From a virus: a DNA stretch of 41,260 nucleotides. The notes beneath the pieces were generated by a model. The model saw nothing but the letters and a program-made list of their open reading frames with translations. It searched no databases and had not been told where the DNA came from. The position numbers were made by a program, and so were the translations under genes. Location: IMG/VR virus record IMGVR_UViG_3300045009_000035, positions 1 through 41,260 of that record; one strand, given 5' to 3'. The number at the start of each line of letters is the position of its first letter. Within the stretch, counting starts at the first letter, position 1. Shown here piece by piece: positions 1-41,260 of this stretch.

Positions 1-1676
1 ACGCACCAACGCGGGACAAGTTGTTCACCCGTTGGGGGATGCTCAAGTCTGAGCGCGCATCGTGGCTCGCGCACTGGCAGGAGATCACGACCTACCTGTT
101 GCCGCGCAACGGTCGTTACTTCCGCCAGGACCGCGACAAGGGATGGAGACGGCACAACAACATTTACGACAACACCGGGACTCGCGCACTGCGCACGCTC
201 GGTGCGGGCATGATGGCTGGCGCGACCTCGCCTGCGCGTCAATGGTTCCGACTTGCAACCGCTGACCCGGAACTGAACTCATACCAGCCCGTCAAGTTGT
301 GGCTCGATGATGTGACGCGGCGCATGCAGCTCGTGTTTCAGAAGTCAAACACGTACCGCGCACTGCATTCGATGTACGAAGAACTTGGCGCGTTCGGCAC
401 GGCGGCGAGCCTCGTGCTGCCTGACTTCAAGAACGTCATTCACCAGTACCCAATCACCTGTGGCGAGTATTGCATTGCGACCGACTTCCAAGGTCGCGTG
501 ACCACGCTGTACCGCGAGTTTGAAGTCACCGTGGCCGATCTCGTCAAGGAGTTCGGTTACGAGAAATGCAGCGTCACGGTGCGCAACATGTACGACCGTG
601 GCACGCTCGACGCATGGATTCCAATCATCCACGCCATCGAGCCGCGCACCGACCGTGACCACAAGAAGCGCGATGACAAGAACATGGCCTACGGGTCGTG
701 GTACTTTGAGGTCGGAGGCGAGGAAGGCAAGTTCCTGCGCGAGTCTGGGTTCCAACAGTTCCCTGCACTCGTCCCGCGCTGGGCGACCGCCGGCGGCGAC
801 ATCTATGGCAACTCGCCCGGCATGGAGGCGCTTGGGGACATCAAGCAGCTGCAGCACGAGCAGTTGCGCAAGGCGCAGGCCATCGACTTCCAGACGAAGC
901 CGCCTCTGCAGGTGCCTATCTCCATGAAGAACCGCGACGTCGAGACGCTGCCGGGCGGCATCTCGTTCGTTGACGGCGCAGGCATGGGCATCAAGACCGC
1001 GTTTGAGGTCAACCTGAACCTGCAGTATCTGCTCAACGACATCATGGATTGCCGCGAGCGCGTACGTGGAGCGTTCTACGCGGACATGTTCCTGATGCTA
1101 GCTACGCAGCCCAACACGCGCATGACGGCCACCGAGGTCGCCGAGCGTCACGAGGAGAAGTTGCTCATGCTCGGCCCCGTGCTTGAGCGCCTGCACAACG
1201 AACTGCTCGATCCGCTCGTTGACATCACGTTCACGCGCATGCTGCAGGCTGGCATCGTCCCGCCTGCGCCCGAAGAACTGCAGGGCATGGACCTGAACGT
1301 CGAGTTCGTCAGCATGCTTGCGCAGGCACAGCGCGCCATCGGCACGAACAGCGTTGACAGGTTTGTCGGCAACCTCGGCGCCATCGCGCAGATGAAACCC
1401 GACGTGCTCGACAAGTTTGACAGCGACCAGTGGGCGGACATCTATGCCGACATGCTTGGGGTCGATCCTTCGCTCATCATTGCGGACAAGGAAGTGGCGA
1501 TGGTGCGCAATGCGCGCAACCAGGCAATGGCGGCTAAGGAGCAGGTGGCTGCGGTCGAGCAGGCTAGCAAGGCGACTCGCAACCTGGCTGCGTCGCCTAC
1601 CGATCAGCAGACCGCGCTGACCGACGTGATGAACATGTTCTCGGGATACGGTAGCCCTAGCGCACTGGAGGTCTAA
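1..1676 (+). CDS. Portal (head-tail connector) protein, 5' end at the other end of the window
   Basis: Portal protein, the dodecameric ring at the capsid vertex through which DNA is packaged and ejected and to which the tail attaches. The reading frame is already open at base 3. The true start is the ATG at 41049, because the window ends overlap; joined, the protein is about 570 residues, usual for podoviral portals. Typical features are the N-terminal RWGMLKSERASW region, the YDNTGTRALRTLGAGMMAG segment and the central EALGDIKQLQHEQLRK segment that precedes the crown helices. A coiled, Ala/Gln-rich C-terminus follows. It lies directly downstream of the terminase block, the usual packaging order, and its stop overlaps the next start (TAATG). 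The TTG at 21 is in frame but is not the start. Function is inferred from recognisable family sequence and position. Confidence 0.93.
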   Translation, partial: APTRDKLFTRWGMLKSERASWLAHWQEITTYLLPRNGRYFRQDRDKGWRRHNNIYDNTGTRALRTLGAGMMAGATSPARQWFRLATADPELNSYQPVKLWLDDVTRRMQLVFQKSNTYRALHSMYEELGAFGTAASLVLPDFKNVIHQYPITCGEYCIATDFQGRVTTLYREFEVTVADLVKEFGYEKCSVTVRNMYDRGTLDAWIPIIHAIEPRTDRDHKKRDDKNMAYGSWYFEVGGEEGKFLRESGFQQFPALVPRWATAGGDIYGNSPGMEALGDIKQLQHEQLRKAQAIDFQTKPPLQVPISMKNRDVETLPGGISFVDGAGMGIKTAFEVNLNLQYLLNDIMDCRERVRGAFYADMFLMLATQPNTRMTATEVAERHEEKLLMLGPVLERLHNELLDPLVDITFTRMLQAGIVPPAPEELQGMDLNVEFVSMLAQAQRAIGTNSVDRFVGNLGAIAQMKPDVLDKFDSDQWADIYADMLGVDPSLIIADKEVAMVRNARNQAMAAKEQVAAVEQASKATRNLAASPTDQQTALTDVMNMFSGYGSPSALEV

Positions 1677-2260
1677 TGCCTGTATTCCAGAAGTTCCCCG
1701 GCAGCCCGTGGCTGTACGACCAAGCGACTGGTGACATCGTCGGTGTCAAGGACCCAGACGGCAGTGAGCAGTTGTTTGCCAGCATCCCGCTCGTTGGTGC
1801 GTTCCACAGCAGCGTGCTGCAAACGGCGTCTATCAACACCGCCACGGCGATGCAGTTCGAAACGACCGACATTTCGCACGGCGTTACGGTTGTTGACAAC
1901 ACCAAGGCGCTTGTTGCGCGTACCGGGATCTACAACGTGCAGTTCAGCGCCCAGTTGCGCAACAGCGACAGCCAAGAGGCCAATATTGACATTTGGTTCC
2001 GCATCAACGGTGACGATGTTGCAGACACCAACACCCGTATCACCGTGCCGAAGACGCACGCCGGCGGCGACGGCTTTGCCGTGGCAGCGTGGAATGTGTT
2101 CCTGTCAATGACGGAGAACCAATACGCGCAGATCATGTGGTCAACGCCCGACACGGACGTGTCGATCTACTTCGCCAACGGCTTGACGTCGCCAACAAGG
2201 CCGAACATCCCGTCCGTCATCGTGACTGTCAACGAGGTCGATGGCAGCTACATCCCATGA
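1676..2260 (+). CDS. Beta-rich virion-associated protein (C1q/TNF-like fold suspected)
   Basis: A 194-residue protein whose start overlaps the portal stop by one base. The N-terminal third is a short linker. The rest alternates hydrophobic and polar residues (YNVQFSAQLRNSDSQ, DIWFRINGDDVADT, WNVFLSMTENQYAQIMW), the pattern of a jelly-roll resembling C1q/TNF-type domains found in phage decoration or fibre proteins. Its position between portal and scaffold suggests a head decoration or head-tail accessory protein. No catalytic motif is visible. Fold assignment is inference from strand pattern only; it could be a minor fibre head. Confidence 0.7.
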   Translation: MPVFQKFPGSPWLYDQATGDIVGVKDPDGSEQLFASIPLVGAFHSSVLQTASINTATAMQFETTDISHGVTVVDNTKALVARTGIYNVQFSAQLRNSDSQEANIDIWFRINGDDVADTNTRITVPKTHAGGDGFAVAAWNVFLSMTENQYAQIMWSTPDTDVSIYFANGLTSPTRPNIPSVIVTVNEVDGSYIP

Positions 2261-2601
2261 CGAACTACGATCCGCTTGACCTTCGCGGCCAAGAGAAGGC
2301 CAAGGCTGACCGCGAACTGCGCGAACGCCTGGCGCGTGAGAACGAGGAAGCAGACATCAAGTGGCTGATGTCATCAAAGCGAGGCCGCCGCATCGTGTGG
2401 CGGCTCATGGACCGAGCCGGCGTGTTCCGTAGTTCGTTCAACACAAACTCCATGTCAATGGCGTTTGCGGAAGGGAATAGGAATTACGGACTGCAGATTC
2501 TCGGTATTATTCACACTCAATGCCCGGAGTTGTATCCGGTGATGATGAAGGAACTAACGCATGAACGAACCAACGATGACGGCGAGCGCAACGACCCCTG
2601 A
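2257..2601 (+). CDS. Bbp19-like small head protein
   Basis: A 114-residue protein starting at the ATG that overlaps the previous stop (ATGA). The N-terminus is a charged helix (residues about 8-35). It is followed by GRRIVWRLMDRAGVFRSS, an SMAFAEGNRNYG segment and a C-terminal helix around CPELYPVMMKE. This order matches the Bbp19-like domain named from Bordetella phage BPP-1, found next to portal and scaffold genes in related podoviruses. Its precise virion role is not established. The last 41 bases overlap the next gene, so the four genes from portal to scaffold are probably translationally coupled. An upstream in-frame ATG at 2089 lies deep inside the preceding gene and was not chosen. Confidence 0.8.
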   Translation: MTNYDPLDLRGQEKAKADRELRERLARENEEADIKWLMSSKRGRRIVWRLMDRAGVFRSSFNTNSMSMAFAEGNRNYGLQILGIIHTQCPELYPVMMKELTHERTNDDGERNDP

Positions 2602-3250
2602 CAGCTCGTCAGCATCCGCGACTCCCGCAGCCCCCGTCAACGTGGCGGAGGTTCTCTACGGGAATGGGCAGAAGGCTCCTGAAGCTCAGACTGCACCTGT
2701 CGGCGAGGCCGCCAAGGGCAGCGAGGCGCCTGCCACCGAACAGGCACCACAGGCCGAAGCCAAGGCACCCGCCGAGGCTAAGCCCGTCGTGCCTGAGAAG
2801 TACGAGTTCAAGGCTCCTGAAGGACGCGAGTTCGACAGCGAGACCATTACGGCGTACTCGGAAGTGGCGAGGGAACTCGGACTGAGCCAAGAAGCCGCGC
2901 AGAAGCTCCTCGACCGCATGGGTCCACAGATGGCCCAGCGGCAGGAAGCCCAGATCCAGGCTGTTCGCAACGAGTGGACGAAGGCGGCCACGAGCGACAA
3001 GGAGTTCGGCGGTCAAGCACTCGCCGAGAACCTGTCCGTTGCGAAGAAGGCGCTAGATGCGTTCGGCACCCCCGAACTCCGCGACCTGCTCAACACGTCG
3101 GGCCTGGGCAACCACCCGGAAGTGATCCGGTTGTTCTTCCGCGCAGGCAAGGCAATTAGTGAAGACCGTTTCGTCGGCGGCAGCGCGACCACCGCCAAGG
3201 CACGTGGTCCGATGACGTTTGATGACGCGGCGAATGCTCTCTACTCGTAA
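2561..3250 (+). CDS. Scaffold-like capsid assembly protein
   Basis: A 229-residue acidic protein with an Ala/Pro/Glu-rich disordered N-terminus (residues 1-80), then PEKYEFKAPEGREFDSET, a long helical region rich in Gln and Ala (about 100-150), and a conserved-looking tail with EFGGQALAENLSVAKKAL, GTPELRDLLN and GLGNHPEVIRLFFRAGKA. This arrangement immediately before the capsid gene is typical of scaffolding or head-assembly proteins in BPP-1-like podoviruses. Such proteins form the internal core of the procapsid and leave before DNA packaging. AAGGAA seven bases upstream of the ATG supports the chosen start. No protease motif is seen. Confidence 0.82.
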   Translation: MNEPTMTASATTPDSSSASATPAAPVNVAEVLYGNGQKAPEAQTAPVGEAAKGSEAPATEQAPQAEAKAPAEAKPVVPEKYEFKAPEGREFDSETITAYSEVARELGLSQEAAQKLLDRMGPQMAQRQEAQIQAVRNEWTKAATSDKEFGGQALAENLSVAKKALDAFGTPELRDLLNTSGLGNHPEVIRLFFRAGKAISEDRFVGGSATTAKARGPMTFDDAANALYS

Positions 3251-3274
3251 CCCCTTACACAAGGAATCTGACAC

Positions 3275-4297
3275 ATGGCAACTCTCTCTACGTCGAACCT
3301 GACGCTCGCCGACTGGGCGAAGCGCACCGATCCGGATGGCCGCGTTCCGGTCATCGCGGAACTCCTGTCGCAGTCGAACGAAATTCTTGAGGACTGCGTC
3401 TTCAAGGAGGGCAACCTGCCCACCGGCGACCGCGTCGTGATCCGCACTGGTCTGCCCACCGTCTACTGGCGTGCGCTGAACCAGGGCATCCCCAACAGCA
3501 AGAGCACCACGGCTCAGGTCGATGAGGCCTGCGGCATGCTGGAAGCTCGTAGCGAAGTGGACAAGGATTTGGCAATGCTGAACGGCAACACCGCTCAGTT
3601 CCGTCTGTCCGAGGACGTGGCCTTCCTCGAGGCCATGAACCAGACGATGGCGTCCACGATGTTCTATGGCAACCCTGCCACTGACCCGAAGCAGTTCCTT
3701 GGTCTTGCAACGCGCTATTCGGCTCTTAGTGGCTCTGGAAACTCCACGAACGTCATTAGCGCCGGCGGCAGCGGTTCCGACAATTCGTCGGTGTACCTTG
3801 TGGTGTGGGGCGACAACACCGTCTACTGCCCGTTCCCCAAGGGCAGCAGCGCGGGCCTCATGCACGAAGACCTCGGCGAACAGACCGTCTACAACAGCGA
3901 TGGCAGCCGTCTGCAGGCGTATGCCACCCGCTATCAGTGGAAGAACGGTCTGGTGGTCAAGGACTGGCGTTATGTCGTGCGCATCTGCAACATCGACATC
4001 AGCGACCTCAAGACCACTACGGGCACGCAGGCGTCGAACGTTGCAACGCAGCTTGTCAAGTGCATGAATCTTGCGCTCGCCCGCATCCCCAACTTCGGCA
4101 TGGGCCGTGCTGCGTTCTATATGAACCGAACCATTTACTCGGGTCTCGCTATCCAAGCAATGGATCGTGCGCAGAACGTTCTTGCTGTTCAACAGGGTCT
4201 TTCGCAGTTCGGCACTCCGCAGAACTGGCTGTCGTTCTTGGGAGTCCCGTGCCGTCGCGTCGATACGATCCTCAACACCGAAGCCGTCGTGTCCTGA
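3275..4297 (+). CDS. Major capsid protein (BPP-1 type, HK97-like fold expected)
   Basis: A 340-residue protein in the capsid position between scaffold and cement genes. Family-like segments are the N-terminal TLADWAKRTDPDGRVPVIAE and VFKEGNLPTGDRVVIRTGLP, a VDKDLAMLNGNTAQFRLSED helix, NQTMASTMFYGNPATDPKQF, and the C-terminal SFLGVPCRRVDTILNTEA. These match capsid proteins of BPP-1-like podoviruses, which have the HK97 fold; that fold is family knowledge rather than something visible here. AAGGAA sits eight bases upstream of the ATG. No N-terminal prohead-protease substrate region is apparent, and assembly with the preceding scaffold is inferred. Confidence 0.93.
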   Translation: MATLSTSNLTLADWAKRTDPDGRVPVIAELLSQSNEILEDCVFKEGNLPTGDRVVIRTGLPTVYWRALNQGIPNSKSTTAQVDEACGMLEARSEVDKDLAMLNGNTAQFRLSEDVAFLEAMNQTMASTMFYGNPATDPKQFLGLATRYSALSGSGNSTNVISAGGSGSDNSSVYLVVWGDNTVYCPFPKGSSAGLMHEDLGEQTVYNSDGSRLQAYATRYQWKNGLVVKDWRYVVRICNIDISDLKTTTGTQASNVATQLVKCMNLALARIPNFGMGRAAFYMNRTIYSGLAIQAMDRAQNVLAVQQGLSQFGTPQNWLSFLGVPCRRVDTILNTEAVVS

Positions 4298-4324
4298 TAG
4301 GAACGACAGAAAGGAACCTCCAAC

Positions 4325-4783
4325 ATGATTACCGACGTTCTCCTGACCGTTTCCGGGACCAACAACCCCGGTTCCGCAATCACCGGACAGGCCATTACCG
4401 GCACGGCTGTCTCGACCGACAAGATTGATCTTGGCACGGCTCGTGACATCGGTGAAGGAAAGACCCTGTACATGGTGTTCACCGTCATCCAGGCGTTCAA
4501 CACGCTCACCTCGCTTGATATGCAGGTGGTCACGGATGACAACGCTTCGCTGAGCAGCCCCACCGTGATCGGTTCGACCAACGCTACCCTTGCCAACCTC
4601 ACGGCTGGCAAGCAGTACGTCGTTCGTCTGCCGGCACTGATCGGCAGCCTCGGTGAGCGTTACCTTGGCGCTCAGTACACCGTGAACGGCACCAACCCCA
4701 CCCAGGGCAGCATTCTGGCGCAGATCGTCACTGACATTCAGGACGGTCGCAAGTACTACGCCAGCGGCTTCACTGTCGCCTGA
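4325..4783 (+). CDS. Bbp16-like capsid cement protein
   Basis: A 152-residue, beta-rich protein directly after the capsid gene. The N-terminus lists small residues with TGQAITGTAVSTDKIDLG. It is followed by DIGEGKTLYMVFTVIQAF, a GKQYVVRLPALIGSLGERYL strand-loop and a C-terminal IVTDIQDGRKYYASGF. This matches the Bbp16 family, whose BPP-1 member forms a cement layer on the capsid surface with a jelly-roll fold. AAAGGAA precedes the ATG at good spacing. High codon-position GC and high expression would be expected; only the first is visible. Confidence 0.87.
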   Translation: MITDVLLTVSGTNNPGSAITGQAITGTAVSTDKIDLGTARDIGEGKTLYMVFTVIQAFNTLTSLDMQVVTDDNASLSSPTVIGSTNATLANLTAGKQYVVRLPALIGSLGERYLGAQYTVNGTNPTQGSILAQIVTDIQDGRKYYASGFTVA

Positions 4784-4795
4784 TGAGGAACTGAC

Positions 4796-4999
4796 ATGGC
4801 ACGAGTTCGCGCAAAGGTCGTTTGTTTCGTTGACAACGGTCTCCGCAAGGAGGGCGAAGTCTTTGAGTACAACGGTCCTCACAACGGCAATCTTGAGTAC
4901 ATCGACAAGCCGGCTGTGCAGGAAGAACCCGAACCCGAAGTTGCCCCGGTGGTCCGCCGCCGTGGTCGCCCGGCTCGGGAACTCCAGAGCGACGATTGA
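4796..4999 (+). CDS. Small charged protein after the capsid genes
   Basis: A 67-residue protein with a compact N-terminal half (RVRAKVVCFVDNGLRKEGEV, then YIDKPAV) that could form a small beta barrel. An acidic stretch (QEEPEPEVAP) and a basic tail (VRRRGRPARE) follow. GAGGAA lies six bases upstream of the ATG and the gene follows the cement gene by 12 bases. Similar small proteins follow cement genes in related phages, so a minor head or head-completion role is possible, but no function is known. Its tail ends just before a strong hairpin. Confidence 0.72.
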   Translation: MARVRAKVVCFVDNGLRKEGEVFEYNGPHNGNLEYIDKPAVQEEPEPEVAPVVRRRGRPARELQSDD

Positions 5000-5016
5000 T
5001 GTCAGCTAGATGACAC

Positions 5017-5051
5017 AGAGGGGCGTCGGACTCACAACCCGGCGCCCCTCT
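5017..5051 (+). terminator. Hairpin between head and tail gene blocks
   Basis: Bases 5017-5029 pair with 5039-5051: 13 base pairs including one G-U pair, around a 9-base loop. It follows the head genes and precedes the tail adaptor. There is no T-run after it, so it is more likely a partial terminator or mRNA-stabilising/processing hairpin that sets high head-protein and lower tail-protein expression than a full stop. Confidence 0.6.
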
Positions 5052-5068
5052 ATGACTAGGAGGTCGCC

Positions 5069-5749
5069 TTGGCAAGCGTCGTAGAGATTTGCAATCTAGC
5101 CCTTGCGCACCTCGGCGATGACGCAAGCATCGCCAGCATTGACCCGCCGGAAGGGTCTGCACAGGCGGAGCACTGCGCACGGTTCTACCCCATTGCGCGT
5201 GACAGCCTGCTCCAGATGCACAACTGGAACTTCGCCAGCCGTCGCGCTCTGCTCGCGTCGGTGACGATGCCGTACACCATGTGGAAGTACGCGTATGCGG
5301 TGCCTGGCGACATGATGGTCGCTGTCAGCGTGCTGCCGCATGACGCCGAAAACGACTATTCGGCCAAGTTCACGCCGAGCGACAATCCCGACTTCCTGCA
5401 CAACTACGCGCCGCTCGTGGCAGCGGGGCGCTATGTGCCGCAGCCCTACAGCATTGAGACGGACACGAACGGCAACAAGGTGCTGTACACCGACCAGCAG
5501 AACGCACTGCTGCGCTACCAGGCGCTCATTACCGACCCGACCAAGTTCGACCCGCTGTTCGTCATGGCGCTGTCGCACCACCTCGCAGCGATGCTTGCAG
5601 GCCCGGTCATCAAGGGCGATCAGGGCGCAGCCGAGGGCAAGCGACAGACACAGATGATGGTCGGCTATCTGCAGCAAGCCCGCATGAGCGACTCCAATCA
5701 ACGCAACATCAAGCCGGAACACATCACTAGCTGGATTGCAGGACGCTGA
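5069..5749 (+). CDS. Tail adaptor (tail tubular protein A-like)
   Basis: A 226-residue protein resembling the T7 gp11/tail tubular A family, which forms the ring joining portal to tail nozzle. The N-terminus VVEICNLALAHLGDDASI, then AEHCARFYPIARDSLLQMHNW and FASRRALLAS are characteristic. The C-terminal half has LFVMALSHHLAAMLAGPVI, also usual for the family. The start is TTG, supported by a strong AGGAGG six bases upstream; no in-frame ATG lies nearby. It is followed three bases after the stop by the nozzle gene, the normal order. Confidence 0.9.
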   Translation: MASVVEICNLALAHLGDDASIASIDPPEGSAQAEHCARFYPIARDSLLQMHNWNFASRRALLASVTMPYTMWKYAYAVPGDMMVAVSVLPHDAENDYSAKFTPSDNPDFLHNYAPLVAAGRYVPQPYSIETDTNGNKVLYTDQQNALLRYQALITDPTKFDPLFVMALSHHLAAMLAGPVIKGDQGAAEGKRQTQMMVGYLQQARMSDSNQRNIKPEHITSWIAGR

Positions 5750-5752
5750 CCT

Positions 5753-8458
5753 ATGCCAAGCACCCGCGTCTACAGTCGCTCGTTCGCAGGCGGCGAGTTG
5801 TCGCCGGAGATGTTTGGTCGCATCGACGATGTCAAGTTCCAGACTGGCGCGGCCAAGATGCGGAACTTCATCGCCACGCCGCAAGGTCCGGCTGAGAACC
5901 GACCTGGCACGCAGTTCGTGGCGGAGGTCAAGGACAGCACCAAGCGTGCTCGTTTGATCCCGTTCACCTACAGCACCACACAGACGATGGTGCTTGAGTT
6001 TGGCGATCAGTACATCAGGTTCCACACGCAAGGTTCGACGTTGCAGGCTGGCAGCCCAGCGGCGTACAACGGAGCGACCGCGTATGTCATTGGCGACCTC
6101 GTGTCGAGTGGTGGCACGAACTACTACTGCATTGCGCCCACGACTGGCAACGCGCCGCCGAACGCCACGTACTGGTATCCGCTGCCATCGTCGGCGTACG
6201 AGATCCCGACTCCGTACCTTGAGGCAGACATCCCGACCATTCACTACGTTCAGTCGGCGGACGTTCTGACGCTCGTTCACCCGAACTACGCGCCACGCGA
6301 ACTGCGCCGGCTCGGCGCAACCACGTGGACCCTTTCGACCATTTCGTTCGTTGCGCCTGTTGCGGTTCCTGGAGCACCAACTGTGACGGCGAACCGCGGC
6401 GATGCGCTAAACATCACTAGCATCACGCAGGCCAATCCTGGCATCATCACGACAGTCGGCAATCACGGGTTTGTGGTTGGTGACAGCGTATATGTCAGCG
6501 GCGGCACGATGACGCAGTTGGCCGGGTTCTACCTCGTCAACAGTGTGCCATCGGCAAACACGCTGTCGGTCAAGGCTTACGACACTGGGGTGCCTGTCAA
6601 TACAGCGGCCTACACGGCATATACAAGCGGCGGGTTTGTGCAGTTCGGCGACAAGAGCCTCGACTTTGATAACTACTACGTCGTGACAGCCATTGCGCAG
6701 AACGCGGTGGACGAGAGCGCGGCTAGCACGAGCGGCAACGTCATCAACAACCTGAACGCCATCGGCGCCAAGAACACGATCAGCTGGAGCGCGGTGTCAG
6801 GTGCGCTGCGTTACAACATCTACAAGCGACAGAGCGGCCTGTATGGCTACATCGGCCAGACAGCCAGCACGTCGTTTGACGATGACAACATCGCGCCAGA
6901 CATGGGCATCACCCCGCCCATCGTGGAGACGCCGTTCGTGGGCGCCGGGAACTACCCACGAGCGGTGTCCTACTTTGAGCAGCGCCGCATCTTTGCCGGC
7001 ACGAACAACGCGCCGCAGACGATGTGGATGACGCGCAGTGGTACGGAAAGCGATCTGTCCTACACGCTGCCGAGCAAGGACAGCGACCGCATCAACATCC
7101 GCGTTGCTGCCCGCGAGGCGAACACCATCAACCACATCGTGCCGCTGACGCAGCTCTTGCTGCTGACGAGCGCGGCGGAATGGCGGGTCAGCCCTGTCAA
7201 CAGCGATGTGCTGACCCCTTCCACGATCAGCGTGCGCCCGCAGTCATACATCGGCGCCAACGAGGTGCAGCCCGAGATCGTCAACAACACGGTGGTTTAT
7301 TGCGCCGCCCGTGGCGGCCACGTGCGCGAACTCGGCTATTCCTGGCAGGCGAGCGGATTCGTGACGGGCGACCTGTCCATCCGTGCGGCCCACCTATTCG
7401 ATGACCTCGACATCACGGACATGTGCTATAGCAAGGCGCCGCAGCCGATCCTGTGGTTCGTGAGCAGCAACGGCAACCTATTGGGCCTGACGTACATGCC
7501 CGAACAGCAGATCGGCGCATGGCACCAGCACGACACGGATGGCCTGTTTGAGTCAACGACGGCGGTAGCTGAGGGCAGCGAGGACCGTGTCTACGTCATC
7601 GTCAAGCGCACAATCGGCGGCAACACAAAGCGTTACGTCGAGCGCATGGCGTCACGGCAGATCACGACGCTCGACCGTTGTTTCTTCGTGGACTGCGGCC
7701 TGACGTATGACGGCAACAACGCCACGGCCACGACCGTAACTGTCAGCGGCGGCACGACTTGGGGACCGTCAGACGTGCTGACGATCACGGCAAGTAGCGC
7801 CATCTTCCAGTTCCCGTCCACGAGCACGCCGCCCACGGACATCAATGACGCCATCGTGTTGACGGACGCGGCTGGAAACAAGTACCGCCTGCGCATCATC
7901 GGCACGAGCAGCACGACGGTGGCAACGGCCCGTGTGGACGTCACGCTGCCTGTTGCCCTGCGCAACACCGCTACAACGGTCTGGGGTTTCGCCCGTGACA
8001 CGGTGAGCGGCCTGAGCCACCTTGAGGGCAAGACGGTCAGCATCCTCGCTGACGGGGCCGTACAGCCGCAGAGGACGGTCTCTAGCGGCTCCGTGACCAT
8101 CGACCGGGCTGCGGTGGTCATCCACGTCGGCCTGCCCTACGAGAGCGATCTACAGACCCTGCCGGCGGTGATGAGCCTAGACGGCTATGGACAGGGTCGG
8201 TACAAGAACGTCAACAAGGCGTACATCCGCGTATTCAAATCGAGCGGCATCTTCATCGGGCCTACGGCTGATCGACTCGTGGAGGCCAAGCAACGCATGA
8301 CGGAACCGTACGGCACGCCGCCGAGCCTCAAGAGCGACGAGATCGACGTTGATCTAAAGCCCGCGTGGCGCGCCGGCGGACAGGTATATCTGCGTCAGGC
8401 CGACCCGCTACCACTGTCGGTGGTTGGACTTACGCTTGAGGTCGTACTCGGAGACTGA
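5753..8458 (+). CDS. Tail nozzle protein (tail tubular protein B-like, large)
   Basis: A 901-residue tail tube/nozzle protein. The N-terminal signature is RSFAGGELSPEMFGRIDDVK then FIATPQGPAENRPGTQFVAE, typical of gp12-like nozzles. Around residues 205-300 is an insertion with GFVVGDSVYVSGGTMTQLAG, resembling the beta-domain that automated pipelines call FCCH-like. Residues about 325-380 look fibronectin-like (NTISWSAVSGALRYNIYKRQ). The ring-forming core resumes with YFEQRRIFAGTNNAPQTMWM, EIVNNTVVYCAARGGHVREL and IGAWHQHDTDGLFESTTAVA. It follows the adaptor directly. Exact domain boundaries are estimates. Confidence 0.9.
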   Translation: MPSTRVYSRSFAGGELSPEMFGRIDDVKFQTGAAKMRNFIATPQGPAENRPGTQFVAEVKDSTKRARLIPFTYSTTQTMVLEFGDQYIRFHTQGSTLQAGSPAAYNGATAYVIGDLVSSGGTNYYCIAPTTGNAPPNATYWYPLPSSAYEIPTPYLEADIPTIHYVQSADVLTLVHPNYAPRELRRLGATTWTLSTISFVAPVAVPGAPTVTANRGDALNITSITQANPGIITTVGNHGFVVGDSVYVSGGTMTQLAGFYLVNSVPSANTLSVKAYDTGVPVNTAAYTAYTSGGFVQFGDKSLDFDNYYVVTAIAQNAVDESAASTSGNVINNLNAIGAKNTISWSAVSGALRYNIYKRQSGLYGYIGQTASTSFDDDNIAPDMGITPPIVETPFVGAGNYPRAVSYFEQRRIFAGTNNAPQTMWMTRSGTESDLSYTLPSKDSDRINIRVAAREANTINHIVPLTQLLLLTSAAEWRVSPVNSDVLTPSTISVRPQSYIGANEVQPEIVNNTVVYCAARGGHVRELGYSWQASGFVTGDLSIRAAHLFDDLDITDMCYSKAPQPILWFVSSNGNLLGLTYMPEQQIGAWHQHDTDGLFESTTAVAEGSEDRVYVIVKRTIGGNTKRYVERMASRQITTLDRCFFVDCGLTYDGNNATATTVTVSGGTTWGPSDVLTITASSAIFQFPSTSTPPTDINDAIVLTDAAGNKYRLRIIGTSSTTVATARVDVTLPVALRNTATTVWGFARDTVSGLSHLEGKTVSILADGAVQPQRTVSSGSVTIDRAAVVIHVGLPYESDLQTLPAVMSLDGYGQGRYKNVNKAYIRVFKSSGIFIGPTADRLVEAKQRMTEPYGTPPSLKSDEIDVDLKPAWRAGGQVYLRQADPLPLSVVGLTLEVVLGD

Positions 8459-8460
8459 CG

Positions 8461-9156
8461 ATGTCCGCATTCCCACAAACGCAATTCGCAGCGACGACGC
8501 TACTTACGACAGGGGCCATCGTTGGTCCGCAATCGCAACCAGGTCCGTCGTTCTGGTCGCAAGCAGCTGAAGGTTTGACCATCGGCGGGCAGATCGCATC
8601 GGTGTTCGGGGCGGCGACGAGCGCCATCGGCACCTACTACAACATGCGGTCGCAGCAGAACCAGCTCAAGATGCAGGCGCAGAACGCCGCATTCCAGGCT
8701 GAGATGTCGCGCATCAACCGCCGGGCCGCAGAGTTCACGGCAGGCGAGGTTGGCCGGCAGGGCCAGTTGCAGGCGGGGCGCTACACGATGGCGGCGGGAC
8801 AGGCACGTGCAGGCGCACGCACGGCTATGGCTGGCCGTGGCATCGCGCTCGGGCAGGGTACGGCCCGCGACATCATCGCCAGCATGGACATCGTCAAGGA
8901 GATCGACCGACTGAACATCAACGCGAGCACGGTCAGGGCGCAGGAGGCTGCCCGTCTGCAGGCGTTCAACCTCGGCACGCAGGCCACGATGCAGAGTCTG
9001 ACGGCAAGCAACCTGAGCGCGACCGCCGGCACGATCATGCCGGGGTTCGGCGCTGCGACCAGCCTGCTTGGTAGTGCCGCAGACATCGGCGCCAACTGGG
9101 CGCGGAACAAGCGGTTTGAGGAATTGCTTGAGGGCGTGTCAACGCGCAGGATCTAA
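8461..9156 (+). CDS. Internal virion / ejection protein A (gp14-like)
   Basis: A 231-residue protein with a hydrophobic segment near residues 39-60 (GGQIASVFGAATSAIGTYYN) and a long Ala/Gln/Arg-rich helical body (NQLKMQAQNAAFQAEMSRIN onward). It contains AGRGIALGQGTARDI, typical of gp14-like internal virion proteins. The C-terminus carries another small-residue hydrophobic region. It is the first of three genes in the usual ejection-protein position after the nozzle. Such proteins leave the capsid with the DNA and form part of the conduit across the outer membrane. Start ATG follows the previous stop by two bases. Confidence 0.83.
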   Translation: MSAFPQTQFAATTLLTTGAIVGPQSQPGPSFWSQAAEGLTIGGQIASVFGAATSAIGTYYNMRSQQNQLKMQAQNAAFQAEMSRINRRAAEFTAGEVGRQGQLQAGRYTMAAGQARAGARTAMAGRGIALGQGTARDIIASMDIVKEIDRLNINASTVRAQEAARLQAFNLGTQATMQSLTASNLSATAGTIMPGFGAATSLLGSAADIGANWARNKRFEELLEGVSTRRI

Positions 9157-9158
9157 CC

Positions 9159-11246
9159 ATGCCGACCGTACCCACCACCTTCGTCCCACAGGTTACCCCG
9201 TCAGGCGGCGGAGACATCGGCGACTTCGCCGCGCCGCCCGTGCAGCCGATGCAGAACTACACGCCCGAACAGGTGCAGCAGTTCGGTCGCGCTATGACGC
9301 AGGCAGGCAACGTGGCGTACAGCGCAGGCGTGGCGATTCAGGATGCCATCGACGAGGCCGAGACGAAGGCTAGCGACGTTGCGTTCCTTGAGCGCGCCAA
9401 CGACATCCTGCGCGGTCAGAATGGCTTCCTCAAGACCAGCGGCAAGCAGGCTGAGGCATCGTTCCAAGCCACGCAGGATGCCCTTGCGCAGGCCGGCCAA
9501 GAGACGATGGACCGCCTGCAGAACGAGACGCAGCGGCGCATGTTCCAGAACGTGCTGTCGCGCAACATGATGAACTTCCAGACGCAGGCGCTCGCGCACC
9601 GCGATCAGGAGGTCAAGGTCTATGCGACCAACGAGTCGAAGATCCGCGCACAGCAGTATGTCAATCTTGCGGTGCAGGATTACAAGGCGCGCAACCAGGT
9701 CGGCGAGGACGGTCTGCCGTCAGGTCCATTCACGAGCAACATGGGCGTTGCGCTCAACGAGGCGCGTGCCGCTGGCCGGCTGATGGGGTTTGCCGAAGAC
9801 AGCGCGCAGATGCGCGAGCTTGAGAACGGCGTTTACACGCTCGCCACCCGCGGCGTGGTCAATCGCCTGATGATGGACAACGACTATCAGGCTGGGCTTG
9901 AGTACGTGCGCGAACAGCTAGAGCGCAATCGCATCGACGCGAGTGTCGCCGACCCGCTCATTGCGTCGCTCGACGCCAACCGCAAGAAGCAGATGGTCGA
10001 GGATCTGACCGTCAGCATCAAGACCCAGGGGCTGCTTGACAGCAAGGCCGGGACTGCCAACTTCGGCGAGGTCGTTCCGAACGCACGGTACGACGTCAAG
10101 GGAAAGCGGCTCGACATGTCGGTGCCGCCCGGAACGCCGATCAACGCCCCCGCAGACGGCACGATCAAGTCGATTGACAATACGACGGTCGTAGTCGAGA
10201 CCGCGGACGGCACGCGCTACACGCTCGGCAATGTCGATACCTGGGGCATGCTTGAGGTCGGCGCAACGGTGCGCAAGGGCGGACTGGTCGGCGCCGCTGG
10301 CACGCAGGGTGATGCGGTTGATGGCCTGTATCCGGTGGGCTACAGCATCGTCCGCAATGGCGAGGCGATTGATCCGCGAAACGCGAACTCCATCGTTGAT
10401 CTGCCGCGAGACGAGGCCAAGCCGCCGCGCACGCTGACGGAAGCCCTGCAGATTGCCGCCGAGATCCCCGATGCGGAAACGCGCCGTCTTGTGCAGGCCA
10501 ATCTTCGCAGCGCGTACAAGCAGGAGAAGGAACTGCAGGACTACGAGTACGGGCAGCGCATCGAGAGTATTGAGCAGTATCTGGCAACGCCAGGTTCTAC
10601 GGTCGCGCAGATCCCGCCCGAGGTGTTCGGCGCTCTCAAGCCCAAGGATCAGGAGCGACTGCTCAAGGGCCAGCGCGAGGAAGATGAACTCGACGTCATG
10701 GAGGAGATCGCCCGCGACCCGTCCATCGTCAGCCGCGAATGGCTGAACGAGAATCGCGGTCGCATGACGCGCACGACGTTCACTAAGCTGCTTGGCGACC
10801 TGAACGATCCGCCCAAGATGCAGGAGGCGAGCGTTGACGCCGATCTTGTCAACGCAACGCTCGTGCGCAACGGGCTGAACGATTTGGCGTTCCCTAGAGA
10901 TCAGGATGAAAAGTCAGCATCGCTTCTATTCCGTGACAATGTGACGCAGGCCATTAGTTACGAGCAGATGCTGACGGGTCGCAAGTTGAGCCGCGAGGAG
11001 AAGCAGGCCGTCATTGACAATCTGCTTCTTGACCGTGCGTTCTCAAAACAAGATGCCGCGCAGAATGTCATCGCTGCTATGACGCCAGAGCAGCAAAGCA
11101 AGGCGTACACTGAAATTATCAACCGCATCCCTGACAAGGAACGCCAGCAGATCCGTGCAGCCCTTGAGGCAACCAACCAGCGCGTCAACGCCGCCAACAT
11201 GGCGATGATGTATCTCCAGTACGAACGAATGAAGAAGGCTGAGTAA
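9159..11246 (+). CDS. Internal virion protein B with degenerate M23/LytM-like domain
   Basis: A 695-residue, mostly helical protein in the gp15 position of the ejection-protein trio. Its first 270 residues are Gln/Ala-rich helices. Residues about 320-410 resemble a LytM/M23 beta-sandwich: PPGTPINAPADGTI, VVVETADGTRYTLGNVDTWG, LEVGATVRKGGLVGAAGTQG and VGYSIVRNGEAIDP follow the family order. The metal ligands expected in M23 enzymes are absent: the usual YxH-x-L region reads YTLGNV and the HxH before the last strand reads PVG. The domain is therefore probably structural or wall-binding rather than catalytic. The C-terminal half is helical (KEKQAVIDN-like repeats). The stop overlaps the next start (TAATG). 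Confidence 0.85.
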   Translation: MPTVPTTFVPQVTPSGGGDIGDFAAPPVQPMQNYTPEQVQQFGRAMTQAGNVAYSAGVAIQDAIDEAETKASDVAFLERANDILRGQNGFLKTSGKQAEASFQATQDALAQAGQETMDRLQNETQRRMFQNVLSRNMMNFQTQALAHRDQEVKVYATNESKIRAQQYVNLAVQDYKARNQVGEDGLPSGPFTSNMGVALNEARAAGRLMGFAEDSAQMRELENGVYTLATRGVVNRLMMDNDYQAGLEYVREQLERNRIDASVADPLIASLDANRKKQMVEDLTVSIKTQGLLDSKAGTANFGEVVPNARYDVKGKRLDMSVPPGTPINAPADGTIKSIDNTTVVVETADGTRYTLGNVDTWGMLEVGATVRKGGLVGAAGTQGDAVDGLYPVGYSIVRNGEAIDPRNANSIVDLPRDEAKPPRTLTEALQIAAEIPDAETRRLVQANLRSAYKQEKELQDYEYGQRIESIEQYLATPGSTVAQIPPEVFGALKPKDQERLLKGQREEDELDVMEEIARDPSIVSREWLNENRGRMTRTTFTKLLGDLNDPPKMQEASVDADLVNATLVRNGLNDLAFPRDQDEKSASLLFRDNVTQAISYEQMLTGRKLSREEKQAVIDNLLLDRAFSKQDAAQNVIAAMTPEQQSKAYTEIINRIPDKERQQIRAALEATNQRVNAANMAMMYLQYERMKKAE

Positions 11247-14200
11247 TGCAGGAAGACAACCTGTCGGACATCACGATGACCCCTCGCATCCCTTCCGCTG
11301 AGGAGAACCCGTTCATCCCGATGGCGCAGAAGATGGCGCAGCCCGAACAACTCGGGTTGAACACGCCTGCAGACAACCCGTTCCTCGCCATTGCCAAGGG
11401 CATGGGCGGAGAGGGTCAGCCGCCGGCCATCGGTTCGATTGCTAGCACGCTGTCGATCAACCCCGACCAGGCTGCGCAAGCCAGCAAACTCGGCGGCCAG
11501 TTCGGTCTTGGTCAGGACATTGCGCTGCGCAACATGGACGAGTTGCGGCGTCGTTCGCTCATTACTCGCCTGCAGCAAACGGGGATGCTTGAAAAGAACC
11601 CGGCGCTTGCCGAGTCGCTTGCCAATCCCGCATTCTCGGCGCAAGCGCACGATGACATTGACAACCTAGCGGAAACCGGGTCTTGGATTGACAGCATCAG
11701 CAAGGGGTTTGAGGGCGGGTTCTTGATGAAGGAGCCTGGCGAATTGTTGTTTTCGCCTTTGAGTGGTCAGTTGTTGTATGGAGAGACTGAGGCTCAACAA
11801 GAACGATTGGGTTTTGCGCGCAAGCGCATGCAGGAAACGCAAGGCAGCGGCATTCTGTACATGACCGCACAAGTCATTGCGCAGCAACTTACACAGGCCA
11901 AGGCAATTGGAACTACAGCCTTGGCAGGTGCTGCAATTGGTGGTTCTGTAGGTGGTGCGCCTGGTGCGGTAGCAGGCGCTGGTGTTGGTGCCGCAACCGG
12001 GATTGTGCTAACTACGGCGCAGACGGAAGCAGGACTTCTATACGATGAACTTGAGCAAGCTGGAGTCGATCCACAAACGGCATTGAATGCTTCCATTATT
12101 GGCGGCACGATCAATGGTGCTATTGAACTGTTTGGTGCAACAATTGCAGCAAGACCGTTCAAGCCATTGATTCGTCGTTTAATCAAAGATCGCGTTGAAG
12201 CGTTGGCAATGCCGACGATGCGGTCGGCGGCAAAGGGTTTCGCCAAGGGCTATGCAACGCAGGTCGGCACGGAAACGCTTGAGGAAACCGTGCAGGAAAT
12301 TACCGCAATGACGGCGAGCGAAATCGCCAAGGCGGCTGACGGTATCGACTCCGAACTAACGTGGACGGACGCTCTGACCCGTATCACTGATGCTGCTATT
12401 GGCGGATTCCAAGGAAGCCTGCTGCTCGGCAGCATTGGGCCTGGCGCAAACGCCATCGTGGATACCCGCCGTGCGCGACAAACCGAAGCCCAGCAGAAGT
12501 GGCTTGACGGCCTGCAGGAGCGCGTTGCCGAGTCCAAGGTTCGCGAACGCAACCCGAGCGCGTTCCAAGAGTTCGTTGAGAAGCAGGTTGAGGGCAAGCC
12601 TGTTGCCACGATCTATGTTGACGCCGAGGAGGCCAAGGGTGTCCTCGCGCAGTTGAACCTGACGGCTAGCCAGGTTGACGCGATTGTGCCGGGCTTTGCC
12701 GAACAGGTCCGCGCAGAGTCAGAGCGTGGCGGCGACGTCACGATCCCGACCGCACTGTTCTCCGCCCGACTTGCCAACACCGACCTTGGGAACGCGCTGC
12801 GACCGCATATGCGCCTGTCGCCAGAGGCGTTGAGCGTGACGCAGCTAGAAGCCGTGCGCGCCGAGCGCGAGCGCATGTCCGCTGCTGGGCAGGATGTCAT
12901 TGACGAGCGCATGGCCGCTGAGGACACGGCGTTCGTTGAGAGCGCGCAGCGTGTCGAGGACACGATGTACAGTGAATTGACCGCAGCCGGCCAGCCCGCG
13001 ACAGAGGCCAAGATCAACGCCGAGTTTGTCCGCAACATGATGGCGTCGCTTGCCGACCGCGTTGGCGTGACGCCCGAGCAGATGTTTGAGCGTTACCCGT
13101 ACCGCGTCCGTGGCGAGGGCCAGGCAGCGCCGACAGAGCCGTCCGTTGCAACGCTTGAACAAGTATCGCCGGAAATTATCGCTCAATTGACGGATGACGA
13201 GGTTCGGCAACTTCTTGATTACGCATACGAAGTCGATGCTGTTCAGACCGACATTGATGCGCTAGAAACTGAACTTGATAAACGTGAGGTTGAGGAGGAT
13301 GACCCGTCAGGTGGCGATGATGAGCCAACGAGGAGTAGCACTGGACTAGGTATCGAAGAATTGATACGACAAGTCGCGCAGCAAGGTCGGCGCGACAATT
13401 TGTCGGCGGAACAATTAGGAGCTGCCATTCGCAATGATGGCGACCTTGCGGCGCTGTGGCAATTGAGTGTCGCGGATGGTGTTACCGATGCGGAACTAGG
13501 CGCGGAAGCGTACGCGGCCCTTGATGCGCAGGAGGCACGGGTTCAAGCGATCAAGGATCGCATGGCGCGTCGCAAGGTTCAGCGCCCGCTTGAGCAGGCA
13601 GTTACGCCAGCACCAGAATCTGGGGTGTTTGATGTCAACAATCCTCCAACTGCGAAGCCTGGAATGCGCGACGTATCGCAAGGTCCGGCAATTGTTGCTT
13701 TGATGGATTACGACGGCACGGTGTATTACGACGTCAACGCCACCATGCACGGCGACTTGATCGATACGTTCCCAGAAATTGCTGACACTGTCATTGATGG
13801 CGGATTCATCATCGATGGCAAGTATGTGATGAACGCATCGGATGGCGGATACGCGGCAGAGGAGGGTGGCAGTGAGCGCATGGCGGAGGTGCGTCGATTC
13901 ACGAAGCAAGTCAATACCCGCAAGCAGCGCCCGCTTGAGCAGGCGGCGAGGACGACGCGAAACCTCGGTCCGATTGAGGCGGCGAAGGCGATCGTGCAAG
14001 AAACGGGACGCGAGGCATTCACGGATGCCGACGAGTTCTTCAAAAAGAGATGGGACGCGCTGCTGAAGAAAACAAAGCGGCAAGTCAAACCAAGCCCACG
14101 AAACTTCCGAGAAGCCGCCAAGCGGGCAGTAGCTGACATTCTCGATTTCGTCAAAACCAACCCGAAGTTCGCTGACTATTACGCGAACGACTGGAAGGCG

Positions 14201-17200
14201 ACTCGGTCCATTCTTGACGATTACATTGGGCGCGCAATTACCGATGACGAGTTTGCGATGTTTCGCACCATCGCCGGCCTGACATCGCCGAACACGATGT
14301 TGCCTGCGAACATTAGCGACACGGTTGGTTTATGGGATCACTGGATGCGCGAAGGTAATTTCGACGCATTCACGCTCGGACCGAAGCCTGGTACCGGGGC
14401 GCTCGTGGTGTTTGAGGCAGCCGAGCCAATTAGCGGAACGACGGCAAACGTCAAGGTGCGAACGATTCGCATCATTGAACGGCTGATCAAGGAACGTGGC
14501 GGCGTCACGCAGGCGCTTGAGTACTTGCAGGAAGGCGTTCCGGTCAAGGAACTGCACAAGTTCAATCGCAAGATGGGATATTCCGGCGCAGTCGGCGACA
14601 TCGGCAATATCACCGATCTCGTTCAGCAGGCGACTGGTCAGAGCAAACTGATTCCGCGCATGTTCATTTTCGGGCAGAAGGTAGGCGCATACACACTGAA
14701 CGCGATTGGCGACGAGCGATATACGACCGTGGACATTTGGGAGTCGCGGTATATCCGCAGCCATTTCACGGGCATGTTCGACGTCAATATCGGTCTACCT
14801 GAAAGCATCGACGAACATCAGATTTTCACTAGGTTCGGCGATCTGTTCAAGGAGGAAATGGAGGCCGTGACTGGGCGCAAATGGGCGCCTTCAGCCTTGC
14901 AGGCACTGCGTTGGTTCTATATCATTGGATCGGCACGGGAAGCCGGCTACAGCAAGGCGAGCACCAATGAAACCATCAGCTTCTACACCGAACGGCGACT
15001 CGTCCAAGCCTTTGGATATCCAGGCCGCGCTGCAACTAGCGGGGGACCGAGCGTTGGAACGGCTGCGCTTGGAGGTGCAGCAGGGCAAGTTCGCGCTGCC
15101 AGAATCCCGCCGAAGCGATTTGAGCGCAACCTTGAAACCGATGTCGCCAAACTCGACAATCCAGACCAAAGACGCAGAGCCATCGCCGCCGGCTACGTCC
15201 GCTATGCAAGATATAACTCTGAACTCGGCCAACGAGGCTTCTCGTTTGACGAACGCCGAGGCGGACCTGCTCGACAGCATGGGATTCTGAACGCGACGAT
15301 TGCTGCGGACTTTGTTCCTGGCGAACGTTTGCAATCCGCATTTGGGAAGGCAAACCTTCCACTCCAAACAATGCAGGAACTCGTGGCGGACGCCGATGGG
15401 GCGCAGGCGTTCCGAGCACTGGTAGCAGCGACAAACGCATCGAATCCATATGGTGCGGCAGTTGCTGTTTATACAGCTGAGGAATATCAGGGCAAGCGTT
15501 TGTTCGTCACAGAGGACGCAACGGCAGGATTTGCGTTGTCGGCTGATGGTGACATCGTGTCTGTATTCAGTGCGCCTAAGAGCGGCAATGGACGAGCCGT
15601 GATGGCGCTATCTGTGCAAGTCGGTGGCCGTCGCCTTGATTGTTTCGACACCGCACTGCCTGGGTATTACGCAGCACATGGCTTCCGGGCCGTTGCGCGC
15701 TTGGCATGGAACGACGAATACGCACCAACCGGATGGAACAAGGACACGTTCAAAAATTTCAACGATGGCCGGCCAGATGTTGTGTTCATGGTGTATGAGC
15801 GCGGTTACAACGGCGAATATAAAGCCGGCGATGGCGCAACGGTTGGTGATTACGACGCCGGTTCGCAGGCGCAAGCTCGCGCATTGCAAGCAATTGCAAA
15901 GAGTCAACAATTTCAGCAGGCAGCCCGCGGACTCGCCCGCGGCGGATTCGATCCGCAGAAGCTCCTGACCACGCTCAACAAGGATGCTGACTTCAGCACC
16001 TTCGCGCACGAGACAGCGCACTACTTCCTGACCATCCTTGGCGACGTCGCGGCACGACCAGACGCGCCAGCATCGGTGGTCGATGACATGAACACGCTGC
16101 TGCGTTGGTTCGGCGTCAAGGATCTAGCGACTTGGAACGCGATGTCGCTTGACCAGCAGCGCCAGTACCACGAGCAGTTTGCGTACTCGTTTGAGACCTA
16201 CCTGTTTGAAGGCAAGGCGCCGAGCGTGGAGATGCAGGGTCTGTTCGACCAGTTCGCACGTTGGCTCAAGCAGGTCTATCAGGGTCTCATCACGAAGATC
16301 AACGACGTGTACAAGGCCGAGTTCGGCAAGGATCTGCCGATCCTGACGGGCGAGGTCCGCCAGGTCATGGACCGCATGCTGGCGACCGAGGACCAGATTT
16401 CCCGTGCTCAGGCCATCCGCGAGATGAAGCCACAGTTCCAGACGCAGGAACAGTCCGGTATGGACGATGCCACGTGGGCTGCGTATCAGGAATTGCAGGA
16501 ACAGGCCACCGAACGTGCTGTTGCCGAACTGACCACGGCCACCCTCAAGGAGATGGCGTGGATGTCGCGTGCTCGTGGCCGCAAGTTGCGCGAGCTGCAG
16601 CGTCAGCACGATGACAAGCGCAAGGAGATCAAGGACGAGGTCACCGAGGATCTGCGCGTCCTGCCGGTGTACCGTGCGATGGAGTTCCTGAAGCGCGGCA
16701 AGGTGGTCGATGTCGATGGCACGACCAAGCCGGCGACTGGTCAGTTCAAGTTGTCGTTGGCTGGCGTGCAGGCTGTCATGCCGCCTGGCTTCGATGTCGC
16801 CACCCTTGGCCGTGGCCGATACGGCATGGTCAATGAGGACGGTCTGCACCCCGACCTGATTGCGCCGCTGTACGGGTACGCCAACGGCGCCGAACTCGTC
16901 ACCGCCCTGTCAACGGCCAAGCCGTTCGCTGATGCGGTCGCCGAGCGCACCGACCAGCGGATGCTTTCAGAGTTTAGTGAACTGGCCGACCCGGCTGCCC
17001 GCTCGTTGGCGGTGGACCGTGCCATCCACAACGAGGCACGCGCCCGCCTGATTGCTGTTGAGCAGCGGTGGGCCTCCAAGCTGCAGCAGCCCGTCAGCGT
17101 CATCATGGAGGCGGCTAGCCAGGTTGCAGGGGAGATCATTGGGCGGCAGACGATCCGCACCCTCTCGCCACGCGCCTACGCCGCCGCAGAGGCCCGTGCT

Positions 17201-20017
17201 GCCCGTCTAGCGACCTCGGCCTACACCGAGCCTCAAACGCCCGATCAGGCCGGCCAGACGGCTGCTACGCGGGCCTACAACGCGGCTATCGCCGCCGGCA
17301 AGACGGTTGACGAGGCGACGGCTGAGTCGCTGTCGGCTGGCGTCGCGGCGGTTGAGAAAGCCCGTGAGCGCCGTGCCGAGTTTGACAAGAAGTACGGGGG
17401 CAAGTCGCCGGCTGAGGTGATGATGCGGGCTAAGCGTCAGCAGCTTCTGCAGAACATGCTGGCTCGTCAGGCGCTTGAGGCCCGTGCCGAGATCGACCGC
17501 GCCAGGTCGGCGTTCAAGCGGTTCTTCGGCTCGGACGAGAAGATCGGCAAGACGCGCAACATGGAGATGGTGTCGGCGGCCCGCGCCATCCTCGGATGGT
17601 ACGGGTTCGGCAAGCGCGACAAGTCGCCCGCCGAGTACGTCGATCAGTTGAAGGCATATAACCCCGCTGCCTACGCGCAGTTGGAGCCGCTGATTCTGCA
17701 GGCAACCCGTGGTCCGCAGGACTACCGCGACCTGACGGTTGACGAGTTCCGTGTGCTGCGCGACACCGTTGACGGGCTTTGGATTCAGGCGCGCAAGGAC
17801 AAGCAGGTCAAGTTGGCCGACCGGACGATGGCGCTTGATGAGGTCGTTGGAGAACTAGACAAGCGGCTTGAGGAGATTGGTGTACCGAAGGTCGTGCCGG
17901 GCGAGAAGCGTGCGCCGACGTTCCGCGACCGTGCTGCCCGTCACCTGATGACGTTGCGCTCAACCATGCGCCGCGTGGAGTCGTGGGCCGACTCAATGGA
18001 CGGCGTGTCAACCGTGCGCCCGTTCACGAACTACCTGGTGCGCCCTGTGCTCGATGCGGTTGACAAGTTCACGGCGAGCCGCAACAAGTACATGAAGCGG
18101 TTCCGTGACTTGGTGGTCAACCTGCAGATGCCGGAAGGCACTCTCTCGGCACCAGAACTTGACTACACCTTCGGCGCTGGCAACGCCGGCATCGGCAAGG
18201 CGGAACTGCTCGGCGCACTGCTTCACACGGGTAACGAGAGCAACTACCGCAAGTTGCTGCTCGGTCGAGGTTGGGGTCAGGAGGACGAGTTCGGCAACCT
18301 CGATGACACGCAGTTCAAGGCGTTCGTCAAGCGCATGCAGGACGAGGGCATTCTGACGAAGGCCGATTACGACTTCCTGCAGTCGGTGTGGGATCTCAAC
18401 GAGGAGATCAAGCCCATCGCCCAGAAGGCGCACTACGAGCTGTACGGATTCTATTTCACGGAGATCCCGGCAAGCGAGGTGGTCACGCCGTTCGGCACCT
18501 ATCGCGGCGGGTACGTGCCGGCGGCAACCGACAAGTTCATGGTGGCCGACGCCGCGCAGCGTGCCGGCGAGGAGGAACTTGAGTCGGACTGGCGGAACTC
18601 GCTGCCTAGCACCGGACGCGGGTTTACCAAGGCCCGCATGGCGGGTTACAACAAGGCGCTGTCACTCGACGTCCGTGTCATCGGCGCACACATCGACTCG
18701 GCGCTGCGATTCGCCATGATTCAGCCGGCCATCACGCAGGCGCTGCGCATCTTGCGTTCGCGTGAGTTTGCGGCTCGACTTGACCGCGTTGACCCCACCG
18801 TCAAGCAGGAACTGCTGATCCCGTGGCTGAACAGGACGGCGCGTCAACTTGTGTCGCAGCCTGGCAAGTACAAGGCGGTTGATGCCTTCTGGCGCGGCGT
18901 GCGCACCAGGACGGGCATGTCGATCATGTTCGCCAACCTGCGCAACGCCCTGCAGCAGTTCACGGGTTTGTTCCCGGCGGGACTCAAGGTGCAGCCGCGC
19001 TACCTCACGTCGGCGCTAACCGAGTATGTCGGCTCGCCGCAGCGAACTGCCAACAGCGTTGCTGCCCTGTCGCCTTTCATGGAGGACCGCCTGAAGGGTC
19101 AGTCGTTTGAGATGCAGGAGCAGATCAACGAGGTGCTGCTGAACCCAAGCAAGTTCGACAAGGCACAGGCGTGGACGGACCGACACGGGTACTTCCTGCA
19201 GCAAGCCTTCCAGAACATGGTTGACGTTGTCACCTGGGTGGGCGCCTACAACCAGTCGCTGTCAACAGCCGATACGACGATGACTGCAGAGGAAGCGCAG
19301 CGTGAGGCCATCGCCGCCGGCGACGCCGCAGTGCGGTTGACACAGGGCAGCGTGCGACCGAGCGACGTGTCTGCGTTTGAGTCTGGCACCCCGTTCTTCC
19401 GCACCCTGACGCAGTTTGCGGGCTACTTCAACATGCTCGCCAACCTGAACTCGACGGAGTATGTCAAGGTCATGCGCGACATGGGGTTCCGTGGCAACAA
19501 GGGCAAGCTCGTTTATATTTACATGATGGGCTTCATGCTGCCGGCGGTGGTCGCCGACGCCATCGTCCGCACGCTCGGCGGTGGGTGGGAAGACGAAGAC
19601 GAGGACGGCTATCTGGACACGTTCATGGACTGGTTCTTCGGCAGCCAGATCCGTCAGGGCGTTGCGTTCGTGCCGTTCGGGACCACGGCCTACACGCTCG
19701 CCACGACGGCGTTTGATGACAAGCCATACAACGACCGCATGACCACCAGCCCAGCGGTCGCTTCGCTTGAGGCGGCGACGGTTGGCGTCGGCAAGGCGGC
19801 AATCGCCGTAGTTGACGAGGAGGAGGACGTGACGGGCAAGAACGTCCGCGACGTGCTGACGTTCTTGAGCCTGGCGACCGGGATTCCGTTTAGCGTGCTC
19901 GGTCGCCCCGCCGGGTATCTCGTTGATGTTCAGCGCGGCGAGGTCGAACCCACTAGCACCTACGATATGATCCGTGGCACGATTACGGGAACTGCCACGC
20001 CGGAGAGCAAGCGATGA
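11246..20017 (+). CDS. Giant polyvalent internal virion protein (2,923 residues)
   Basis: A very large ejection-type protein with several modules. Residues about 205-260 form a Gly/Ala-rich hydrophobic segment. A 115-codon cassette (about 779-893) is bounded by a 20-base direct repeat. Residues about 900-1255 hold a phage domain seen elsewhere, with FRTIAGLTSPNTMLPANISD and RYTTVDIWESRYIRSHFTG. Residues about 1390-1510 look GNAT-like (FALSADGDIVSVFSAPKSGN, ALPGYYAAHGFRAV). An HExxH peptidase motif lies at H1588-E-T-A-H1592, with possible third ligand E1643 or E1650. Long Ala/Arg/Glu helices follow, then a C-terminal region resembling LPD38 (TPFFRTLTQFAGYFNMLANL). Such proteins enter the host with the DNA. 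Third-codon GC drops around 11.65-12.25 and 13.2-15.9 kb, suggesting mosaic origin. Domain limits are approximate. Confidence 0.9.
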   Translation: MQEDNLSDITMTPRIPSAEENPFIPMAQKMAQPEQLGLNTPADNPFLAIAKGMGGEGQPPAIGSIASTLSINPDQAAQASKLGGQFGLGQDIALRNMDELRRRSLITRLQQTGMLEKNPALAESLANPAFSAQAHDDIDNLAETGSWIDSISKGFEGGFLMKEPGELLFSPLSGQLLYGETEAQQERLGFARKRMQETQGSGILYMTAQVIAQQLTQAKAIGTTALAGAAIGGSVGGAPGAVAGAGVGAATGIVLTTAQTEAGLLYDELEQAGVDPQTALNASIIGGTINGAIELFGATIAARPFKPLIRRLIKDRVEALAMPTMRSAAKGFAKGYATQVGTETLEETVQEITAMTASEIAKAADGIDSELTWTDALTRITDAAIGGFQGSLLLGSIGPGANAIVDTRRARQTEAQQKWLDGLQERVAESKVRERNPSAFQEFVEKQVEGKPVATIYVDAEEAKGVLAQLNLTASQVDAIVPGFAEQVRAESERGGDVTIPTALFSARLANTDLGNALRPHMRLSPEALSVTQLEAVRAERERMSAAGQDVIDERMAAEDTAFVESAQRVEDTMYSELTAAGQPATEAKINAEFVRNMMASLADRVGVTPEQMFERYPYRVRGEGQAAPTEPSVATLEQVSPEIIAQLTDDEVRQLLDYAYEVDAVQTDIDALETELDKREVEEDDPSGGDDEPTRSSTGLGIEELIRQVAQQGRRDNLSAEQLGAAIRNDGDLAALWQLSVADGVTDAELGAEAYAALDAQEARVQAIKDRMARRKVQRPLEQAVTPAPESGVFDVNNPPTAKPGMRDVSQGPAIVALMDYDGTVYYDVNATMHGDLIDTFPEIADTVIDGGFIIDGKYVMNASDGGYAAEEGGSERMAEVRRFTKQVNTRKQRPLEQAARTTRNLGPIEAAKAIVQETGREAFTDADEFFKKRWDALLKKTKRQVKPSPRNFREAAKRAVADILDFVKTNPKFADYYANDWKATRSILDDYIGRAITDDEFAMFRTIAGLTSPNTMLPANISDTVGLWDHWMREGNFDAFTLGPKPGTGALVVFEAAEPISGTTANVKVRTIRIIERLIKERGGVTQALEYLQEGVPVKELHKFNRKMGYSGAVGDIGNITDLVQQATGQSKLIPRMFIFGQKVGAYTLNAIGDERYTTVDIWESRYIRSHFTGMFDVNIGLPESIDEHQIFTRFGDLFKEEMEAVTGRKWAPSALQALRWFYIIGSAREAGYSKASTNETISFYTERRLVQAFGYPGRAATSGGPSVGTAALGGAAGQVRAARIPPKRFERNLETDVAKLDNPDQRRRAIAAGYVRYARYNSELGQRGFSFDERRGGPARQHGILNATIAADFVPGERLQSAFGKANLPLQTMQELVADADGAQAFRALVAATNASNPYGAAVAVYTAEEYQGKRLFVTEDATAGFALSADGDIVSVFSAPKSGNGRAVMALSVQVGGRRLDCFDTALPGYYAAHGFRAVARLAWNDEYAPTGWNKDTFKNFNDGRPDVVFMVYERGYNGEYKAGDGATVGDYDAGSQAQARALQAIAKSQQFQQAARGLARGGFDPQKLLTTLNKDADFSTFAHETAHYFLTILGDVAARPDAPASVVDDMNTLLRWFGVKDLATWNAMSLDQQRQYHEQFAYSFETYLFEGKAPSVEMQGLFDQFARWLKQVYQGLITKINDVYKAEFGKDLPILTGEVRQVMDRMLATEDQISRAQAIREMKPQFQTQEQSGMDDATWAAYQELQEQATERAVAELTTATLKEMAWMSRARGRKLRELQRQHDDKRKEIKDEVTEDLRVLPVYRAMEFLKRGKVVDVDGTTKPATGQFKLSLAGVQAVMPPGFDVATLGRGRYGMVNEDGLHPDLIAPLYGYANGAELVTALSTAKPFADAVAERTDQRMLSEFSELADPAARSLAVDRAIHNEARARLIAVEQRWASKLQQPVSVIMEAASQVAGEIIGRQTIRTLSPRAYAAAEARAARLATSAYTEPQTPDQAGQTAATRAYNAAIAAGKTVDEATAESLSAGVAAVEKARERRAEFDKKYGGKSPAEVMMRAKRQQLLQNMLARQALEARAEIDRARSAFKRFFGSDEKIGKTRNMEMVSAARAILGWYGFGKRDKSPAEYVDQLKAYNPAAYAQLEPLILQATRGPQDYRDLTVDEFRVLRDTVDGLWIQARKDKQVKLADRTMALDEVVGELDKRLEEIGVPKVVPGEKRAPTFRDRAARHLMTLRSTMRRVESWADSMDGVSTVRPFTNYLVRPVLDAVDKFTASRNKYMKRFRDLVVNLQMPEGTLSAPELDYTFGAGNAGIGKAELLGALLHTGNESNYRKLLLGRGWGQEDEFGNLDDTQFKAFVKRMQDEGILTKADYDFLQSVWDLNEEIKPIAQKAHYELYGFYFTEIPASEVVTPFGTYRGGYVPAATDKFMVADAAQRAGEEELESDWRNSLPSTGRGFTKARMAGYNKALSLDVRVIGAHIDSALRFAMIQPAITQALRILRSREFAARLDRVDPTVKQELLIPWLNRTARQLVSQPGKYKAVDAFWRGVRTRTGMSIMFANLRNALQQFTGLFPAGLKVQPRYLTSALTEYVGSPQRTANSVAALSPFMEDRLKGQSFEMQEQINEVLLNPSKFDKAQAWTDRHGYFLQQAFQNMVDVVTWVGAYNQSLSTADTTMTAEEAQREAIAAGDAAVRLTQGSVRPSDVSAFESGTPFFRTLTQFAGYFNMLANLNSTEYVKVMRDMGFRGNKGKLVYIYMMGFMLPAVVADAIVRTLGGGWEDEDEDGYLDTFMDWFFGSQIRQGVAFVPFGTTAYTLATTAFDDKPYNDRMTTSPAVASLEAATVGVGKAAIAVVDEEEDVTGKNVRDVLTFLSLATGIPFSVLGRPAGYLVDVQRGEVEPTSTYDMIRGTITGTATPESKR
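13580..13944 (+). repeat. 20-base direct repeat pair bounding a 115-codon cassette
   Basis: A perfect 20-base direct repeat occurs at 13580-13599 and 13925-13944, 345 bases (115 codons) apart and in frame inside the giant ejection protein. Both copies encode QRPLEQA. The enclosed segment is a small alpha/beta-looking domain (AIVALMDYDGTVYYDVNATM). It looks like a domain gained by repeat-mediated insertion that could be lost by recombination between the copies. Confidence 0.8.
14967..15290 (+). CDS. Candidate nested or relict 107-residue gene inside the polyvalent protein gene
   Basis: An open frame shifted relative to the surrounding giant gene. It starts MKPSASTPNGDSSKPLD, has a convincing helix (AALQLAGDRALERLRLEVQQ) and ends NEASRLTNAEADLLDSMGF. 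In a 41-codon stretch (about 15003-15125), hand counting gives about 76% G/C at third positions in this frame against about 46% in the main frame; elsewhere in this GC-rich genome the coding frame has the high value. The main-frame peptide here is also Gly/Arg-rich and domain-poor. Either this is an expressed overlapping gene, or an ancestral separate gene whose sequence became a linker when neighbouring genes fused. No family recognised and no clear ribosome site. Confidence 0.45.
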   Translation: MKPSASTPNGDSSKPLDIQAALQLAGDRALERLRLEVQQGKFALPESRRSDLSATLKPMSPNSTIQTKDAEPSPPATSAMQDITLNSANEASRLTNAEADLLDSMGF

Positions 20018-22581
20018 CGATTAGCAGCACTGTGAGAGTTGCGGGACCGTTCATCGGGAACGGAACTGCCTCTGTCTTTCCGTTCGCGTTCAAAGTCTTC
20101 ACCGCTACGGACTTGGACGTTATTCGGTTGGCAAGCAGCACGGGCGTGGAAACCACGCTTGTCCTGAACTCGGACTACAGCGTCACCCTGAACGGCGACC
20201 AGAACAGCAACCCCGGCGGCAGTATCACGCTGCTGGCCGGCGCGTTGGCGAGCGGGTTCACGCTGACGATTACCTCAGACATTGCCAACCTGCAGCCGAC
20301 CGACCTGACGAATCAGGGCGGGTTCTACCCCGAGGTCATCACGGACAGCCTCGACCGTGCGACGATTCAGATCCAGCAGATCAGCGACATCGGCGACCGT
20401 ACGCTGAAGATCCCGATTTCGGACGGCACGGGTCTCAACATGGAGCTGCCCACGGCAGCGGCCCGCGCTAATGCGTTCCTGTCGTTTGACGCAAACGGCG
20501 AGCCGACCGTTGTGGCGGCAGGGTCAAGCGGCGCGCCAACGACGATCACGCGCCAGGTGTTCAGCGGCACGGGGTCGCAGACGGTGTTCACGCTCGCCTC
20601 TGACCCAGGTGCGCTCGGCAACAGCGCCCAGGTCTACATCGGCGGCGTGTACCAGCAGCGCAGCACGTACACGATTGCAGGCACGACGCTAACGTTCTCG
20701 CAGGCTCCTGTCGCCGGGACCGACAACATCGAGTTCGTCAACTTCCTGACGAGCAACATCGGCGCGACGAGCGCGGATCTTGTGACCTACACGCCGGCAG
20801 GTAGCGGCGCGGTCGCCCGCAGCGCGGCGAGCAAATTCGGCGACGTGGTCAGCGTGAAGGACTTTGGCGCTGTGGGGGATGGTGTTGCGGATGACACAGC
20901 GGCGATTCAGAATGCCGTCAATGCGTCTACGCAGGTGTATTTTCCAGCAGGAACCTACAAGTGCGACGGCATCGTGACGCTAGACGCCAACAGCAATCTG
21001 TTCGGTGCTGGCAGAGGGGCGACAAGAATTGTCCGAAACGGGACAAACAGCGCGAGTGTCGGAGTGTTTTACGCGCAAAGCGCAAGCTCTACTACGTTCA
21101 TTGACAACATCACGATCCGCGACATGACAATTGATGGTCAGGTTGCGACGTTGGGATTCTCTGCGTTCCGACATCTCGTTTCGTTGAATGGTGTCCGAAA
21201 TGTCGTGATCGAACGAGTCGATTTTGTTGGTTTTCGTGGAGATGGCGTGTACATCGGATCTGGATCAAGTGCCGGGCTGGAACGGCACAATCACAATGTC
21301 ACGGTGCGCGATTGCTTGTTTGATGGCGTCAATTCAGACAATCGCAATGGCATTAGCGTGATTGACGGTAATGGAATTACGATTCAAAACAACACGTTTC
21401 GCAATTGCTCGCGGAACAACATGCCAGGACCGATTGACATTGAGCCAGATGCCAACGCATATCACGTTGTCAGGGACATTGACATCCTTGACAACCGCAT
21501 TGAATCGTATGCAGGAAGTGCCGCAATCGCGGTGTACACCAATGCGAGCGTGTTGACTACACCAATTTCGGGAATCCGAATCGTTGGCAATTACATCGAA
21601 GGAGCTCAAAAACCATCTGGTGCAGTGTTTATTTATGTCACAACGCTAGAAACAGTCACTAGCACAACTCCACCGATGGGTGTTGTCATTTCCAACAACT
21701 ACATGCGCGACACGAATGGAGTATTGCCGCAACCAATTGTGGTGAACAGGGTTCGTGGATTGCTTTGTGACGGGAACACAATTGAAGGTGGCAATGTTAG
21801 TGTTTTCGGCACGTTAGGTGCTGCCGTCGTGCGGAACATGGACTTTGTCGTAGCTAGAAACGTGTTCCGCGGTAGCGGAGGCGTAAATGGTGCCATCCTG
21901 TTCAACGCGATCAGCAATTTACTTATCGACTCAAACGTTATTGATTCTCCAGCAGCTGGAACATCAACGATTGGAATACGGTTTTTGGGAGACGGAGTTA
22001 CTGGCGTTTCCAACAACGTGCGGTGCATCAATAACACGTTTATCAAAGGAACGTCGCAAACTACAAGTTTTGGCGTGTTTAGCCACACGCTTGACCGTAC
22101 AACCAATACCGAGATGGGTACCCGCGTCATCGGCGGTTCCCTGACGGACCAGTTCTTGGCGGATTATGGCGGCGCAGAACTGTATACGACTGGAACCTGG
22201 ACTCCGGTAATAGCCGTCACTGGATACACCTTTACATATGGTTTGCAGCAGGGCACATGGACGCGAATTGGCAATCTCGTTCTGATTGCATTCCGTGTTG
22301 AAATCACGGGATTGGTCGGTGTTCCAACATCGAGCGTAACTATTACGGGATTGCCATTTGCCGCGAGTGCATCACTTGCAACAGCTGCCTACTCCACGTC
22401 AATTATGTATGCAAACCTTGATATCCCAGCTGGATATACAACTGTTGCCGGTTTGATTACGCCCGGATCGCAGACGTTGAATCTACGACAACTTGGCGAC
22501 AATGTTGCAAATGTCGCATTGAGTAACGCAGCGTTGACTGCAACAACAGAACTGACTGGGTCATTCATTTATCAAGTGTGA
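20014..22581 (+). CDS. Tail spike with right-handed beta-helix
   Basis: An 855-residue receptor-binding spike. Residues 1-165 form an N-terminal virion-attachment domain of the kind found on podoviral fibres (GPFIGNGTASVFPFAFKVFT, TDSLDRATIQIQQISDIGDR). After a second beta domain comes the classic transition VSVKDFGAVGDGVADDTAAI at about residue 285, then a right-handed beta-helix (AGTYKCDG, NSNLFGAGRGATRIVRNG and many NNT/DNR turns). The C-terminal domain starts near GTWTPVIAVTGY and probably trimerises. Such spikes often cleave surface polysaccharide, but catalytic residues cannot be assigned. Base composition shifts to AT-richer codons right at the helix start (about 20,860), marking a domain swap. 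The start overlaps the previous stop. Confidence 0.9.
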   Translation: MTISSTVRVAGPFIGNGTASVFPFAFKVFTATDLDVIRLASSTGVETTLVLNSDYSVTLNGDQNSNPGGSITLLAGALASGFTLTITSDIANLQPTDLTNQGGFYPEVITDSLDRATIQIQQISDIGDRTLKIPISDGTGLNMELPTAAARANAFLSFDANGEPTVVAAGSSGAPTTITRQVFSGTGSQTVFTLASDPGALGNSAQVYIGGVYQQRSTYTIAGTTLTFSQAPVAGTDNIEFVNFLTSNIGATSADLVTYTPAGSGAVARSAASKFGDVVSVKDFGAVGDGVADDTAAIQNAVNASTQVYFPAGTYKCDGIVTLDANSNLFGAGRGATRIVRNGTNSASVGVFYAQSASSTTFIDNITIRDMTIDGQVATLGFSAFRHLVSLNGVRNVVIERVDFVGFRGDGVYIGSGSSAGLERHNHNVTVRDCLFDGVNSDNRNGISVIDGNGITIQNNTFRNCSRNNMPGPIDIEPDANAYHVVRDIDILDNRIESYAGSAAIAVYTNASVLTTPISGIRIVGNYIEGAQKPSGAVFIYVTTLETVTSTTPPMGVVISNNYMRDTNGVLPQPIVVNRVRGLLCDGNTIEGGNVSVFGTLGAAVVRNMDFVVARNVFRGSGGVNGAILFNAISNLLIDSNVIDSPAAGTSTIGIRFLGDGVTGVSNNVRCINNTFIKGTSQTTSFGVFSHTLDRTTNTEMGTRVIGGSLTDQFLADYGGAELYTTGTWTPVIAVTGYTFTYGLQQGTWTRIGNLVLIAFRVEITGLVGVPTSSVTITGLPFAASASLATAAYSTSIMYANLDIPAGYTTVAGLITPGSQTLNLRQLGDNVANVALSNAALTATTELTGSFIYQV

Positions 22582-22588
22582 GGAACGC

Positions 22589-22843
22589 ATGGCAATCCAG
22601 ACCAACATTGTTACCGACGCGGACGTAACGATCAACGCAGCCTATGGCCGCATTACGTCGGTTTCTATTCCATCGAAGAACCACATGACATTCGTGTTGA
22701 GCTGGTTTGTATCGGCAGAATCTGCGATGCCAGCGAAGGTTGGCGCATATTCGTGCGTGCATGCTCTTGATGACAACTGCATCCGCCAGGCGTACCTCTA
22801 CCTCAAGACGCTGCCCGAGTTCGCCAACGCTGTGGACTGCTAA
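22589..22843 (+). CDS. Small protein between the two spike genes
   Basis: An 84-residue protein with an N-terminal beta-like half (NIVTDADVTINAAYGRITSV), a central hydrophobic strand (MTFVLSWFVSAESAM) and a C-terminal helix (CIRQAYLYLKTLPEFANA). GAGGAA lies five bases before the ATG. Small proteins of this type sit next to tail genes in many environmental phages. It may be a spike chaperone or tail accessory protein, but nothing in the sequence proves this. Confidence 0.7.
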   Translation: MAIQTNIVTDADVTINAAYGRITSVSIPSKNHMTFVLSWFVSAESAMPAKVGAYSCVHALDDNCIRQAYLYLKTLPEFANAVDC

Positions 22844-22846
22844 CCC

Positions 22847-24532
22847 ATGCCCATGACCAAGCCAACCTCTGAACAGGTCACGTTCCTCGCCGCCGGCTCG
22901 GGCGCGTCGCAGCGCACGGTGCTCGACAAGCTCCGCGAGTGGGTTACGTTGGCCGATTTCAACGGCAATTTGGCTACGGCTCTGACGGCATTCGGTTCCA
23001 ACGCAACTACGTTTGTCATCAACCAAGATGTCACTATCGCCGCGAACACGACGATTCCGTCAACGGTGAATGTGTGGGTTGAGAATGGCGCGGTCATTAC
23101 GGTAAACAGCGGAGTGACGCTGACCATCAACGGTCCGTTTCTCGGCTACACGAACCAGGTGTTTGCCGGCTCCGGAACCGTCGTATTTGCAGCTACCTCT
23201 GTTGCAGAGGTTTTGCCAGAATGGTTTGGAGCAAAGGCCGACAACAGCACGGATTGCACCACCGCGTTTGCAAAGACGCTCGCCGCAGCGACCGATACTG
23301 GACTGATTTCCGGTACGTCAATTCTTCCGGTCAAACTTCAGTCCGGCACATATGTCGTTGGCAATGTCGTTCTCCCTGCGGCGTCGCAACTGTACGGCGC
23401 TGGAAAATGGATCACGGCATTGAAGTGCAAGGCCAGCACCACTGGCTACTGGATTACCGACAACGGCAACGCGAACAAGATCATTCTGGATGGCATCGGG
23501 TTCTACGGGAACTCCGAGGCTGGCGTGACGGTCGGCATTCGTCTTGGGCGTGGTGCAAATCCACACGGCACGGAAGGGGCAATCAGGAACGTCCATGTCC
23601 GTGATCTTCCGAATGCGACCGGAATTGATGTTCTGTCGAACGTCAGTGCGTACGACAACATCAACGTGTGGTCATGTCAAAATGGTTTATATGTTGACGG
23701 CCCGCATGCAACGTGCAGCAACATGGTTGCCTATGCCTGCACCGGGACATCGGCGAAATTGAATCTCGTCACGATGCAGGGGCTGGAGATTGAAGCGCCG
23801 GCGACCGGGTCACTCCCGCTCGACATGACCGGGAATTGCACCATTGATGGCCTGACGATGTCGCTTGCCAACAGCACCACGATAGCGCACCTGATTGAAC
23901 AGCGTGCTGCATGTGTTACGTGGTCGATTCAGGGCCTGCAATATGTATTCCCAGGAAGCCCATCCGGCATTGTTGTCTCAAACGGCAACATCAAGTTGGC
24001 TAACGGAACATATGTCGGCGGCAACGCATCGTCCGCAAATGCTGGCGGCGAAGGAAACTATTCATCGTCCACATTTGCAGTGAACGGCCAGAAGCTTCAG
24101 TGTTTCAAGACGCGGATCACGAATACTGGCGGCACCTTGCAGCACCGGGTGGACGAGACTTCCGGAAACTTGTATTGCACGATGGTGAATGCCGCAAGCA
24201 CAACCTTGCAGAACACGCCTACCGGCGCGGATGCCACGACTCCATTTGCATTTGGCGGTAAAATTGGTTCCGCATCCACGTCCGTGTTCACATTTGATAC
24301 GGCAGCACAGCCGTCGAATGGCCCGTTGTTCACGGCCAATATCGTGTTCAACAACACTGGAGTGGCATATACGGTCATTCCATTCCTTGAAAACAAGAAC
24401 ATCAATGGCGTGACTCTGGTTCGTCCAGCGTTGCAACTTGTGACTTTGTCTGGTGTGACAACCGCGTGGTCGACGGCGCTTTCAACTCCTGGCGCAATCA
24501 TCGATATCCAAATCATGTGGTTCATCGCGTAA
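22847..24532 (+). CDS. Second tail spike / pectate-lyase-like fibre
   Basis: A 561-residue protein. The N-terminus TKPTSEQVTFLAAGSGASQR followed by TVLDKLREWVTLADF matches the short adaptor at the head of many beta-helix spikes. The helix region follows (VLPEWFGAKADNSTDCTTAF, QSGTYVVGNVVLPAASQLYG, ILDGIGFYGNSEAGVTVGIR). The C-terminal 130 residues form a beta-sandwich-like cap (PFLENKNINGVTLVRPALQL). It lacks the long attachment domain of the first spike, so it probably docks on that spike or on the tail tip. Substrate unknown. Confidence 0.85.
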   Translation: MPMTKPTSEQVTFLAAGSGASQRTVLDKLREWVTLADFNGNLATALTAFGSNATTFVINQDVTIAANTTIPSTVNVWVENGAVITVNSGVTLTINGPFLGYTNQVFAGSGTVVFAATSVAEVLPEWFGAKADNSTDCTTAFAKTLAAATDTGLISGTSILPVKLQSGTYVVGNVVLPAASQLYGAGKWITALKCKASTTGYWITDNGNANKIILDGIGFYGNSEAGVTVGIRLGRGANPHGTEGAIRNVHVRDLPNATGIDVLSNVSAYDNINVWSCQNGLYVDGPHATCSNMVAYACTGTSAKLNLVTMQGLEIEAPATGSLPLDMTGNCTIDGLTMSLANSTTIAHLIEQRAACVTWSIQGLQYVFPGSPSGIVVSNGNIKLANGTYVGGNASSANAGGEGNYSSSTFAVNGQKLQCFKTRITNTGGTLQHRVDETSGNLYCTMVNAASTTLQNTPTGADATTPFAFGGKIGSASTSVFTFDTAAQPSNGPLFTANIVFNNTGVAYTVIPFLENKNINGVTLVRPALQLVTLSGVTTAWSTALSTPGAIIDIQIMWFIA

Positions 24533-24547
24533 GGAACATCTATTTCC

Positions 24548-24772
24548 ATGACCTCCACCCACCACGACGAACTGTTCCTCGCCATCGGGCGCCTTGAGGG
24601 CAAAGTTGACAGCCTGCTCGCCCAGCACGCTAGGCAGAGCGAGGAGATCAAGGACCACGACGAGCGGTTGCGTGCGCTCGAACACACCCGTGGGTACGTC
24701 ATGGGTTGGAGCGCGGCAATTGGGGCGATTGCGTCGTTTGCCGTGACCGCGCTCGGTAAACTGTTGAACTAG
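24548..24772 (+). CDS. Holin-like small membrane protein with coiled coil
   Basis: A 74-residue protein: a charged helix with heptad spacing (residues 8-48, LFLAIGRLEGKVDSLLAQHA) followed by one membrane segment at about 50-69 (YVMGWSAAIGAIASFAVTAL) and a short KLLN tail. This coiled-coil-plus-C-terminal-anchor layout resembles XhlA-type lysis accessory proteins and some single-span holins. It lies after the spikes and upstream of a spanin-like gene, so a lysis role is likely. It could also be a membrane anchor for another phage protein. Confidence 0.65.
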   Translation: MTSTHHDELFLAIGRLEGKVDSLLAQHARQSEEIKDHDERLRALEHTRGYVMGWSAAIGAIASFAVTALGKLLN

Positions 24773-24781
24773 AGGACCACC

Positions 24782-25324
24782 ATGCCAACCGACATCGTTA
24801 TAGCAACCGACAAGCCCAACTACGCCACAAGCGGCCTTATCACGGCCTCAAACAGCACCTACGACAACGCCGTCCCCACGGCCACTATCCCGTCTACGAC
24901 CAGCCAGACGTTCCTCGTCCCGACGAAACTGGGCGACAAGCCGAGCCTGCTGCGCCTCGTCCCGTTCCACAGCGCGAACAACGCCACTACCCCGAGCGTG
25001 CGCGTGATCGGCTGGACCACCTACGTGCAGACGAGCGGCACCCCGATCTACGTTCCGACGCTGCTCGCCGATCTGGCGTGCGCGTACAACGCGACGGCGT
25101 TGAGCATCCCGAGCCTGTCGGTGAACGGCACGACGCAGTACTTCTTCCACGCCGTAACGGTCGGGACTGGTGTCCCCACGGTGAACGTGTACAGCCCCGG
25201 CACGTCTGCGGCTGCTGGCACACCGCCGGCAAGTGTGTTGCTCGACACGGTCGGCGTGCAGTACATCACGCTGCAATTTGAATCGAGCACGGGAACGATG
25301 GGCGCGTTCTATACCTTCATCTGA
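24782..25324 (+). CDS. Beta-rich tail-tip protein of unknown function
   Basis: A 180-residue protein, rich in Thr, Ser and Val with alternating strands (TSQTFLVPTKLGDKPSLLRL, PSVRVIGWTTYVQTSGTPIY, VGVQYITLQFESSTGTMGAF). There is no signal peptide and no catalytic motif. A jelly-roll or sandwich fold is likely. It lies between a holin-like gene and a Gly-rich adhesin and is probably a virion surface protein. I do not recognise a named family. Confidence 0.68.
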   Translation: MPTDIVIATDKPNYATSGLITASNSTYDNAVPTATIPSTTSQTFLVPTKLGDKPSLLRLVPFHSANNATTPSVRVIGWTTYVQTSGTPIYVPTLLADLACAYNATALSIPSLSVNGTTQYFFHAVTVGTGVPTVNVYSPGTSAAAGTPPASVLLDTVGVQYITLQFESSTGTMGAFYTFI

Positions 25325-25336
25325 ACGGAGCCTGCG

Positions 25337-26233
25337 ATGCGTTACAACGTCGGCAGAATGCGGCGTCCCATGCGCAGTTGCGCAACGTCGCAGCTCGTCG
25401 GGTTCGTCGCATTGGAGGGTGGCCCGTACATCCCTGAGATTCTCGTTGTTGCCGCTGGTGGCGGCGGCGGCGGAACGACCAACAATCAGTATGGCGCTGG
25501 CGGCGGTGGTGCTGGTGGGTATGTGTTCAGCAATTCGCTGACGCTTGTGCCAGGTAGCACATACACCGTGACGATTGGGGTTGGCGGCGGCGGGGCTACT
25601 GGTTCGGCGGCGGGCAGCGATGGCGGCAGCAGCAGTTTCACGGGTCTCACGACGGCTGTTGGTGGCGGCGGTGGAGGCCGTGGAAACGGTGCATCGTTGC
25701 CGGGTCGAGCGGGTGGATCGGGCGGTGGTGCTGGTGGGTTTGCCGGGCAGACTGCTGGTACGGCGACATCTGGTCAGGGCAGCAATGGTGGTTCGCCCGG
25801 CGCCGATGCATTCCCGTATCGCGGCGCTGGCGGTGGTGGCGCTACGGCTGCTGGTACAAACGGAAATGCTAGTAGTGGTGCCGGCGGGGCGGGATACACG
25901 TTTCAAGGCGCAACCTATGCAGGCGGTGGTGGCGGCGGTGCGACCAATGTTGGTCGTCCTGCGGGCGGCAGCGGTGTCGGCGGGTCTGGCGGTGACAGCA
26001 TCACGCAAACAGGCAATCCTGGATCTGCTAGCACCGGGTCTGGCGGCGGCGGTGCAGGATGCACTGGTGTTGGATCGGCGACAACGACTGGTGGAGCGGG
26101 CAGCAATGGTGTCGTTGTGATCTGCTATCCCGGCAGCGCCAAGCCCGTTTCCTACACAGGCACGATGACTACGACAACCGCAGGCGGTACTACAAAGCAC
26201 GTTCTCACCACCAGCGGGACATTCACGGCATGA
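25337..26233 (+). CDS. Glycine-rich adhesin-like tail protein
   Basis: A 298-residue protein dominated by Gly runs: VVAAGGGGGG, GAGGGGAGGYVF, TTAVGGGGGGRGNG, GGGGATNVG, GSGGGGAGCTG. The Gly blocks alternate with short strands (YTVTIGVGGGGATG, GAGGAGYTFQGATYAGGG) and the domain ends in SNGVVVICYPG, then a small C-terminal strand domain (TKHVLTTSGTFTA). This resembles Gly-rich domains of phage fibre tips, including T-even gp38-like adhesins that fold as polyglycine sandwiches. It probably sits at the distal fibre and affects host range. The long Gly-codon tracts make the antisense strand open, which explains shadow frames there. Confidence 0.8.
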   Translation: MRYNVGRMRRPMRSCATSQLVGFVALEGGPYIPEILVVAAGGGGGGTTNNQYGAGGGGAGGYVFSNSLTLVPGSTYTVTIGVGGGGATGSAAGSDGGSSSFTGLTTAVGGGGGGRGNGASLPGRAGGSGGGAGGFAGQTAGTATSGQGSNGGSPGADAFPYRGAGGGGATAAGTNGNASSGAGGAGYTFQGATYAGGGGGGATNVGRPAGGSGVGGSGGDSITQTGNPGSASTGSGGGGAGCTGVGSATTTGGAGSNGVVVICYPGSAKPVSYTGTMTTTTAGGTTKHVLTTSGTFTA

Positions 26234-26442
26234 TTTACGCGGCACAGATCGACCAGCGCAACATCGTCATCGATGTCATCGTTGTCGGCGACGAACATGG
26301 CATGGCATGGGTGCAGGACAACCTGCCGGGTCAATGGCTAGAAACGTCATCGTCTATGCGAGGCAAGTTCGCCGCCATCGGCGACGTATATGACCCGGCA
26401 CTAGACATGTTCACGACCCCTGTTGAGTCGGGGCGCGTGTGA
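26233..26442 (+). CDS. Small tail-fibre-associated protein
   Basis: A 69-residue protein starting at the ATG that overlaps the adhesin stop (ATGA). It begins YAAQIDQRNIVIDVIVVGD and continues with NLPGQWLETSS, a Gly/Lys loop and IGDVYDPALDMFTTP. This is the form of a small domain often found alone or at the end of fibre proteins in environmental phages, where the pattern is AQID-x-x-VV-x-VI then YD-x-x-x-D-x-F. It may help assemble the adhesin; no function is proven. Confidence 0.72.
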   Translation: MYAAQIDQRNIVIDVIVVGDEHGMAWVQDNLPGQWLETSSSMRGKFAAIGDVYDPALDMFTTPVESGRV

Positions 26443-26912
26443 GGTGGCTGGTACTAGTTCTGCTCGTCGGTTGCAGCCCTGTGGCTCGCATCGCGGACAG
26501 CACGAACGTCATCCGCGCTGAGGCTCGACTGCTCGTGGACCACGGTCAGGAGGTCGGCGACCAGGTCGTGGTGGACGGCGCTACACGCATCGACGAGGAG
26601 GCGGCGGCGATCCACGGCGAGCTGCCTGCGGTGCAGGACCGCGTGCCGGCGTGGCTGTCAACGCTCAAGTGGTGGGGTATGGCCGTGGCCGGCGTGGCCG
26701 TAGCGTTCATGCTGTGGCAGTCTGGGGCGTTCACGGCTCTGCGCATTGCCATCGGTTGGCTGCCTCGCAAGTCAATGGTGCAGGCCGAGATGGCTGCTGA
26801 TATGCTAGATCCTGCCCGCCCGGAATCCGAGCGGGAGTTTGTGGCGGCGATGCGGGCGCGTGACCCGGCATTTGATGCCGCCTACCGCAAGGTGAAGAAA
26901 GGCAGACAATGA
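26439..26912 (+). CDS. Putative unimolecular spanin / lipoprotein with membrane span
   Basis: A 157-residue protein with GTG start overlapping the previous stop (GTGA). The N-terminus MRWLVLVLLVGCS has a lipobox (L9-V-G-C12) for signal peptidase II. A periplasmic-type charged helix follows (about 20-72). A single membrane span lies at about 78-100 (WWGMAVAGVAVAFMLWQSGA), then about 55 charged residues. An outer-membrane lipid anchor plus an inner-membrane span is the plan of unimolecular spanins such as T1 gp11, which fuse the two membranes at lysis. The long tail after the span is unusual for that family, so this call is tentative. It implies a Gram-negative host. Confidence 0.6.
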   Translation: MRWLVLVLLVGCSPVARIADSTNVIRAEARLLVDHGQEVGDQVVVDGATRIDEEAAAIHGELPAVQDRVPAWLSTLKWWGMAVAGVAVAFMLWQSGAFTALRIAIGWLPRKSMVQAEMAADMLDPARPESEREFVAAMRARDPAFDAAYRKVKKGRQ

Positions 26913-27028
26913 TCCTCGCTAGCGCATTCTCCGACTTCCTTGGCAACCTTTGGTTCGCCGGCCTCGCTCTAGTCATCGGCGTGGCGGCAGGCTGGTTGCT
27001 CCGCGGCAAGTACGGCAACAAGGTCTGA
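26909..27028 (+). CDS. 39-residue single-span membrane peptide
   Basis: A very short gene starting at the ATG that overlaps the previous stop (ATGA). It encodes MILASAFSDFLGNLWFAGLA followed by more hydrophobic residues and the basic tail LRGKYGNKV. One membrane helix (about residues 13-31) with a positively charged C-terminus suggests N-out/C-in insertion. Tight coupling to the spanin-like gene and position just before the late terminator suggest a lysis role such as a small holin or antiholin. Function is inferred from layout only. Confidence 0.62.
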   Translation: MILASAFSDFLGNLWFAGLALVIGVAAGWLLRGKYGNKV

Positions 27029-27051
27029 TCCAAATCCCGCCAGTTGGTGGG

Positions 27052-27086
27052 CAGGCTCGGCGTGATGGCGCCGGGCCTGTTTTATT
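27052..27086 (+). terminator. Rho-independent terminator of the late operon
   Basis: Bases 27052-27062 pair with 27069-27079 (11 pairs, one G-U) around a 6-base loop, followed directly by TTTTATTT. It lies 23 bases after the last late gene. This is a textbook intrinsic terminator for + strand transcription. Confidence 0.85.
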
Positions 27087-27101
27087 TCATGCCAATGGAA
27101 A

Positions 27102-27138
27102 GCCCCCGGCTTCCCGCATCATGCGTTCCGCCGGGGGC
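27102..27138 (-). terminator. Terminator of the early (-) operon
   Basis: Bases 27102-27110 and 27130-27138 form a perfect 9-bp G/C-rich stem. The loop holds a further 4-bp stem (27115-27118 with 27122-27125). On the - strand the stem is followed by TTTCC. It lies 24 bases beyond the stop of the last - strand gene, back to back with the + terminator. Confidence 0.7.
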
Positions 27139-27162
27139 GAGAGAAATGACTGAGACGTCGTG

Positions 27163-27672
27163 TCAGCGTACCCGCAGGCTCGTGCCTCGGGGGAGCAGTG
27201 CGCATCCTGGCACCTGCTCACCAGCCTCAAGCGCAGCGCGAATCGCGTCCTTGTTCGGCTCGCGCTTGAGTACGACGAGCGCGTCATCCATGACTGCGAC
27301 CGCCGTAGGGTCGATCTCCAGCGGCTGCTTGCCGCCGTTCTGTGCCACGCTCAGGCTGAACCGCTCCGTGGCGAGCTTGAGGCGTCCGGTGGTCTCCATA
27401 GCCGACTTGAGGCGGTCCTTGAGGCGCTGTGCCAGGTTTGCGTCGGCGTCGGCGAGCGCACGGATGCGCTTGGCCTCGGCGACACGGGCGTCGGCACGGA
27501 CTTCCAGTTCGCGGATCAGGCCGCAGTAATCGTCGGCCTTCTCCTCAAGGGCTGCGTCGAGGCCTTCAAGGGTGGCGTCGAGTTCAGCCTGCACCTCTGG
27601 GCTGTCAGCGCCCGACTCCATGATGCGGTCGAGGATGTGGGACAGTGTGGTCGTAATTCCGTAGAGCGACAT
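27163..27672 (-). CDS. Siphovirus Gp157-like protein
   Basis: A 169-residue protein. The N-terminus SLYGITTTLSHILDRIMES is followed by a long acidic coiled-coil region (about 25-95, with LEEKADDYCGLIRELEVRAD and RALADADANLAQRLKDRLKS). The C-terminal beta part has TTGRLKLATERFSLSVAQNG, DDALVVLKREPNKDAIRAAL and EAGEQVPGCALL. This order matches the Gp157 family common beside phage recombination genes; in streptococcal phages Gp157 was linked to phage resistance, but its activity is not settled. It is the last gene of the ERF operon. DNA or recombinase partnership is inferred. Confidence 0.8.
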   Translation of the reverse strand: MSLYGITTTLSHILDRIMESGADSPEVQAELDATLEGLDAALEEKADDYCGLIRELEVRADARVAEAKRIRALADADANLAQRLKDRLKSAMETTGRLKLATERFSLSVAQNGGKQPLEIDPTAVAVMDDALVVLKREPNKDAIRAALEAGEQVPGCALLPRGTSLRVR

Positions 27673-27675
27673 GGT

Positions 27676-27960
27676 TTATGCCTTTGCCTTCTTGGTTCGT
27701 GCCTCTGATCGAGCGCGTGTCTTTGCGCGCAGTTCGCGGTGCAACGCGACTAACTCACGGCGGTGCGACTCGGCCTGCGATTTGGATGGGAACGGCGACG
27801 TGTAGTAGGTGACATGGCCGTTTGGAGCGATGCCGACAACCATGTACGTGTACGTATTGGACACGTATGTTTCGTCTGTTCGTGTGGTTTCACCCATGAT
27901 CGGGACCACGGCCACGACATAGCCAAGTGCGGTAGTGCGAATCTGTGGTTTGGGCTTCAT
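27676..27960 (-). CDS. Small unknown protein between ERF and Gp157-like genes
   Basis: A 94-residue protein. The first 60 residues are beta-like (ALGYVVAVVPIMGETTR, TYTYMVVGIAPNGHVTYYTS). The last 35 form a basic helix (SHRRELVALHRELRAKTRAR). The basic tail could bind nucleic acid. It sits 8 bases after the ERF stop and 3 bases before the next gene, so it is co-transcribed with recombination genes. No family recognised. Confidence 0.62.
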   Translation of the reverse strand: MKPKPQIRTTALGYVVAVVPIMGETTRTDETYVSNTYTYMVVGIAPNGHVTYYTSPFPSKSQAESHRRELVALHRELRAKTRARSEARTKKAKA

Positions 27961-27968
27961 CGGTTACC

Positions 27969-28745
27969 TCAGAAGGGGAGTTCGGTGGTAGGTGCGGGCG
28001 ACGGCGCCTGCCAGCGCATGATGGTCAGCGCGCCATCGACACGGGCAAGGTGGACCTTGGCGGTCGAGTCGATGTCATCCTTGGCGAACTGCACGTACTC
28101 CATCACGTCGGTGGTCATCCACGCCTTGCCGTGCGGCCCGTCGAACTGGATGGCGATGGGCTTGCCCTTGCGCTCTGCGACGCGCAGGATAGTGACCTCG
28201 CCCTCCCACTCGTCGGGGTACTCGTCTGCAGGCGGTGTAGGCGCCTTGGCGGGCGTCGTGGGGGCTTCGACGGTGGCGATGGGCCTTGCGACGGGCGCGG
28301 CCTTGGGAGCCGCCTGCGGGGCTGCGGCGGGGCGGTGCGACTCGCGGGGTGCCTGGCGGTCCTGCTCGCCGTCATCGTCCTCCTCGCCGACGATGCCGCA
28401 CACGGCTGCTGCGCTGTAACGACGCAGGTAGGTCACGAGGCTGCCGAGTTGCTGAACCGTGCCGCGTTCCGGGAACGGCATGGACACGGTCTCTGCCATC
28501 CACTCGCCGCTGACGTGCAGCAGGGTGGTCTCGACGGCCACGGTGTTGTTGTCCGTGTTGACGGTCTGCACCAGCGCGAGTCCGTTGCTGGCGAGCGGGA
28601 TGCGCACGGCGTTCAGGATCGCGCCGAGGCTCGCGTAGCGGTTGCGGAAGTGCGGGTTGACACTGTCAAGACGGGGGTTGGTGATGTGGGTATTTGCAGT
28701 CGCCAACGCCTTGGCAAGCTGCCCGATAGAAGCACTCGTTCGCAT
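27969..28745 (-). CDS. erf: ERF-family single-strand annealing protein
   Basis: A 258-residue recombinase of the ERF family, which anneals complementary single strands in phage homologous recombination. The N-terminal domain has SIGQLAKALATANTHITNP, NPHFRNRYASLGAILNAVRI, GLALVQTV and the conserved GTVQQLGSLVTYLRRYSAAA, followed by GIVGEEDDDGE. A Pro/Ala-rich linker leads to a C-terminal part and the acidic end TTELPF, which resembles an SSB tip. Two ATGs lie two codons apart; the second (28745) was chosen because GAGAGG is seven bases from it and only one base from the first. A promoter and inverted repeat sit just upstream. Confidence 0.88.
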   Translation of the reverse strand: MRTSASIGQLAKALATANTHITNPRLDSVNPHFRNRYASLGAILNAVRIPLASNGLALVQTVNTDNNTVAVETTLLHVSGEWMAETVSMPFPERGTVQQLGSLVTYLRRYSAAAVCGIVGEEDDDGEQDRQAPRESHRPAAAPQAAPKAAPVARPIATVEAPTTPAKAPTPPADEYPDEWEGEVTILRVAERKGKPIAIQFDGPHGKAWMTTDVMEYVQFAKDDIDSTAKVHLARVDGALTIMRWQAPSPAPTTELPF

Positions 28746-28765
28746 TGTCATTCCTCTCAAAGAAT

Positions 28766-28784
28766 GTCACGCACCATGCGTGAC
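28766..28784 (-). promoter_or_regulatory. Inverted repeat at the start of the ERF transcript
   Basis: A perfect 8-bp inverted repeat (GTCACGCA / TGCGTGAC) with a 3-base centre. It begins about 7 bases after the -10 box, so it is either an operator covering the start point or a hairpin at the very 5' end of the mRNA. The early operon promoter has a similar arrangement. Confidence 0.6.
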
Positions 28785-28790
28785 GTGCGG

Positions 28791-28819
28791 ACTGTATACG
28801 CCGCAATATAGTCTGTCAA
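28791..28819 (-). promoter_or_regulatory. Sigma70-like promoter for the ERF operon
   Basis: On the - strand TTGACA (28819-28814), a 17-base spacer and TACAGT (28796-28791). TATACA at 15-base spacing is an alternative -10. The -35 box overlaps the RusA stop codon, so the ERF-Gp157 group can be transcribed separately from the upstream early genes. It shares TTGACA and a G-rich ...AGTCC end with the promoter at 34241. Confidence 0.65.
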
Positions 28820-29241
28820 CGGGCAGCGTAAGAAATCGTGACAACAGTTTCTGACTTGTCGCCGAATCGTTTCATCGCGTTGAGGTATATGACCTGGCTG
28901 TCATCGCGGTAGATCACCCCGGTCAGCCCGTCGAGCAGTGCGCGGCACAACTTGTCAAGGTCAGGCTTTCCGGGCGACATTGGCGCTGATGCCTTGACCG
29001 CGCCGGCAGCAGTCTTGTGACTCTTTGGGCGCTCGATAACAAACTCGGCACTAACGGTCACGTCGCACTCAACTGGGGCGCTTGTGAACGCACGGCCAGC
29101 CTCATAGGCCACGACGGCCCGCCACGGTTTGACCCGCTTGCTTGACTCGATCAGCACTGTTCGCCCGTTGCGCAGGCGCACCATCCGCTTGCTGCCCTGT
29201 GGCGCAGCCAAGCCGGGCACGACGAACTCAATGACCGGCAA
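28816..29241 (-). CDS. rusA: RusA-type Holliday junction resolvase
   Basis: A 141-residue endonuclease resembling RusA, which cuts four-way DNA junctions. The N-terminus has FVVPGLAAPQGSKRMVRLRN (the family VPG-x-PAPKGR-like start). The catalytic region is PGKPDLDKLCRALLDGLTGV with Asp94 and Asp96, then YRDDSQV with Asp113 and Asp114; these acids bind the metal ion in known RusA proteins. Length is slightly above the E. coli enzyme. It probably resolves recombination or replication intermediates before packaging. The ATG overlaps the upstream gene by 14 bases. Confidence 0.9.
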   Translation of the reverse strand: MPVIEFVVPGLAAPQGSKRMVRLRNGRTVLIESSKRVKPWRAVVAYEAGRAFTSAPVECDVTVSAEFVIERPKSHKTAAGAVKASAPMSPGKPDLDKLCRALLDGLTGVIYRDDSQVIYLNAMKRFGDKSETVVTISYAAR

Positions 29242-29413
29242 GGTGCGCCTTCAGTTGCTGCTTGGTGGTATTCACGTCACGCATTGCTAGTGCCAATTCC
29301 ATCCGCAGGTGGACGATCATGTCGCGGCATTCAATCAGCAGCGGGCCGGGCGAGGGATGCGCGTCGATTCGCTCGACGATGTCATCCTCTGTTTCGCCCG
29401 GTGACGTCTGCAT
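29228..29413 (-). CDS. Small acidic-helical early protein
   Basis: A 61-residue protein, probably all helical: TEDDIVERIDAHPSPGPL, then IECRDMIVHLRMELALAMRD and a Lys/Gln tail. It overlaps the upstream stop by one base (TAATG) and the RusA start by 14 bases, so it is translated in a coupled series. No motif or family recognised. Confidence 0.6.
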   Translation of the reverse strand: MQTSPGETEDDIVERIDAHPSPGPLLIECRDMIVHLRMELALAMRDVNTTKQQLKAHLAGH

Positions 29414-29676
29414 TACACGTCCCTTAGTCCGTCAAGAAGGCGTGACAGCCTTGTTTGTGTTGCGGCTAGGTGCGCACGTGCTTGCATCTCGCGGACACGA
29501 ATGTCCTTGATTTCCTCCTCAAGCAGACTTGCCTGCACGATGCAACCTGACACAAATACCCTGCACTCCCGGAGGAGCGTCAGGGCATCGAGGTCAGGCG
29601 CATTGCCTGCAACGTAGGCATCAATGCGCGCTAGCAGTGTCTTCGATTCGCTCGTGTGCATCATCGTTCTCGGCAT
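29413..29676 (-). CDS. Small helical early protein
   Basis: An 87-residue protein with helices (KTLLARIDAYVAGNAPDLDA, LLRECRVFVSGCIVQASLLE, EMQARAHLAATQTRLSRLLD). It resembles the following 61-residue product in layout, suggesting the two could be diverged relatives. Three start codons are possible (29676, 29664, 29661); all overlap the HTH gene upstream. No ribosome site clearly decides between them. Function unknown. Confidence 0.58.
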   Translation of the reverse strand: MPRTMMHTSESKTLLARIDAYVAGNAPDLDALTLLRECRVFVSGCIVQASLLEEEIKDIRVREMQARAHLAATQTRLSRLLDGLRDV

Positions 29677-29812
29677 GGCGTGACCCGTTCACGATACGGC
29701 ATACCGCGCTGCGTGACACTGTGTAACGCTTGGCAATTTCGCCCTGCGGTTCACCATTAGCAACAGCTTGACGAATGGCTTCAACCGTTTCCTTGTCAAT
29801 TCGCTTCGGCAT
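29621..29812 (-). CDS. Small helix-turn-helix DNA-binding protein
   Basis: A 63-residue protein starting MPKRIDKETVEAIRQAVANG. A helix-turn-helix of the recombinase/homeodomain-like kind lies at about residues 24-42 (GEIAKRYTVSRSAVCRIVNG), with the usual EIA, small-residue turn and S-x-x-V-x-R-I recognition helix. A short acidic tail follows. It could regulate the early promoters or be an orphan DNA-binding module of the type attached to HNH endonucleases. The start at 29812 was preferred over 29833, which has extra unconserved-looking residues. It overlaps the CsrA-like gene by 17 bases. Confidence 0.7.
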   Translation of the reverse strand: MPKRIDKETVEAIRQAVANGEPQGEIAKRYTVSRSAVCRIVNGSRHAENDDAHERIEDTASAH

Positions 29813-29993
29813 CGTTGTCCTCCACATGCTCACGAATCACCCTGATCTCGCGTGGTGCGCACACGCGCACCTTAGTCCGCGCCTTCCCGAGCAGTTGGAT
29901 CACGGCCAGCACATGACCGTCGATCATCAGCACGGCATCCTCGTCCTGGCTGATCGCCAGACACACCTTCGTGAAGTTCTTCGGCATCTCCAT
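29796..29993 (-). CDS. csrA: CsrA/RsmA-like RNA-binding regulator
   Basis: A 65-residue protein, the usual CsrA length. It fits the CsrA strand order: VCLAISQDEDAVLMIDG (beta 1-2, where CsrA has L-x-L-T-R-x-x-G-E-x-x-x-I-G), VLAVIQLLG (beta 3), TKVRVCAPREIRVIREHVED (beta 4-5 and the AP-x-x-I-x-V-x-R-E-E signature). Arg54 occupies the place of the key RNA-binding arginine (R44 in E. coli). The N-terminal strand is the most diverged part. CsrA dimers bind GGA in hairpin loops and over ribosome sites to control translation. AAGGAAGG seven bases before the ATG at 29993 supports this start. It lies in the early operon, so it may act on early phage mRNA or host mRNA. Family call is from motif pattern only. 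Confidence 0.72.
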   Translation of the reverse strand: MEMPKNFTKVCLAISQDEDAVLMIDGHVLAVIQLLGKARTKVRVCAPREIRVIREHVEDNDAEAN

Positions 29994-30210
29994 TGCAGCA
30001 CCTTCCTTGGTTGAGTTCTTCGACCAGTGCTTCCATAGCACTGAGCATGTTGTGTGCTCGGTTTGACCACTCGTCAACAGCGTCGGGCGCACCTACGGAC
30101 AGATCGGCAACCTTGGCGCGCAGCCTGCAGATTTCGGCGGCAGCCTTCATGCAGTCGGCATCCGTCATCCAGGTTGCGACACGGTACAGCCTGTCAACAA
30201 TGTCGCTCAT
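29872..30210 (-). CDS. Small early protein overlapping the CsrA-like gene
   Basis: A 112-residue frame. The first 65 residues look genuine (SDIVDRLYRVATWMTDADCM, KAAAEICRLRAKVADL, MLSAMEALVEELNQG), a pattern seen in many small phage helical proteins. The last 40 residues (GCRADDRRSCAGRDPT) look like an out-of-frame reading of the CsrA-like gene, which this frame overlaps by 122 bases. Either the tail is tolerated junk or the original stop was lost. The start overlaps the previous stop (ATGA). Confidence 0.58.
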   Translation of the reverse strand: MSDIVDRLYRVATWMTDADCMKAAAEICRLRAKVADLSVGAPDAVDEWSNRAHNMLSAMEALVEELNQGRCCNGDAEELHEGVSGDQPGRGCRADDRRSCAGRDPTAREGAD

Positions 30211-30422
30211 GCGTCCCTCGCTTCGTGTTCTTGGATGGCCGACAACAGCTTGACCATGCGTTCCTTTAGGTGCTTGACCTCCGCGGCAAGCCGTTCAATC
30301 TCAGCTGCAGCCTCTGCACGTTCGTTGTTGCCGCGCTCTGACATAGTCGCCCACGGGATGCGCAGGCGTTGAACGATTGGCAGATTGCGCTGCATGGCAC
30401 GGGTGGCGTGTTCTTGGTTCAT
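30207..30422 (-). CDS. Small coiled-coil early protein
   Basis: A 71-residue protein from the ATG at 30422, two bases after the stop of the SSB-tip protein. The first 25 residues are basic (ATRAMQRNLPIVQRLRIPW). The rest is a strong coiled coil (AEAAAEIERLAAEVKHLKER, then MVKLLSAIQEHEARD). A longer upstream reading overlaps the previous gene and is not credible. Function unknown. Confidence 0.6.
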   Translation of the reverse strand: MNQEHATRAMQRNLPIVQRLRIPWATMSERGNNERAEAAAEIERLAAEVKHLKERMVKLLSAIQEHEARDA

Positions 30423-30424
30423 GA

Positions 30425-30694
30425 CTAAAATGGGATGTCGGTGTCTGGGGTCGGGGTGTGCGGACGCGGAGACGGACGGGCAGCCGGCGCGGCTCGCGGA
30501 GCCTCTGCCTGCTCGCGTGGCTCGCTGAACTTGAGCGACAGGAACTCGGTCCCCTTGCTTGAGGTCTTGACCCATGCAGCGATATCAACCATGCGACCGT
30601 TGATCATCGCGTTGCCTCGCCAGTCCGGCTGGCGTTCGTGTTGTTTGCGGTTGGGGAACAACGCCCCGCTGTCATCCTTCGGTTCGTACGGCAT
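30425..30694 (-). CDS. Small protein with SSB-like acidic tip
   Basis: An 89-residue protein. The N-terminal half has MPYEPKDDSGALFPNRK, PDWRGNAMINGRMVDIAAWV and KTSSKGTEFLSLKFSE, a small beta domain seen in many phages and sometimes annotated as DUF736-like or single-strand-binding-like. A Pro/Ala/Arg-rich linker ends in TPDTDIPF, nearly identical to the C-terminal tip of bacterial SSB (DDDIPF), which docks host repair and replication proteins. The ATG at 30694 was chosen because AAAGGA is six bases upstream; the longer form from 30718 lies further into the methyltransferase gene. It probably binds ssDNA or mimics SSB. Confidence 0.72.
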   Translation of the reverse strand: MPYEPKDDSGALFPNRKQHERQPDWRGNAMINGRMVDIAAWVKTSSKGTEFLSLKFSEPREQAEAPRAAPAARPSPRPHTPTPDTDIPF

Positions 30695-32948
30695 TGCCTG
30701 TCCTTTCGTAATTATCAATGCGCTCTCCGATCCAAGCCATCACGTTGACGGCCATGCTGTTGCCAAGCGCCTTGTAGCGCGGCCCGTCTGGGCAGTCATC
30801 GGCGGTCTTCTTGCGCCACGGGATCATCGTCCAGTTGCGCGGAAATCCCTGCAAAAACTCGCATTCTGTGGCCGTCAATCGACGCACGGTCATTGCGTTT
30901 TTTGACGTTGGCCGCGAAACATCAACGGGTCGCCGTGCCTCTTGAATCTCTGATAGTGCTTGTCGCAGAATCCCAACCCCTTCACCGGAGCACCACAGAT
31001 GGTGCATGAGCCTTTCGGCCTGTGGCCCCGGACATGGCAGCTGCGACAAATACGCTCCAAGTTGCCCGGCGAGTTGTTGAGGTAGTTCCCGTCGCGATGG
31101 TGAACATCCTTCGCCTTCGGCTTCCCGCACCGACTGCACGGCCCAGGCGGCACGATCTTCCGGGCGTGATATCGCGCAGTCGATGGGCCAACTACGGCTG
31201 AATGTCGCGCATCGAATGCCCTTGCCATGCAGACGCGACCGCAGTACTTGCGACGGTTGAAGTGAATCAAGTACTCCAAGCCCCCACGCGGCAAAGGCTT
31301 CCTCTCCAATTTCGTCCCGCAGAACTCGCAATGTCGCAATGGCGTTGGCTTCTTGTGTGCTGGCATGATCGCCATTGTACCCTTGCTGCTGCAAGGATTG
31401 AACAGGCACAAGCGGCGTCCCTCGCCCTGTACCGTCCTCGCTTGCGTCAAAGCCTTCGGCGCGAAGCGTGTGCGCGACCGCGACTTGTCCACCGCCGTTC
31501 GCGTGACTTCCGTCGTGCGACATTGAGCGCATCGTCGGGGAAATAGATGAGGCATCTCCTCCGTGATCCTTGCACGTGAATGCGATGACGGTCATCGGCG
31601 TGTGCGCCACCGCTGGCGGCGAAGGGATGCCGATGCCGCTTCCGACCTTTACCGCTGGCGAAACCTCTGGGTGCTGATTCACGCCGTGCGTTCCACCCGT
31701 GCTGTAGAAAGCGTGCGCCACCGCCTGCATCACGGTCGGCCCGCTTGCGTTGATGCTTGATCCCGGCGTACCCATCGTCGCCGCCACGTCACCCGTGATC
31801 GCGCCGTTGTAGCAGTCCGTGCCGTAGGCCACCGCCTGCTTGTTGTTGCCGCCACCGCCTGCCTCAAGCGTGCAGGCGACGCCTTCCTGTGCGCCAAGGC
31901 TCCGCGCTTCTGCTGACTGTCCGGGCTTGAACGCCACCGCAACCATCGGAGTGTTCCGTCCGCTAGGGTTGCTATTCGTGTTGACGGTTCCCGCGACTGC
32001 GCCCGTCCGCACCTCGCCGACTTGATTCTGCGCGAACGCCACCGCCACCGTTGTCGCCCGCACGTCGCCCTGGTCGAACAGCGACAGCGTTGGGTTGACT
32101 GCGCCCTCTACCCATGTCTCATCGTCGGTCGCGGACTGGGCGCGCTTGGACTTCGTGAACGGGACGGGTTGCGGGATGTACGCGCCGTGCCCGTCTAGTT
32201 CCGTGTGCGACCGCAGTCCGCGATTGCCGAGCGTCGAGGCGACGGGTTGCAGCGTCAGGTTCTGGCACTCGTCTCCGGCTGGCTCCCCGGTTCCCTTGCT
32301 CCACTTGCTGCACACGCTTGCAGCGCAGACTCCAGCATCGGCGGCAGGCTCTTCCCGCGTCGCTCTGCGCGGCGCAGAATCCCGCTGCACGCTTTGGGAC
32401 TCAAAGAGAACCGAGGCGGCAGCGGTTGGGTCTCCAAGACATCCGACAACGAAGATACGTCGCCTGCGCTGCGGGACGGCGCGTGGATGCCGTTGTGTTC
32501 GCACCCATTGAGCGTCCAGCACCCGGTAGGCCCACCCATACCCCAGTTCCCCCAGCGCCCCGAGGAAGGCACCAAGATCCCGTCCTGATCCTGATGACAA
32601 GACACCGGGGACATTTTCCCAGACAAGCCATCGAGGCCGTAGACGTTGAGCGATCTCAAGATAGGTGAGCATGAGTCCGCCTCTGGGGTCAGAGAGACCT
32701 CTGCGGAGTCCTGCGACGCTGAAGCTTTGGCATGGAGTTCCGCCGACCAGAAGGTCAACTGATCCGGGTCCGAGGTTCCATTCTGCATGACGAGTCATAT
32801 CTCCAAAGTTCGGGACATTGGGAAACCGATGCGCGAGGACCGCGCTCGGGAACGCTTCGATCTCGCTGAAGCCGACTGGCTGCCACCCGAGGTGATGCCA
32901 CGCCACACTTGCGGCCTCGATGCCGCTGCACACGCTCAAGTATCGCAT
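30672..32948 (-). CDS. C5 cytosine DNA methyltransferase
   Basis: A 758-residue Dcm-type methyltransferase. Motif I is LSVCSGIEAASVAW (SAM binding), motif IV TPCQSFS with catalytic Cys73, motif VI ENVPG at 111-115, motif VIII QRRRRIFVVG at 160-169, and motifs IX-X at the C-terminus (VRRLTATECEFLQGFP, RYKALGNSMAVNVMAWIG). About 430 residues of repeat-like sequence with VAVAF, VAHTL and QAVA units lie between, holding the target-recognition region. The segment just before motif IX overlaps an HNH gene in another frame. Start 32948 has AGGAG eight bases upstream. It may protect phage DNA from host restriction. No cognate restriction enzyme is seen. Confidence 0.9.
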   Translation of the reverse strand: MRYLSVCSGIEAASVAWHHLGWQPVGFSEIEAFPSAVLAHRFPNVPNFGDMTRHAEWNLGPGSVDLLVGGTPCQSFSVAGLRRGLSDPRGGLMLTYLEIAQRLRPRWLVWENVPGVLSSGSGRDLGAFLGALGELGYGWAYRVLDAQWVRTQRHPRAVPQRRRRIFVVGCLGDPTAAASVLFESQSVQRDSAPRRATREEPAADAGVCAASVCSKWSKGTGEPAGDECQNLTLQPVASTLGNRGLRSHTELDGHGAYIPQPVPFTKSKRAQSATDDETWVEGAVNPTLSLFDQGDVRATTVAVAFAQNQVGEVRTGAVAGTVNTNSNPSGRNTPMVAVAFKPGQSAEARSLGAQEGVACTLEAGGGGNNKQAVAYGTDCYNGAITGDVAATMGTPGSSINASGPTVMQAVAHAFYSTGGTHGVNQHPEVSPAVKVGSGIGIPSPPAVAHTPMTVIAFTCKDHGGDASSISPTMRSMSHDGSHANGGGQVAVAHTLRAEGFDASEDGTGRGTPLVPVQSLQQQGYNGDHASTQEANAIATLRVLRDEIGEEAFAAWGLGVLDSLQPSQVLRSRLHGKGIRCATFSRSWPIDCAISRPEDRAAWAVQSVREAEGEGCSPSRRELPQQLAGQLGAYLSQLPCPGPQAERLMHHLWCSGEGVGILRQALSEIQEARRPVDVSRPTSKNAMTVRRLTATECEFLQGFPRNWTMIPWRKKTADDCPDGPRYKALGNSMAVNVMAWIGERIDNYERTGNAVRTEG
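30890..31375 (-). CDS. HNH endonuclease overprinted on the methyltransferase gene
   Basis: A 161-residue protein in the second frame of the methyltransferase gene, same strand. A first zinc-ribbon has C16-x-x-C19 and C45-x-x-x-C49. The HNH core has C80-x-x-C83, HH at 92-93 (KDVHHRDGNYLNNSPGNLER), N105, then C110-x-x-C113-H114 and H118. A third ribbon has C124-x-x-C127, C137 and DKHYQRFKRHGDP, which is usual at the end of such phage nucleases. AAGGG lies four bases before the ATG at 31375. In a 38-codon sample third-position GC is about 74% in this frame and about 45% in the methyltransferase frame. It is probably a homing-type nicking nuclease. Chance assembly of this many ordered Cys/His ligands is unlikely. 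Confidence 0.8.
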   Translation of the reverse strand: MAIMPAHKKPTPLRHCEFCGTKLERKPLPRGGLEYLIHFNRRKYCGRVCMARAFDARHSAVVGPSTARYHARKIVPPGPCSRCGKPKAKDVHHRDGNYLNNSPGNLERICRSCHVRGHRPKGSCTICGAPVKGLGFCDKHYQRFKRHGDPLMFRGQRQKTQ

Positions 32949-33349
32949 CGCGCCCACTCCTTCCGCGCTTTGGCTGCGTAGCCGTCGGTCGCTTTCCGGC
33001 GCTTGGTCGCGCCGGCGGGGCCGCCGTTGTGAATGCGTGCGCACTCGTCAATCGTCCACGTTTTGCAGTAGCGGGACAGGTACGCGATCACGACGCGCTC
33101 GGCGTACTCGCGATCGGTCACGGCCTCATAGCCGCGCTCACGCAGGCTCGGGTCATACTCGCACGCATCGACCCAGTAGACGCGCCAGACCTGATACGCG
33201 CCGAGCGCCTTGCCGCCGTCGCCGACGGCGCAATCAGGGTCGCGCTCGCCGCCCGTCTCGACGACCTGGAGCGTGTCGAGGATGCGGCGCACATCCGTGC
33301 CGGCGGGAGGCGGGACGGTCATGGAGGCAGCGAGGAGGGCGGCAATCAT
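32936..33349 (-). CDS. Muramidase / i-type-lysozyme-like endolysin
   Basis: A 137-residue lysozyme-like protein. After a short hydrophobic start (MIAALLAASM) come LDTLQVVETGGERDPDCAVG (candidate catalytic Glu31), GKALGAYQVWRVYWVDAC, DREYAERVVIAYLSRYC and the signature ARIHNGGPAGATKRRKATDG. The G-x-YQ-x-x-x-x-YW-x-D and RIHNGGP motifs match destabilase/i-type lysozymes used by phages as endolysins. It would cleave peptidoglycan glycan chains. The hydrophobic start is short for a secretion signal, so export may depend on a holin. It overlaps the methyltransferase start by 13 bases and the upstream stop by 4 (ATGA). Its place in the early operon, away from the lysis group, is unusual. Confidence 0.8.
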   Translation of the reverse strand: MIAALLAASMTVPPPAGTDVRRILDTLQVVETGGERDPDCAVGDGGKALGAYQVWRVYWVDACEYDPSLRERGYEAVTDREYAERVVIAYLSRYCKTWTIDECARIHNGGPAGATKRRKATDGYAAKARKEWARCDT

Positions 33350-33657
33350 TTGGCACCTCGACGCTCAATTGCATTGAACAGACCAAAGCTATTTGTGATG
33401 GTGTCCTGAATGTCCTGATGCAGCGACTGCAACGCGACTGCCTTGCCATCAACAAACACCTCGTCAACGGTGTAGTCAACGAGTTCCGGCCATTCCTCGT
33501 GCGACACCTGACCCCAGTTGTCGAACTTGGCGCGCTGCGCCATGCGCCAGGTCGCAGTAACAGCCACCGTGACCTCGTGTTCGACGAGCGTGTCAATGTC
33601 GGTCGCCCAATCCACAAGGAAATCGGGTTCTACCTCAATGGTCAGTTCGGTTTTCAC
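33346..33657 (-). CDS. Small acidic early protein
   Basis: A 103-residue acidic protein: KTELTIEVEPDFLVDWATDI, a Val/Thr-rich strand (VEHEVTVAVTATWRMAQR), a Trp-containing loop (FDNWGQVSHEEWPELVDY) and a VDEVFVDGKAVALQSLHQDI segment. An alpha/beta fold is likely. It overlaps both neighbours by four bases (ATGA type). No family recognised; the acidic surface would fit a DNA-mimic inhibitor but there is no direct support. Confidence 0.62.
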   Translation of the reverse strand: MKTELTIEVEPDFLVDWATDIDTLVEHEVTVAVTATWRMAQRAKFDNWGQVSHEEWPELVDYTVDEVFVDGKAVALQSLHQDIQDTITNSFGLFNAIERRGAK

Positions 33658-33956
33658 TTGAGCCTCCAGACTCGGATGATGCGTCCATGCGTCGAGGGGC
33701 GTTCGCTACGCACGACGCGCCCGGTCCATTCCATGCCCTTGAACACGCTGCCAGCGGCGTTGCCGAGCGCACCGTAGTCCAGGCCACGGCTAGCCATCAT
33801 CATCGCCACGTCATCGGACGTGGCCTCGCCGTTGATGTCACACGACTCACGCGCCAACCGCTGGGCCTGCGCGAGCAACCATTCGCGTCCGTTCTCGGCG
33901 TTGGCTAGTCCTGCGTTGCGCCGCCGCTGTGCTTCCATGTAGTCGAACAAATTCAC
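33654..33956 (-). CDS. Small early protein, GTG start
   Basis: A 100-residue protein starting with GTG that overlaps the previous stop (GTGA), with GGAGG six to seven bases upstream. The N-terminus is helical (NLFDYMEAQRRRNAGLANAE, then NGREWLLAQAQRLARESCDI). A winged-helix-like end follows (SDDVAMMMASRGLDYGAL, MEWTGRVVRSERPSTHGRII, RVWRLK). The alternation of helices with a final Gly-Arg-x-x-x-W hairpin suggests a small nucleic-acid-binding winged helix, as in some phage HNH-adjacent or vsr-like accessory proteins. This is inference. Confidence 0.65.
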   Translation of the reverse strand: MNLFDYMEAQRRRNAGLANAENGREWLLAQAQRLARESCDINGEATSDDVAMMMASRGLDYGALGNAAGSVFKGMEWTGRVVRSERPSTHGRIIRVWRLK

Positions 33957-34198
33957 GCCACACCTCCCGCGGTCGTGAGGGTTGACGGAAACGCATTCGT
34001 CAGCGGCAGGCCCATGCGGCTGCGCCAAGCGTTGATCGTTTCAATCTCATTCAGCGCGTGGTCCCATCCGTGGACCTCAGCGACGCGGTTAGCAGCCCAG
34101 ACAATCGGCGTCGGATCGTAAACGCCAATGCCAACGCCATAGAACGTTGCGAGCATGTACTTGGTGTGGTACGCGAAGTCGTTGATGTCGTAGCTCAT
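33953..34198 (-). CDS. First gene of the early operon, unknown
   Basis: An 81-residue protein from the ATG at 34198, with GAGAGG six bases upstream. The sequence SYDINDFAYHTKYMLATFYG, DPTPIVWAANRVAEVHGWDH and NEIETINAWRSRMGLPLTNA is mixed helical with several aromatic residues. As the promoter-proximal gene it would be made first after infection and could be a host-takeover protein. A longer frame from 34360 crosses the promoter and was rejected. No family recognised. Confidence 0.65.
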   Translation of the reverse strand: MSYDINDFAYHTKYMLATFYGVGIGVYDPTPIVWAANRVAEVHGWDHALNEIETINAWRSRMGLPLTNAFPSTLTTAGGVA

Positions 34199-34214
34199 TT
34201 GATTCCTCTCGTTG

Positions 34215-34237
34215 TGTGCCAGCATCCTGCTGACACA
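34215..34237 (-). promoter_or_regulatory. Leader hairpin with AGGAU loop (CsrA-site-like)
   Basis: In the - strand transcript, 34237-34229 pairs with 34223-34215 (nine pairs, one U-G) around the 5-base loop AGGAU. CsrA/RsmA proteins prefer ANGGA in hairpin loops. The next GGA, in the Shine-Dalgarno GAGAGGA of the first early gene, lies about 20 bases downstream, a spacing a CsrA dimer can bridge. The hairpin also overlaps the predicted transcription start, so a DNA operator is an alternative reading. Confidence 0.6.
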
Positions 34238-34240
34238 TGG

Positions 34241-34270
34241 ACTATATGCGCTGATATATCGCGCTGTCAA
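34241..34270 (-). promoter_or_regulatory. Early operon promoter (sigma70-like)
   Basis: On the - strand a perfect TTGACA (34270-34265), an 18-base spacer and TATAGT (34246-34241). It lies 43 bases upstream of the first early ATG. It should fire with host RNA polymerase immediately after DNA entry and drive the operon from 34198 leftwards. Confidence 0.78.
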
Positions 34271-34296
34271 CACATCAACTTGAGAGATTCTGCAAA

Positions 34297-34326
34297 TTGT
34301 TTCGTTGCTGCGGTTTGCGTTATACG
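34297..34326 (+). promoter_or_regulatory. Possible divergent promoter for the phosphoesterase gene
   Basis: TTGTTT (34297-34302), 18 bases, then TATACG (34321-34326), 20 bases before the ATG at 34347. The match is weak and is offered because the gene is divergent from the early operon and needs its own promoter. Confidence 0.35.
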
Positions 34327-34346
34327 GATTCGTAGATTGATGTCGC

Positions 34347-35261
34347 ATGGCCGTCAACATCGTGCAACACTACCCAGGCTCGTTCACGATTGAGATGAGC
34401 GAGGACAGCGAATCCATCGTTCCATCAGCTGACTGGGAGCAGTATTTCCTGCTGATTTCTGACGCGCACATTGACAACGCACACGCCGACCGCGCCATGT
34501 TCGACCGACACATGCGGCTGTGCCGCGAGCGCAATGCCAAGTGGTTGAGCAATGGCGATTTCATGTGCTTGATGCAGGGCAAGTACGATTTGCGGTCAGA
34601 CACCTCGGCCTGCCGGCCCGAGCATCAGCAGGGTCGATACCTCGACGCTGTCATCAGGACCACTGCTGACTACATCGCTCCGCACGCGGACATGGCTTTG
34701 CTGTTTGCGCCAGGCAACCACGAAACTGCCATCAAAAAGCGACACGAGACGGACATGAACGAGCGTTTGGTGGAGGCGTTGCGACATCGCAGGGCCGCCG
34801 ATTGCCAAGCCTACGCCGGCAGTTACGCGAACTGGGTGCGGTTTCTTGTTAGGCAGCGTAGCCGGCGGCAACTTGTGGGCGGTAGCGTCGTGATGTACAT
34901 GCACCACGGGTACGGCGGTGGCGGCCCGGTCACTCGTGGCACCATCCAGACCTCGCGCATGGCTGTCTATCTGCCTGACGCCGACATCATCTGGACGGGT
35001 CACACTCACGATGAGTGGATCATGCCGATTCAACGTGCGCGGCTCTCGCCGCATGGTCGTGCCTACCTCGACCGAACAATGCACATCCGTTCGCCTGGAT
35101 ACAAGGACGAGTTCAGCGAGCAGAACGGCTGGGCTGTTGAGCGTGGTATGCCACCAAAACCGAAGGGCGCTTTGTGGTTGCGGTTCTACATGGAGAACAC
35201 GAGGAATCACAACAACATTCCGATGCGCACGCTACGGTATGAGGTGCGTGAGGCACAGTAA
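34347..35261 (+). CDS. Calcineurin-like metallophosphoesterase
   Basis: A 304-residue enzyme with all metallophosphoesterase motifs in order: LISDAHIDN (Asp39, His41), SNGDF (Asp71), PGNHET (Asn124, His125), MHHGYGG (His186/187) and WTGHTHDEW (His219, His221). These residues bind two metal ions in the family. Phage members include RNA/DNA phosphatases and cyclic-nucleotide phosphodiesterases, so the substrate cannot be given. It could act in nucleic-acid repair or in degrading host defence signal nucleotides. It is the first gene of the rightward middle block. The N-terminal 30 residues precede the fold and look like an add-on. Confidence 0.87.
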   Translation: MAVNIVQHYPGSFTIEMSEDSESIVPSADWEQYFLLISDAHIDNAHADRAMFDRHMRLCRERNAKWLSNGDFMCLMQGKYDLRSDTSACRPEHQQGRYLDAVIRTTADYIAPHADMALLFAPGNHETAIKKRHETDMNERLVEALRHRRAADCQAYAGSYANWVRFLVRQRSRRQLVGGSVVMYMHHGYGGGGPVTRGTIQTSRMAVYLPDADIIWTGHTHDEWIMPIQRARLSPHGRAYLDRTMHIRSPGYKDEFSEQNGWAVERGMPPKPKGALWLRFYMENTRNHNNIPMRTLRYEVREAQ

Positions 35262-35284
35262 CTAGCCGTCTAGGAAGGACAGAT

Positions 35285-35551
35285 ATGGCAACACCAGCAA
35301 AGGGCAAGAGGTTCGTCAAGATGGTCCGCAACCCCGAAACCGGGCGCACCAACAAGGTGTCATACGGTCAGGCCGGCAAGGCCAAGGGTGGCGGTGATCG
35401 CATCAAGCCTGGCACGTCGAAGGGCGATGCGTACTGCGCTCGTTCGTTCGGCCAGATGAAGGACAATCCCAAGGCAGCGCGAAATCCGAACAGCCCGCTG
35501 CGGCTTTCGCGTGCGAAGTGGAAGTGCAGCGGCAAAACTTCAAGGAAGTAA
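35285..35551 (+). CDS. Small basic conserved phage protein
   Basis: An 88-residue strongly basic protein: KGKRFVKMVRNPETGRTNKV, SYGQAGKAKGGGDRIKPGTS, KGDAYCARSFGQMK and a C-terminal NSPLRLSRAKWKCSG. Versions of this protein, with the same KVSYGQAGKAK and GTSKGDAYCARS elements, occur in many environmental phages. It has two Cys near basic loops but no full zinc site. Function unknown; the charge suggests nucleic-acid binding. AAGGA lies upstream of the ATG. Confidence 0.75.
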   Translation: MATPAKGKRFVKMVRNPETGRTNKVSYGQAGKAKGGGDRIKPGTSKGDAYCARSFGQMKDNPKAARNPNSPLRLSRAKWKCSGKTSRK

Positions 35552-35553
35552 AC

Positions 35554-35682
35554 ATGGCAAAGCGCGGACTCTACGCAAACATCAACGCCCGCCGTAAGGC
35601 AGGTACCTCGCGTCCCAAGAGTAAGTCCACCGTGAGCGCATCATCGTACGCGGCGATGAAGCGCGGTTTCAAGAAGAAGTAA
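35554..35682 (+). CDS. 42-residue basic phage peptide
   Basis: A very short gene that starts two bases after the previous stop, with AAGGAAG upstream. The product begins MAKRGLYANINARRKAGTS and ends AAMKRGFKKK. The MA/KRGLYANI-x-A-R/K-R-K start is recurrent in phage genomes next to the preceding gene, which supports its reality. Very basic, so probably nucleic-acid associated. Function unknown. Confidence 0.72.
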   Translation: MAKRGLYANINARRKAGTSRPKSKSTVSASSYAAMKRGFKKK

Positions 35683-35685
35683 CCC

Positions 35686-35949
35686 ATGCGCGTCCGTCTC
35701 GGCGGGCGGTACTGGCAACTGCGATTCGTGCCGAACCTCAACAACTTCGGTGAGGTCGAGCACGGCGATACCGCAGACACGCGGATCATCCGCGTGCGCA
35801 TCAAGCAGGGCCAAGAGGAGATGTTGGACACGCTGATTCACGAGGCCATGCACGCGGCCCGGCCCGAGCTAGACGAAGACGCCGTCGCTACGGCAAGTCG
35901 TGACATTGCGCGGTTGTTGTGGAATCTGGGCTATCGGCGCAACCCGTAA
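35686..35949 (+). CDS. Small HExxH protein (zincin-like)
   Basis: An 87-residue protein. Strands RVRLGGRYWQLRFVPNL and TRIIRVRIKQG are followed by a helix with H-E-A-M-H (EEMLDTLIHEAMHAARPELD) and a second helix (VATASRDIARLLWNLGYR). The arrangement resembles minimal SprT/zincin-like domains common in phages; the Glu/Asp pair after the motif could supply a third metal ligand. Substrate unknown, and such small zincins may not be active proteases. It is the last gene of this + strand group. Confidence 0.75.
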   Translation: MRVRLGGRYWQLRFVPNLNNFGEVEHGDTADTRIIRVRIKQGQEEMLDTLIHEAMHAARPELDEDAVATASRDIARLLWNLGYRRNP

Positions 35950-36020
35950 GAAACACTTACAGGTTCTCCTTTCCTCTTACGCGGTTGCCTATGCGTACCA
36001 AAACGCATACACATGGCGCA

Positions 36021-36042
36021 ATAGTGCCACACTTGGCACTAT
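36021..36042. terminator. Convergent hairpin between + and - genes
   Basis: A perfect 8-bp stem (36021-36028 with 36035-36042) around a 6-base loop. It lies between the end of the HExxH gene (+) and the end of the lone - strand gene, whose stop is at 36050. No strong T-run on either side. It could serve both directions. Confidence 0.5.
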
Positions 36043-36049
36043 CTGTAGT

Positions 36050-36517
36050 TCATTCGCTCCACAACGTGACATCGTTGCGGCGGTAACGGTGCAGGTCTTT
36101 GCCCTTGTCGGTGCGGATGAAATGGCGGTCGCTGAACACGCAGTAGTTGTTGGGCAGGAGCGCGAACTGTCCGCCCTCAAGCTCGATCATGTTGAGCGGC
36201 TTGTGCTCGGCAGGGTAGCGGCTGAACCCATCTGACCAGTCGAGCATGATCCCGGTGTGCCGACCCCTTCCTGTCATGCGCGTCGTGACGGGCAATCCCT
36301 CTAGGTAGTTGATGTGCCAGGCTTGTAGATCCTCGCCCATCGCTCCCCACGGTTGCAGGACGCGCTGCTCTAGCGCGAACTCCTCGCTCGTAGAGATCAG
36401 GTGCCAGAGCATGCCCGACCAGTGCGCGCCGCTCTCAAGCAGCACGTGGCCCATGACAGGCTGACCAGGCCGGCAATGCACCGCGTGCAGGATGCCACGT
36501 GTAACACCATGTTGCAT
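36050..36517 (-). CDS. Lone - strand protein of unknown function
   Basis: A 155-residue protein if read from the ATG at 36517; a GTG at 36583 would add 22 residues and the frame continues further without a start that has a ribosome site. The body reads HAVHCRPGQPVMGHVLLESG, WSGMLWHLISTSEEFALEQR, PWGAMGEDLQAWHINYLEGL and PLNMIELEGGQFALLPNNYC, ending FIRTDKGKDLHRYRRND. The composition is that of a real folded protein with many Trp and His residues. I do not recognise the family. It is the only - strand gene inside the + block, often the position of accessory or defence genes. Confidence 0.68.
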   Translation of the reverse strand: MQHGVTRGILHAVHCRPGQPVMGHVLLESGAHWSGMLWHLISTSEEFALEQRVLQPWGAMGEDLQAWHINYLEGLPVTTRMTGRGRHTGIMLDWSDGFSRYPAEHKPLNMIELEGGQFALLPNNYCVFSDRHFIRTDKGKDLHRYRRNDVTLWSE

Positions 36518-36744
36518 CGTCGGCCCGAGCGCCGAGTTTGCTACGTTGACATATAGGTGAAACGGTAGGTTGGCGTGGCGCACGAGGGTACGATAGCGGT
36601 GCGGGTGTGTGAGTCTGCGCCTATGGCAAACACTCACGCGGGCGCCATGCCGAGGCCGCGAGGTACACCGTGGCGCGCAGTGCCGCTGATGTAAGAACAG
36701 CATCCCGCCACGGGCAGGCGCCGCGAGGCGCTGTGCCTACGCAA

Positions 36745-36770
36745 ACGCCCAGCCGGGGGAAGCTGGGCGT
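36745..36770 (-). terminator. Perfect 9-bp hairpin, terminator-like on the - strand
   Basis: ACGCCCAGC (36745-36753) pairs with GCTGGGCGT (36762-36770) around an 8-base loop. On the - strand the stem runs into TTTGCG, a weak T-run. No obvious gene ends here, so it may shield the - strand gene from read-through or belong to a small RNA. Confidence 0.4.
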
Positions 36771-36796
36771 CGCGCTAAGGGTCACTGAACGGGCGG

Positions 36797-36831
36797 AATG
36801 TACTTGCGCCACGGCGAACGTCAAGTATGCT
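36797..36831. promoter_or_regulatory. Weak overlapping divergent promoter elements
   Basis: On the - strand TTGACG (36824-36819), 16 bases, TACATT (36802-36797) could serve the lone - gene. On the + strand TTGCGC (36804-36809), 16 bases, TATGCT (36826-36831) could serve the replication gene and, by read-through, the late operon. Both are poor matches. Confidence 0.3.
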
Positions 36832-36839
36832 GCGCGGCA

Positions 36840-36894
36840 GAGCGGTTTGGCAGTCGCTCAACAACCAAGTCGGGGTAGTACCGCCAAACCGCTC
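36840..36894 (+). repeat. 12-bp perfect inverted repeat with 31-base loop
   Basis: GAGCGGTTTGGC (36840-36851) and its exact complement at 36883-36894 form a stem that can extend by four further G-C pairs across a small interior loop (36834-36837 with 36897-36900). It sits 61 bases before the replication gene. It lacks tRNA features such as a T-loop. Candidate structured leader, attenuator or origin-associated element. Confidence 0.6.
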
Positions 36895-36955
36895 CCCCGC
36901 CTCGCCCCGGATTTACGCATTTGTCCGCTACATGGCGGACGGAAGGACTTGACGC

Positions 36956-37882
36956 ATGGCTACGGATCTGCCTTGGTTTCCGATGTACCCGAATGACTTC
37001 CTGACGAGCACGATGTCAATGTCGAATGAGGTGCTTGGCGCGTACATCAGGTTGTTGTGCTACGCCTGGGTGAACGATGGGATTCCAGATGACCGAGACA
37101 TGATTGACCGCATCTCTGGCGGTTTGACTGACGAGGAATGGGATGAGATTCGGGAGCGTTTGGTACTGAACGGTGACCGCAGCGGTGACCGTGACGGTGA
37201 CCGTAGCGGTGACCGTCGCGCTAGGTGGGTTCATCCGCGAATGGAACGAGAGCGTGCTAAGACTGCCGATGTGCGTTCAGCACGTCAAAAGGCGGCGGAG
37301 CAGACCAATAACCGTAGATTGGCAGCGCGAAACAACGGTCAGCGTAGCGGTGACCGTGACGGTGACCGTAACGGTGAGCGTCCGTATTCACAGTCACAAT
37401 CACAATCACAAAAACAAACCACCCCCTATAGTCCCCCAAAGGGGACGGGGGCGGGGGTTGTTGACATCAAGGATTCGGAACTGCGCAGACTCGTCATGCG
37501 CGAGCCGGCCTGGCGGACGCGCATTGAGCGTGCCGAGGCTGGCGACTGGTATGACGAGGACAAGCGACCCATCGACGCGGCGAGTGTTCTGGCAACGGCG
37601 ATGAACACCGTGCGCGAGCGCACGATCAACGAGCGCGACACGATCATCGAGCGAGTGACAGCGAAGGGGTTGAGCGACGGCGAGGCTGCGCAGCTGTGGC
37701 GGGCATGGTTTGTAGAGCACATGAACGGCGGCCCGGCGCCAGGCACGGCCATGCGCAACGATCTCAACGACAAGACGATTCGCAATCACGCAAGCGTGTG
37801 GAGGGCGAGGCTAGGCGGCAAGTACACTCCCGATCATGGCGAAGTCACGCAAGGGACCAGTGCTGCTGGCGGGGATGGATGA
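36956..37882 (+). CDS. DUF1376-type replication initiator-like protein
   Basis: A 308-residue protein. The N-terminal DUF1376 domain has LPWFPMYPNDFLTSTMSMSN, GAYIRLLCYAWVNDGIPDD and LTDEEWDEIRERL; members are usually replication-initiation proteins encoded next to origins. A linker follows whose SGDR/DGDR repeats (residues about 73-86 and 123-142) are the translation of DNA repeats. A SQSQSQSQKQ stretch comes next, then a C-terminal helical domain (LRRLVMREPAWRTRIERAEA, AAQLWRAWFVEHMNGG). It is probably the analogue of lambda O, binding the origin inside its own gene and recruiting the host helicase. GGAAGGA lies seven to eight bases before the ATG. No ATPase motif. Confidence 0.82.
   Translation: MATDLPWFPMYPNDFLTSTMSMSNEVLGAYIRLLCYAWVNDGIPDDRDMIDRISGGLTDEEWDEIRERLVLNGDRSGDRDGDRSGDRRARWVHPRMERERAKTADVRSARQKAAEQTNNRRLAARNNGQRSGDRDGDRNGERPYSQSQSQSQKQTTPYSPPKGTGAGVVDIKDSELRRLVMREPAWRTRIERAEAGDWYDEDKRPIDAASVLATAMNTVRERTINERDTIIERVTAKGLSDGEAAQLWRAWFVEHMNGGPAPGTAMRNDLNDKTIRNHASVWRARLGGKYTPDHGEVTQGTSAAGGDG
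37171..37218 (+). repeat. Iteron array 1: four 12-bp repeats
   Basis: Four head-to-tail 12-bp units at 37171, 37183, 37195 and 37207, each beginning CGGTGACCG. The 9-bp core is palindromic except for its middle base. They lie inside the replication gene, in frame, as initiator-binding iterons do in lambda gene O. Confidence 0.85.
37336..37383 (+). repeat. Iteron array 2: four 12-bp repeats
   Basis: Four further units at 37336, 37348, 37360 and 37372. The inner two match CGGTGACCG exactly; the outer two differ by one or two bases (CGGTCAGCG, CGGTGAGCG). The array is 117 bases downstream of the first, with the same 12-bp period. Confidence 0.82.
37388..37421 (+). promoter_or_regulatory. A-rich tract beside iterons: candidate DNA unwinding element
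   Basis: A purine/CA-rich tract with a 6-base period (CACAAT units, then CAAAAACAAA) immediately follows iteron array 2. It is far lower in G/C than its surroundings. In lambda the iterons are likewise followed by an A/T-rich unwinding region. Origin function is inferred. Confidence 0.6.
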
Positions 37883-38111
37883 CTGCCTGCTCGGCATCAA
37901 CTACCCACGAGCAGGCGAACGAGGCCCGCCAGTCGCCGTGTACTCAGCCGACATGATCGTCGCCCGCCTGCGCGACTTCCAAGGCATGACCGTCAAGCAG
38001 GCCAGGTGCTGGGTCACCGACGAGATCGAGACGCGGTGGATGGGTGTCGGCACGCCGCGAATCGTGTGGGCAGCGACTATCCAAGATTTCGGTGTCAACT
38101 CCACGGTGTGA
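37836..38111 (+). CDS. Small unknown protein after the replication gene
   Basis: A 91-residue protein overlapping the end of the replication gene by 47 bases. The body is GMDDCLLGINYPRAGERGPP, VAVYSADMIVARLRDFQGMT and VTDEIETRWMGVGTPRIVWA. A shorter start at 37875 (MDDCLLG) is also possible and would nearly remove the overlap. No family recognised; an accessory replication or regulatory role is suggested only by position. Confidence 0.62.
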   Translation: MAKSRKGPVLLAGMDDCLLGINYPRAGERGPPVAVYSADMIVARLRDFQGMTVKQARCWVTDEIETRWMGVGTPRIVWAATIQDFGVNSTV

Positions 38112-38137
38112 CAGATTCCTGACCTATATTGTCAGAT

Positions 38138-38386
38138 ATGACGGTCAGCACGTTTGATGATTTCAGGGACGCAATTGTCGCACACTTGGAGCGTAACGGC
38201 TCGTCGCGCAACGAGTTAGCGATGAGTCTCGACAAGCAACGGGTGCTGCGGGCGCATTCTGTGCGCTGCATCCTGAGCCAAGCGCCGAGCCTGCGCCGGC
38301 GGTACGCATCGTTCAACTCCATTCTCGCCATCGCAGACGCGGCGGGATTTACTATCCAACTTTCACCCAAGAATGAAACGGAATAA
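38138..38386 (+). CDS. Small helix-turn-helix-like regulator
   Basis: An 82-residue protein: STFDDFRDAIVAHLERNGSS, RNELAMSLDKQRVLRAHSVR, then SFNSILAIADAAGFTIQLSP. The pattern of a helical N-terminus, an HTH-like NELAMSLD turn, and the IADAAGFTIQLSPK end is that of small XRE-like phage proteins. A short inverted repeat (CTGAC/GTCAG) overlaps its start region and could be an autoregulatory operator. The ATG at 38138 was chosen over a TTG three codons upstream. Its end overlaps the terminase small subunit start by 14 bases. Confidence 0.68.
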   Translation: MTVSTFDDFRDAIVAHLERNGSSRNELAMSLDKQRVLRAHSVRCILSQAPSLRRRYASFNSILAIADAAGFTIQLSPKNETE

Positions 38387-38936
38387 GAATGCCAAGCAAG
38401 TCCGCGGCGCAAAAGCGCTTGATGCAAGCAGCAGCGCACAATCGATCGTTCGCCAAGAAAGCGGGAGTCCCGCAGTCGGTAGCCAAGAAGTTCGTCAGGG
38501 CGGACAAGGCGAAGTCCCGCCGCTCCCGGTAAGGCGCCGTAGAGGCCGTCCGCCGACTTTCACGGGCGCGCCTGAGCCACAGGCCACCGAACTGGTCAAC
38601 TGGCTGTCTGAGGGCAAGCCGCTGCGTGCATGGTGCCGTGAACCAGGCAACCCGTCACACATGGCGATTTACGACTGGATTGTGTGGGATGAGAACTTCG
38701 CTTTACGCATCGCGCAGGCGCGTGAGGATGGCTATGACGTGCATGCTGACGAATGCATCCGGCTAGCGGATACCAAGCCAGCCGACCAGGTTGAGGTGGG
38801 TTGGCGGCGCCTGCAGATTGACACGAGGCTCAAGCTGCTCGCCAAGTGGAACCCCAAGAAGTACGGCGACCGGGTCGGCGTTGACCATGCCGGCGGCGTG
38901 ACCCTCAACGTCACGACAGGCGTACCAGCCGAATGA
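38373..38936 (+). CDS. terS: Terminase small subunit
   Basis: A 187-residue frame. From about residue 55 it shows the terminase small subunit pattern: RRRRGRPPTFTG, ATELVNWLSEGKPLRAWCRE, NPSHMAIYDWIVWDENFALR, AREDGYDVHADECIRLADT and RRLQIDTRLKLLAKWNPKKY. It recognises phage DNA and starts packaging with the large subunit. The first 50 residues overlap the 47-residue gene in another frame and look unconserved. No better in-frame start exists downstream, so either the extension is real or the protein starts by reinitiation or frameshift near 38530. It ends four bases into the large subunit gene (ATGA). Confidence 0.88.
   Translation: MKRNKNAKQVRGAKALDASSSAQSIVRQESGSPAVGSQEVRQGGQGEVPPLPVRRRRGRPPTFTGAPEPQATELVNWLSEGKPLRAWCREPGNPSHMAIYDWIVWDENFALRIAQAREDGYDVHADECIRLADTKPADQVEVGWRRLQIDTRLKLLAKWNPKKYGDRVGVDHAGGVTLNVTTGVPAE
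38389..38532 (+). CDS. 47-residue basic phage protein nested in the terminase small subunit gene
   Basis: A short gene out of frame with the surrounding terminase frame. It encodes MPSKSAAQKRLMQAAAHNRS, FAKKAGVPQSVAKKFVRADK and a basic tail. This is a recurrent small phage protein type, with S-x-x-QKR-x-M-x-A-x-AHN-x-x-FAKK and GVPQSVA-x-x-F elements. The strong family-like pattern argues that this frame is the ancestral coding frame of the stretch, and that the N-terminal 50 residues of the terminase frame are overprinted on it. Function unknown; basic, probably nucleic-acid binding. Confidence 0.7.
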   Translation: MPSKSAAQKRLMQAAAHNRSFAKKAGVPQSVAKKFVRADKAKSRRSR

Positions 38937-40258
38937 CCGCGATCAGACTCGACTACCACCCGCGAGCGTGGCAGCGCGAATGTCACCTCAAGAGGCGACG
39001 GTTCACCGTTCTTGCCCTGCACCGCCGTGCCGGCAAGACCGAACTCGCCATCATGGAGTTGATTGACAAATGCCTCAAGTGCAAGGCGGAACTAGGGTTC
39101 TACGTCTATGTCGCCCCGTTCCTCAAGCAGGCCAAGGCCATCGCCTGGGCGCGGCTCAAGCAGAAACTCATGCCCATGCGGCAAACGGCGGCCATCGACA
39201 TCAACGAGGCGGATCTAGCCGTCACGTTCAAACACAACGGCGCGACCATCCGTCTGTTCGGCGGCGACAACCCCGACGCCCTGCGCGGCGTCCGTCTCGA
39301 CGGCTGCGTGATTGACGAGGTCGCCCAGATCAGGCCCGAGGTCTGGAACGACATCATCCAGCCCGCCCTGTCCGACCGCCAAGGTTGGGCCATGTTCATC
39401 GGGACGCCGGCGGGCATCAACCTGTTCAGCGAGTTGTTCTACCGGGCAAGCAGCCTGCCCGACTGGTGGGCTGCTCGTTATACCGTCAACGATACAGACG
39501 CCATCGACAAGGCCGAAGTGCGCCGTCTCAAGCGCGACATGCCCGAGTCGGCCTACGCACGCGAGTACCTGTGCGACTTCACCGCCGCCGGCGACAACCA
39601 GCTCATCACGCTTGCCGACGCCGAAAGCGCCGCTGCGCTCGTCTACGCAGACCGCGATGTCAACGACGCGCCGCTCGTCATGGGGGTTGACCCGGCCAGG
39701 TTCGGCGATGACCGCAGCGTCGTGGTGTTCCGGCAGGGGCTGCGCATGGAGACGCCCAACATCTTCCAAGGCATTGACAACATGGCGCTCGCAGGGCGCA
39801 TTGCTAGCCTGATCGAGGAACGCGACCCGGACGCGGTGTTCATCGACGTCGGCGGAGGTGCAGGCGTAATCGACCGCCTGCGGCAGCTCGACTACGACGT
39901 CATGGAGGTGAACTTCGGCGGCAAGGCGATCTACCCCAACCTGTATGTCAACAAGCGCACCGAGATGTGGTGGGGCATGCGCGAGTGGCTGCAGTCGGGC
40001 GGCTCAATCCCCAACGACACGACGCTCAAGGCCGAACTGGCAACCCCGACCTACGAGTTTGACATGGTCGGCAGGCGCGTGCTTGAGTCCAAGGACGAGA
40101 TCAAGAAGCGTCTGCAGGGAGGCGCAAGCCCCGACATCGCCGACGCCCTGGCGTTGACATTCGCGTTCCCGGTCGCCAAGGCTTTGCCACGAGAGATCAG
40201 GGAGCGCATCGACCCACGCGCACGGAACGACTACGACCCATACGAGGCAATGTCATGA
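38933..40258 (+). CDS. terL: Terminase large subunit
   Basis: A 441-residue packaging motor. The ATPase domain has a variant Walker A (LALHRRAGKTE, Lys35-Thr36), Walker B CVIDEVAQ (Asp128, Glu129) and coupling motif FIGTPAG (155-161). The C-terminal RNase H-like nuclease has GVDPARFGDDRS (Asp253), FIDVGGGAG (Asp305) and SPDIADALALTF near the end. It pumps DNA into the procapsid and cuts the concatemer. The permuted assembly is compatible with headful cutting. It begins in the small subunit stop and ends in the GNAT start. Confidence 0.95.
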   Translation: MTAIRLDYHPRAWQRECHLKRRRFTVLALHRRAGKTELAIMELIDKCLKCKAELGFYVYVAPFLKQAKAIAWARLKQKLMPMRQTAAIDINEADLAVTFKHNGATIRLFGGDNPDALRGVRLDGCVIDEVAQIRPEVWNDIIQPALSDRQGWAMFIGTPAGINLFSELFYRASSLPDWWAARYTVNDTDAIDKAEVRRLKRDMPESAYAREYLCDFTAAGDNQLITLADAESAAALVYADRDVNDAPLVMGVDPARFGDDRSVVVFRQGLRMETPNIFQGIDNMALAGRIASLIEERDPDAVFIDVGGGAGVIDRLRQLDYDVMEVNFGGKAIYPNLYVNKRTEMWWGMREWLQSGGSIPNDTTLKAELATPTYEFDMVGRRVLESKDEIKKRLQGGASPDIADALALTFAFPVAKALPREIRERIDPRARNDYDPYEAMS

Positions 40259-40701
40259 ACATCCGCTTGGCAACCATCGAAGACGCCGCCGTGTTGACAG
40301 CGATGGGCCGTGACTTCCTGCAGTACAGCGAGTACCGCAATTTGAGTGTGACGGACGATGAAATCACCACAGGTGTTGCTGGCGTCATTGGAAACGGCAT
40401 GTCGTTCGTTGCCGAACAGGATGACAGGATCGTTGGTTTCATCCTTGGGATCATCGGACCAATGTGGTTTGTGCAACGGGTTAGAGTCGCCATCGAACTA
40501 GCGTGGTGGGTCGATCCGTCATACAGAAACACGACGGCTGGAGTCCGATTGCTCAAGGCATTTGAAAATCACGCCACTAACATGGGCGTGCAGTACATCG
40601 CTATGAGCGATCTAGTTGTGCAAGGTGACACACCTGTTGCAAGATTGTTGGGGCGAATGGGTTATATTGTCACGGAACGCATGCACACGAAGGAGATTTG
40701 A
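40255..40701 (+). CDS. GNAT-family acetyltransferase
   Basis: A 148-residue enzyme with the GNAT layout: NIRLATIEDAAVLTAMGRDF, the strand FVAEQDDRIVGFILGII, the strand-turn AIELAWWVDPSYRNTTAGVR (acetyl-CoA pyrophosphate region, here with RNTTAG in place of the usual R/Q-x-x-G-x-G/A), and the final LLGRMGYIVTERMHTKE. Such genes often lie between terminase and portal in environmental podoviruses. Substrate unknown; it may modify a virion or host protein. ATGA overlap with the large terminase subunit. Confidence 0.82.
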   Translation: MNIRLATIEDAAVLTAMGRDFLQYSEYRNLSVTDDEITTGVAGVIGNGMSFVAEQDDRIVGFILGIIGPMWFVQRVRVAIELAWWVDPSYRNTTAGVRLLKAFENHATNMGVQYIAMSDLVVQGDTPVARLLGRMGYIVTERMHTKEI

Positions 40702-40702
40702 C

Positions 40703-41047
40703 ATGGCAGCAATTTCAAGCATCATCGCTGGCGTGGCAGCTGCTGCCGCCGCAGCTGGCACTGGTTACGCGGTCTACGCTGGCGAACGCGCAAGTGACGC
40801 GCAGAAGCAGGCTATGGCCGAGCAGCGCCAGGCGCAGACGCAGGCGGCAGCTCAGGCCGCATCGCAGCAGCGCCGCAGCGCGCAGGCTATGGCAGCCGCC
40901 AACCGTCGCCAGCCCGACATGGGCGCGATCATGGCTGGCGCAGCCGAAGGCGCAGGCGGCGGACCATCTAGCACCATGCTGACTGGTCCTAGCGGTGTGT
41001 CGCAGCAGGATCTTGCCTTGGGCCGGTCAACCCTCCTCGGAGGCTGA
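40703..41047 (+). CDS. Small Ala/Gln-rich protein with N-terminal membrane segment
   Basis: A 114-residue protein from the ATG at 40703, with AAGGAG about eight bases upstream. Residues 2-27 are hydrophobic (ISSIIAGVAAAAAAAGTGYA). A Gln/Ala/Arg helix follows (QKQAMAEQRQAQTQAAAQAA), then a Gly/Pro-rich linker and the end QDLALGRSTLLGG. Proteins of this type precede the portal in related phages and may be minor ejection or head proteins. A frame extending back to 40616 would run inside the GNAT gene and was rejected. Confidence 0.72.
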   Translation: MAAISSIIAGVAAAAAAAGTGYAVYAGERASDAQKQAMAEQRQAQTQAAAQAASQQRRSAQAMAAANRRQPDMGAIMAGAAEGAGGGPSSTMLTGPSGVSQQDLALGRSTLLGG

Positions 41048-41048
41048 A

Positions 41049-41260
41049 ATGAGCGAATACACAGGCGACGCACAGTCGTATCCCGACGCACCAACGCGGG
41101 ACAAGTTGTTCACCCGTTGGGGGATGCTCAAGTCTGAGCGCGCATCGTGGCTCGCGCACTGGCAGGAGATCACGACCTACCTGTTGCCGCGCAACGGTCG
41201 TTACTTCCGCCAAGACCGCGACAAGGGATGGCGGCGGCACAACAACATCTACGACAACAC
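41049..41260 (+). CDS. Portal protein, 5' end (continues at base 1)
   Basis: The true start of the portal gene: ATG at 41049, one base after the preceding stop, with GGAGG nine to ten bases upstream. It encodes MSEYTGDAQSYPDAPTRDK and then repeats the sequence at the window start. The frame is open at the last base and joins the frame at the beginning of the window. The repeated part differs at four third-codon or silent positions only. Confidence 0.93.
   Translation, partial: MSEYTGDAQSYPDAPTRDKLFTRWGMLKSERASWLAHWQEITTYLLPRNGRYFRQDRDKGWRRHNNIYDN
41086..41260 (+). repeat. Terminal overlap with bases 1-175
   Basis: 175 bases identical to 1-175 except at 41213, 41232, 41234 and 41249 (matching 128, 147, 149 and 164). 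This shows the window is one full circular permutation of the genome. The mismatches mean the two ends come from slightly different molecules. Confidence 0.95.

Follow-up and report, generated by a model that had tools for sequence, protein, structure and literature searches.

The question raised by this locus is whether a short open reading frame (ORF), lying among the recombination genes of a phage, encodes a relative of the RNA-binding regulator CsrA, and on whose transcripts such a protein would act. The stretch of DNA that was analysed, referred to here as the window, comprises the 41,260 bases of a virus record and carries head-tail adaptor, tail and terminase genes of podovirus type. 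The ORF is complete and comprises 65 codons at 29796..29993 on the minus strand, with the ATG at 29993 and the stop at 29796. Its 65-aa product is MEMPKNFTKVCLAISQDEDAVLMIDGHVLAVIQLLGKARTKVRVCAPREIRVIREHVEDNDAEAN. The sequence right before the ATG, CCAAGGAAGGTGCTGCA, contains a good ribosome-binding site, with the Shine–Dalgarno sequence GGAAGG at 30001..30006 on the same strand, 7 nt upstream of the start codon. AAGGAGG occupies the equivalent position in most relatives, the exceptions being L100, L103 and L106. A preliminary description had reported the ORF with no strand given, and both motifs quoted there, CLAISQDEDA and the AP signature (in full AP-R-E-I-R-V-I-R-E), are found in the product. 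The gene is termed csrA-like on the basis of its translation, a sub-threshold Pfam CsrA match, profile-profile comparison, and PDB matches by sequence and by model.

The csrA-like gene belongs to a codirectional minus-strand block that runs in the order methyltransferase, ssb-like, 112-aa ORF, csrA-like, helix-turn-helix (HTH) protein, two small ORFs, RusA, ERF, small ORF and Gp157. Upstream lie the DNA methyltransferase gene (30672..33044; PHROG 116, 1.3e-80), the gene for an ssDNA-binding-like protein (30425..30718; PHROG 18154), conserved upstream of the csrA-like gene in the relatives, and the 112-aa ORF (29872..30210). The methyltransferase ORF has a long insert between its conserved ends and encodes 790 aa in the window, as opposed to 392 aa in L001. 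Downstream, the gene for an HTH DNA-binding protein (29621..29815; HTH matches in Pfam and PHROG) overlaps the end of the csrA-like gene; this small protein was also found in L001 and, by tblastn, in none of the remaining relatives. It is followed by a conserved 87-aa ORF (29413..29676) that marks the syntenic block, a RusA-like Holliday junction resolvase gene (28816..29241; Pfam RusA, 1e-15) and the gene of an ERF ssDNA-annealing protein (27969..28760; Pfam ERF, 8.9e-18). The term “early operon”, applied previously, is plausible given the codirectional ssb-like, methyltransferase, RusA, ERF and Gp157 genes, early expression being deduced from the gene content of the block. Elsewhere in the window, a single ORF of 2,923 aa at 11246-20017 is flanked by an endolysin-like and a tail-fibre gene; two Manatee Spring relatives carry genes of comparable length, annotated as crystallin beta/gamma motif proteins.

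Single-sequence searches of PHROGs, PDB, phages and NCBIfam with the csrA-like product returned nothing useful, the search of plasmids gave one chance match only, and no relative was found among named phages. Within IMG/VR, one other contig carries a 97% identical copy, and peptide scans using the neighbouring genes revealed no contig beyond it. The terminase, with relatives at 67-70% in two Manatee Spring phage records, was used to gather 80 related viral contigs. Six of these have a small ORF of ~75 aa in the equivalent position, with the ssb-like gene on one side and the conserved 87-aa ORF on the other; this 87-aa ORF is 47-51% identical and adjoins the csrA-like gene in all six (L025, L026, L042, L050, L052 and L058). 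The window protein and its L058 homologue share 39% identity (E = 1.8e-9). A further scan yielded 17 members, the six syntenic contigs among them, and a third clade of ~60 aa is formed by L083, L072, L073, L076 and L088. In L083, the gene is located immediately downstream of the methyltransferase. Homologues are thus present in 23 viral contigs besides the window (the 97% copy and 22 further), and are syntenic where checked. Comparisons within the larger clade gave dN/dS values of ~0.06-0.24, which is purifying selection. The family is therefore conserved in place near phage recombination genes and under purifying selection, and the csrA-like ORF is a real gene.

The first two thirds of this gene are overlapped by the 112-aa ORF in a different frame, over 122 bases (29872-29993). 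A chance frame within the 112-aa ORF was considered and ruled out by the ribosome-binding site of the csrA-like ORF, the synteny, and the purifying selection in relatives. A single change separates the window from L001 in the overlap, as against a divergence of 0.30 at synonymous sites in the rest of the 112-aa ORF; dual coding of the overlap is possible.

In a search of 24,736 Pfam models, the csrA-like ORF alone matches CsrA at E = 0.049 and aligns collinearly with positions 11-49 of the profile; its score of 14 bits does not reach the curated cut-off of 27 bits for this family (PF02599). Against the window record alone, the same Pfam model finds the ORF at E = 0.0036. All eight family members tested match Pfam CsrA, with a best E of 5.4e-4, and no other family is listed. 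As these scores lie below the cut-off, the ORF is described as a distant relative and not as a member of PF02599.

Comparisons in the opposite direction used a profile built from the family only. Among 18,214 ORFs, this profile ranks canonical CsrAs directly below the family and above nearly 18,000 ORFs, almost without exception, with E-values of 1.8e-5 for L007, 2.6e-3 for L134 and 2.9 for the weakest canonical CsrA. Seven canonical CsrAs that had been found independently (L134, L114, L111, L115, L110, L113 and L112; E 0.0026 to 2.9) either outrank nearly 18,000 unrelated ORFs or fall among the top few of them. Against the PDB, the first six matches of the family profile are CsrA/RsmA, with E from 0.055, a comparison that, like the ranking of these seven, is not circular. 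Profile-profile comparison of the family with four viral CsrAs gave a probability of 93.5 and an E of 2e-7, a match that is partly circular, as the four were located with a pattern from the csrA-like ORF. A CsrA profile run against 12,363 ORFs placed the csrA-like ORF and its six syntenic homologues at ranks 1-7; when it was built without sequences chosen through the csrA-like ORF, the same seven came out on top with weak E-values of 0.13-1.6. At the level of sequence profiles, the family is shown to be specifically related to CsrA rather than to another family. The kinship with CsrA proposed in the preliminary description is supported only by way of the family of relatives; in the search of PF02599 suggested there, the single sequence gives a match below the Pfam cut-off.

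Structure prediction was carried out with two alignments. From the family-only alignment, AF2 produced a monomer (pLDDT 71, pTM 0.45) with five beta strands at residues 8-14, 18-24, 27-33, 40-46 and 51-56, a model of moderate confidence whose strand positions are close to those of CsrA. Foldseek and VIA retrieve no CsrA with this low-confidence monomer, a negative that carries no information, an interlocked dimer being the expected form. With four CsrA rows added to the alignment, the pLDDT was 75, the eight best Foldseek matches were CsrA (probability up to 0.97), and VIA aligned residues 5-56 with CsrA -2..46 (Z 4.3, 2.4 A), matches that are partly circular through the added rows. The C-terminal alpha helix is absent from the first model and limited to four residues of low confidence in the second. 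Five strands in CsrA order are predicted, with R54 as the likely equivalent of the essential R44.

In the register with E. coli CsrA, L12 corresponds to L4, I14 to R6, S15 to R7, A46-P47 to A36-P37 and R54 to R44. Studies of CsrA have described R44 and L4 as especially critical for RNA contact (PMC7652899). The R44 equivalent is invariant in the family and, like the Ala-Pro turn, kept in all three clades; the L4 equivalent is L in the window and the larger clade and M in the L083 clade. The AP-x-x-I-x-V-x-R-E signature pointed out previously survives in part: the key Arg is found in every member, but the R-E that follows is not kept (relatives have APMQIAIWRT or APKAVRIERN). The strand-1 residues R6 and R7 are lost, being replaced by I14 and S15 in the window and by L and K in the larger clade. 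Measured against the CsrA/RsmA references of PF02599 (E. coli CsrA, 1y00; P. aeruginosa RsmA, 1vpz; RsmA/CsrA, 2bti), the protein is alike in size, strand order, collinear match and the L4, A36-P37 and R44 equivalents. It differs in its sub-threshold score, the lack of R6/R7, two additional residues between strands 1 and 3, an N-terminal extension of ~8-13 residues, and an acidic tail where these proteins have the C-terminal helix. The loss of basic residues from strand 1 and the acidic tail suggest a weaker or altered RNA recognition, and the difference in RNA specificity anticipated earlier is possible.

The csrA-like protein is judged to be a distant relative of the CsrA family, and is most likely a dimeric translational regulator, predicted to bind RNA. 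In the fuller reading preferred here, with a probability of about 0.6, it is a strongly diverged, phage-specific CsrA relative that would regulate the translation of phage mRNAs by binding GGA hairpins as a dimer. The protein would form the interlocked CsrA dimer, which would bind GGA-containing hairpin loops in mRNA leaders and block the entry of the ribosome. The protein would act first on phage transcripts from the recombination block, among them its own leader, which presents GGA in a small hairpin loop over the Shine–Dalgarno sequence.

The candidate autoregulatory site, acc-AAGGAA-ggt, is located at 30000..30011 on the minus strand. The leader reads accAAGGAAggt in the window and (t)gtgcAAGGAGgcac(a) in the larger clade, with GGA in a hexaloop over the Shine–Dalgarno sequence, as in a classic CsrA site. 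Leaders of the relatives have stems of 4-5 bp around AAGGAG; among 289 background leaders, stems of at least 3 bp occur in 10 and of at least 4 bp in five. The hairpin is treated as a lead only, since the test was made after the pattern was seen, the stems overlap the upstream coding sequence, and three relatives (L100, L103 and L106) are without the site. As such, it suggests that the csrA-like protein may regulate its own synthesis. Across all leaders, GGA occurs 1.43 versus 0.86 times per 66 nt, an enrichment left out of the evidence because Shine–Dalgarno sequences contain GGA themselves.

The choice of candidate hosts rests on named bacterial genomes with relatives of the terminase, whose identity does not exceed 68%. 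Most of these genomes are betaproteobacterial: Ramlibacter, Dechloromonas, Comamonadaceae, Polynucleobacter, Propionivibrio and Accumulibacter, along with an Asticcacaulis MAG. CsrA was found in none of the nine candidate host genomes searched, and it is missing from 198 of the 200 Polynucleobacter-order genomes. Both copies in the remaining two look phage-borne. In L134, RusA and an AAA_24 ATPase come after CsrA, in a region that looks like a prophage, and in L135 the CsrA relative adjoins an apparent phage major capsid gene, as does gp46 of Burkholderia phage DC1. This L135 relative (1441-1644, minus strand) has K where the essential R44 would stand (PINKVTP). Phages positive for csrA in csrA-less Burkholderia have been noted earlier (PMC7366521).

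As the candidate hosts are without CsrA, the csrA-like protein probably acts without a host Csr network and not by imitating one. An extension of the preferred reading, tentative and rather doubtful, would make the family a separate phage CsrA subfamily that serves as a self-contained timer of the recombination block, repressing its own leader through the GGA hexaloop over the Shine–Dalgarno sequence in hosts without CsrA and presumably without a Csr network.

It is unlikely that the gene instead encodes a CsrA of the ordinary kind, carried by the phage to seize control of the Csr network of its host (metabolism, motility, CRISPR-Cas repression). CsrA/RsmA genes are on record for phages, with a proposed connection to the repression of CRISPR-Cas (PMC8450108, PMC7366521), the R44 equivalent is kept, and host takeover is an appealing idea for hosts that possess a Csr system (PMC8450108). 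Nonetheless, it fits poorly here, as CsrA is found in 0/9 of the best host candidates and 2/200 of the order, and the phage copies in those reports are of a host-like type to which the csrA-like sequence does not belong. The re-programming of the host raised in the preliminary description is not supported, the best host candidates being without CsrA.

Likewise improbable is the account of a protein that has kept the CsrA fold but lost GGA-RNA binding, and that acts as an adaptor for other proteins or binds some other nucleic acid of the recombination block. The lost basic residues of strand 1, the acidic C-terminus, the constant location near RusA, ERF and ssb-like genes, and the K for R44 in L135, itself a phage-associated CsrA relative, are consistent with it, but the R44 equivalent and the A-P turn are strictly conserved in the family while most other positions change. 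A small beta protein whose similarity to CsrA is accidental is very improbable: the single-sequence score is sub-threshold, the top score among 20,000 shuffled versions of the window protein was 18.1 bits, between the window ORF (23.1) and L092 (17.1), and the family-only model found no CsrA, but CsrA is the sole Pfam family listed for 8/8 members, the family profile ranks canonical CsrAs above nearly 18,000 ORFs, and there is a profile-profile match.

Phage-encoded CsrA has been published for 30 phages (PMC7366521), for many in a second survey (PMC8450108) and for CSP3 (PMC10269572). The gp46 of phage DC1 and the CsrA of other Bcep22-like podoviruses (Lessievirus; also CSP3 orf23) are comparable in being diverged proteins of podoviruses whose host group is without chromosomal csrA (PMC7366521). 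DC1 gp46 has, like the csrA-like protein, lost the strand-1 Arg6 and kept R44; it differs in that the A-P turn is not kept and its gene lies between the portal and major capsid genes instead of in a recombination block. A RusA resolvase neighbour is shared with canonical csrA genes in viral contig L005 and in L134, from a Polynucleobacter-order genome. Their products, unlike the csrA-like protein, have canonical sequences with MLVLTR/MLVLSR starts, and that of L134 passes the Pfam cut-off at 64 bits. In both, csrA is immediately followed by the resolvase gene (L005:11683-12286; L134:1501-2236), which, with the window group, makes three csrA-rusA neighbourhoods. RsmM of Pseudomonas phages (F116 and others) and the plasmid-borne RsmQ are also CsrA homologues on mobile elements; in contrast to the csrA-like gene, they are close to host CsrA, and their hosts possess a complete Csr/Rsm system (PMC7366521, PMC9928087).

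As phage CsrA genes are already known, the csrA-like family is a new, hard-to-detect branch and not a new kind of system. What is new is a diverged branch below the usual cut-offs with a fixed location in a recombination block, the repeated finding of csrA near rusA (window group, L005 and L134), and candidate hosts without CsrA. Iterated BLAST or profile cut-offs were the basis of published surveys of phage CsrA (PMC8450108, PMC7366521), which may well have overlooked this branch; the number of phages with CsrA-type regulation is therefore probably underestimated. In phages whose hosts have no CsrA, a relative of this protein would allow its own activity to be told apart from the circuitry of Csr sponge RNAs, and would call into question the view of phage CsrA as mainly a mimic of the host protein. 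The location of csrA near rusA in three separate phage groups is a hint that it may play a role in the timing of recombination genes.

Follow-up and report, generated by a model that had tools for sequence, protein, structure and literature searches.

How can one stretch of phage DNA encode a DNA methyltransferase in one frame and a nuclease in another, and what keeps both frames open? The question is raised by a locus in a tailed-phage record (IMG/VR record IMGVR_UViG_3300045009_000035), of which the whole stretch analysed, 41,260 nucleotides, is here called the window, and for which a preliminary description had proposed an HNH endonuclease gene overprinted inside a cytosine-C5 DNA methyltransferase (MTase) gene. 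Judging from sequence comparison, the probable explanation is that a mobile gene for an HNH endonuclease sits, out of frame, within a C5 MTase gene that remains functional. Erf-like annealing, RusA, SSB, terminase and tail genes are annotated in the window, so that recombination functions which homing would require are present.

Layout of the overlapping genes

The features of the locus, all on the minus strand, are as follows.
30672 to 32948, minus strand: cytosine-C5 DNA methyltransferase, 758 aa (PF00145, PHROG 116, M.HhaI)
32255 to 32788, minus strand: second overlapping ORF, P0002, 177 aa, in the same relative frame in the MTase gene, with a conserved module at about 32309-32470
31385 to 31400, minus strand: approximate left end of the element, with the codons SLQQQGY... 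common to carriers
31380 to 31384, minus strand: AAGGG Shine-Dalgarno-like site of the HNH gene, in the sequence four bases before the first ATG
30891 to 31376, minus strand: dual-coded MTase segment, about residues 525-686, missing from HNH-less MTases
30890 to 31375, minus strand: HNH nuclease ORF, 161 aa with stop (HNH families, invariant residues, AlphaFold model)
30837 to 30884, minus strand: recoded motif IX tract, 48 nt, which travels with HNH; putative location of the nuclease target

Both ORFs are open over the intervals that had been claimed for them, and the HNH ORF lies wholly inside the MTase gene in the +1 frame, HNH codon position 1 falling on MTase codon position 2, the HNH wobble base on MTase position 1 and the MTase wobble base on HNH position 2. 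The overlap falls between the variable repeat region of the MTase and its motif IX. Third-position GC in the 158-codon form is 70% for the HNH frame and 51% for the MTase frame (whose third position is HNH position 2), close to the earlier hand count of about 74% and 45%. The HNH protein matches the PHROG 1271 HNH family (E=1e-13) and, below Pfam's curated cut-off, HNH_3 (E=6e-5). The catalytic and zinc residues of an HNH homing endonuclease are present: C16, C19, C45, C49, C80, C83, H92, H93, N105, C110, C113, H114, H118, C124, C137 and H140 are invariant in 58 HNH sequences. The AlphaFold model of the protein has a mean pLDDT of 88.5, and a Foldseek comparison of this model with the PDB gave no significant match.

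The host protein matches PF00145 (E=1e-42) and PHROG 116 (E=1e-79), and M.HhaI aligns with it over residues 1-169. Its catalytic half (32418-32948) and its motifs IX-X (30675-30884) are separated by the repeats and the overlap, motifs I-VIII preceding the latter and IX-X following it. PCQ, ENV, QRRRR, motif IX and motif X are all present, as expected of a cytosine-C5 methyltransferase, and the PCQ, ENV, QRRRR, RRLT and GN residues are invariant or nearly so among 48 aligned MTases. In the structural model both catalytic parts have a pLDDT of about 95, the repeats fall below 40, and the dual-coded segment is helical at about 35-77, which is consistent with a protruding helical linker between well-modelled catalytic halves. 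The low-confidence helical protrusion thus agrees with the earlier picture of a methyltransferase whose linker is a frame-shifted nuclease.

The second overlapping ORF, P0002, contains the module LSD.LETG.VP.RYFLS.KAC.GILRRAEKRGK.LP. In many phage MTases, whether or not they carry HNH, this module comes right after motif VIII and shows strong conservation in the +1 frame; 151 matches, HNH-less MTases included, have it at one and the same frame offset, and the frame of P0002 after motif VIII has 22 stops where 58.7 are expected. Because the module resembles in-frame sequences of other C5 MTases (e.g. RLVDILEKDVDERYYLSEEK in L001), P0002 is possibly the product of an old frame change.

Relatives of the HNH gene and selection on both frames

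Phage records yielded relatives of the HNH protein in Staphylococcus phage CUB-EPI_14 (48% HNH identity) and in Komagataeibacter phages phiKX1 and phiKX2 (36%). The former is annotated only as a methyltransferase, an example of how annotation pipelines overlook such nested nucleases. The phiKX1 record (L002), which annotates short hypothetical proteins over a single 549-codon C5-MTase ORF with a nested HNH, is probably misannotated at this locus. IMG/VR, whose contigs may carry sequencing errors, was scanned with the HNH protein and then with a profile; in almost every locus among the best 80 of 143 relatives, the relative frame is the same and the host frame is stop-free, usually with C5-MTase motifs on both sides. 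Once redundancy is removed, the members whose host frame is open number 66, from IMG/VR and one Staphylococcus phage, at loci spanning about 26% to 69% GC. Recognised MTase parts stand both before and after HNH in the host frame of 49 of the 66, and in 45 cases within one uninterrupted ORF. The hosts include other C5-MTase classes (phiKX1, L105, L089, L206). This recurrence of the same nesting and frame bears out the earlier suggestion that the dual coding is old and widespread.

Carriers share CTTGC.GCA.CAAGGGTA directly upstream of the HNH start and, at the approximate left end of the element, the peptide pattern ETL.QQGYDA.HASTQE. Independent HNH homologs, which the preliminary description had anticipated, do exist, as far as remote freestanding relatives are concerned (Streptomyces phage Jada gp14 and Mycobacterium phage Jung gp55); close relatives, those with at least about 36% identity, are nested in practically every case, in a set of loci retrieved by conserved peptide patterns from nested members and therefore biased against freestanding ones. 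A plasmid search with HNH gave no match, nor did a profile search of 398 genomes of one bacterial phylum. In genome contigs the sole match was a 514-aa ORF of Aneurinibacillus tyrosinisolvens (L022) composed of about ten tandem HNH C-terminal zinc fingers of the KHY.RFKKHGDP type with no HNH domain. The alignment of distant members was too variable for use in scanning. The MTase-frame segment alone had no match at 1e-5 in phage records because that frame diverges faster.

One alternative is that HNH alone is functional and the MTase a dead host frame that stays open by chance. Across the HNH gene, the MTase frame of the 66 members has no stops at all, where within-gene synonymous shuffling would give 468 +/- 15, while the third frame, with 452 observed against 431 expected, behaves as predicted, and a chance ORF is rejected on this ground. 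T never occurs at an HNH wobble position where it would create an MTase stop (before AA, AG or GA; 0/3,170), but does so at 1,971 of 7,489 positions elsewhere. Among 19 independent pairs, changes that are silent in HNH prove more conservative in the MTase frame than expected (BLOSUM 0.54 against a null of 0.18 +/- 0.10) and produce no stops where 40 are expected; the same kind of test applied to the N- and C-terminal regions of the MTase is near null. The lower conservation of the MTase-frame segment (28% against 48% for HNH in L001) and its low-confidence model would suit a dead MTase, yet the missing stops, the catalytic motifs conserved on both sides of the overlap and the conservative HNH-silent changes make that reading extremely unlikely. 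A pseudogene host was likewise considered and rejected. The MTase frame is, on these comparisons, kept stop-free through HNH and selected at the amino-acid level. The HNH ORF, for its part, is complete and, with a pN/pS of about 0.15-0.4 in close pairs, is under strong purifying selection; NG86 synonymous rates of HNH and of the MTase N-terminus are near saturation, the N-terminal region being itself dual-coded. Constraint on one frame only, the outcome that the preliminary description had named as counting against it, is rejected, both frames being selected.

The genetic code offers a reason for the use of this relative frame. A stop in the MTase frame needs T at an HNH wobble position, so that, reasoning from the code, every such stop should be avoidable by a silent HNH change. 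In the third frame the amino acid sequence alone can dictate a stop, as when Met precedes a codon that begins with A.

A further way to account for two open frames would be that the insert is spliced out, as an intron or intein of novel type, and that the MTase frame through it is not translated. Mobile phage HNH genes do often reside in group I introns, and the patchy distribution described below looks like that of an intron. Splicing, however, would remove any need for stop-free MTase frames in 66 of 66 members and for conservatism in that frame, and Rfam gives no intron family in the window or in 8 related loci, which leaves this reading about as improbable as that of a dead MTase. An intron was rejected on the Rfam result, the HNH gene not qualifying as a group I intron-encoded endonuclease, and an intein was rejected since the Pfam matches of the MTase include no intein family.

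HNH would be expressed by internal initiation. The AAGGG site, pointed out earlier as the ribosome site of HNH, was found before the ATG at 31375, and a second in-frame ATG follows at 31366. A Shine-Dalgarno match of at least 5 nt precedes 41% of the 66 HNH starts and 4% of 593 background ATGs in the overlap (p=1e-16); on this evidence the HNH gene has a Shine-Dalgarno site of its own. As had been noticed, five bases separate the end of the HNH ORF from the RRLT codons of motif IX, and in 25 of the 38 carriers with a readable motif the HNH stop is made by the motif IX Leu-Thr codons (CTGAC, TTGAC or TTAAC; stop offset -7). It could be argued that programmed frameshifting or readthrough joins the frames into MTase-HNH fusions, given that motif IX of some relatives contains CTT-TAA, CTC-TGA or CTT-TAG and that the C-terminus goes on after it in +1 or in frame. 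These sites, however, come after the HNH stop and not at the switch point, the window has no such site, and the HNH starts have Shine-Dalgarno sites; we therefore regard fusion as very unlikely.

Empty sites and the recoded motif IX tract

Methyltransferase homologs were found both with and without the segment, as had been expected of an inserted nuclease gene, and these empty sites, together with the selection on both frames, uphold the idea of an insertion that left both frames open. None of the 73 closest MTases with a complete C-terminus carries HNH. MTases without the insert are up to 94% identical over the N-terminal domain. Multi-repeat C5 MTases of phages that lack the insert, such as those of Pseudanabaena phage Pan4, Caulobacter phage DMCA and Roseobacter phage CRP-821, have the same catalytic halves and variable repeat region and pass directly from the repeats to VRRLTP.ECERLQGFPD. 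On the tree of N-terminal regions, HNH presence needs 15 changes, of which well-supported branches force at least 8; the window clusters with the HNH-less L110 and L111 (SH-aLRT 97). Losses could be part of the patchy distribution. HNH distances correlate with those of the MTase flanks (Mantel r 0.65-0.69), implying that much of the history is vertical.

The 48-nt motif IX tract, which is recoded in the carriers of the window's group, is in the window 88-90% identical in nucleotides to that of the carriers L032-L035 and 56-60% identical to that of HNH-less relatives, and identity to the HNH-less sisters recovers just downstream. The carrier L034 and the HNH-less L136 are sister phages that share 94% identity along 2.3 kb upstream; their identity drops to 0.58 within the tract and is 0.97 over the 66 nt that follow. 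For 18 carriers the mean is 0.60 in the tract and 0.82 downstream, against 0.81 and 0.86 in HNH-less controls (p=3e-7). The R and D of ERLQGFPD, invariant in 66/66 HNH-less MTases, are each changed in 20 of 38 carriers, mostly to F and R. We read the tract as the result of co-conversion and target recoding. The locus has the empty sites in close relatives and, on this reading, the co-converted flank that are expected of a homing endonuclease. The recoding is not universal, 18 of the 38 carriers retaining the ERLQGFPD type, and since about half of the carriers lack the recoded tract, a single target cannot be claimed for all of them.

The locus L101, a single case, has a decayed MTase frame (25 stops) and an intact HNH, a pattern as expected of an element selected for itself. 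It is relevant to the alternative that HNH has been domesticated, forming with the MTase a nested restriction-modification or competitor-exclusion pair in which the MTase would shield the phage's own DNA, HNH would attack DNA that is unmodified or comes from a rival, and nesting would prevent the two from separating. Close relatives that are almost never freestanding, fully invariant catalytic residues and long-term co-inheritance of HNH with its flanks would all be understandable in such a pair. The persistence of HNH in L101 despite MTase decay would not, nor would close MTases that lack HNH with no visible compensation or the same HNH family in several C5-MTase classes, and a flanking recoded tract is expected of homing and not of restriction-modification. 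We consider a domesticated pair unlikely, if less so than splicing, fusion or a dead MTase.

Several loci depart from the common arrangement. In L073/L074, L076, L084, L087 and L088, a 6-7 nt insertion places a stop at a single position of motif IX (RRLTPL followed by TAG, TGA or TAA) just after the HNH overlap, and LEC.RLQG. continues in frame after TAG and TGA and in +1 in both TAA cases. These stops could represent a dead MTase, a scar destroying the nuclease target or a recoding site, and because of them the MTase may not be functional everywhere. L087 also has a second, divergent HNH ORF (L087:3722-4267), with an open -1 frame as well, upstream of the first in the same MTase region. Truncated HNH genes, lacking the C-terminal finger or else the N-terminal one, occur in L078, L082, L091 and L092 and in L100 and L102, still in open MTase frames, and motif IX, where readable in such loci, is of the unrecoded type.

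A possible homing mechanism and known systems

For the preferred reading, a mobile HNH gene nested in a functional MTase gene, the following mechanism can be proposed. One transcript would be read twice: ribosomes entering at the MTase start would make the full-length MTase, with the frame-shifted segment as a flexible helical linker before motif IX, and ribosomes entering at the internal site would make the HNH nuclease. During co-infection the nuclease would cut MTase alleles that lack HNH, at the conserved codons of motif IX or close to them, and repair would copy the HNH gene along with the adjoining recoded, cut-resistant motif IX. The recipient might keep its methylation because the recoded motif still encodes RRLT..EC..LQGFP, and the open host frame would take the place of splicing. 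Taken to its full extent, the proposal is that of a natural self-protecting home-and-rescue drive, in which the nested HNH cuts the motif IX DNA of other phages' MTases and swaps in its own recoded, uncuttable and functional motif IX, and of a long-lived, widespread family that survives without splicing through constrained wobble positions; we put this forward tentatively, as having somewhat less than an even chance of being correct. If it is true, what appeared in 2025 as a mycobacteriophage curiosity would become a widespread lifestyle of mobile nucleases, with open-frame selection replacing splicing. The locus is also among the cleaner cases of dual coding in prokaryotes, since selection can be seen in each of the two frames, and because the nuclease target (the motif IX codons) is predicted from sequence, homing and immunity are directly testable.

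Freestanding homing endonucleases of the T4 type (seg, mob), known for "intronless homing", cut relatives that lack them with co-conversion of flanks, and their targets often encode functionally critical residues (PMC2988022). Spread by this route is what we propose for the HNH of the window, which differs in that it overlaps its host gene in another frame, whereas seg and mob genes stand between host genes. HNH homing endonucleases encoded by inteins or group I introns, such as I-HmuI, are likewise inserted in conserved phage genes, but here an open host frame is found instead of a splicing element.

The closest parallel is the "ShiLan domain", an out-of-frame HNH in mycobacteriophage N4/N6 methylases (PMC11855218, Genes 2025), an arrangement first described in 2023 (PMC9957025) and exemplified by phage Applejack in PMC12613952. 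That system resembles the present one in an HNH ORF lying, out of frame, within a phage DNA methylase whose own frame is open throughout, in patchy distribution with neither intron nor intein, and in a low-confidence linker in the methylase frame. In the record of Lamina13, a sequenced example of the ShiLan type, HNH position 1 coincides with MTase position 2, as in the window. The locus has what marks the ShiLan type: a complete HNH ORF in an alternative frame of an open methylase gene, patchy presence among close methylases and no recognisable intron or intein. It is not a ShiLan element proper, because the host methylase of Lamina13 belongs to N6_N4_Mtase (PF01555) and that of the window to the C5 class (PF00145), and the two HNH proteins are only remotely related (E about 1e-8). 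The authors of the 2025 paper saw no ribosome-binding site and suggested leaderless GTG initiation, while the present family has Shine-Dalgarno sites and mostly ATG starts; breadth, selection tests on both frames and a recoded flank, given here for the C5 family, were not seen in the main text of that paper. No C5-MTase example of a nested HNH was found in searches of open papers. What the present comparison would add as new is thus C5 MTase hosts, another HNH family, breadth, evidence of selection on both frames, a ribosome site and a putative recoded target that travels with the nuclease gene.

Follow-up and report, generated by a model that had tools for sequence, protein, structure and literature searches.

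The leaders of E. coli ompA and papA begin with a 5' stem-loop that leaves few or no unpaired bases and keeps the downstream ribosome site free. According to the account in PMC3997798, mRNAs gain stability from a hairpin at the 5' end, which hinders RppH, and the Bacillus enzyme requires two or more 5' bases to be unpaired. In CsrA/RsmA targets (glgC, hcnA, flhDC), a GGA in a hairpin loop is joined by a second GGA at the ribosome site. The CsrA family also has members in phages: Bcep22-like phages carry such a gene in a podovirus, JC1 gp47, which lies between the portal and capsid genes and gives a clear Pfam match, as reported in PMC9144972.

How does the locus described here compare with these systems? 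The window, by which we mean the whole stretch of DNA analysed, comprises the 41,260 bases of an IMG/VR virus record. Its hairpin resembles the ompA and papA leaders in the 5' stem-loop, in the few or absent unpaired bases and in the free ribosome site, but unlike them it is a family-wide element that stands at two or three promoters, covaries in its stems and has a recurrent apical loop; its shielding role is one that we infer. Like the CsrA/RsmA targets, the window combines an AGGA, presented by the hairpin loop, with a GGA 21 nt away in the ribosome site; in contrast to those targets, the phage loop has its GGA only in the window's clade and without an A at -2, and the other copies and branches lack it. 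Unlike JC1 gp47, the CsrA-like gene of the window lies in an early gene run, is strongly diverged and falls below the Pfam cut-off. The 5-bp stem and pentaloop of the relatives with loop AUGAC presumably resemble lambda boxB (nut), with HK022 put RNA as a further comparison; in contrast to both, the phage hairpin is located at or next to +1, no boxA was seen and no antiterminator was found. A literature search for phage start-site hairpins, narrow and therefore a weak negative, retrieved no such report.

Two promoters of the window and their hairpins

On the minus strand, P1 and its leader occupy the space that separates a metallophosphoesterase gene pointing rightward (34347-35261; Pfam Metallophos) from a run of genes pointing leftward. 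The first gene of the P1 operon encodes 81 aa (33953..34198, minus strand) and is without Pfam or PHROG match; it is followed by a lysozyme-like (Destabilase) gene, a long ORF, the gene for a CsrA-like protein of 65 aa (29796..29993, minus strand), a small helix-turn-helix gene (29624-29800, minus strand; HTH_23/resolvase-like, with a weak KorA match) and rusA. That the operon encodes a CsrA-like protein had been stated in the preliminary description of this DNA; the gene is about 4.2 kb from P1, on the downstream side. The small helix-turn-helix gene overlaps its end.

P1 (34241..34270, minus strand) is composed of TTGACA at 34270-34265, an 18-nt spacer and TATAGT at 34246-34241, with 11 of 12 matches. 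Its spacer contains CGATATA (34255-34261, minus strand), the search anchor for 55 P1 leaders. After TATAGT the minus strand reads, in order, CCA UGUGUCAGC AGGAU GCUGGCACA CAAC GAGAGGA AUCAAAUG. We thereby recovered the two elements first described here, a 9-bp inverted repeat with loop AGGAU (34237-34215, minus strand) and, behind it, GAGAGGA (34210-34204, minus strand), which by its sequence would be the ribosome binding site. From the GGA of the loop to that of the ribosome site we count 21 nt on the sequence.

With +1 taken as the seventh base after the -10, transcription from P1 is predicted to start at G34234. Because this is the usual distance from the -10, the outer three pairs of the dyad, located upstream of +1, would lie outside the RNA. 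The 9-bp RNA hairpin originally proposed is accordingly shortened to its inner six pairs, GUCAGC-AGGAU-GCUGGC (34218..34234, minus strand), whose first base is the predicted +1. Its placement at the head of an early mRNA holds, the predicted start coinciding with the stem base and the hairpin being conserved in relatives; nothing in the sequence points to transcription beginning beyond the hairpin, which the preliminary description had named as a refutation. An RNAfold model contains the six inner pairs plus an A-U pair that closes a GGA triloop.

The dyad alone yields one match, where 17 of 100 shuffles also have a match at no more than 3 mismatches. The short transcript core folds with z = -3.0 (p = 0.01) and a 94-nt minus-strand fold of the leader with z = -0.25, so that only the core is exceptional and the stem is unexceptional over the wider leader. 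A plus-strand fold at the same site was discarded (z = -0.06). Rfam 15 gave no match at the hairpin (window 33000-35500) and none over gathering in 8 relatives. It is conservation that makes the case for the P1 hairpin, the dyad by itself being modest, and judged by its sequence we take the hairpin to be real.

P2 (TTGACA-17-TACAGT; 28791..28819, minus strand; 10 of 12 matches) stands at the end of rusA. The unit behind it is headed by the gene for an ERF-family single-strand annealing protein (27969..28745, minus strand; Pfam ERF E=8.5e-18, PHROG Erf-like E=1.4e-40). Here too a hairpin, GUCACGC-AUGGU-GCGUGAC (28766..28784, minus strand), has the predicted +1 (G28784) as its first base. In L161, a close relative, the P2 stem reads GUCACGC-AUGGU-GCGUGGC, a change from U-A to U.G that keeps the pair. 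A promoter scan of window positions 25000-35000 returned two sites, both with a hairpin. That P2 repeats the feature speaks against a switch belonging to P1 alone.

Leaders of related phages

Relatives were collected by scanning viral contigs with the metallophosphoesterase, which gave 80 loci, and by further scans with the first gene, the terminase, the CsrA-like protein, an alignment and two DNA patterns. Bacterial genomes scanned for the metallophosphoesterase yielded none, and a direct nucleotide search of annotated phages gave no match. The nearest genomes in the terminase scan were those of Ramlibacter, Dechloromonas and Comamonadaceae (64-68%), plus others, from which we guess that the host of the window phage is betaproteobacterial. 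The hairpin pattern was not found in the loci scanned for it, which were 8 of the 60 from the terminase scan and four phage loci; the more distant terminase loci L332-L338, L343, L162 and L163 have no start-site hairpin under the search pattern used, and the distant phage L261 has one promoter-like stretch, without hairpin.

With CGATATA as anchor we assembled 55 distinct P1 leaders. Those found through the loop pattern GCRYGTTGC were used for stems and position and not for loop conservation. Eleven pattern matches were left out as due to chance (L266, L269, L271, L274, L284, L285, L291, L296, L298, L310 and L321), and four further stretches were excluded for want of a ribosome site. L005 also has an AGGAT loop in a sequence that is cut off, and stands outside the 55.

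CGATATA is common to all 55 leaders, being also part of the search pattern, and is absent from the window's P2. It lies eight bases from the -10 in nearly all leaders and six in L317 and L038. In some relatives it falls within a palindrome, TATACAG-GG-CTGTATA, that overlaps the -10 and is perhaps an operator. A hairpin follows the -10 in 55 of 55 P1 leaders, though the first gene differs between branches: the window's 81-aa gene is not common to the other branches, whereas the leader hairpin is. L004 and L161 keep the leader directly before the gene that is second in the window. In predicted folds of the 55 leaders the first paired base is +1 in 29, +2 in 19, +3 in 6 and +4 in 1. For L014, the lowest-energy P1 fold is a different pair of helices and not a single hairpin.

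Shape is retained while letters change. The stem of the window, GUCAGC-AGGAU-GCUGGC, has as counterparts GUCAGC-AGGAA-GCUGAC (L006), GUCAAC..GCGUU..GUUGAC (L078), GUCAAUG..ACGUU..CAUUGAC (L268), CGCACGC..GCGUU..GCGUGCG (L022) and GCCAC-AUGAC-GUGGC (L018). The apical loops are short, usually with G in third place: among the 55 they are GCGUU (17), AUGAC (14), ACGUU (13), GUGUU (4) and AGGAU (3), with AGGAA, AUAAC, AUGUU and GCGU once each. AGGA thus occurs in only 4 of 55 distinct leaders, all in the window's own clade, which makes the GGA loop a local form. In L018 and its relatives the AUGAC of the P1 loop has the same letters as are found at the start codon (GGAUGACAUG).

For a second set, stretches from all loci qualified by their promoter and ribosome site whether or not a hairpin was present, and CGATATA promoters were excluded. 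It comprises 41 distinct promoter-to-ATG stretches, one of which, L328 at 5526, really belongs to a third, rightward promoter type. All 41 have a hairpin, with the first paired base at +1 in 36, +2 in 1, +3 in 1 and +5 in 3; the stem starts within +1 to +3 of the predicted start in 54 of 55 P1 and 38 of 41 P2 leaders. For L017, the lowest-energy P2 fold is not the single hairpin. The P2 loops are GCGUU (20), GCGU (8), GUGGU (5), GUGUU (2), AUGGU (2), ACGUU (2) and two others.

A covariance model built from six P1 leaders and run on 70 sources (1.04 Mb) also matched 3-4 kb downstream in the same operon. L017 scored E=2.6e-4 and the others E=0.02-0.5, individually weak; each of these downstream matches lies at the +1 of its own sigma-70-like promoter and has a different stem. 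Two further weak matches, in L054 and L133, are not at promoter starts. The third copy is found on a rightward promoter in a few relatives (L059 at 12631 on the plus strand, L072, and L328 at 5526 on the minus strand), ahead of a small gene; its start-flush hairpin has outer arms GUGUCGC/GCGACAC and an inner ACGUU loop. L014 and L017 have a similar site of this third type with loop GAGGU, starting at about +4.

Stem covariation and controls

Do the stems change in a manner that preserves pairing? In the gapless P1 group A3, four pairs have both partners changed: two from A-U to G-C, one from U-A to C-G and one, which 3 of the 6 rows do not form, from G-C to C-G. In A3, 92.4% of cells are paired as against 18.5-62.1% when the arms are slid, and 0 of 500 shuffles reach the observed paired cells and covariation score. 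In A4, also P1 and gapless, three pairs have changed on both sides and 88.3% of cells are paired (28.3-56.7% slid). Both groups consist of six rows chosen by equal length, with the structure taken from their own folds, a procedure that favours structure. Group A5 has one pair changed from A-U to G-C, with the G.U form also present, and despite this compensatory pair shows no covariation excess over shuffles. In the window clade (A6, four leaders) the inner six pairs are intact throughout (24 of 24 cells), while two of the outer three decay; the only change is U.G versus U-A, without excess over shuffles. The P2 group A9 does not exceed shuffles in covariation either.

Exact complementarity of 5 bases to downstream sequence begins at +1 or +2 in 13 of 17 representative leaders, whereas positions from -15 to -1 give 0 to 5 of 17; a separate, promoter-internal peak is seen at -16 (11 of 17). 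At +1 alone the count is 9 of 17 against a shuffled mean of 2.2, and 1 of 2000 shuffles is as high. Under a strict single-hairpin rule, 11 of 13 P1 clusters qualify (genomic mean 5.2, maximum 10 in 300 draws), as do 8 of 10 P2 clusters (genomic mean 4.3, maximum 8 in 300 draws). These folding controls are not overwhelming, because GC-rich DNA folds easily. Of 74 distinct promoter-like sites (at least 10 of 12 matches, many plainly inside genes), 46 have a flush hairpin, versus 32% of random positions. We place the main weight on the coincidence with the predicted +1 at different promoters, on covariation and on the independent recovery of P2. At the level of sequence, comparison of the leaders establishes the hairpin structure, that it recurs and where it stands with respect to the promoter, as well as the covariation of the P1 stem and the turnover of the loop.

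Possible functions of the start-site hairpin

Our preferred explanation, held with modest confidence, is that the conserved 5'-terminal hairpin shields early mRNAs from 5'-end-dependent decay in the manner of ompA; the decay step is the part that we infer. Early sigma-70-type promoters of this phage group, namely the two of the window, P1 and P2, and in a few relatives a third that points rightward, would place the hairpin at or within a few bases of the transcription start, as deduced from promoter spacing. With few or no unpaired 5' bases, the host pyrophosphohydrolase RppH and the 5'-end-sensing RNase E would be unable to engage, and because they could not engage a paired 5' end, the early polycistronic mRNAs capped in this way should live longer. 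The ribosome site, outside the stem, would be left free. Protection alone does not explain the strong conservation of the apical loop in most branches; the loop may be tuned for fast, stable folding or for a binder.

Such a binder is central to the next reading, in which every early leader would have its apical loop recognised by an RNA-binding protein of phage or host origin, which would set the timing of early translation or decay. It would account for an apical RYGUU that is kept in most branches while stems change, for a third loop base that is usually G, and for the finding that in most branches a genome has one loop class at both P1 and P2. The loops nevertheless vary between branches (AGGAW, AURAC, RYGUU, GCGU, GUGGU), no protein of matching distribution was found, and leaders from the scan that selected for RYGUU cannot be counted for loop conservation. 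We consider this reading unlikely.

The preliminary description had proposed a CsrA switch: feedback by the CsrA-like protein, or control by host CsrA, acting on the GGA elements of the loop (AGGA) and of the ribosome site. Either glgC-like repression or flhDC-like protection could result, since for flhDC it is reported in PMC7652899 that CsrA bound near the 5' end can protect mRNA from RNase E. The description referred to ANGGA loops as the sites that CsrA dimers bind. The loop of the window reads C-AGGA-U and the ribosome site G-AGGA; the A two bases before GGA is missing in both, so neither is ANGGA, and the shortened form of A(N)GGAX is the only one that they fit. An AGGAX pentaloop without the N binds RsmE more weakly (PMC4005645), and the AGGAU pentaloop on its C-G pair would be a weakened site in the sense of that account. 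The 21-nt spacing to a second GGA is in favour of CsrA control, as is the persistence of AGGA in four distinct leaders of the window clade. These four are near-identical, however, so that loop conservation there may be mere kinship, and GGA in a ribosome site is expected of any strong site. The relatives speak more clearly: 51 of 55 distinct leaders keep the hairpin, with covarying stems in A3 and A4, and have no GGA in the loop, an outcome that the preliminary description had itself named as refuting its reading.

The operon does hold a CsrA-like gene. Its protein matches Pfam CsrA in the window with E=0.049 and 14 bits against a cut-off of 27; of 40 records, 17 match PF02599 (E up to 1) at 11.6-25.1 bits, and 0 of 40 exceed the cut-off of 27. 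A profile of 11 relatives run against the PDB gave nine matches, all CsrA-family chains (E=0.0047-0.025). A46 and P47 (the AP pair) and R54 are invariant in 11 of 11 rows, and R54 aligns with the conserved RE arginine of CsrA. The N-terminal arginines that we take to be present in E. coli CsrA are not seen in the phage protein. CsrA is a domain-swapped dimer; modelled as a monomer, the CsrA-like protein has five strands and a short helix (pLDDT 83, pTM 0.61), and structure searches with this monomer gave a best Foldseek E of 0.59 and a best VIA Z of 5.5, with no CsrA chain among the matches listed. By its sequence it looks like a real but distant CsrA relative. The profile detects the gene in 18 of 40 records, once with an in-frame stop; many of the 40 are fragments, so its absence says little. 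The P1 loops of these 18 records are AGGAU (2), AUGAC (8), GCGUU (7) and GUGUU (1). Non-GGA loops in 16 of 18 records that bear the gene, together with the AUGGU loop of the window's own P2, stand against CsrA control even where such a protein is encoded. CsrA feedback as a general function was rejected on loop turnover and P2. Binding of CsrA to the window leader is possible; as the reason for the hairpin it is unlikely, and the switch as a whole we judge improbable.

A variant would have the start-flush loops read by the diverged CsrA-like protein of the phage, retuned from GGA to an RNGNN-type loop, with P1 and P2 operons co-protected or shut off together. The AGGAU of the window would then be the form closest to an ancestral CsrA site. 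We give this variant slim chances.

A DNA operator, with the dyad overlapping +1 bound by a phage repressor, is very doubtful. An imperfect palindrome does stand at the start of two promoters, and the operon contains a small helix-turn-helix gene (29800-29624). The arms, however, are variable and the centre conserved, the opposite of an operator; the P1 and P2 arms of one genome differ, pairing runs from +1 on, internal loops and bulges are present, and G.U states are seen. Barely plausible is a hairpin that acts on RNA polymerase (promoter escape, pausing, put-like antitermination or an N4-type hairpin promoter), to which its location at the very start of the transcript in several early operons would be suited, but it is a single short hairpin right at +1, and an N4-type promoter is unnecessary with near-consensus sigma-70 hexamers upstream. 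The 2923-aa protein (11246-20017, plus strand), a candidate in that connection, was set aside: it matches no polymerase family, its matches being LPD22 and the unknown-function PHROGs 9880 and 2563.

A GGA in a loop should not be read as CsrA control without checking relatives. The hairpin variants would form a ready-made set for asking what share of mRNA decay begins at the 5' end. Early messages of a phage must survive a nuclease-rich cell and, on the 5'-shield explanation that we prefer, a recurrent hairpin at the predicted start base, its shape kept and its letters changed, would be a natural, recurrent 5' shield of the ompA type.

Follow-up and report, generated by a model that had tools for sequence, protein, structure and literature searches.

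The window analysed here, which is the whole of a 41,260-base IMG/VR virus record with terminase, nozzle-like and cytosine methylase genes found by Pfam and PHROG searches, carries two arrays of short repeats and a periodic tract within a single gene. Two questions are raised by this locus, namely whether the repeats are kept for the sake of the DNA or of the protein which it encodes, and whether, as an earlier note on the sequence had proposed, they form a phage replication origin inside the gene of its own initiator. The parts of the locus are as follows.

36956 to 37882, plus strand: putative initiator gene, coding for a DUF1376 protein of 308 aa (ORF; Pfam PF07120; PHROG 'primosomal protein')
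36967 to 37446, plus strand: exchangeable cassette of DNA-binding domain, arrays, tract and hairpin (blastn against L005 and L007)
36971 to 37174, plus strand: DUF1376 domain, predicted winged helix and putative origin-binding domain (profile match; AF2 model)
37169 to 37216, plus strand: iteron array 1, 4 x 12 bp, residues 72-87, the predicted wing loop (repeat search; AF2 model)
37334 to 37381, plus strand: iteron array 2, 4 x 12 bp, residues 127-142 (repeat search; AF2 model)
37388 to 37420, plus strand: G-poor A/C tract with the hexamer TCACAA, proposed unwinding element (TRF; G count)
37422 to 37444, plus strand: C5-TATAGT-C5-loop-G4 element CCCCCTATAGTCCCCCAAAGGGG (L174 match; ssDNA fold; blind scan)
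37451 to 37831, plus strand: C-terminal helical domain (alignment with the HTH_36-type initiators of L005 and L007; AF2 pLDDT 90.8 when modelled alone)

The protein belongs to DUF1376 (PF07120), with 33.7 bits against a gathering cut-off of 30.1 and 36.3 bits for a DNA-level profile, and its PHROG matches carry the name 'primosomal protein'. The two in-frame arrays of four 12-bp units each, 117 bp apart, are indeed present as described earlier, and the 41-kb record holds no other strong window of 12-bp period. The core CGGTGACCG is exact in all four units of array 1 and in two of the four of array 2, where the outer two units match at 7/9 and 8/9 positions. Glycine is written as GGT in all eight units, a codon which accounts for 21% of glycine codons, and when the same peptides were re-encoded with the phage's own codon usage in 20,000 simulations, the 33 9-mer matches observed between the arrays were reached in none. 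The tract does have the 6-bp period first ascribed to it, over about 37388-37417, but in composition it is A/C-rich rather than simply A-rich, with 1 G in 33 nt where 8.0 are expected, a G count as low as this being reached in 1 of the 20,000 re-encodings. Two features go beyond the earlier description, namely a GC hairpin directly after the tract (37422-37444) and the wing-loop position of array 1. Since all copies in the window are in frame, the window alone cannot tell selection on the DNA from selection on the protein; homologs can.

To this end, 304 DUF1376 ORFs of at least 120 aa were collected, 105 of which are non-redundant at 60% identity, and synonymous shuffles of these 105 genes and 242 flanking ORFs served as controls. 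The outcome named beforehand as speaking against the proposal, that is, peptide repeats kept with the DNA repeats lost, was looked for in the homologs, and the opposite is seen. In L013 (59% identical), array 2 consists of four AATGGCCACCCC-type units, one with a mismatch, which are read as NGHP, and in array 1 of the same protein the same 12-bp word AATGGCCACCCC is read as MATP. The same DNA word is found in two frames of one protein also in L015, L016, L030, L035, L037, L041 and L055; in L016 and L041 the word is a different one, AGGGTGGCTCAAGC, which occurs in each of the two arrays and in both orientations. In other words, peptide motif, repeat word and reading frame all differ across the homologs, whereas the location and layout of the DNA repeats are constant, which bears out the suggestion that the protein repeats are dictated by the DNA.

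Identical 10-mers that are out of frame with one another occur in 54 of the 105 DUF1376 genes, as against 17% of synonymous shuffles and 43 of the 242 flanking ORFs (means of 2.80, 0.27 and 0.30, respectively), and out-of-frame 11-mers in 38 of the 105, as against 6% and 17/242; the remaining 51/105 genes contain no out-of-frame 10-mer. Such repeats cluster 60-180 nt past the DUF1376 domain, where they take up 9-12% of bases (elsewhere mostly about 0-2.5%), with spacings of 11, 14, 22 and 35 nt. In-frame repeats do not discriminate, their mean being higher in flanking ORFs than in DUF1376 genes, which we think is due to a few repetitive genes. An array in the wing is mainly a feature of the window's own clade, being present in 11 of 18 close relatives (shuffle expectation 5.8) and in 26 of 104 DUF1376 genes overall (expectation 15.1).

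Tracts of short period (5-8) are similarly characteristic, occurring in 55/105 DUF1376 genes as against 11.7% of shuffles and 2/242 flanking ORFs; the period is 7 in 26 of these 55 and 6 in 25, and the base composition of the tracts is A 47, C 33, G 7 and T 13%. With a period of 7, successive copies of the tract unit necessarily fall into all three reading frames of a single protein. When IMG/VR was scanned for four copies of AACCANN, blind to genes, at least 120 stretches were returned, and of the 80 loci read, 71 are in DUF1376 ORFs, 3 in truncated ORFs resembling the same linker and 6 elsewhere. From a scan for four copies of TCACAR, only 10 of 44 loci are in DUF1376 genes, such that the hexamer tract alone is neither specific nor diagnostic; within DUF1376 genes it occurs in two frames, as SQSQ and NHNH. 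In L473, a protein with a GRPKK-type linker, the TCACAR tract is on the opposite strand and is coded as CDCDCDCD, and the orientation of the tract relative to the gene may therefore flip.

The AF2 model of the window protein (mean pLDDT 80.6) runs from a winged helix through a long helix and a disordered linker (residues 135-166, pLDDT < 50) to a helical C-terminal domain. Within the DUF1376 domain, where pLDDT is > 90 in most blocks, helices are predicted in 12-66 and strands at 70-72 and 90-92. Array 1 encodes residues 72-87, the wing loop between these two strands, and array 2 encodes residues 127-142, the end of the long helix and the start of the linker; the tract corresponds to residues 145-155 and the hairpin to most of the rest of the linker. 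The DNA elements, therefore, sit where the protein can vary freely. The idea of a flexible linker encoded by the repeats holds in this model for array 2 and the tract but not for array 1, given its place in the predicted wing loop. Fold matches in the PDB are weak (Foldseek best E 2.2, 4pt7_B; VIA best Z 5.7), the top ones being to winged helices, from ORC2 at Z 5.7 and from plasmid-type initiators at Z 5.1, and unrelated proteins of this fold score only slightly lower. A sequence search of the PDB gave nothing for the DUF1376 profile and, for the whole protein, only a C-terminal match at E 0.05, and the BFVD matches are mainly other DUF1376 proteins followed, lower down, by Lin1244-like and, weakly, lambda-O-like proteins. 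The C-terminal domain alone gave no VIA row at Z ≥ 5 among 128 aligned chains, such that the role proposed for it, contact with a helicase or its loader, is drawn from its position and its swapping only. DUF1376 proteins that do not contain this domain end in DPNWVPF, NDSLPF or VERLPF, which we take to be like the tail of SSB. Such ends are seen in L035, L036, L037, L038, L040-L045, L047-L050, L052-L054, L057 and L063, and 19 of the 61 ORFs of one homolog set end in PF; by imitating the tail of SSB, these proteins may attract a partner.

Comparison with close relatives by blastn shows that the locus moves as a unit. DNA identity between the window and L005 is 91% over 36041-36966 and 88% over 37447-40711, and between these, over 36967-37446, there is no similarity to L005, which has an HTH_36 domain with its own repeats in this place. 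With L007, the homology breaks at 36966 and resumes at 37450, with HTH_36 there likewise. The C-terminal domains of L005 and L007 are 93% and 83% identical to that of the window, respectively. Near-identical phages, then, differ in the whole block of DNA-binding domain, repeats and tract, which is replaced by an unrelated HTH_36 block, while the remainder of the protein is retained. An ORF of 37836-38111, which overlaps the end of the initiator gene and matches phrog_13182 (function not known), has similar ORFs after the shared C-terminal domain in both L005 and L007. An HNH endonuclease ORF lies ahead of each of the two swapped HTH_36 cassettes (L007:1655-2554, PF01844 at E 2e-14; L005:934-1335, only a sub-threshold HNH_5 match at E 0.043), and homing might drive the replacement of origin cassettes. 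At L006:303-1220, an insert of ~850 bp with a PAPS-reductase-domain ORF is found at the 3' end of the initiator gene.

Repeats are present in 197 of the 203 genes kept for this comparison, and across these 197 the repeat words vary together with the DNA-binding domain rather than the C-terminal domain. Words are shared by 855 of 1847 pairs in which the DNA-binding domain is similar and the C-terminal domain dissimilar, some of these words coming from tracts, and by 319 of 12,501 pairs in which both domains are dissimilar, where again some of the shared words are tract words. Once tracts are masked, and at 60-90% domain identity, the conservation of repeated words exceeds that of single-copy words from the same linkers by a factor of 4.6-4.8. 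Co-variation of this kind is expected of a DNA-binding domain and the sites that it recognises, although shared ancestry contributes to it as well.

The C-C-G element that comes directly after the tract is part of a larger GC hairpin (about 37413-37462), for which ssDNA folding gives a nested hairpin with z of about -3.5 to -3.6 on either strand. L174 carries the identical 23-mer CCCCCTATAGTCCCCCAAAGGGG at the corresponding place but in a different frame, the two readings being TPYSPPKG and PPIVPQRG. A relaxed form of the pattern occurs in 11/105 DUF1376 genes and in 1/242 flanking ORFs, with 0.95 expected by synonymous shuffling; it is a minority feature of DUF1376, found within 110 nt after an AACCANN tract in only 4 of 79 loci. 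The element was noticed after the fact, and it was tested by two scans made without regard to gene context, each with one fixed spacer; both sets contain near-copies, 80 and 80 loci being read, with 53 and 55 left after thinning and length filters.

The scan for C5TATAGTC5-N0-8-G4 gave 107 stretches, and 69 of the 80 read have a same-strand ORF, with the element in one frame in 42 of them and in another in 27, the third being closed by a stop. Family searches covered 63 of the 64 same-strand ORFs of at least 120 aa in this set, of which 45 match phrog_270, replication initiation protein, the Pfam matches being to HTH_36 (17), Phage_rep_O (5), DUF6291 (4), DUF1376 (4), Lin1244_N (1) and DnaB_2 (1). 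The scan for C6TAC6-N0-8-G5 gave at least 120 stretches, and 72 of the 80 read have a same-strand ORF of at least 120 aa, the element ORFs falling in three frames (37, 30 and 5). DUF1376 accounts for 14 of these 80 loci by an in-house profile; among 58 of those with no match to this profile, 25 match phrog_678, O-like initiation, and Pfam gives Phage_rep_O 12, HTH_36 6 and DUF1376 4, the last having been missed by the in-house profile. In the thinned sets, repeated 10-mers are present in the 300 nt upstream of the element at 42/53 (C5TATAGTC5) and 42/55 (C6TAC6) loci, as against 49/265 and 52/275 windows drawn at random from the same contigs, and A makes up 43-46% of the 36 nt preceding the element. 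Gene O of Hafnia phage Pocitis76, in the order CI-Cro-CII-O, has the element (first 19 bases of the match kept), as does a gene adjoining DnaB in Flavonifractor phage Cormatin; the element is absent from lambda O. Nothing relevant to it was found in a search of open-licence PMC papers, which is weak evidence of absence. The hairpin may block unwinding, serve as a site for the primosome or for priming, or form a boundary for recombination; a promoter or terminator is also conceivable.

With regard to gene context, a survey of 96 proteins downstream of DUF1376 genes, chosen mechanically and with overlaps between families left in the counts, gave DnaB_C in 6, lambda P in 5 and IstB/DnaC-like proteins in 5, most others matching nothing informative; a helicase or loader gene also adjoins the initiator in L072, L075, L076 and L079. 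Profile searches recognised no helicase or loader among the window proteins that they covered, including beside the initiator gene. There is one match to the DnaA box TTWTNCACA in the window, at 2507, which is no more than chance, the GC skew mostly follows gene orientation and is uninformative on an origin, and the two Rfam matches in 36900-37900 are sub-threshold and at chance level. In the open-licence PMC excerpts on DUF1376 (e.g. PMC5795418), no origin function was found, again weak evidence of absence. A plasmid-like origin (PMC2647930, in excerpt) has no bearing on the question.

The overall emerging picture from these computations is that the repeats are selected as DNA, hold a fixed place, co-vary with DUF1376, travel with the cassette and occupy structurally permissive sites. 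By analogy with lambda, the locus is very probably a phage replication origin that lies within the gene for its own initiator, with DUF1376 as the origin-binding domain. The original proposal of an origin and its initiator is supported to this degree, and the cassette exchange, the co-variation of words with the domain and the helicase or loader genes in a minority of relatives are all commensurate with it. In such an origin, on the model of lambda and from the positions of the parts, the DUF1376 winged helix would bind the 12-bp iterons of both arrays, and the resulting multi-protein complex would stress the DNA and open the adjoining G-poor tract, at which the C-terminal domain would recruit the replicative helicase or its loader. 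The GC hairpin past the tract could, speculatively, bound the bubble or mark the loading site.

The arrays might alternatively serve the DUF1376 protein, or another regulator, as operators for the control of its own operon, with the origin located elsewhere. Repeat words would co-vary with the DNA-binding domain at any binding site, operators included, but intragenic, phased arrays in multiple copies, together with a G-poor tract and a hairpin, are unlike an operator layout. Moreover, helicase, lambda P or DnaC-like genes are found downstream in a minority of relatives, and the same arrangement is found again in annotated replication initiators from other families, Phage_rep_O among them; we consider a purely regulatory role improbable, although dual use of the arrays as operator and origin is possible. 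Less probable again is selection on the protein for a charged, low-complexity linker, with the DNA similarity left over from recent tandem duplication or slippage. Such an account agrees with the in-frame copies of the window and with the place of array 2 in the predicted disordered linker, and it would gain from homologs in which the peptide is kept and the DNA scrambled, but the reverse is seen: copies are frame-discordant in homologs, tracts have a period of 7, the window has an excess at the codon level, the identical 23-mer hairpin is read in two frames, and the repeats sit at a constant position across diverse genes.

The tract and C-C-G hairpin could also be a recombination boundary that promotes exchange of the DNA-binding module, as opposed to parts of an origin. 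The boundary of the swap with L005 and L007 (37447 and 37450) is indeed just past the hairpin, which is moreover common to unrelated initiators; yet both of these phages show the swap with no hairpin at that place. The hairpins scanned are preceded by an A-rich stretch on average, and by repeats in about three quarters of cases, which argues against a pure boundary sequence, since this would need neither. On balance, this explanation too is unlikely.

Beyond the reading of the locus as a lambda-like origin, a wider one can be offered tentatively, as a possibility whose chances fall somewhat short of even: that many unrelated phage initiators (DUF1376, HTH_36, Phage_rep_O, DUF6291, Lin1244_N and DnaD-like) share an undescribed three-part intragenic origin, made up of family-specific iterons, a G-poor tract and a recurring C-C-G hairpin, with DUF1376 as one of several interchangeable origin-binding domains, and that the hairpin owes its conservation at the DNA level to a host replication factor (primosome, primase, SSB or helicase) that recognises it, or the hairpin that its single strand forms. 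What the locus offers is a testable function for DUF1376, a domain that is widespread but of unknown function, together with a sequence rule, that is, a DNA-binding domain followed by frame-discordant repeats, a G-poor tract and a C-C-G hairpin, which could place origins in many uncultured phages from their sequence alone. It also shows a DNA-binding domain and its repeats moving as one cassette, and points to a short DNA element, common to unrelated initiators, as a possible target of a host factor.

Among known systems, the initiators of RepA_N and iteron plasmids are winged-helix proteins that bind iterons. The N-terminal fold of the window protein weakly matches 4pql, 5kbj and 4pt7, which we take to be RepA_N proteins, at Z 4.5-5.1 (4pql_A: VIA Z 5.1, 78 residues, 3.3 Å; 4pt7_B: Foldseek E 2.2), where Z < 8 does not show kinship, and the replicon type differs from a phage. 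Phage initiators of the HTH_36, DnaD-like, DUF6291 and Lin1244_N types have repeats, an A-rich stretch and a C-C-G element at a similar mid-gene position but belong to other DNA-binding domain families. In lambdoid phages the N-terminal module of the initiator is swappable, as is seen here by blastn for the DUF1376 cassette.

Closer still in family is ydaU (DUF1376) of the E. coli Rac prophage, which has in-gene repeats around GTTCAAACA, an A-rich stretch and then C7-TAAAT-C7-G5 (L011:9633; NC_000913 about 1421632), with ydaV, annotated as a putative ATP-binding protein, downstream. It has in common with the window the DUF1376 domain, the in-gene repeats, the A-rich stretch and a C-C-G-type element, and differs in repeat word, spacing and C-terminal domain. 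Rac is reported, in an excerpt of PMC3945230, to possess an active origin, oriJ, for which the region of the ydaU element is a candidate site; none of the papers found, including excerpts on YdaU (PMC7760358, PMC11014345), places oriJ in ydaU.

In lambda itself, the iterons and an AT-rich tract are in the middle of gene O (PMC7466680, in excerpt; background on lambda and plasmid origins in excerpts of PMC5043065 and PMC10797057). The iterons are at nt 349-433 of 900, array 2 of the window being at nt 379-426 of 927, and the lambda iterons repeat out of frame, with an A-rich stretch (26 A in 40 nt) just after them. The window shares with lambda iterons inside the initiator coding sequence and an A-rich stretch directly after them (37388-37420), but lambda has four iterons of 18 bp and the window 4 + 4 of 12 bp, in two arrays, one of them in the wing loop, and the window tract is periodic and A/C-rich rather than purine-rich. 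The window protein has no detectable homology to lambda O by BLASTP (E 4.1) and no match to PF04492 (Phage_rep_O) at E ≤ 10, the lambda O control giving 123.4 bits, in keeping with the earlier statement that the family differs from O. The locus, then, appears to work like the lambda origin with a protein from outside the lambda O family. The layout of an origin within an initiator gene was already known; what is new here is the DNA-binding family, the wing-loop array, the periodic G-poor tract and the shared hairpin.
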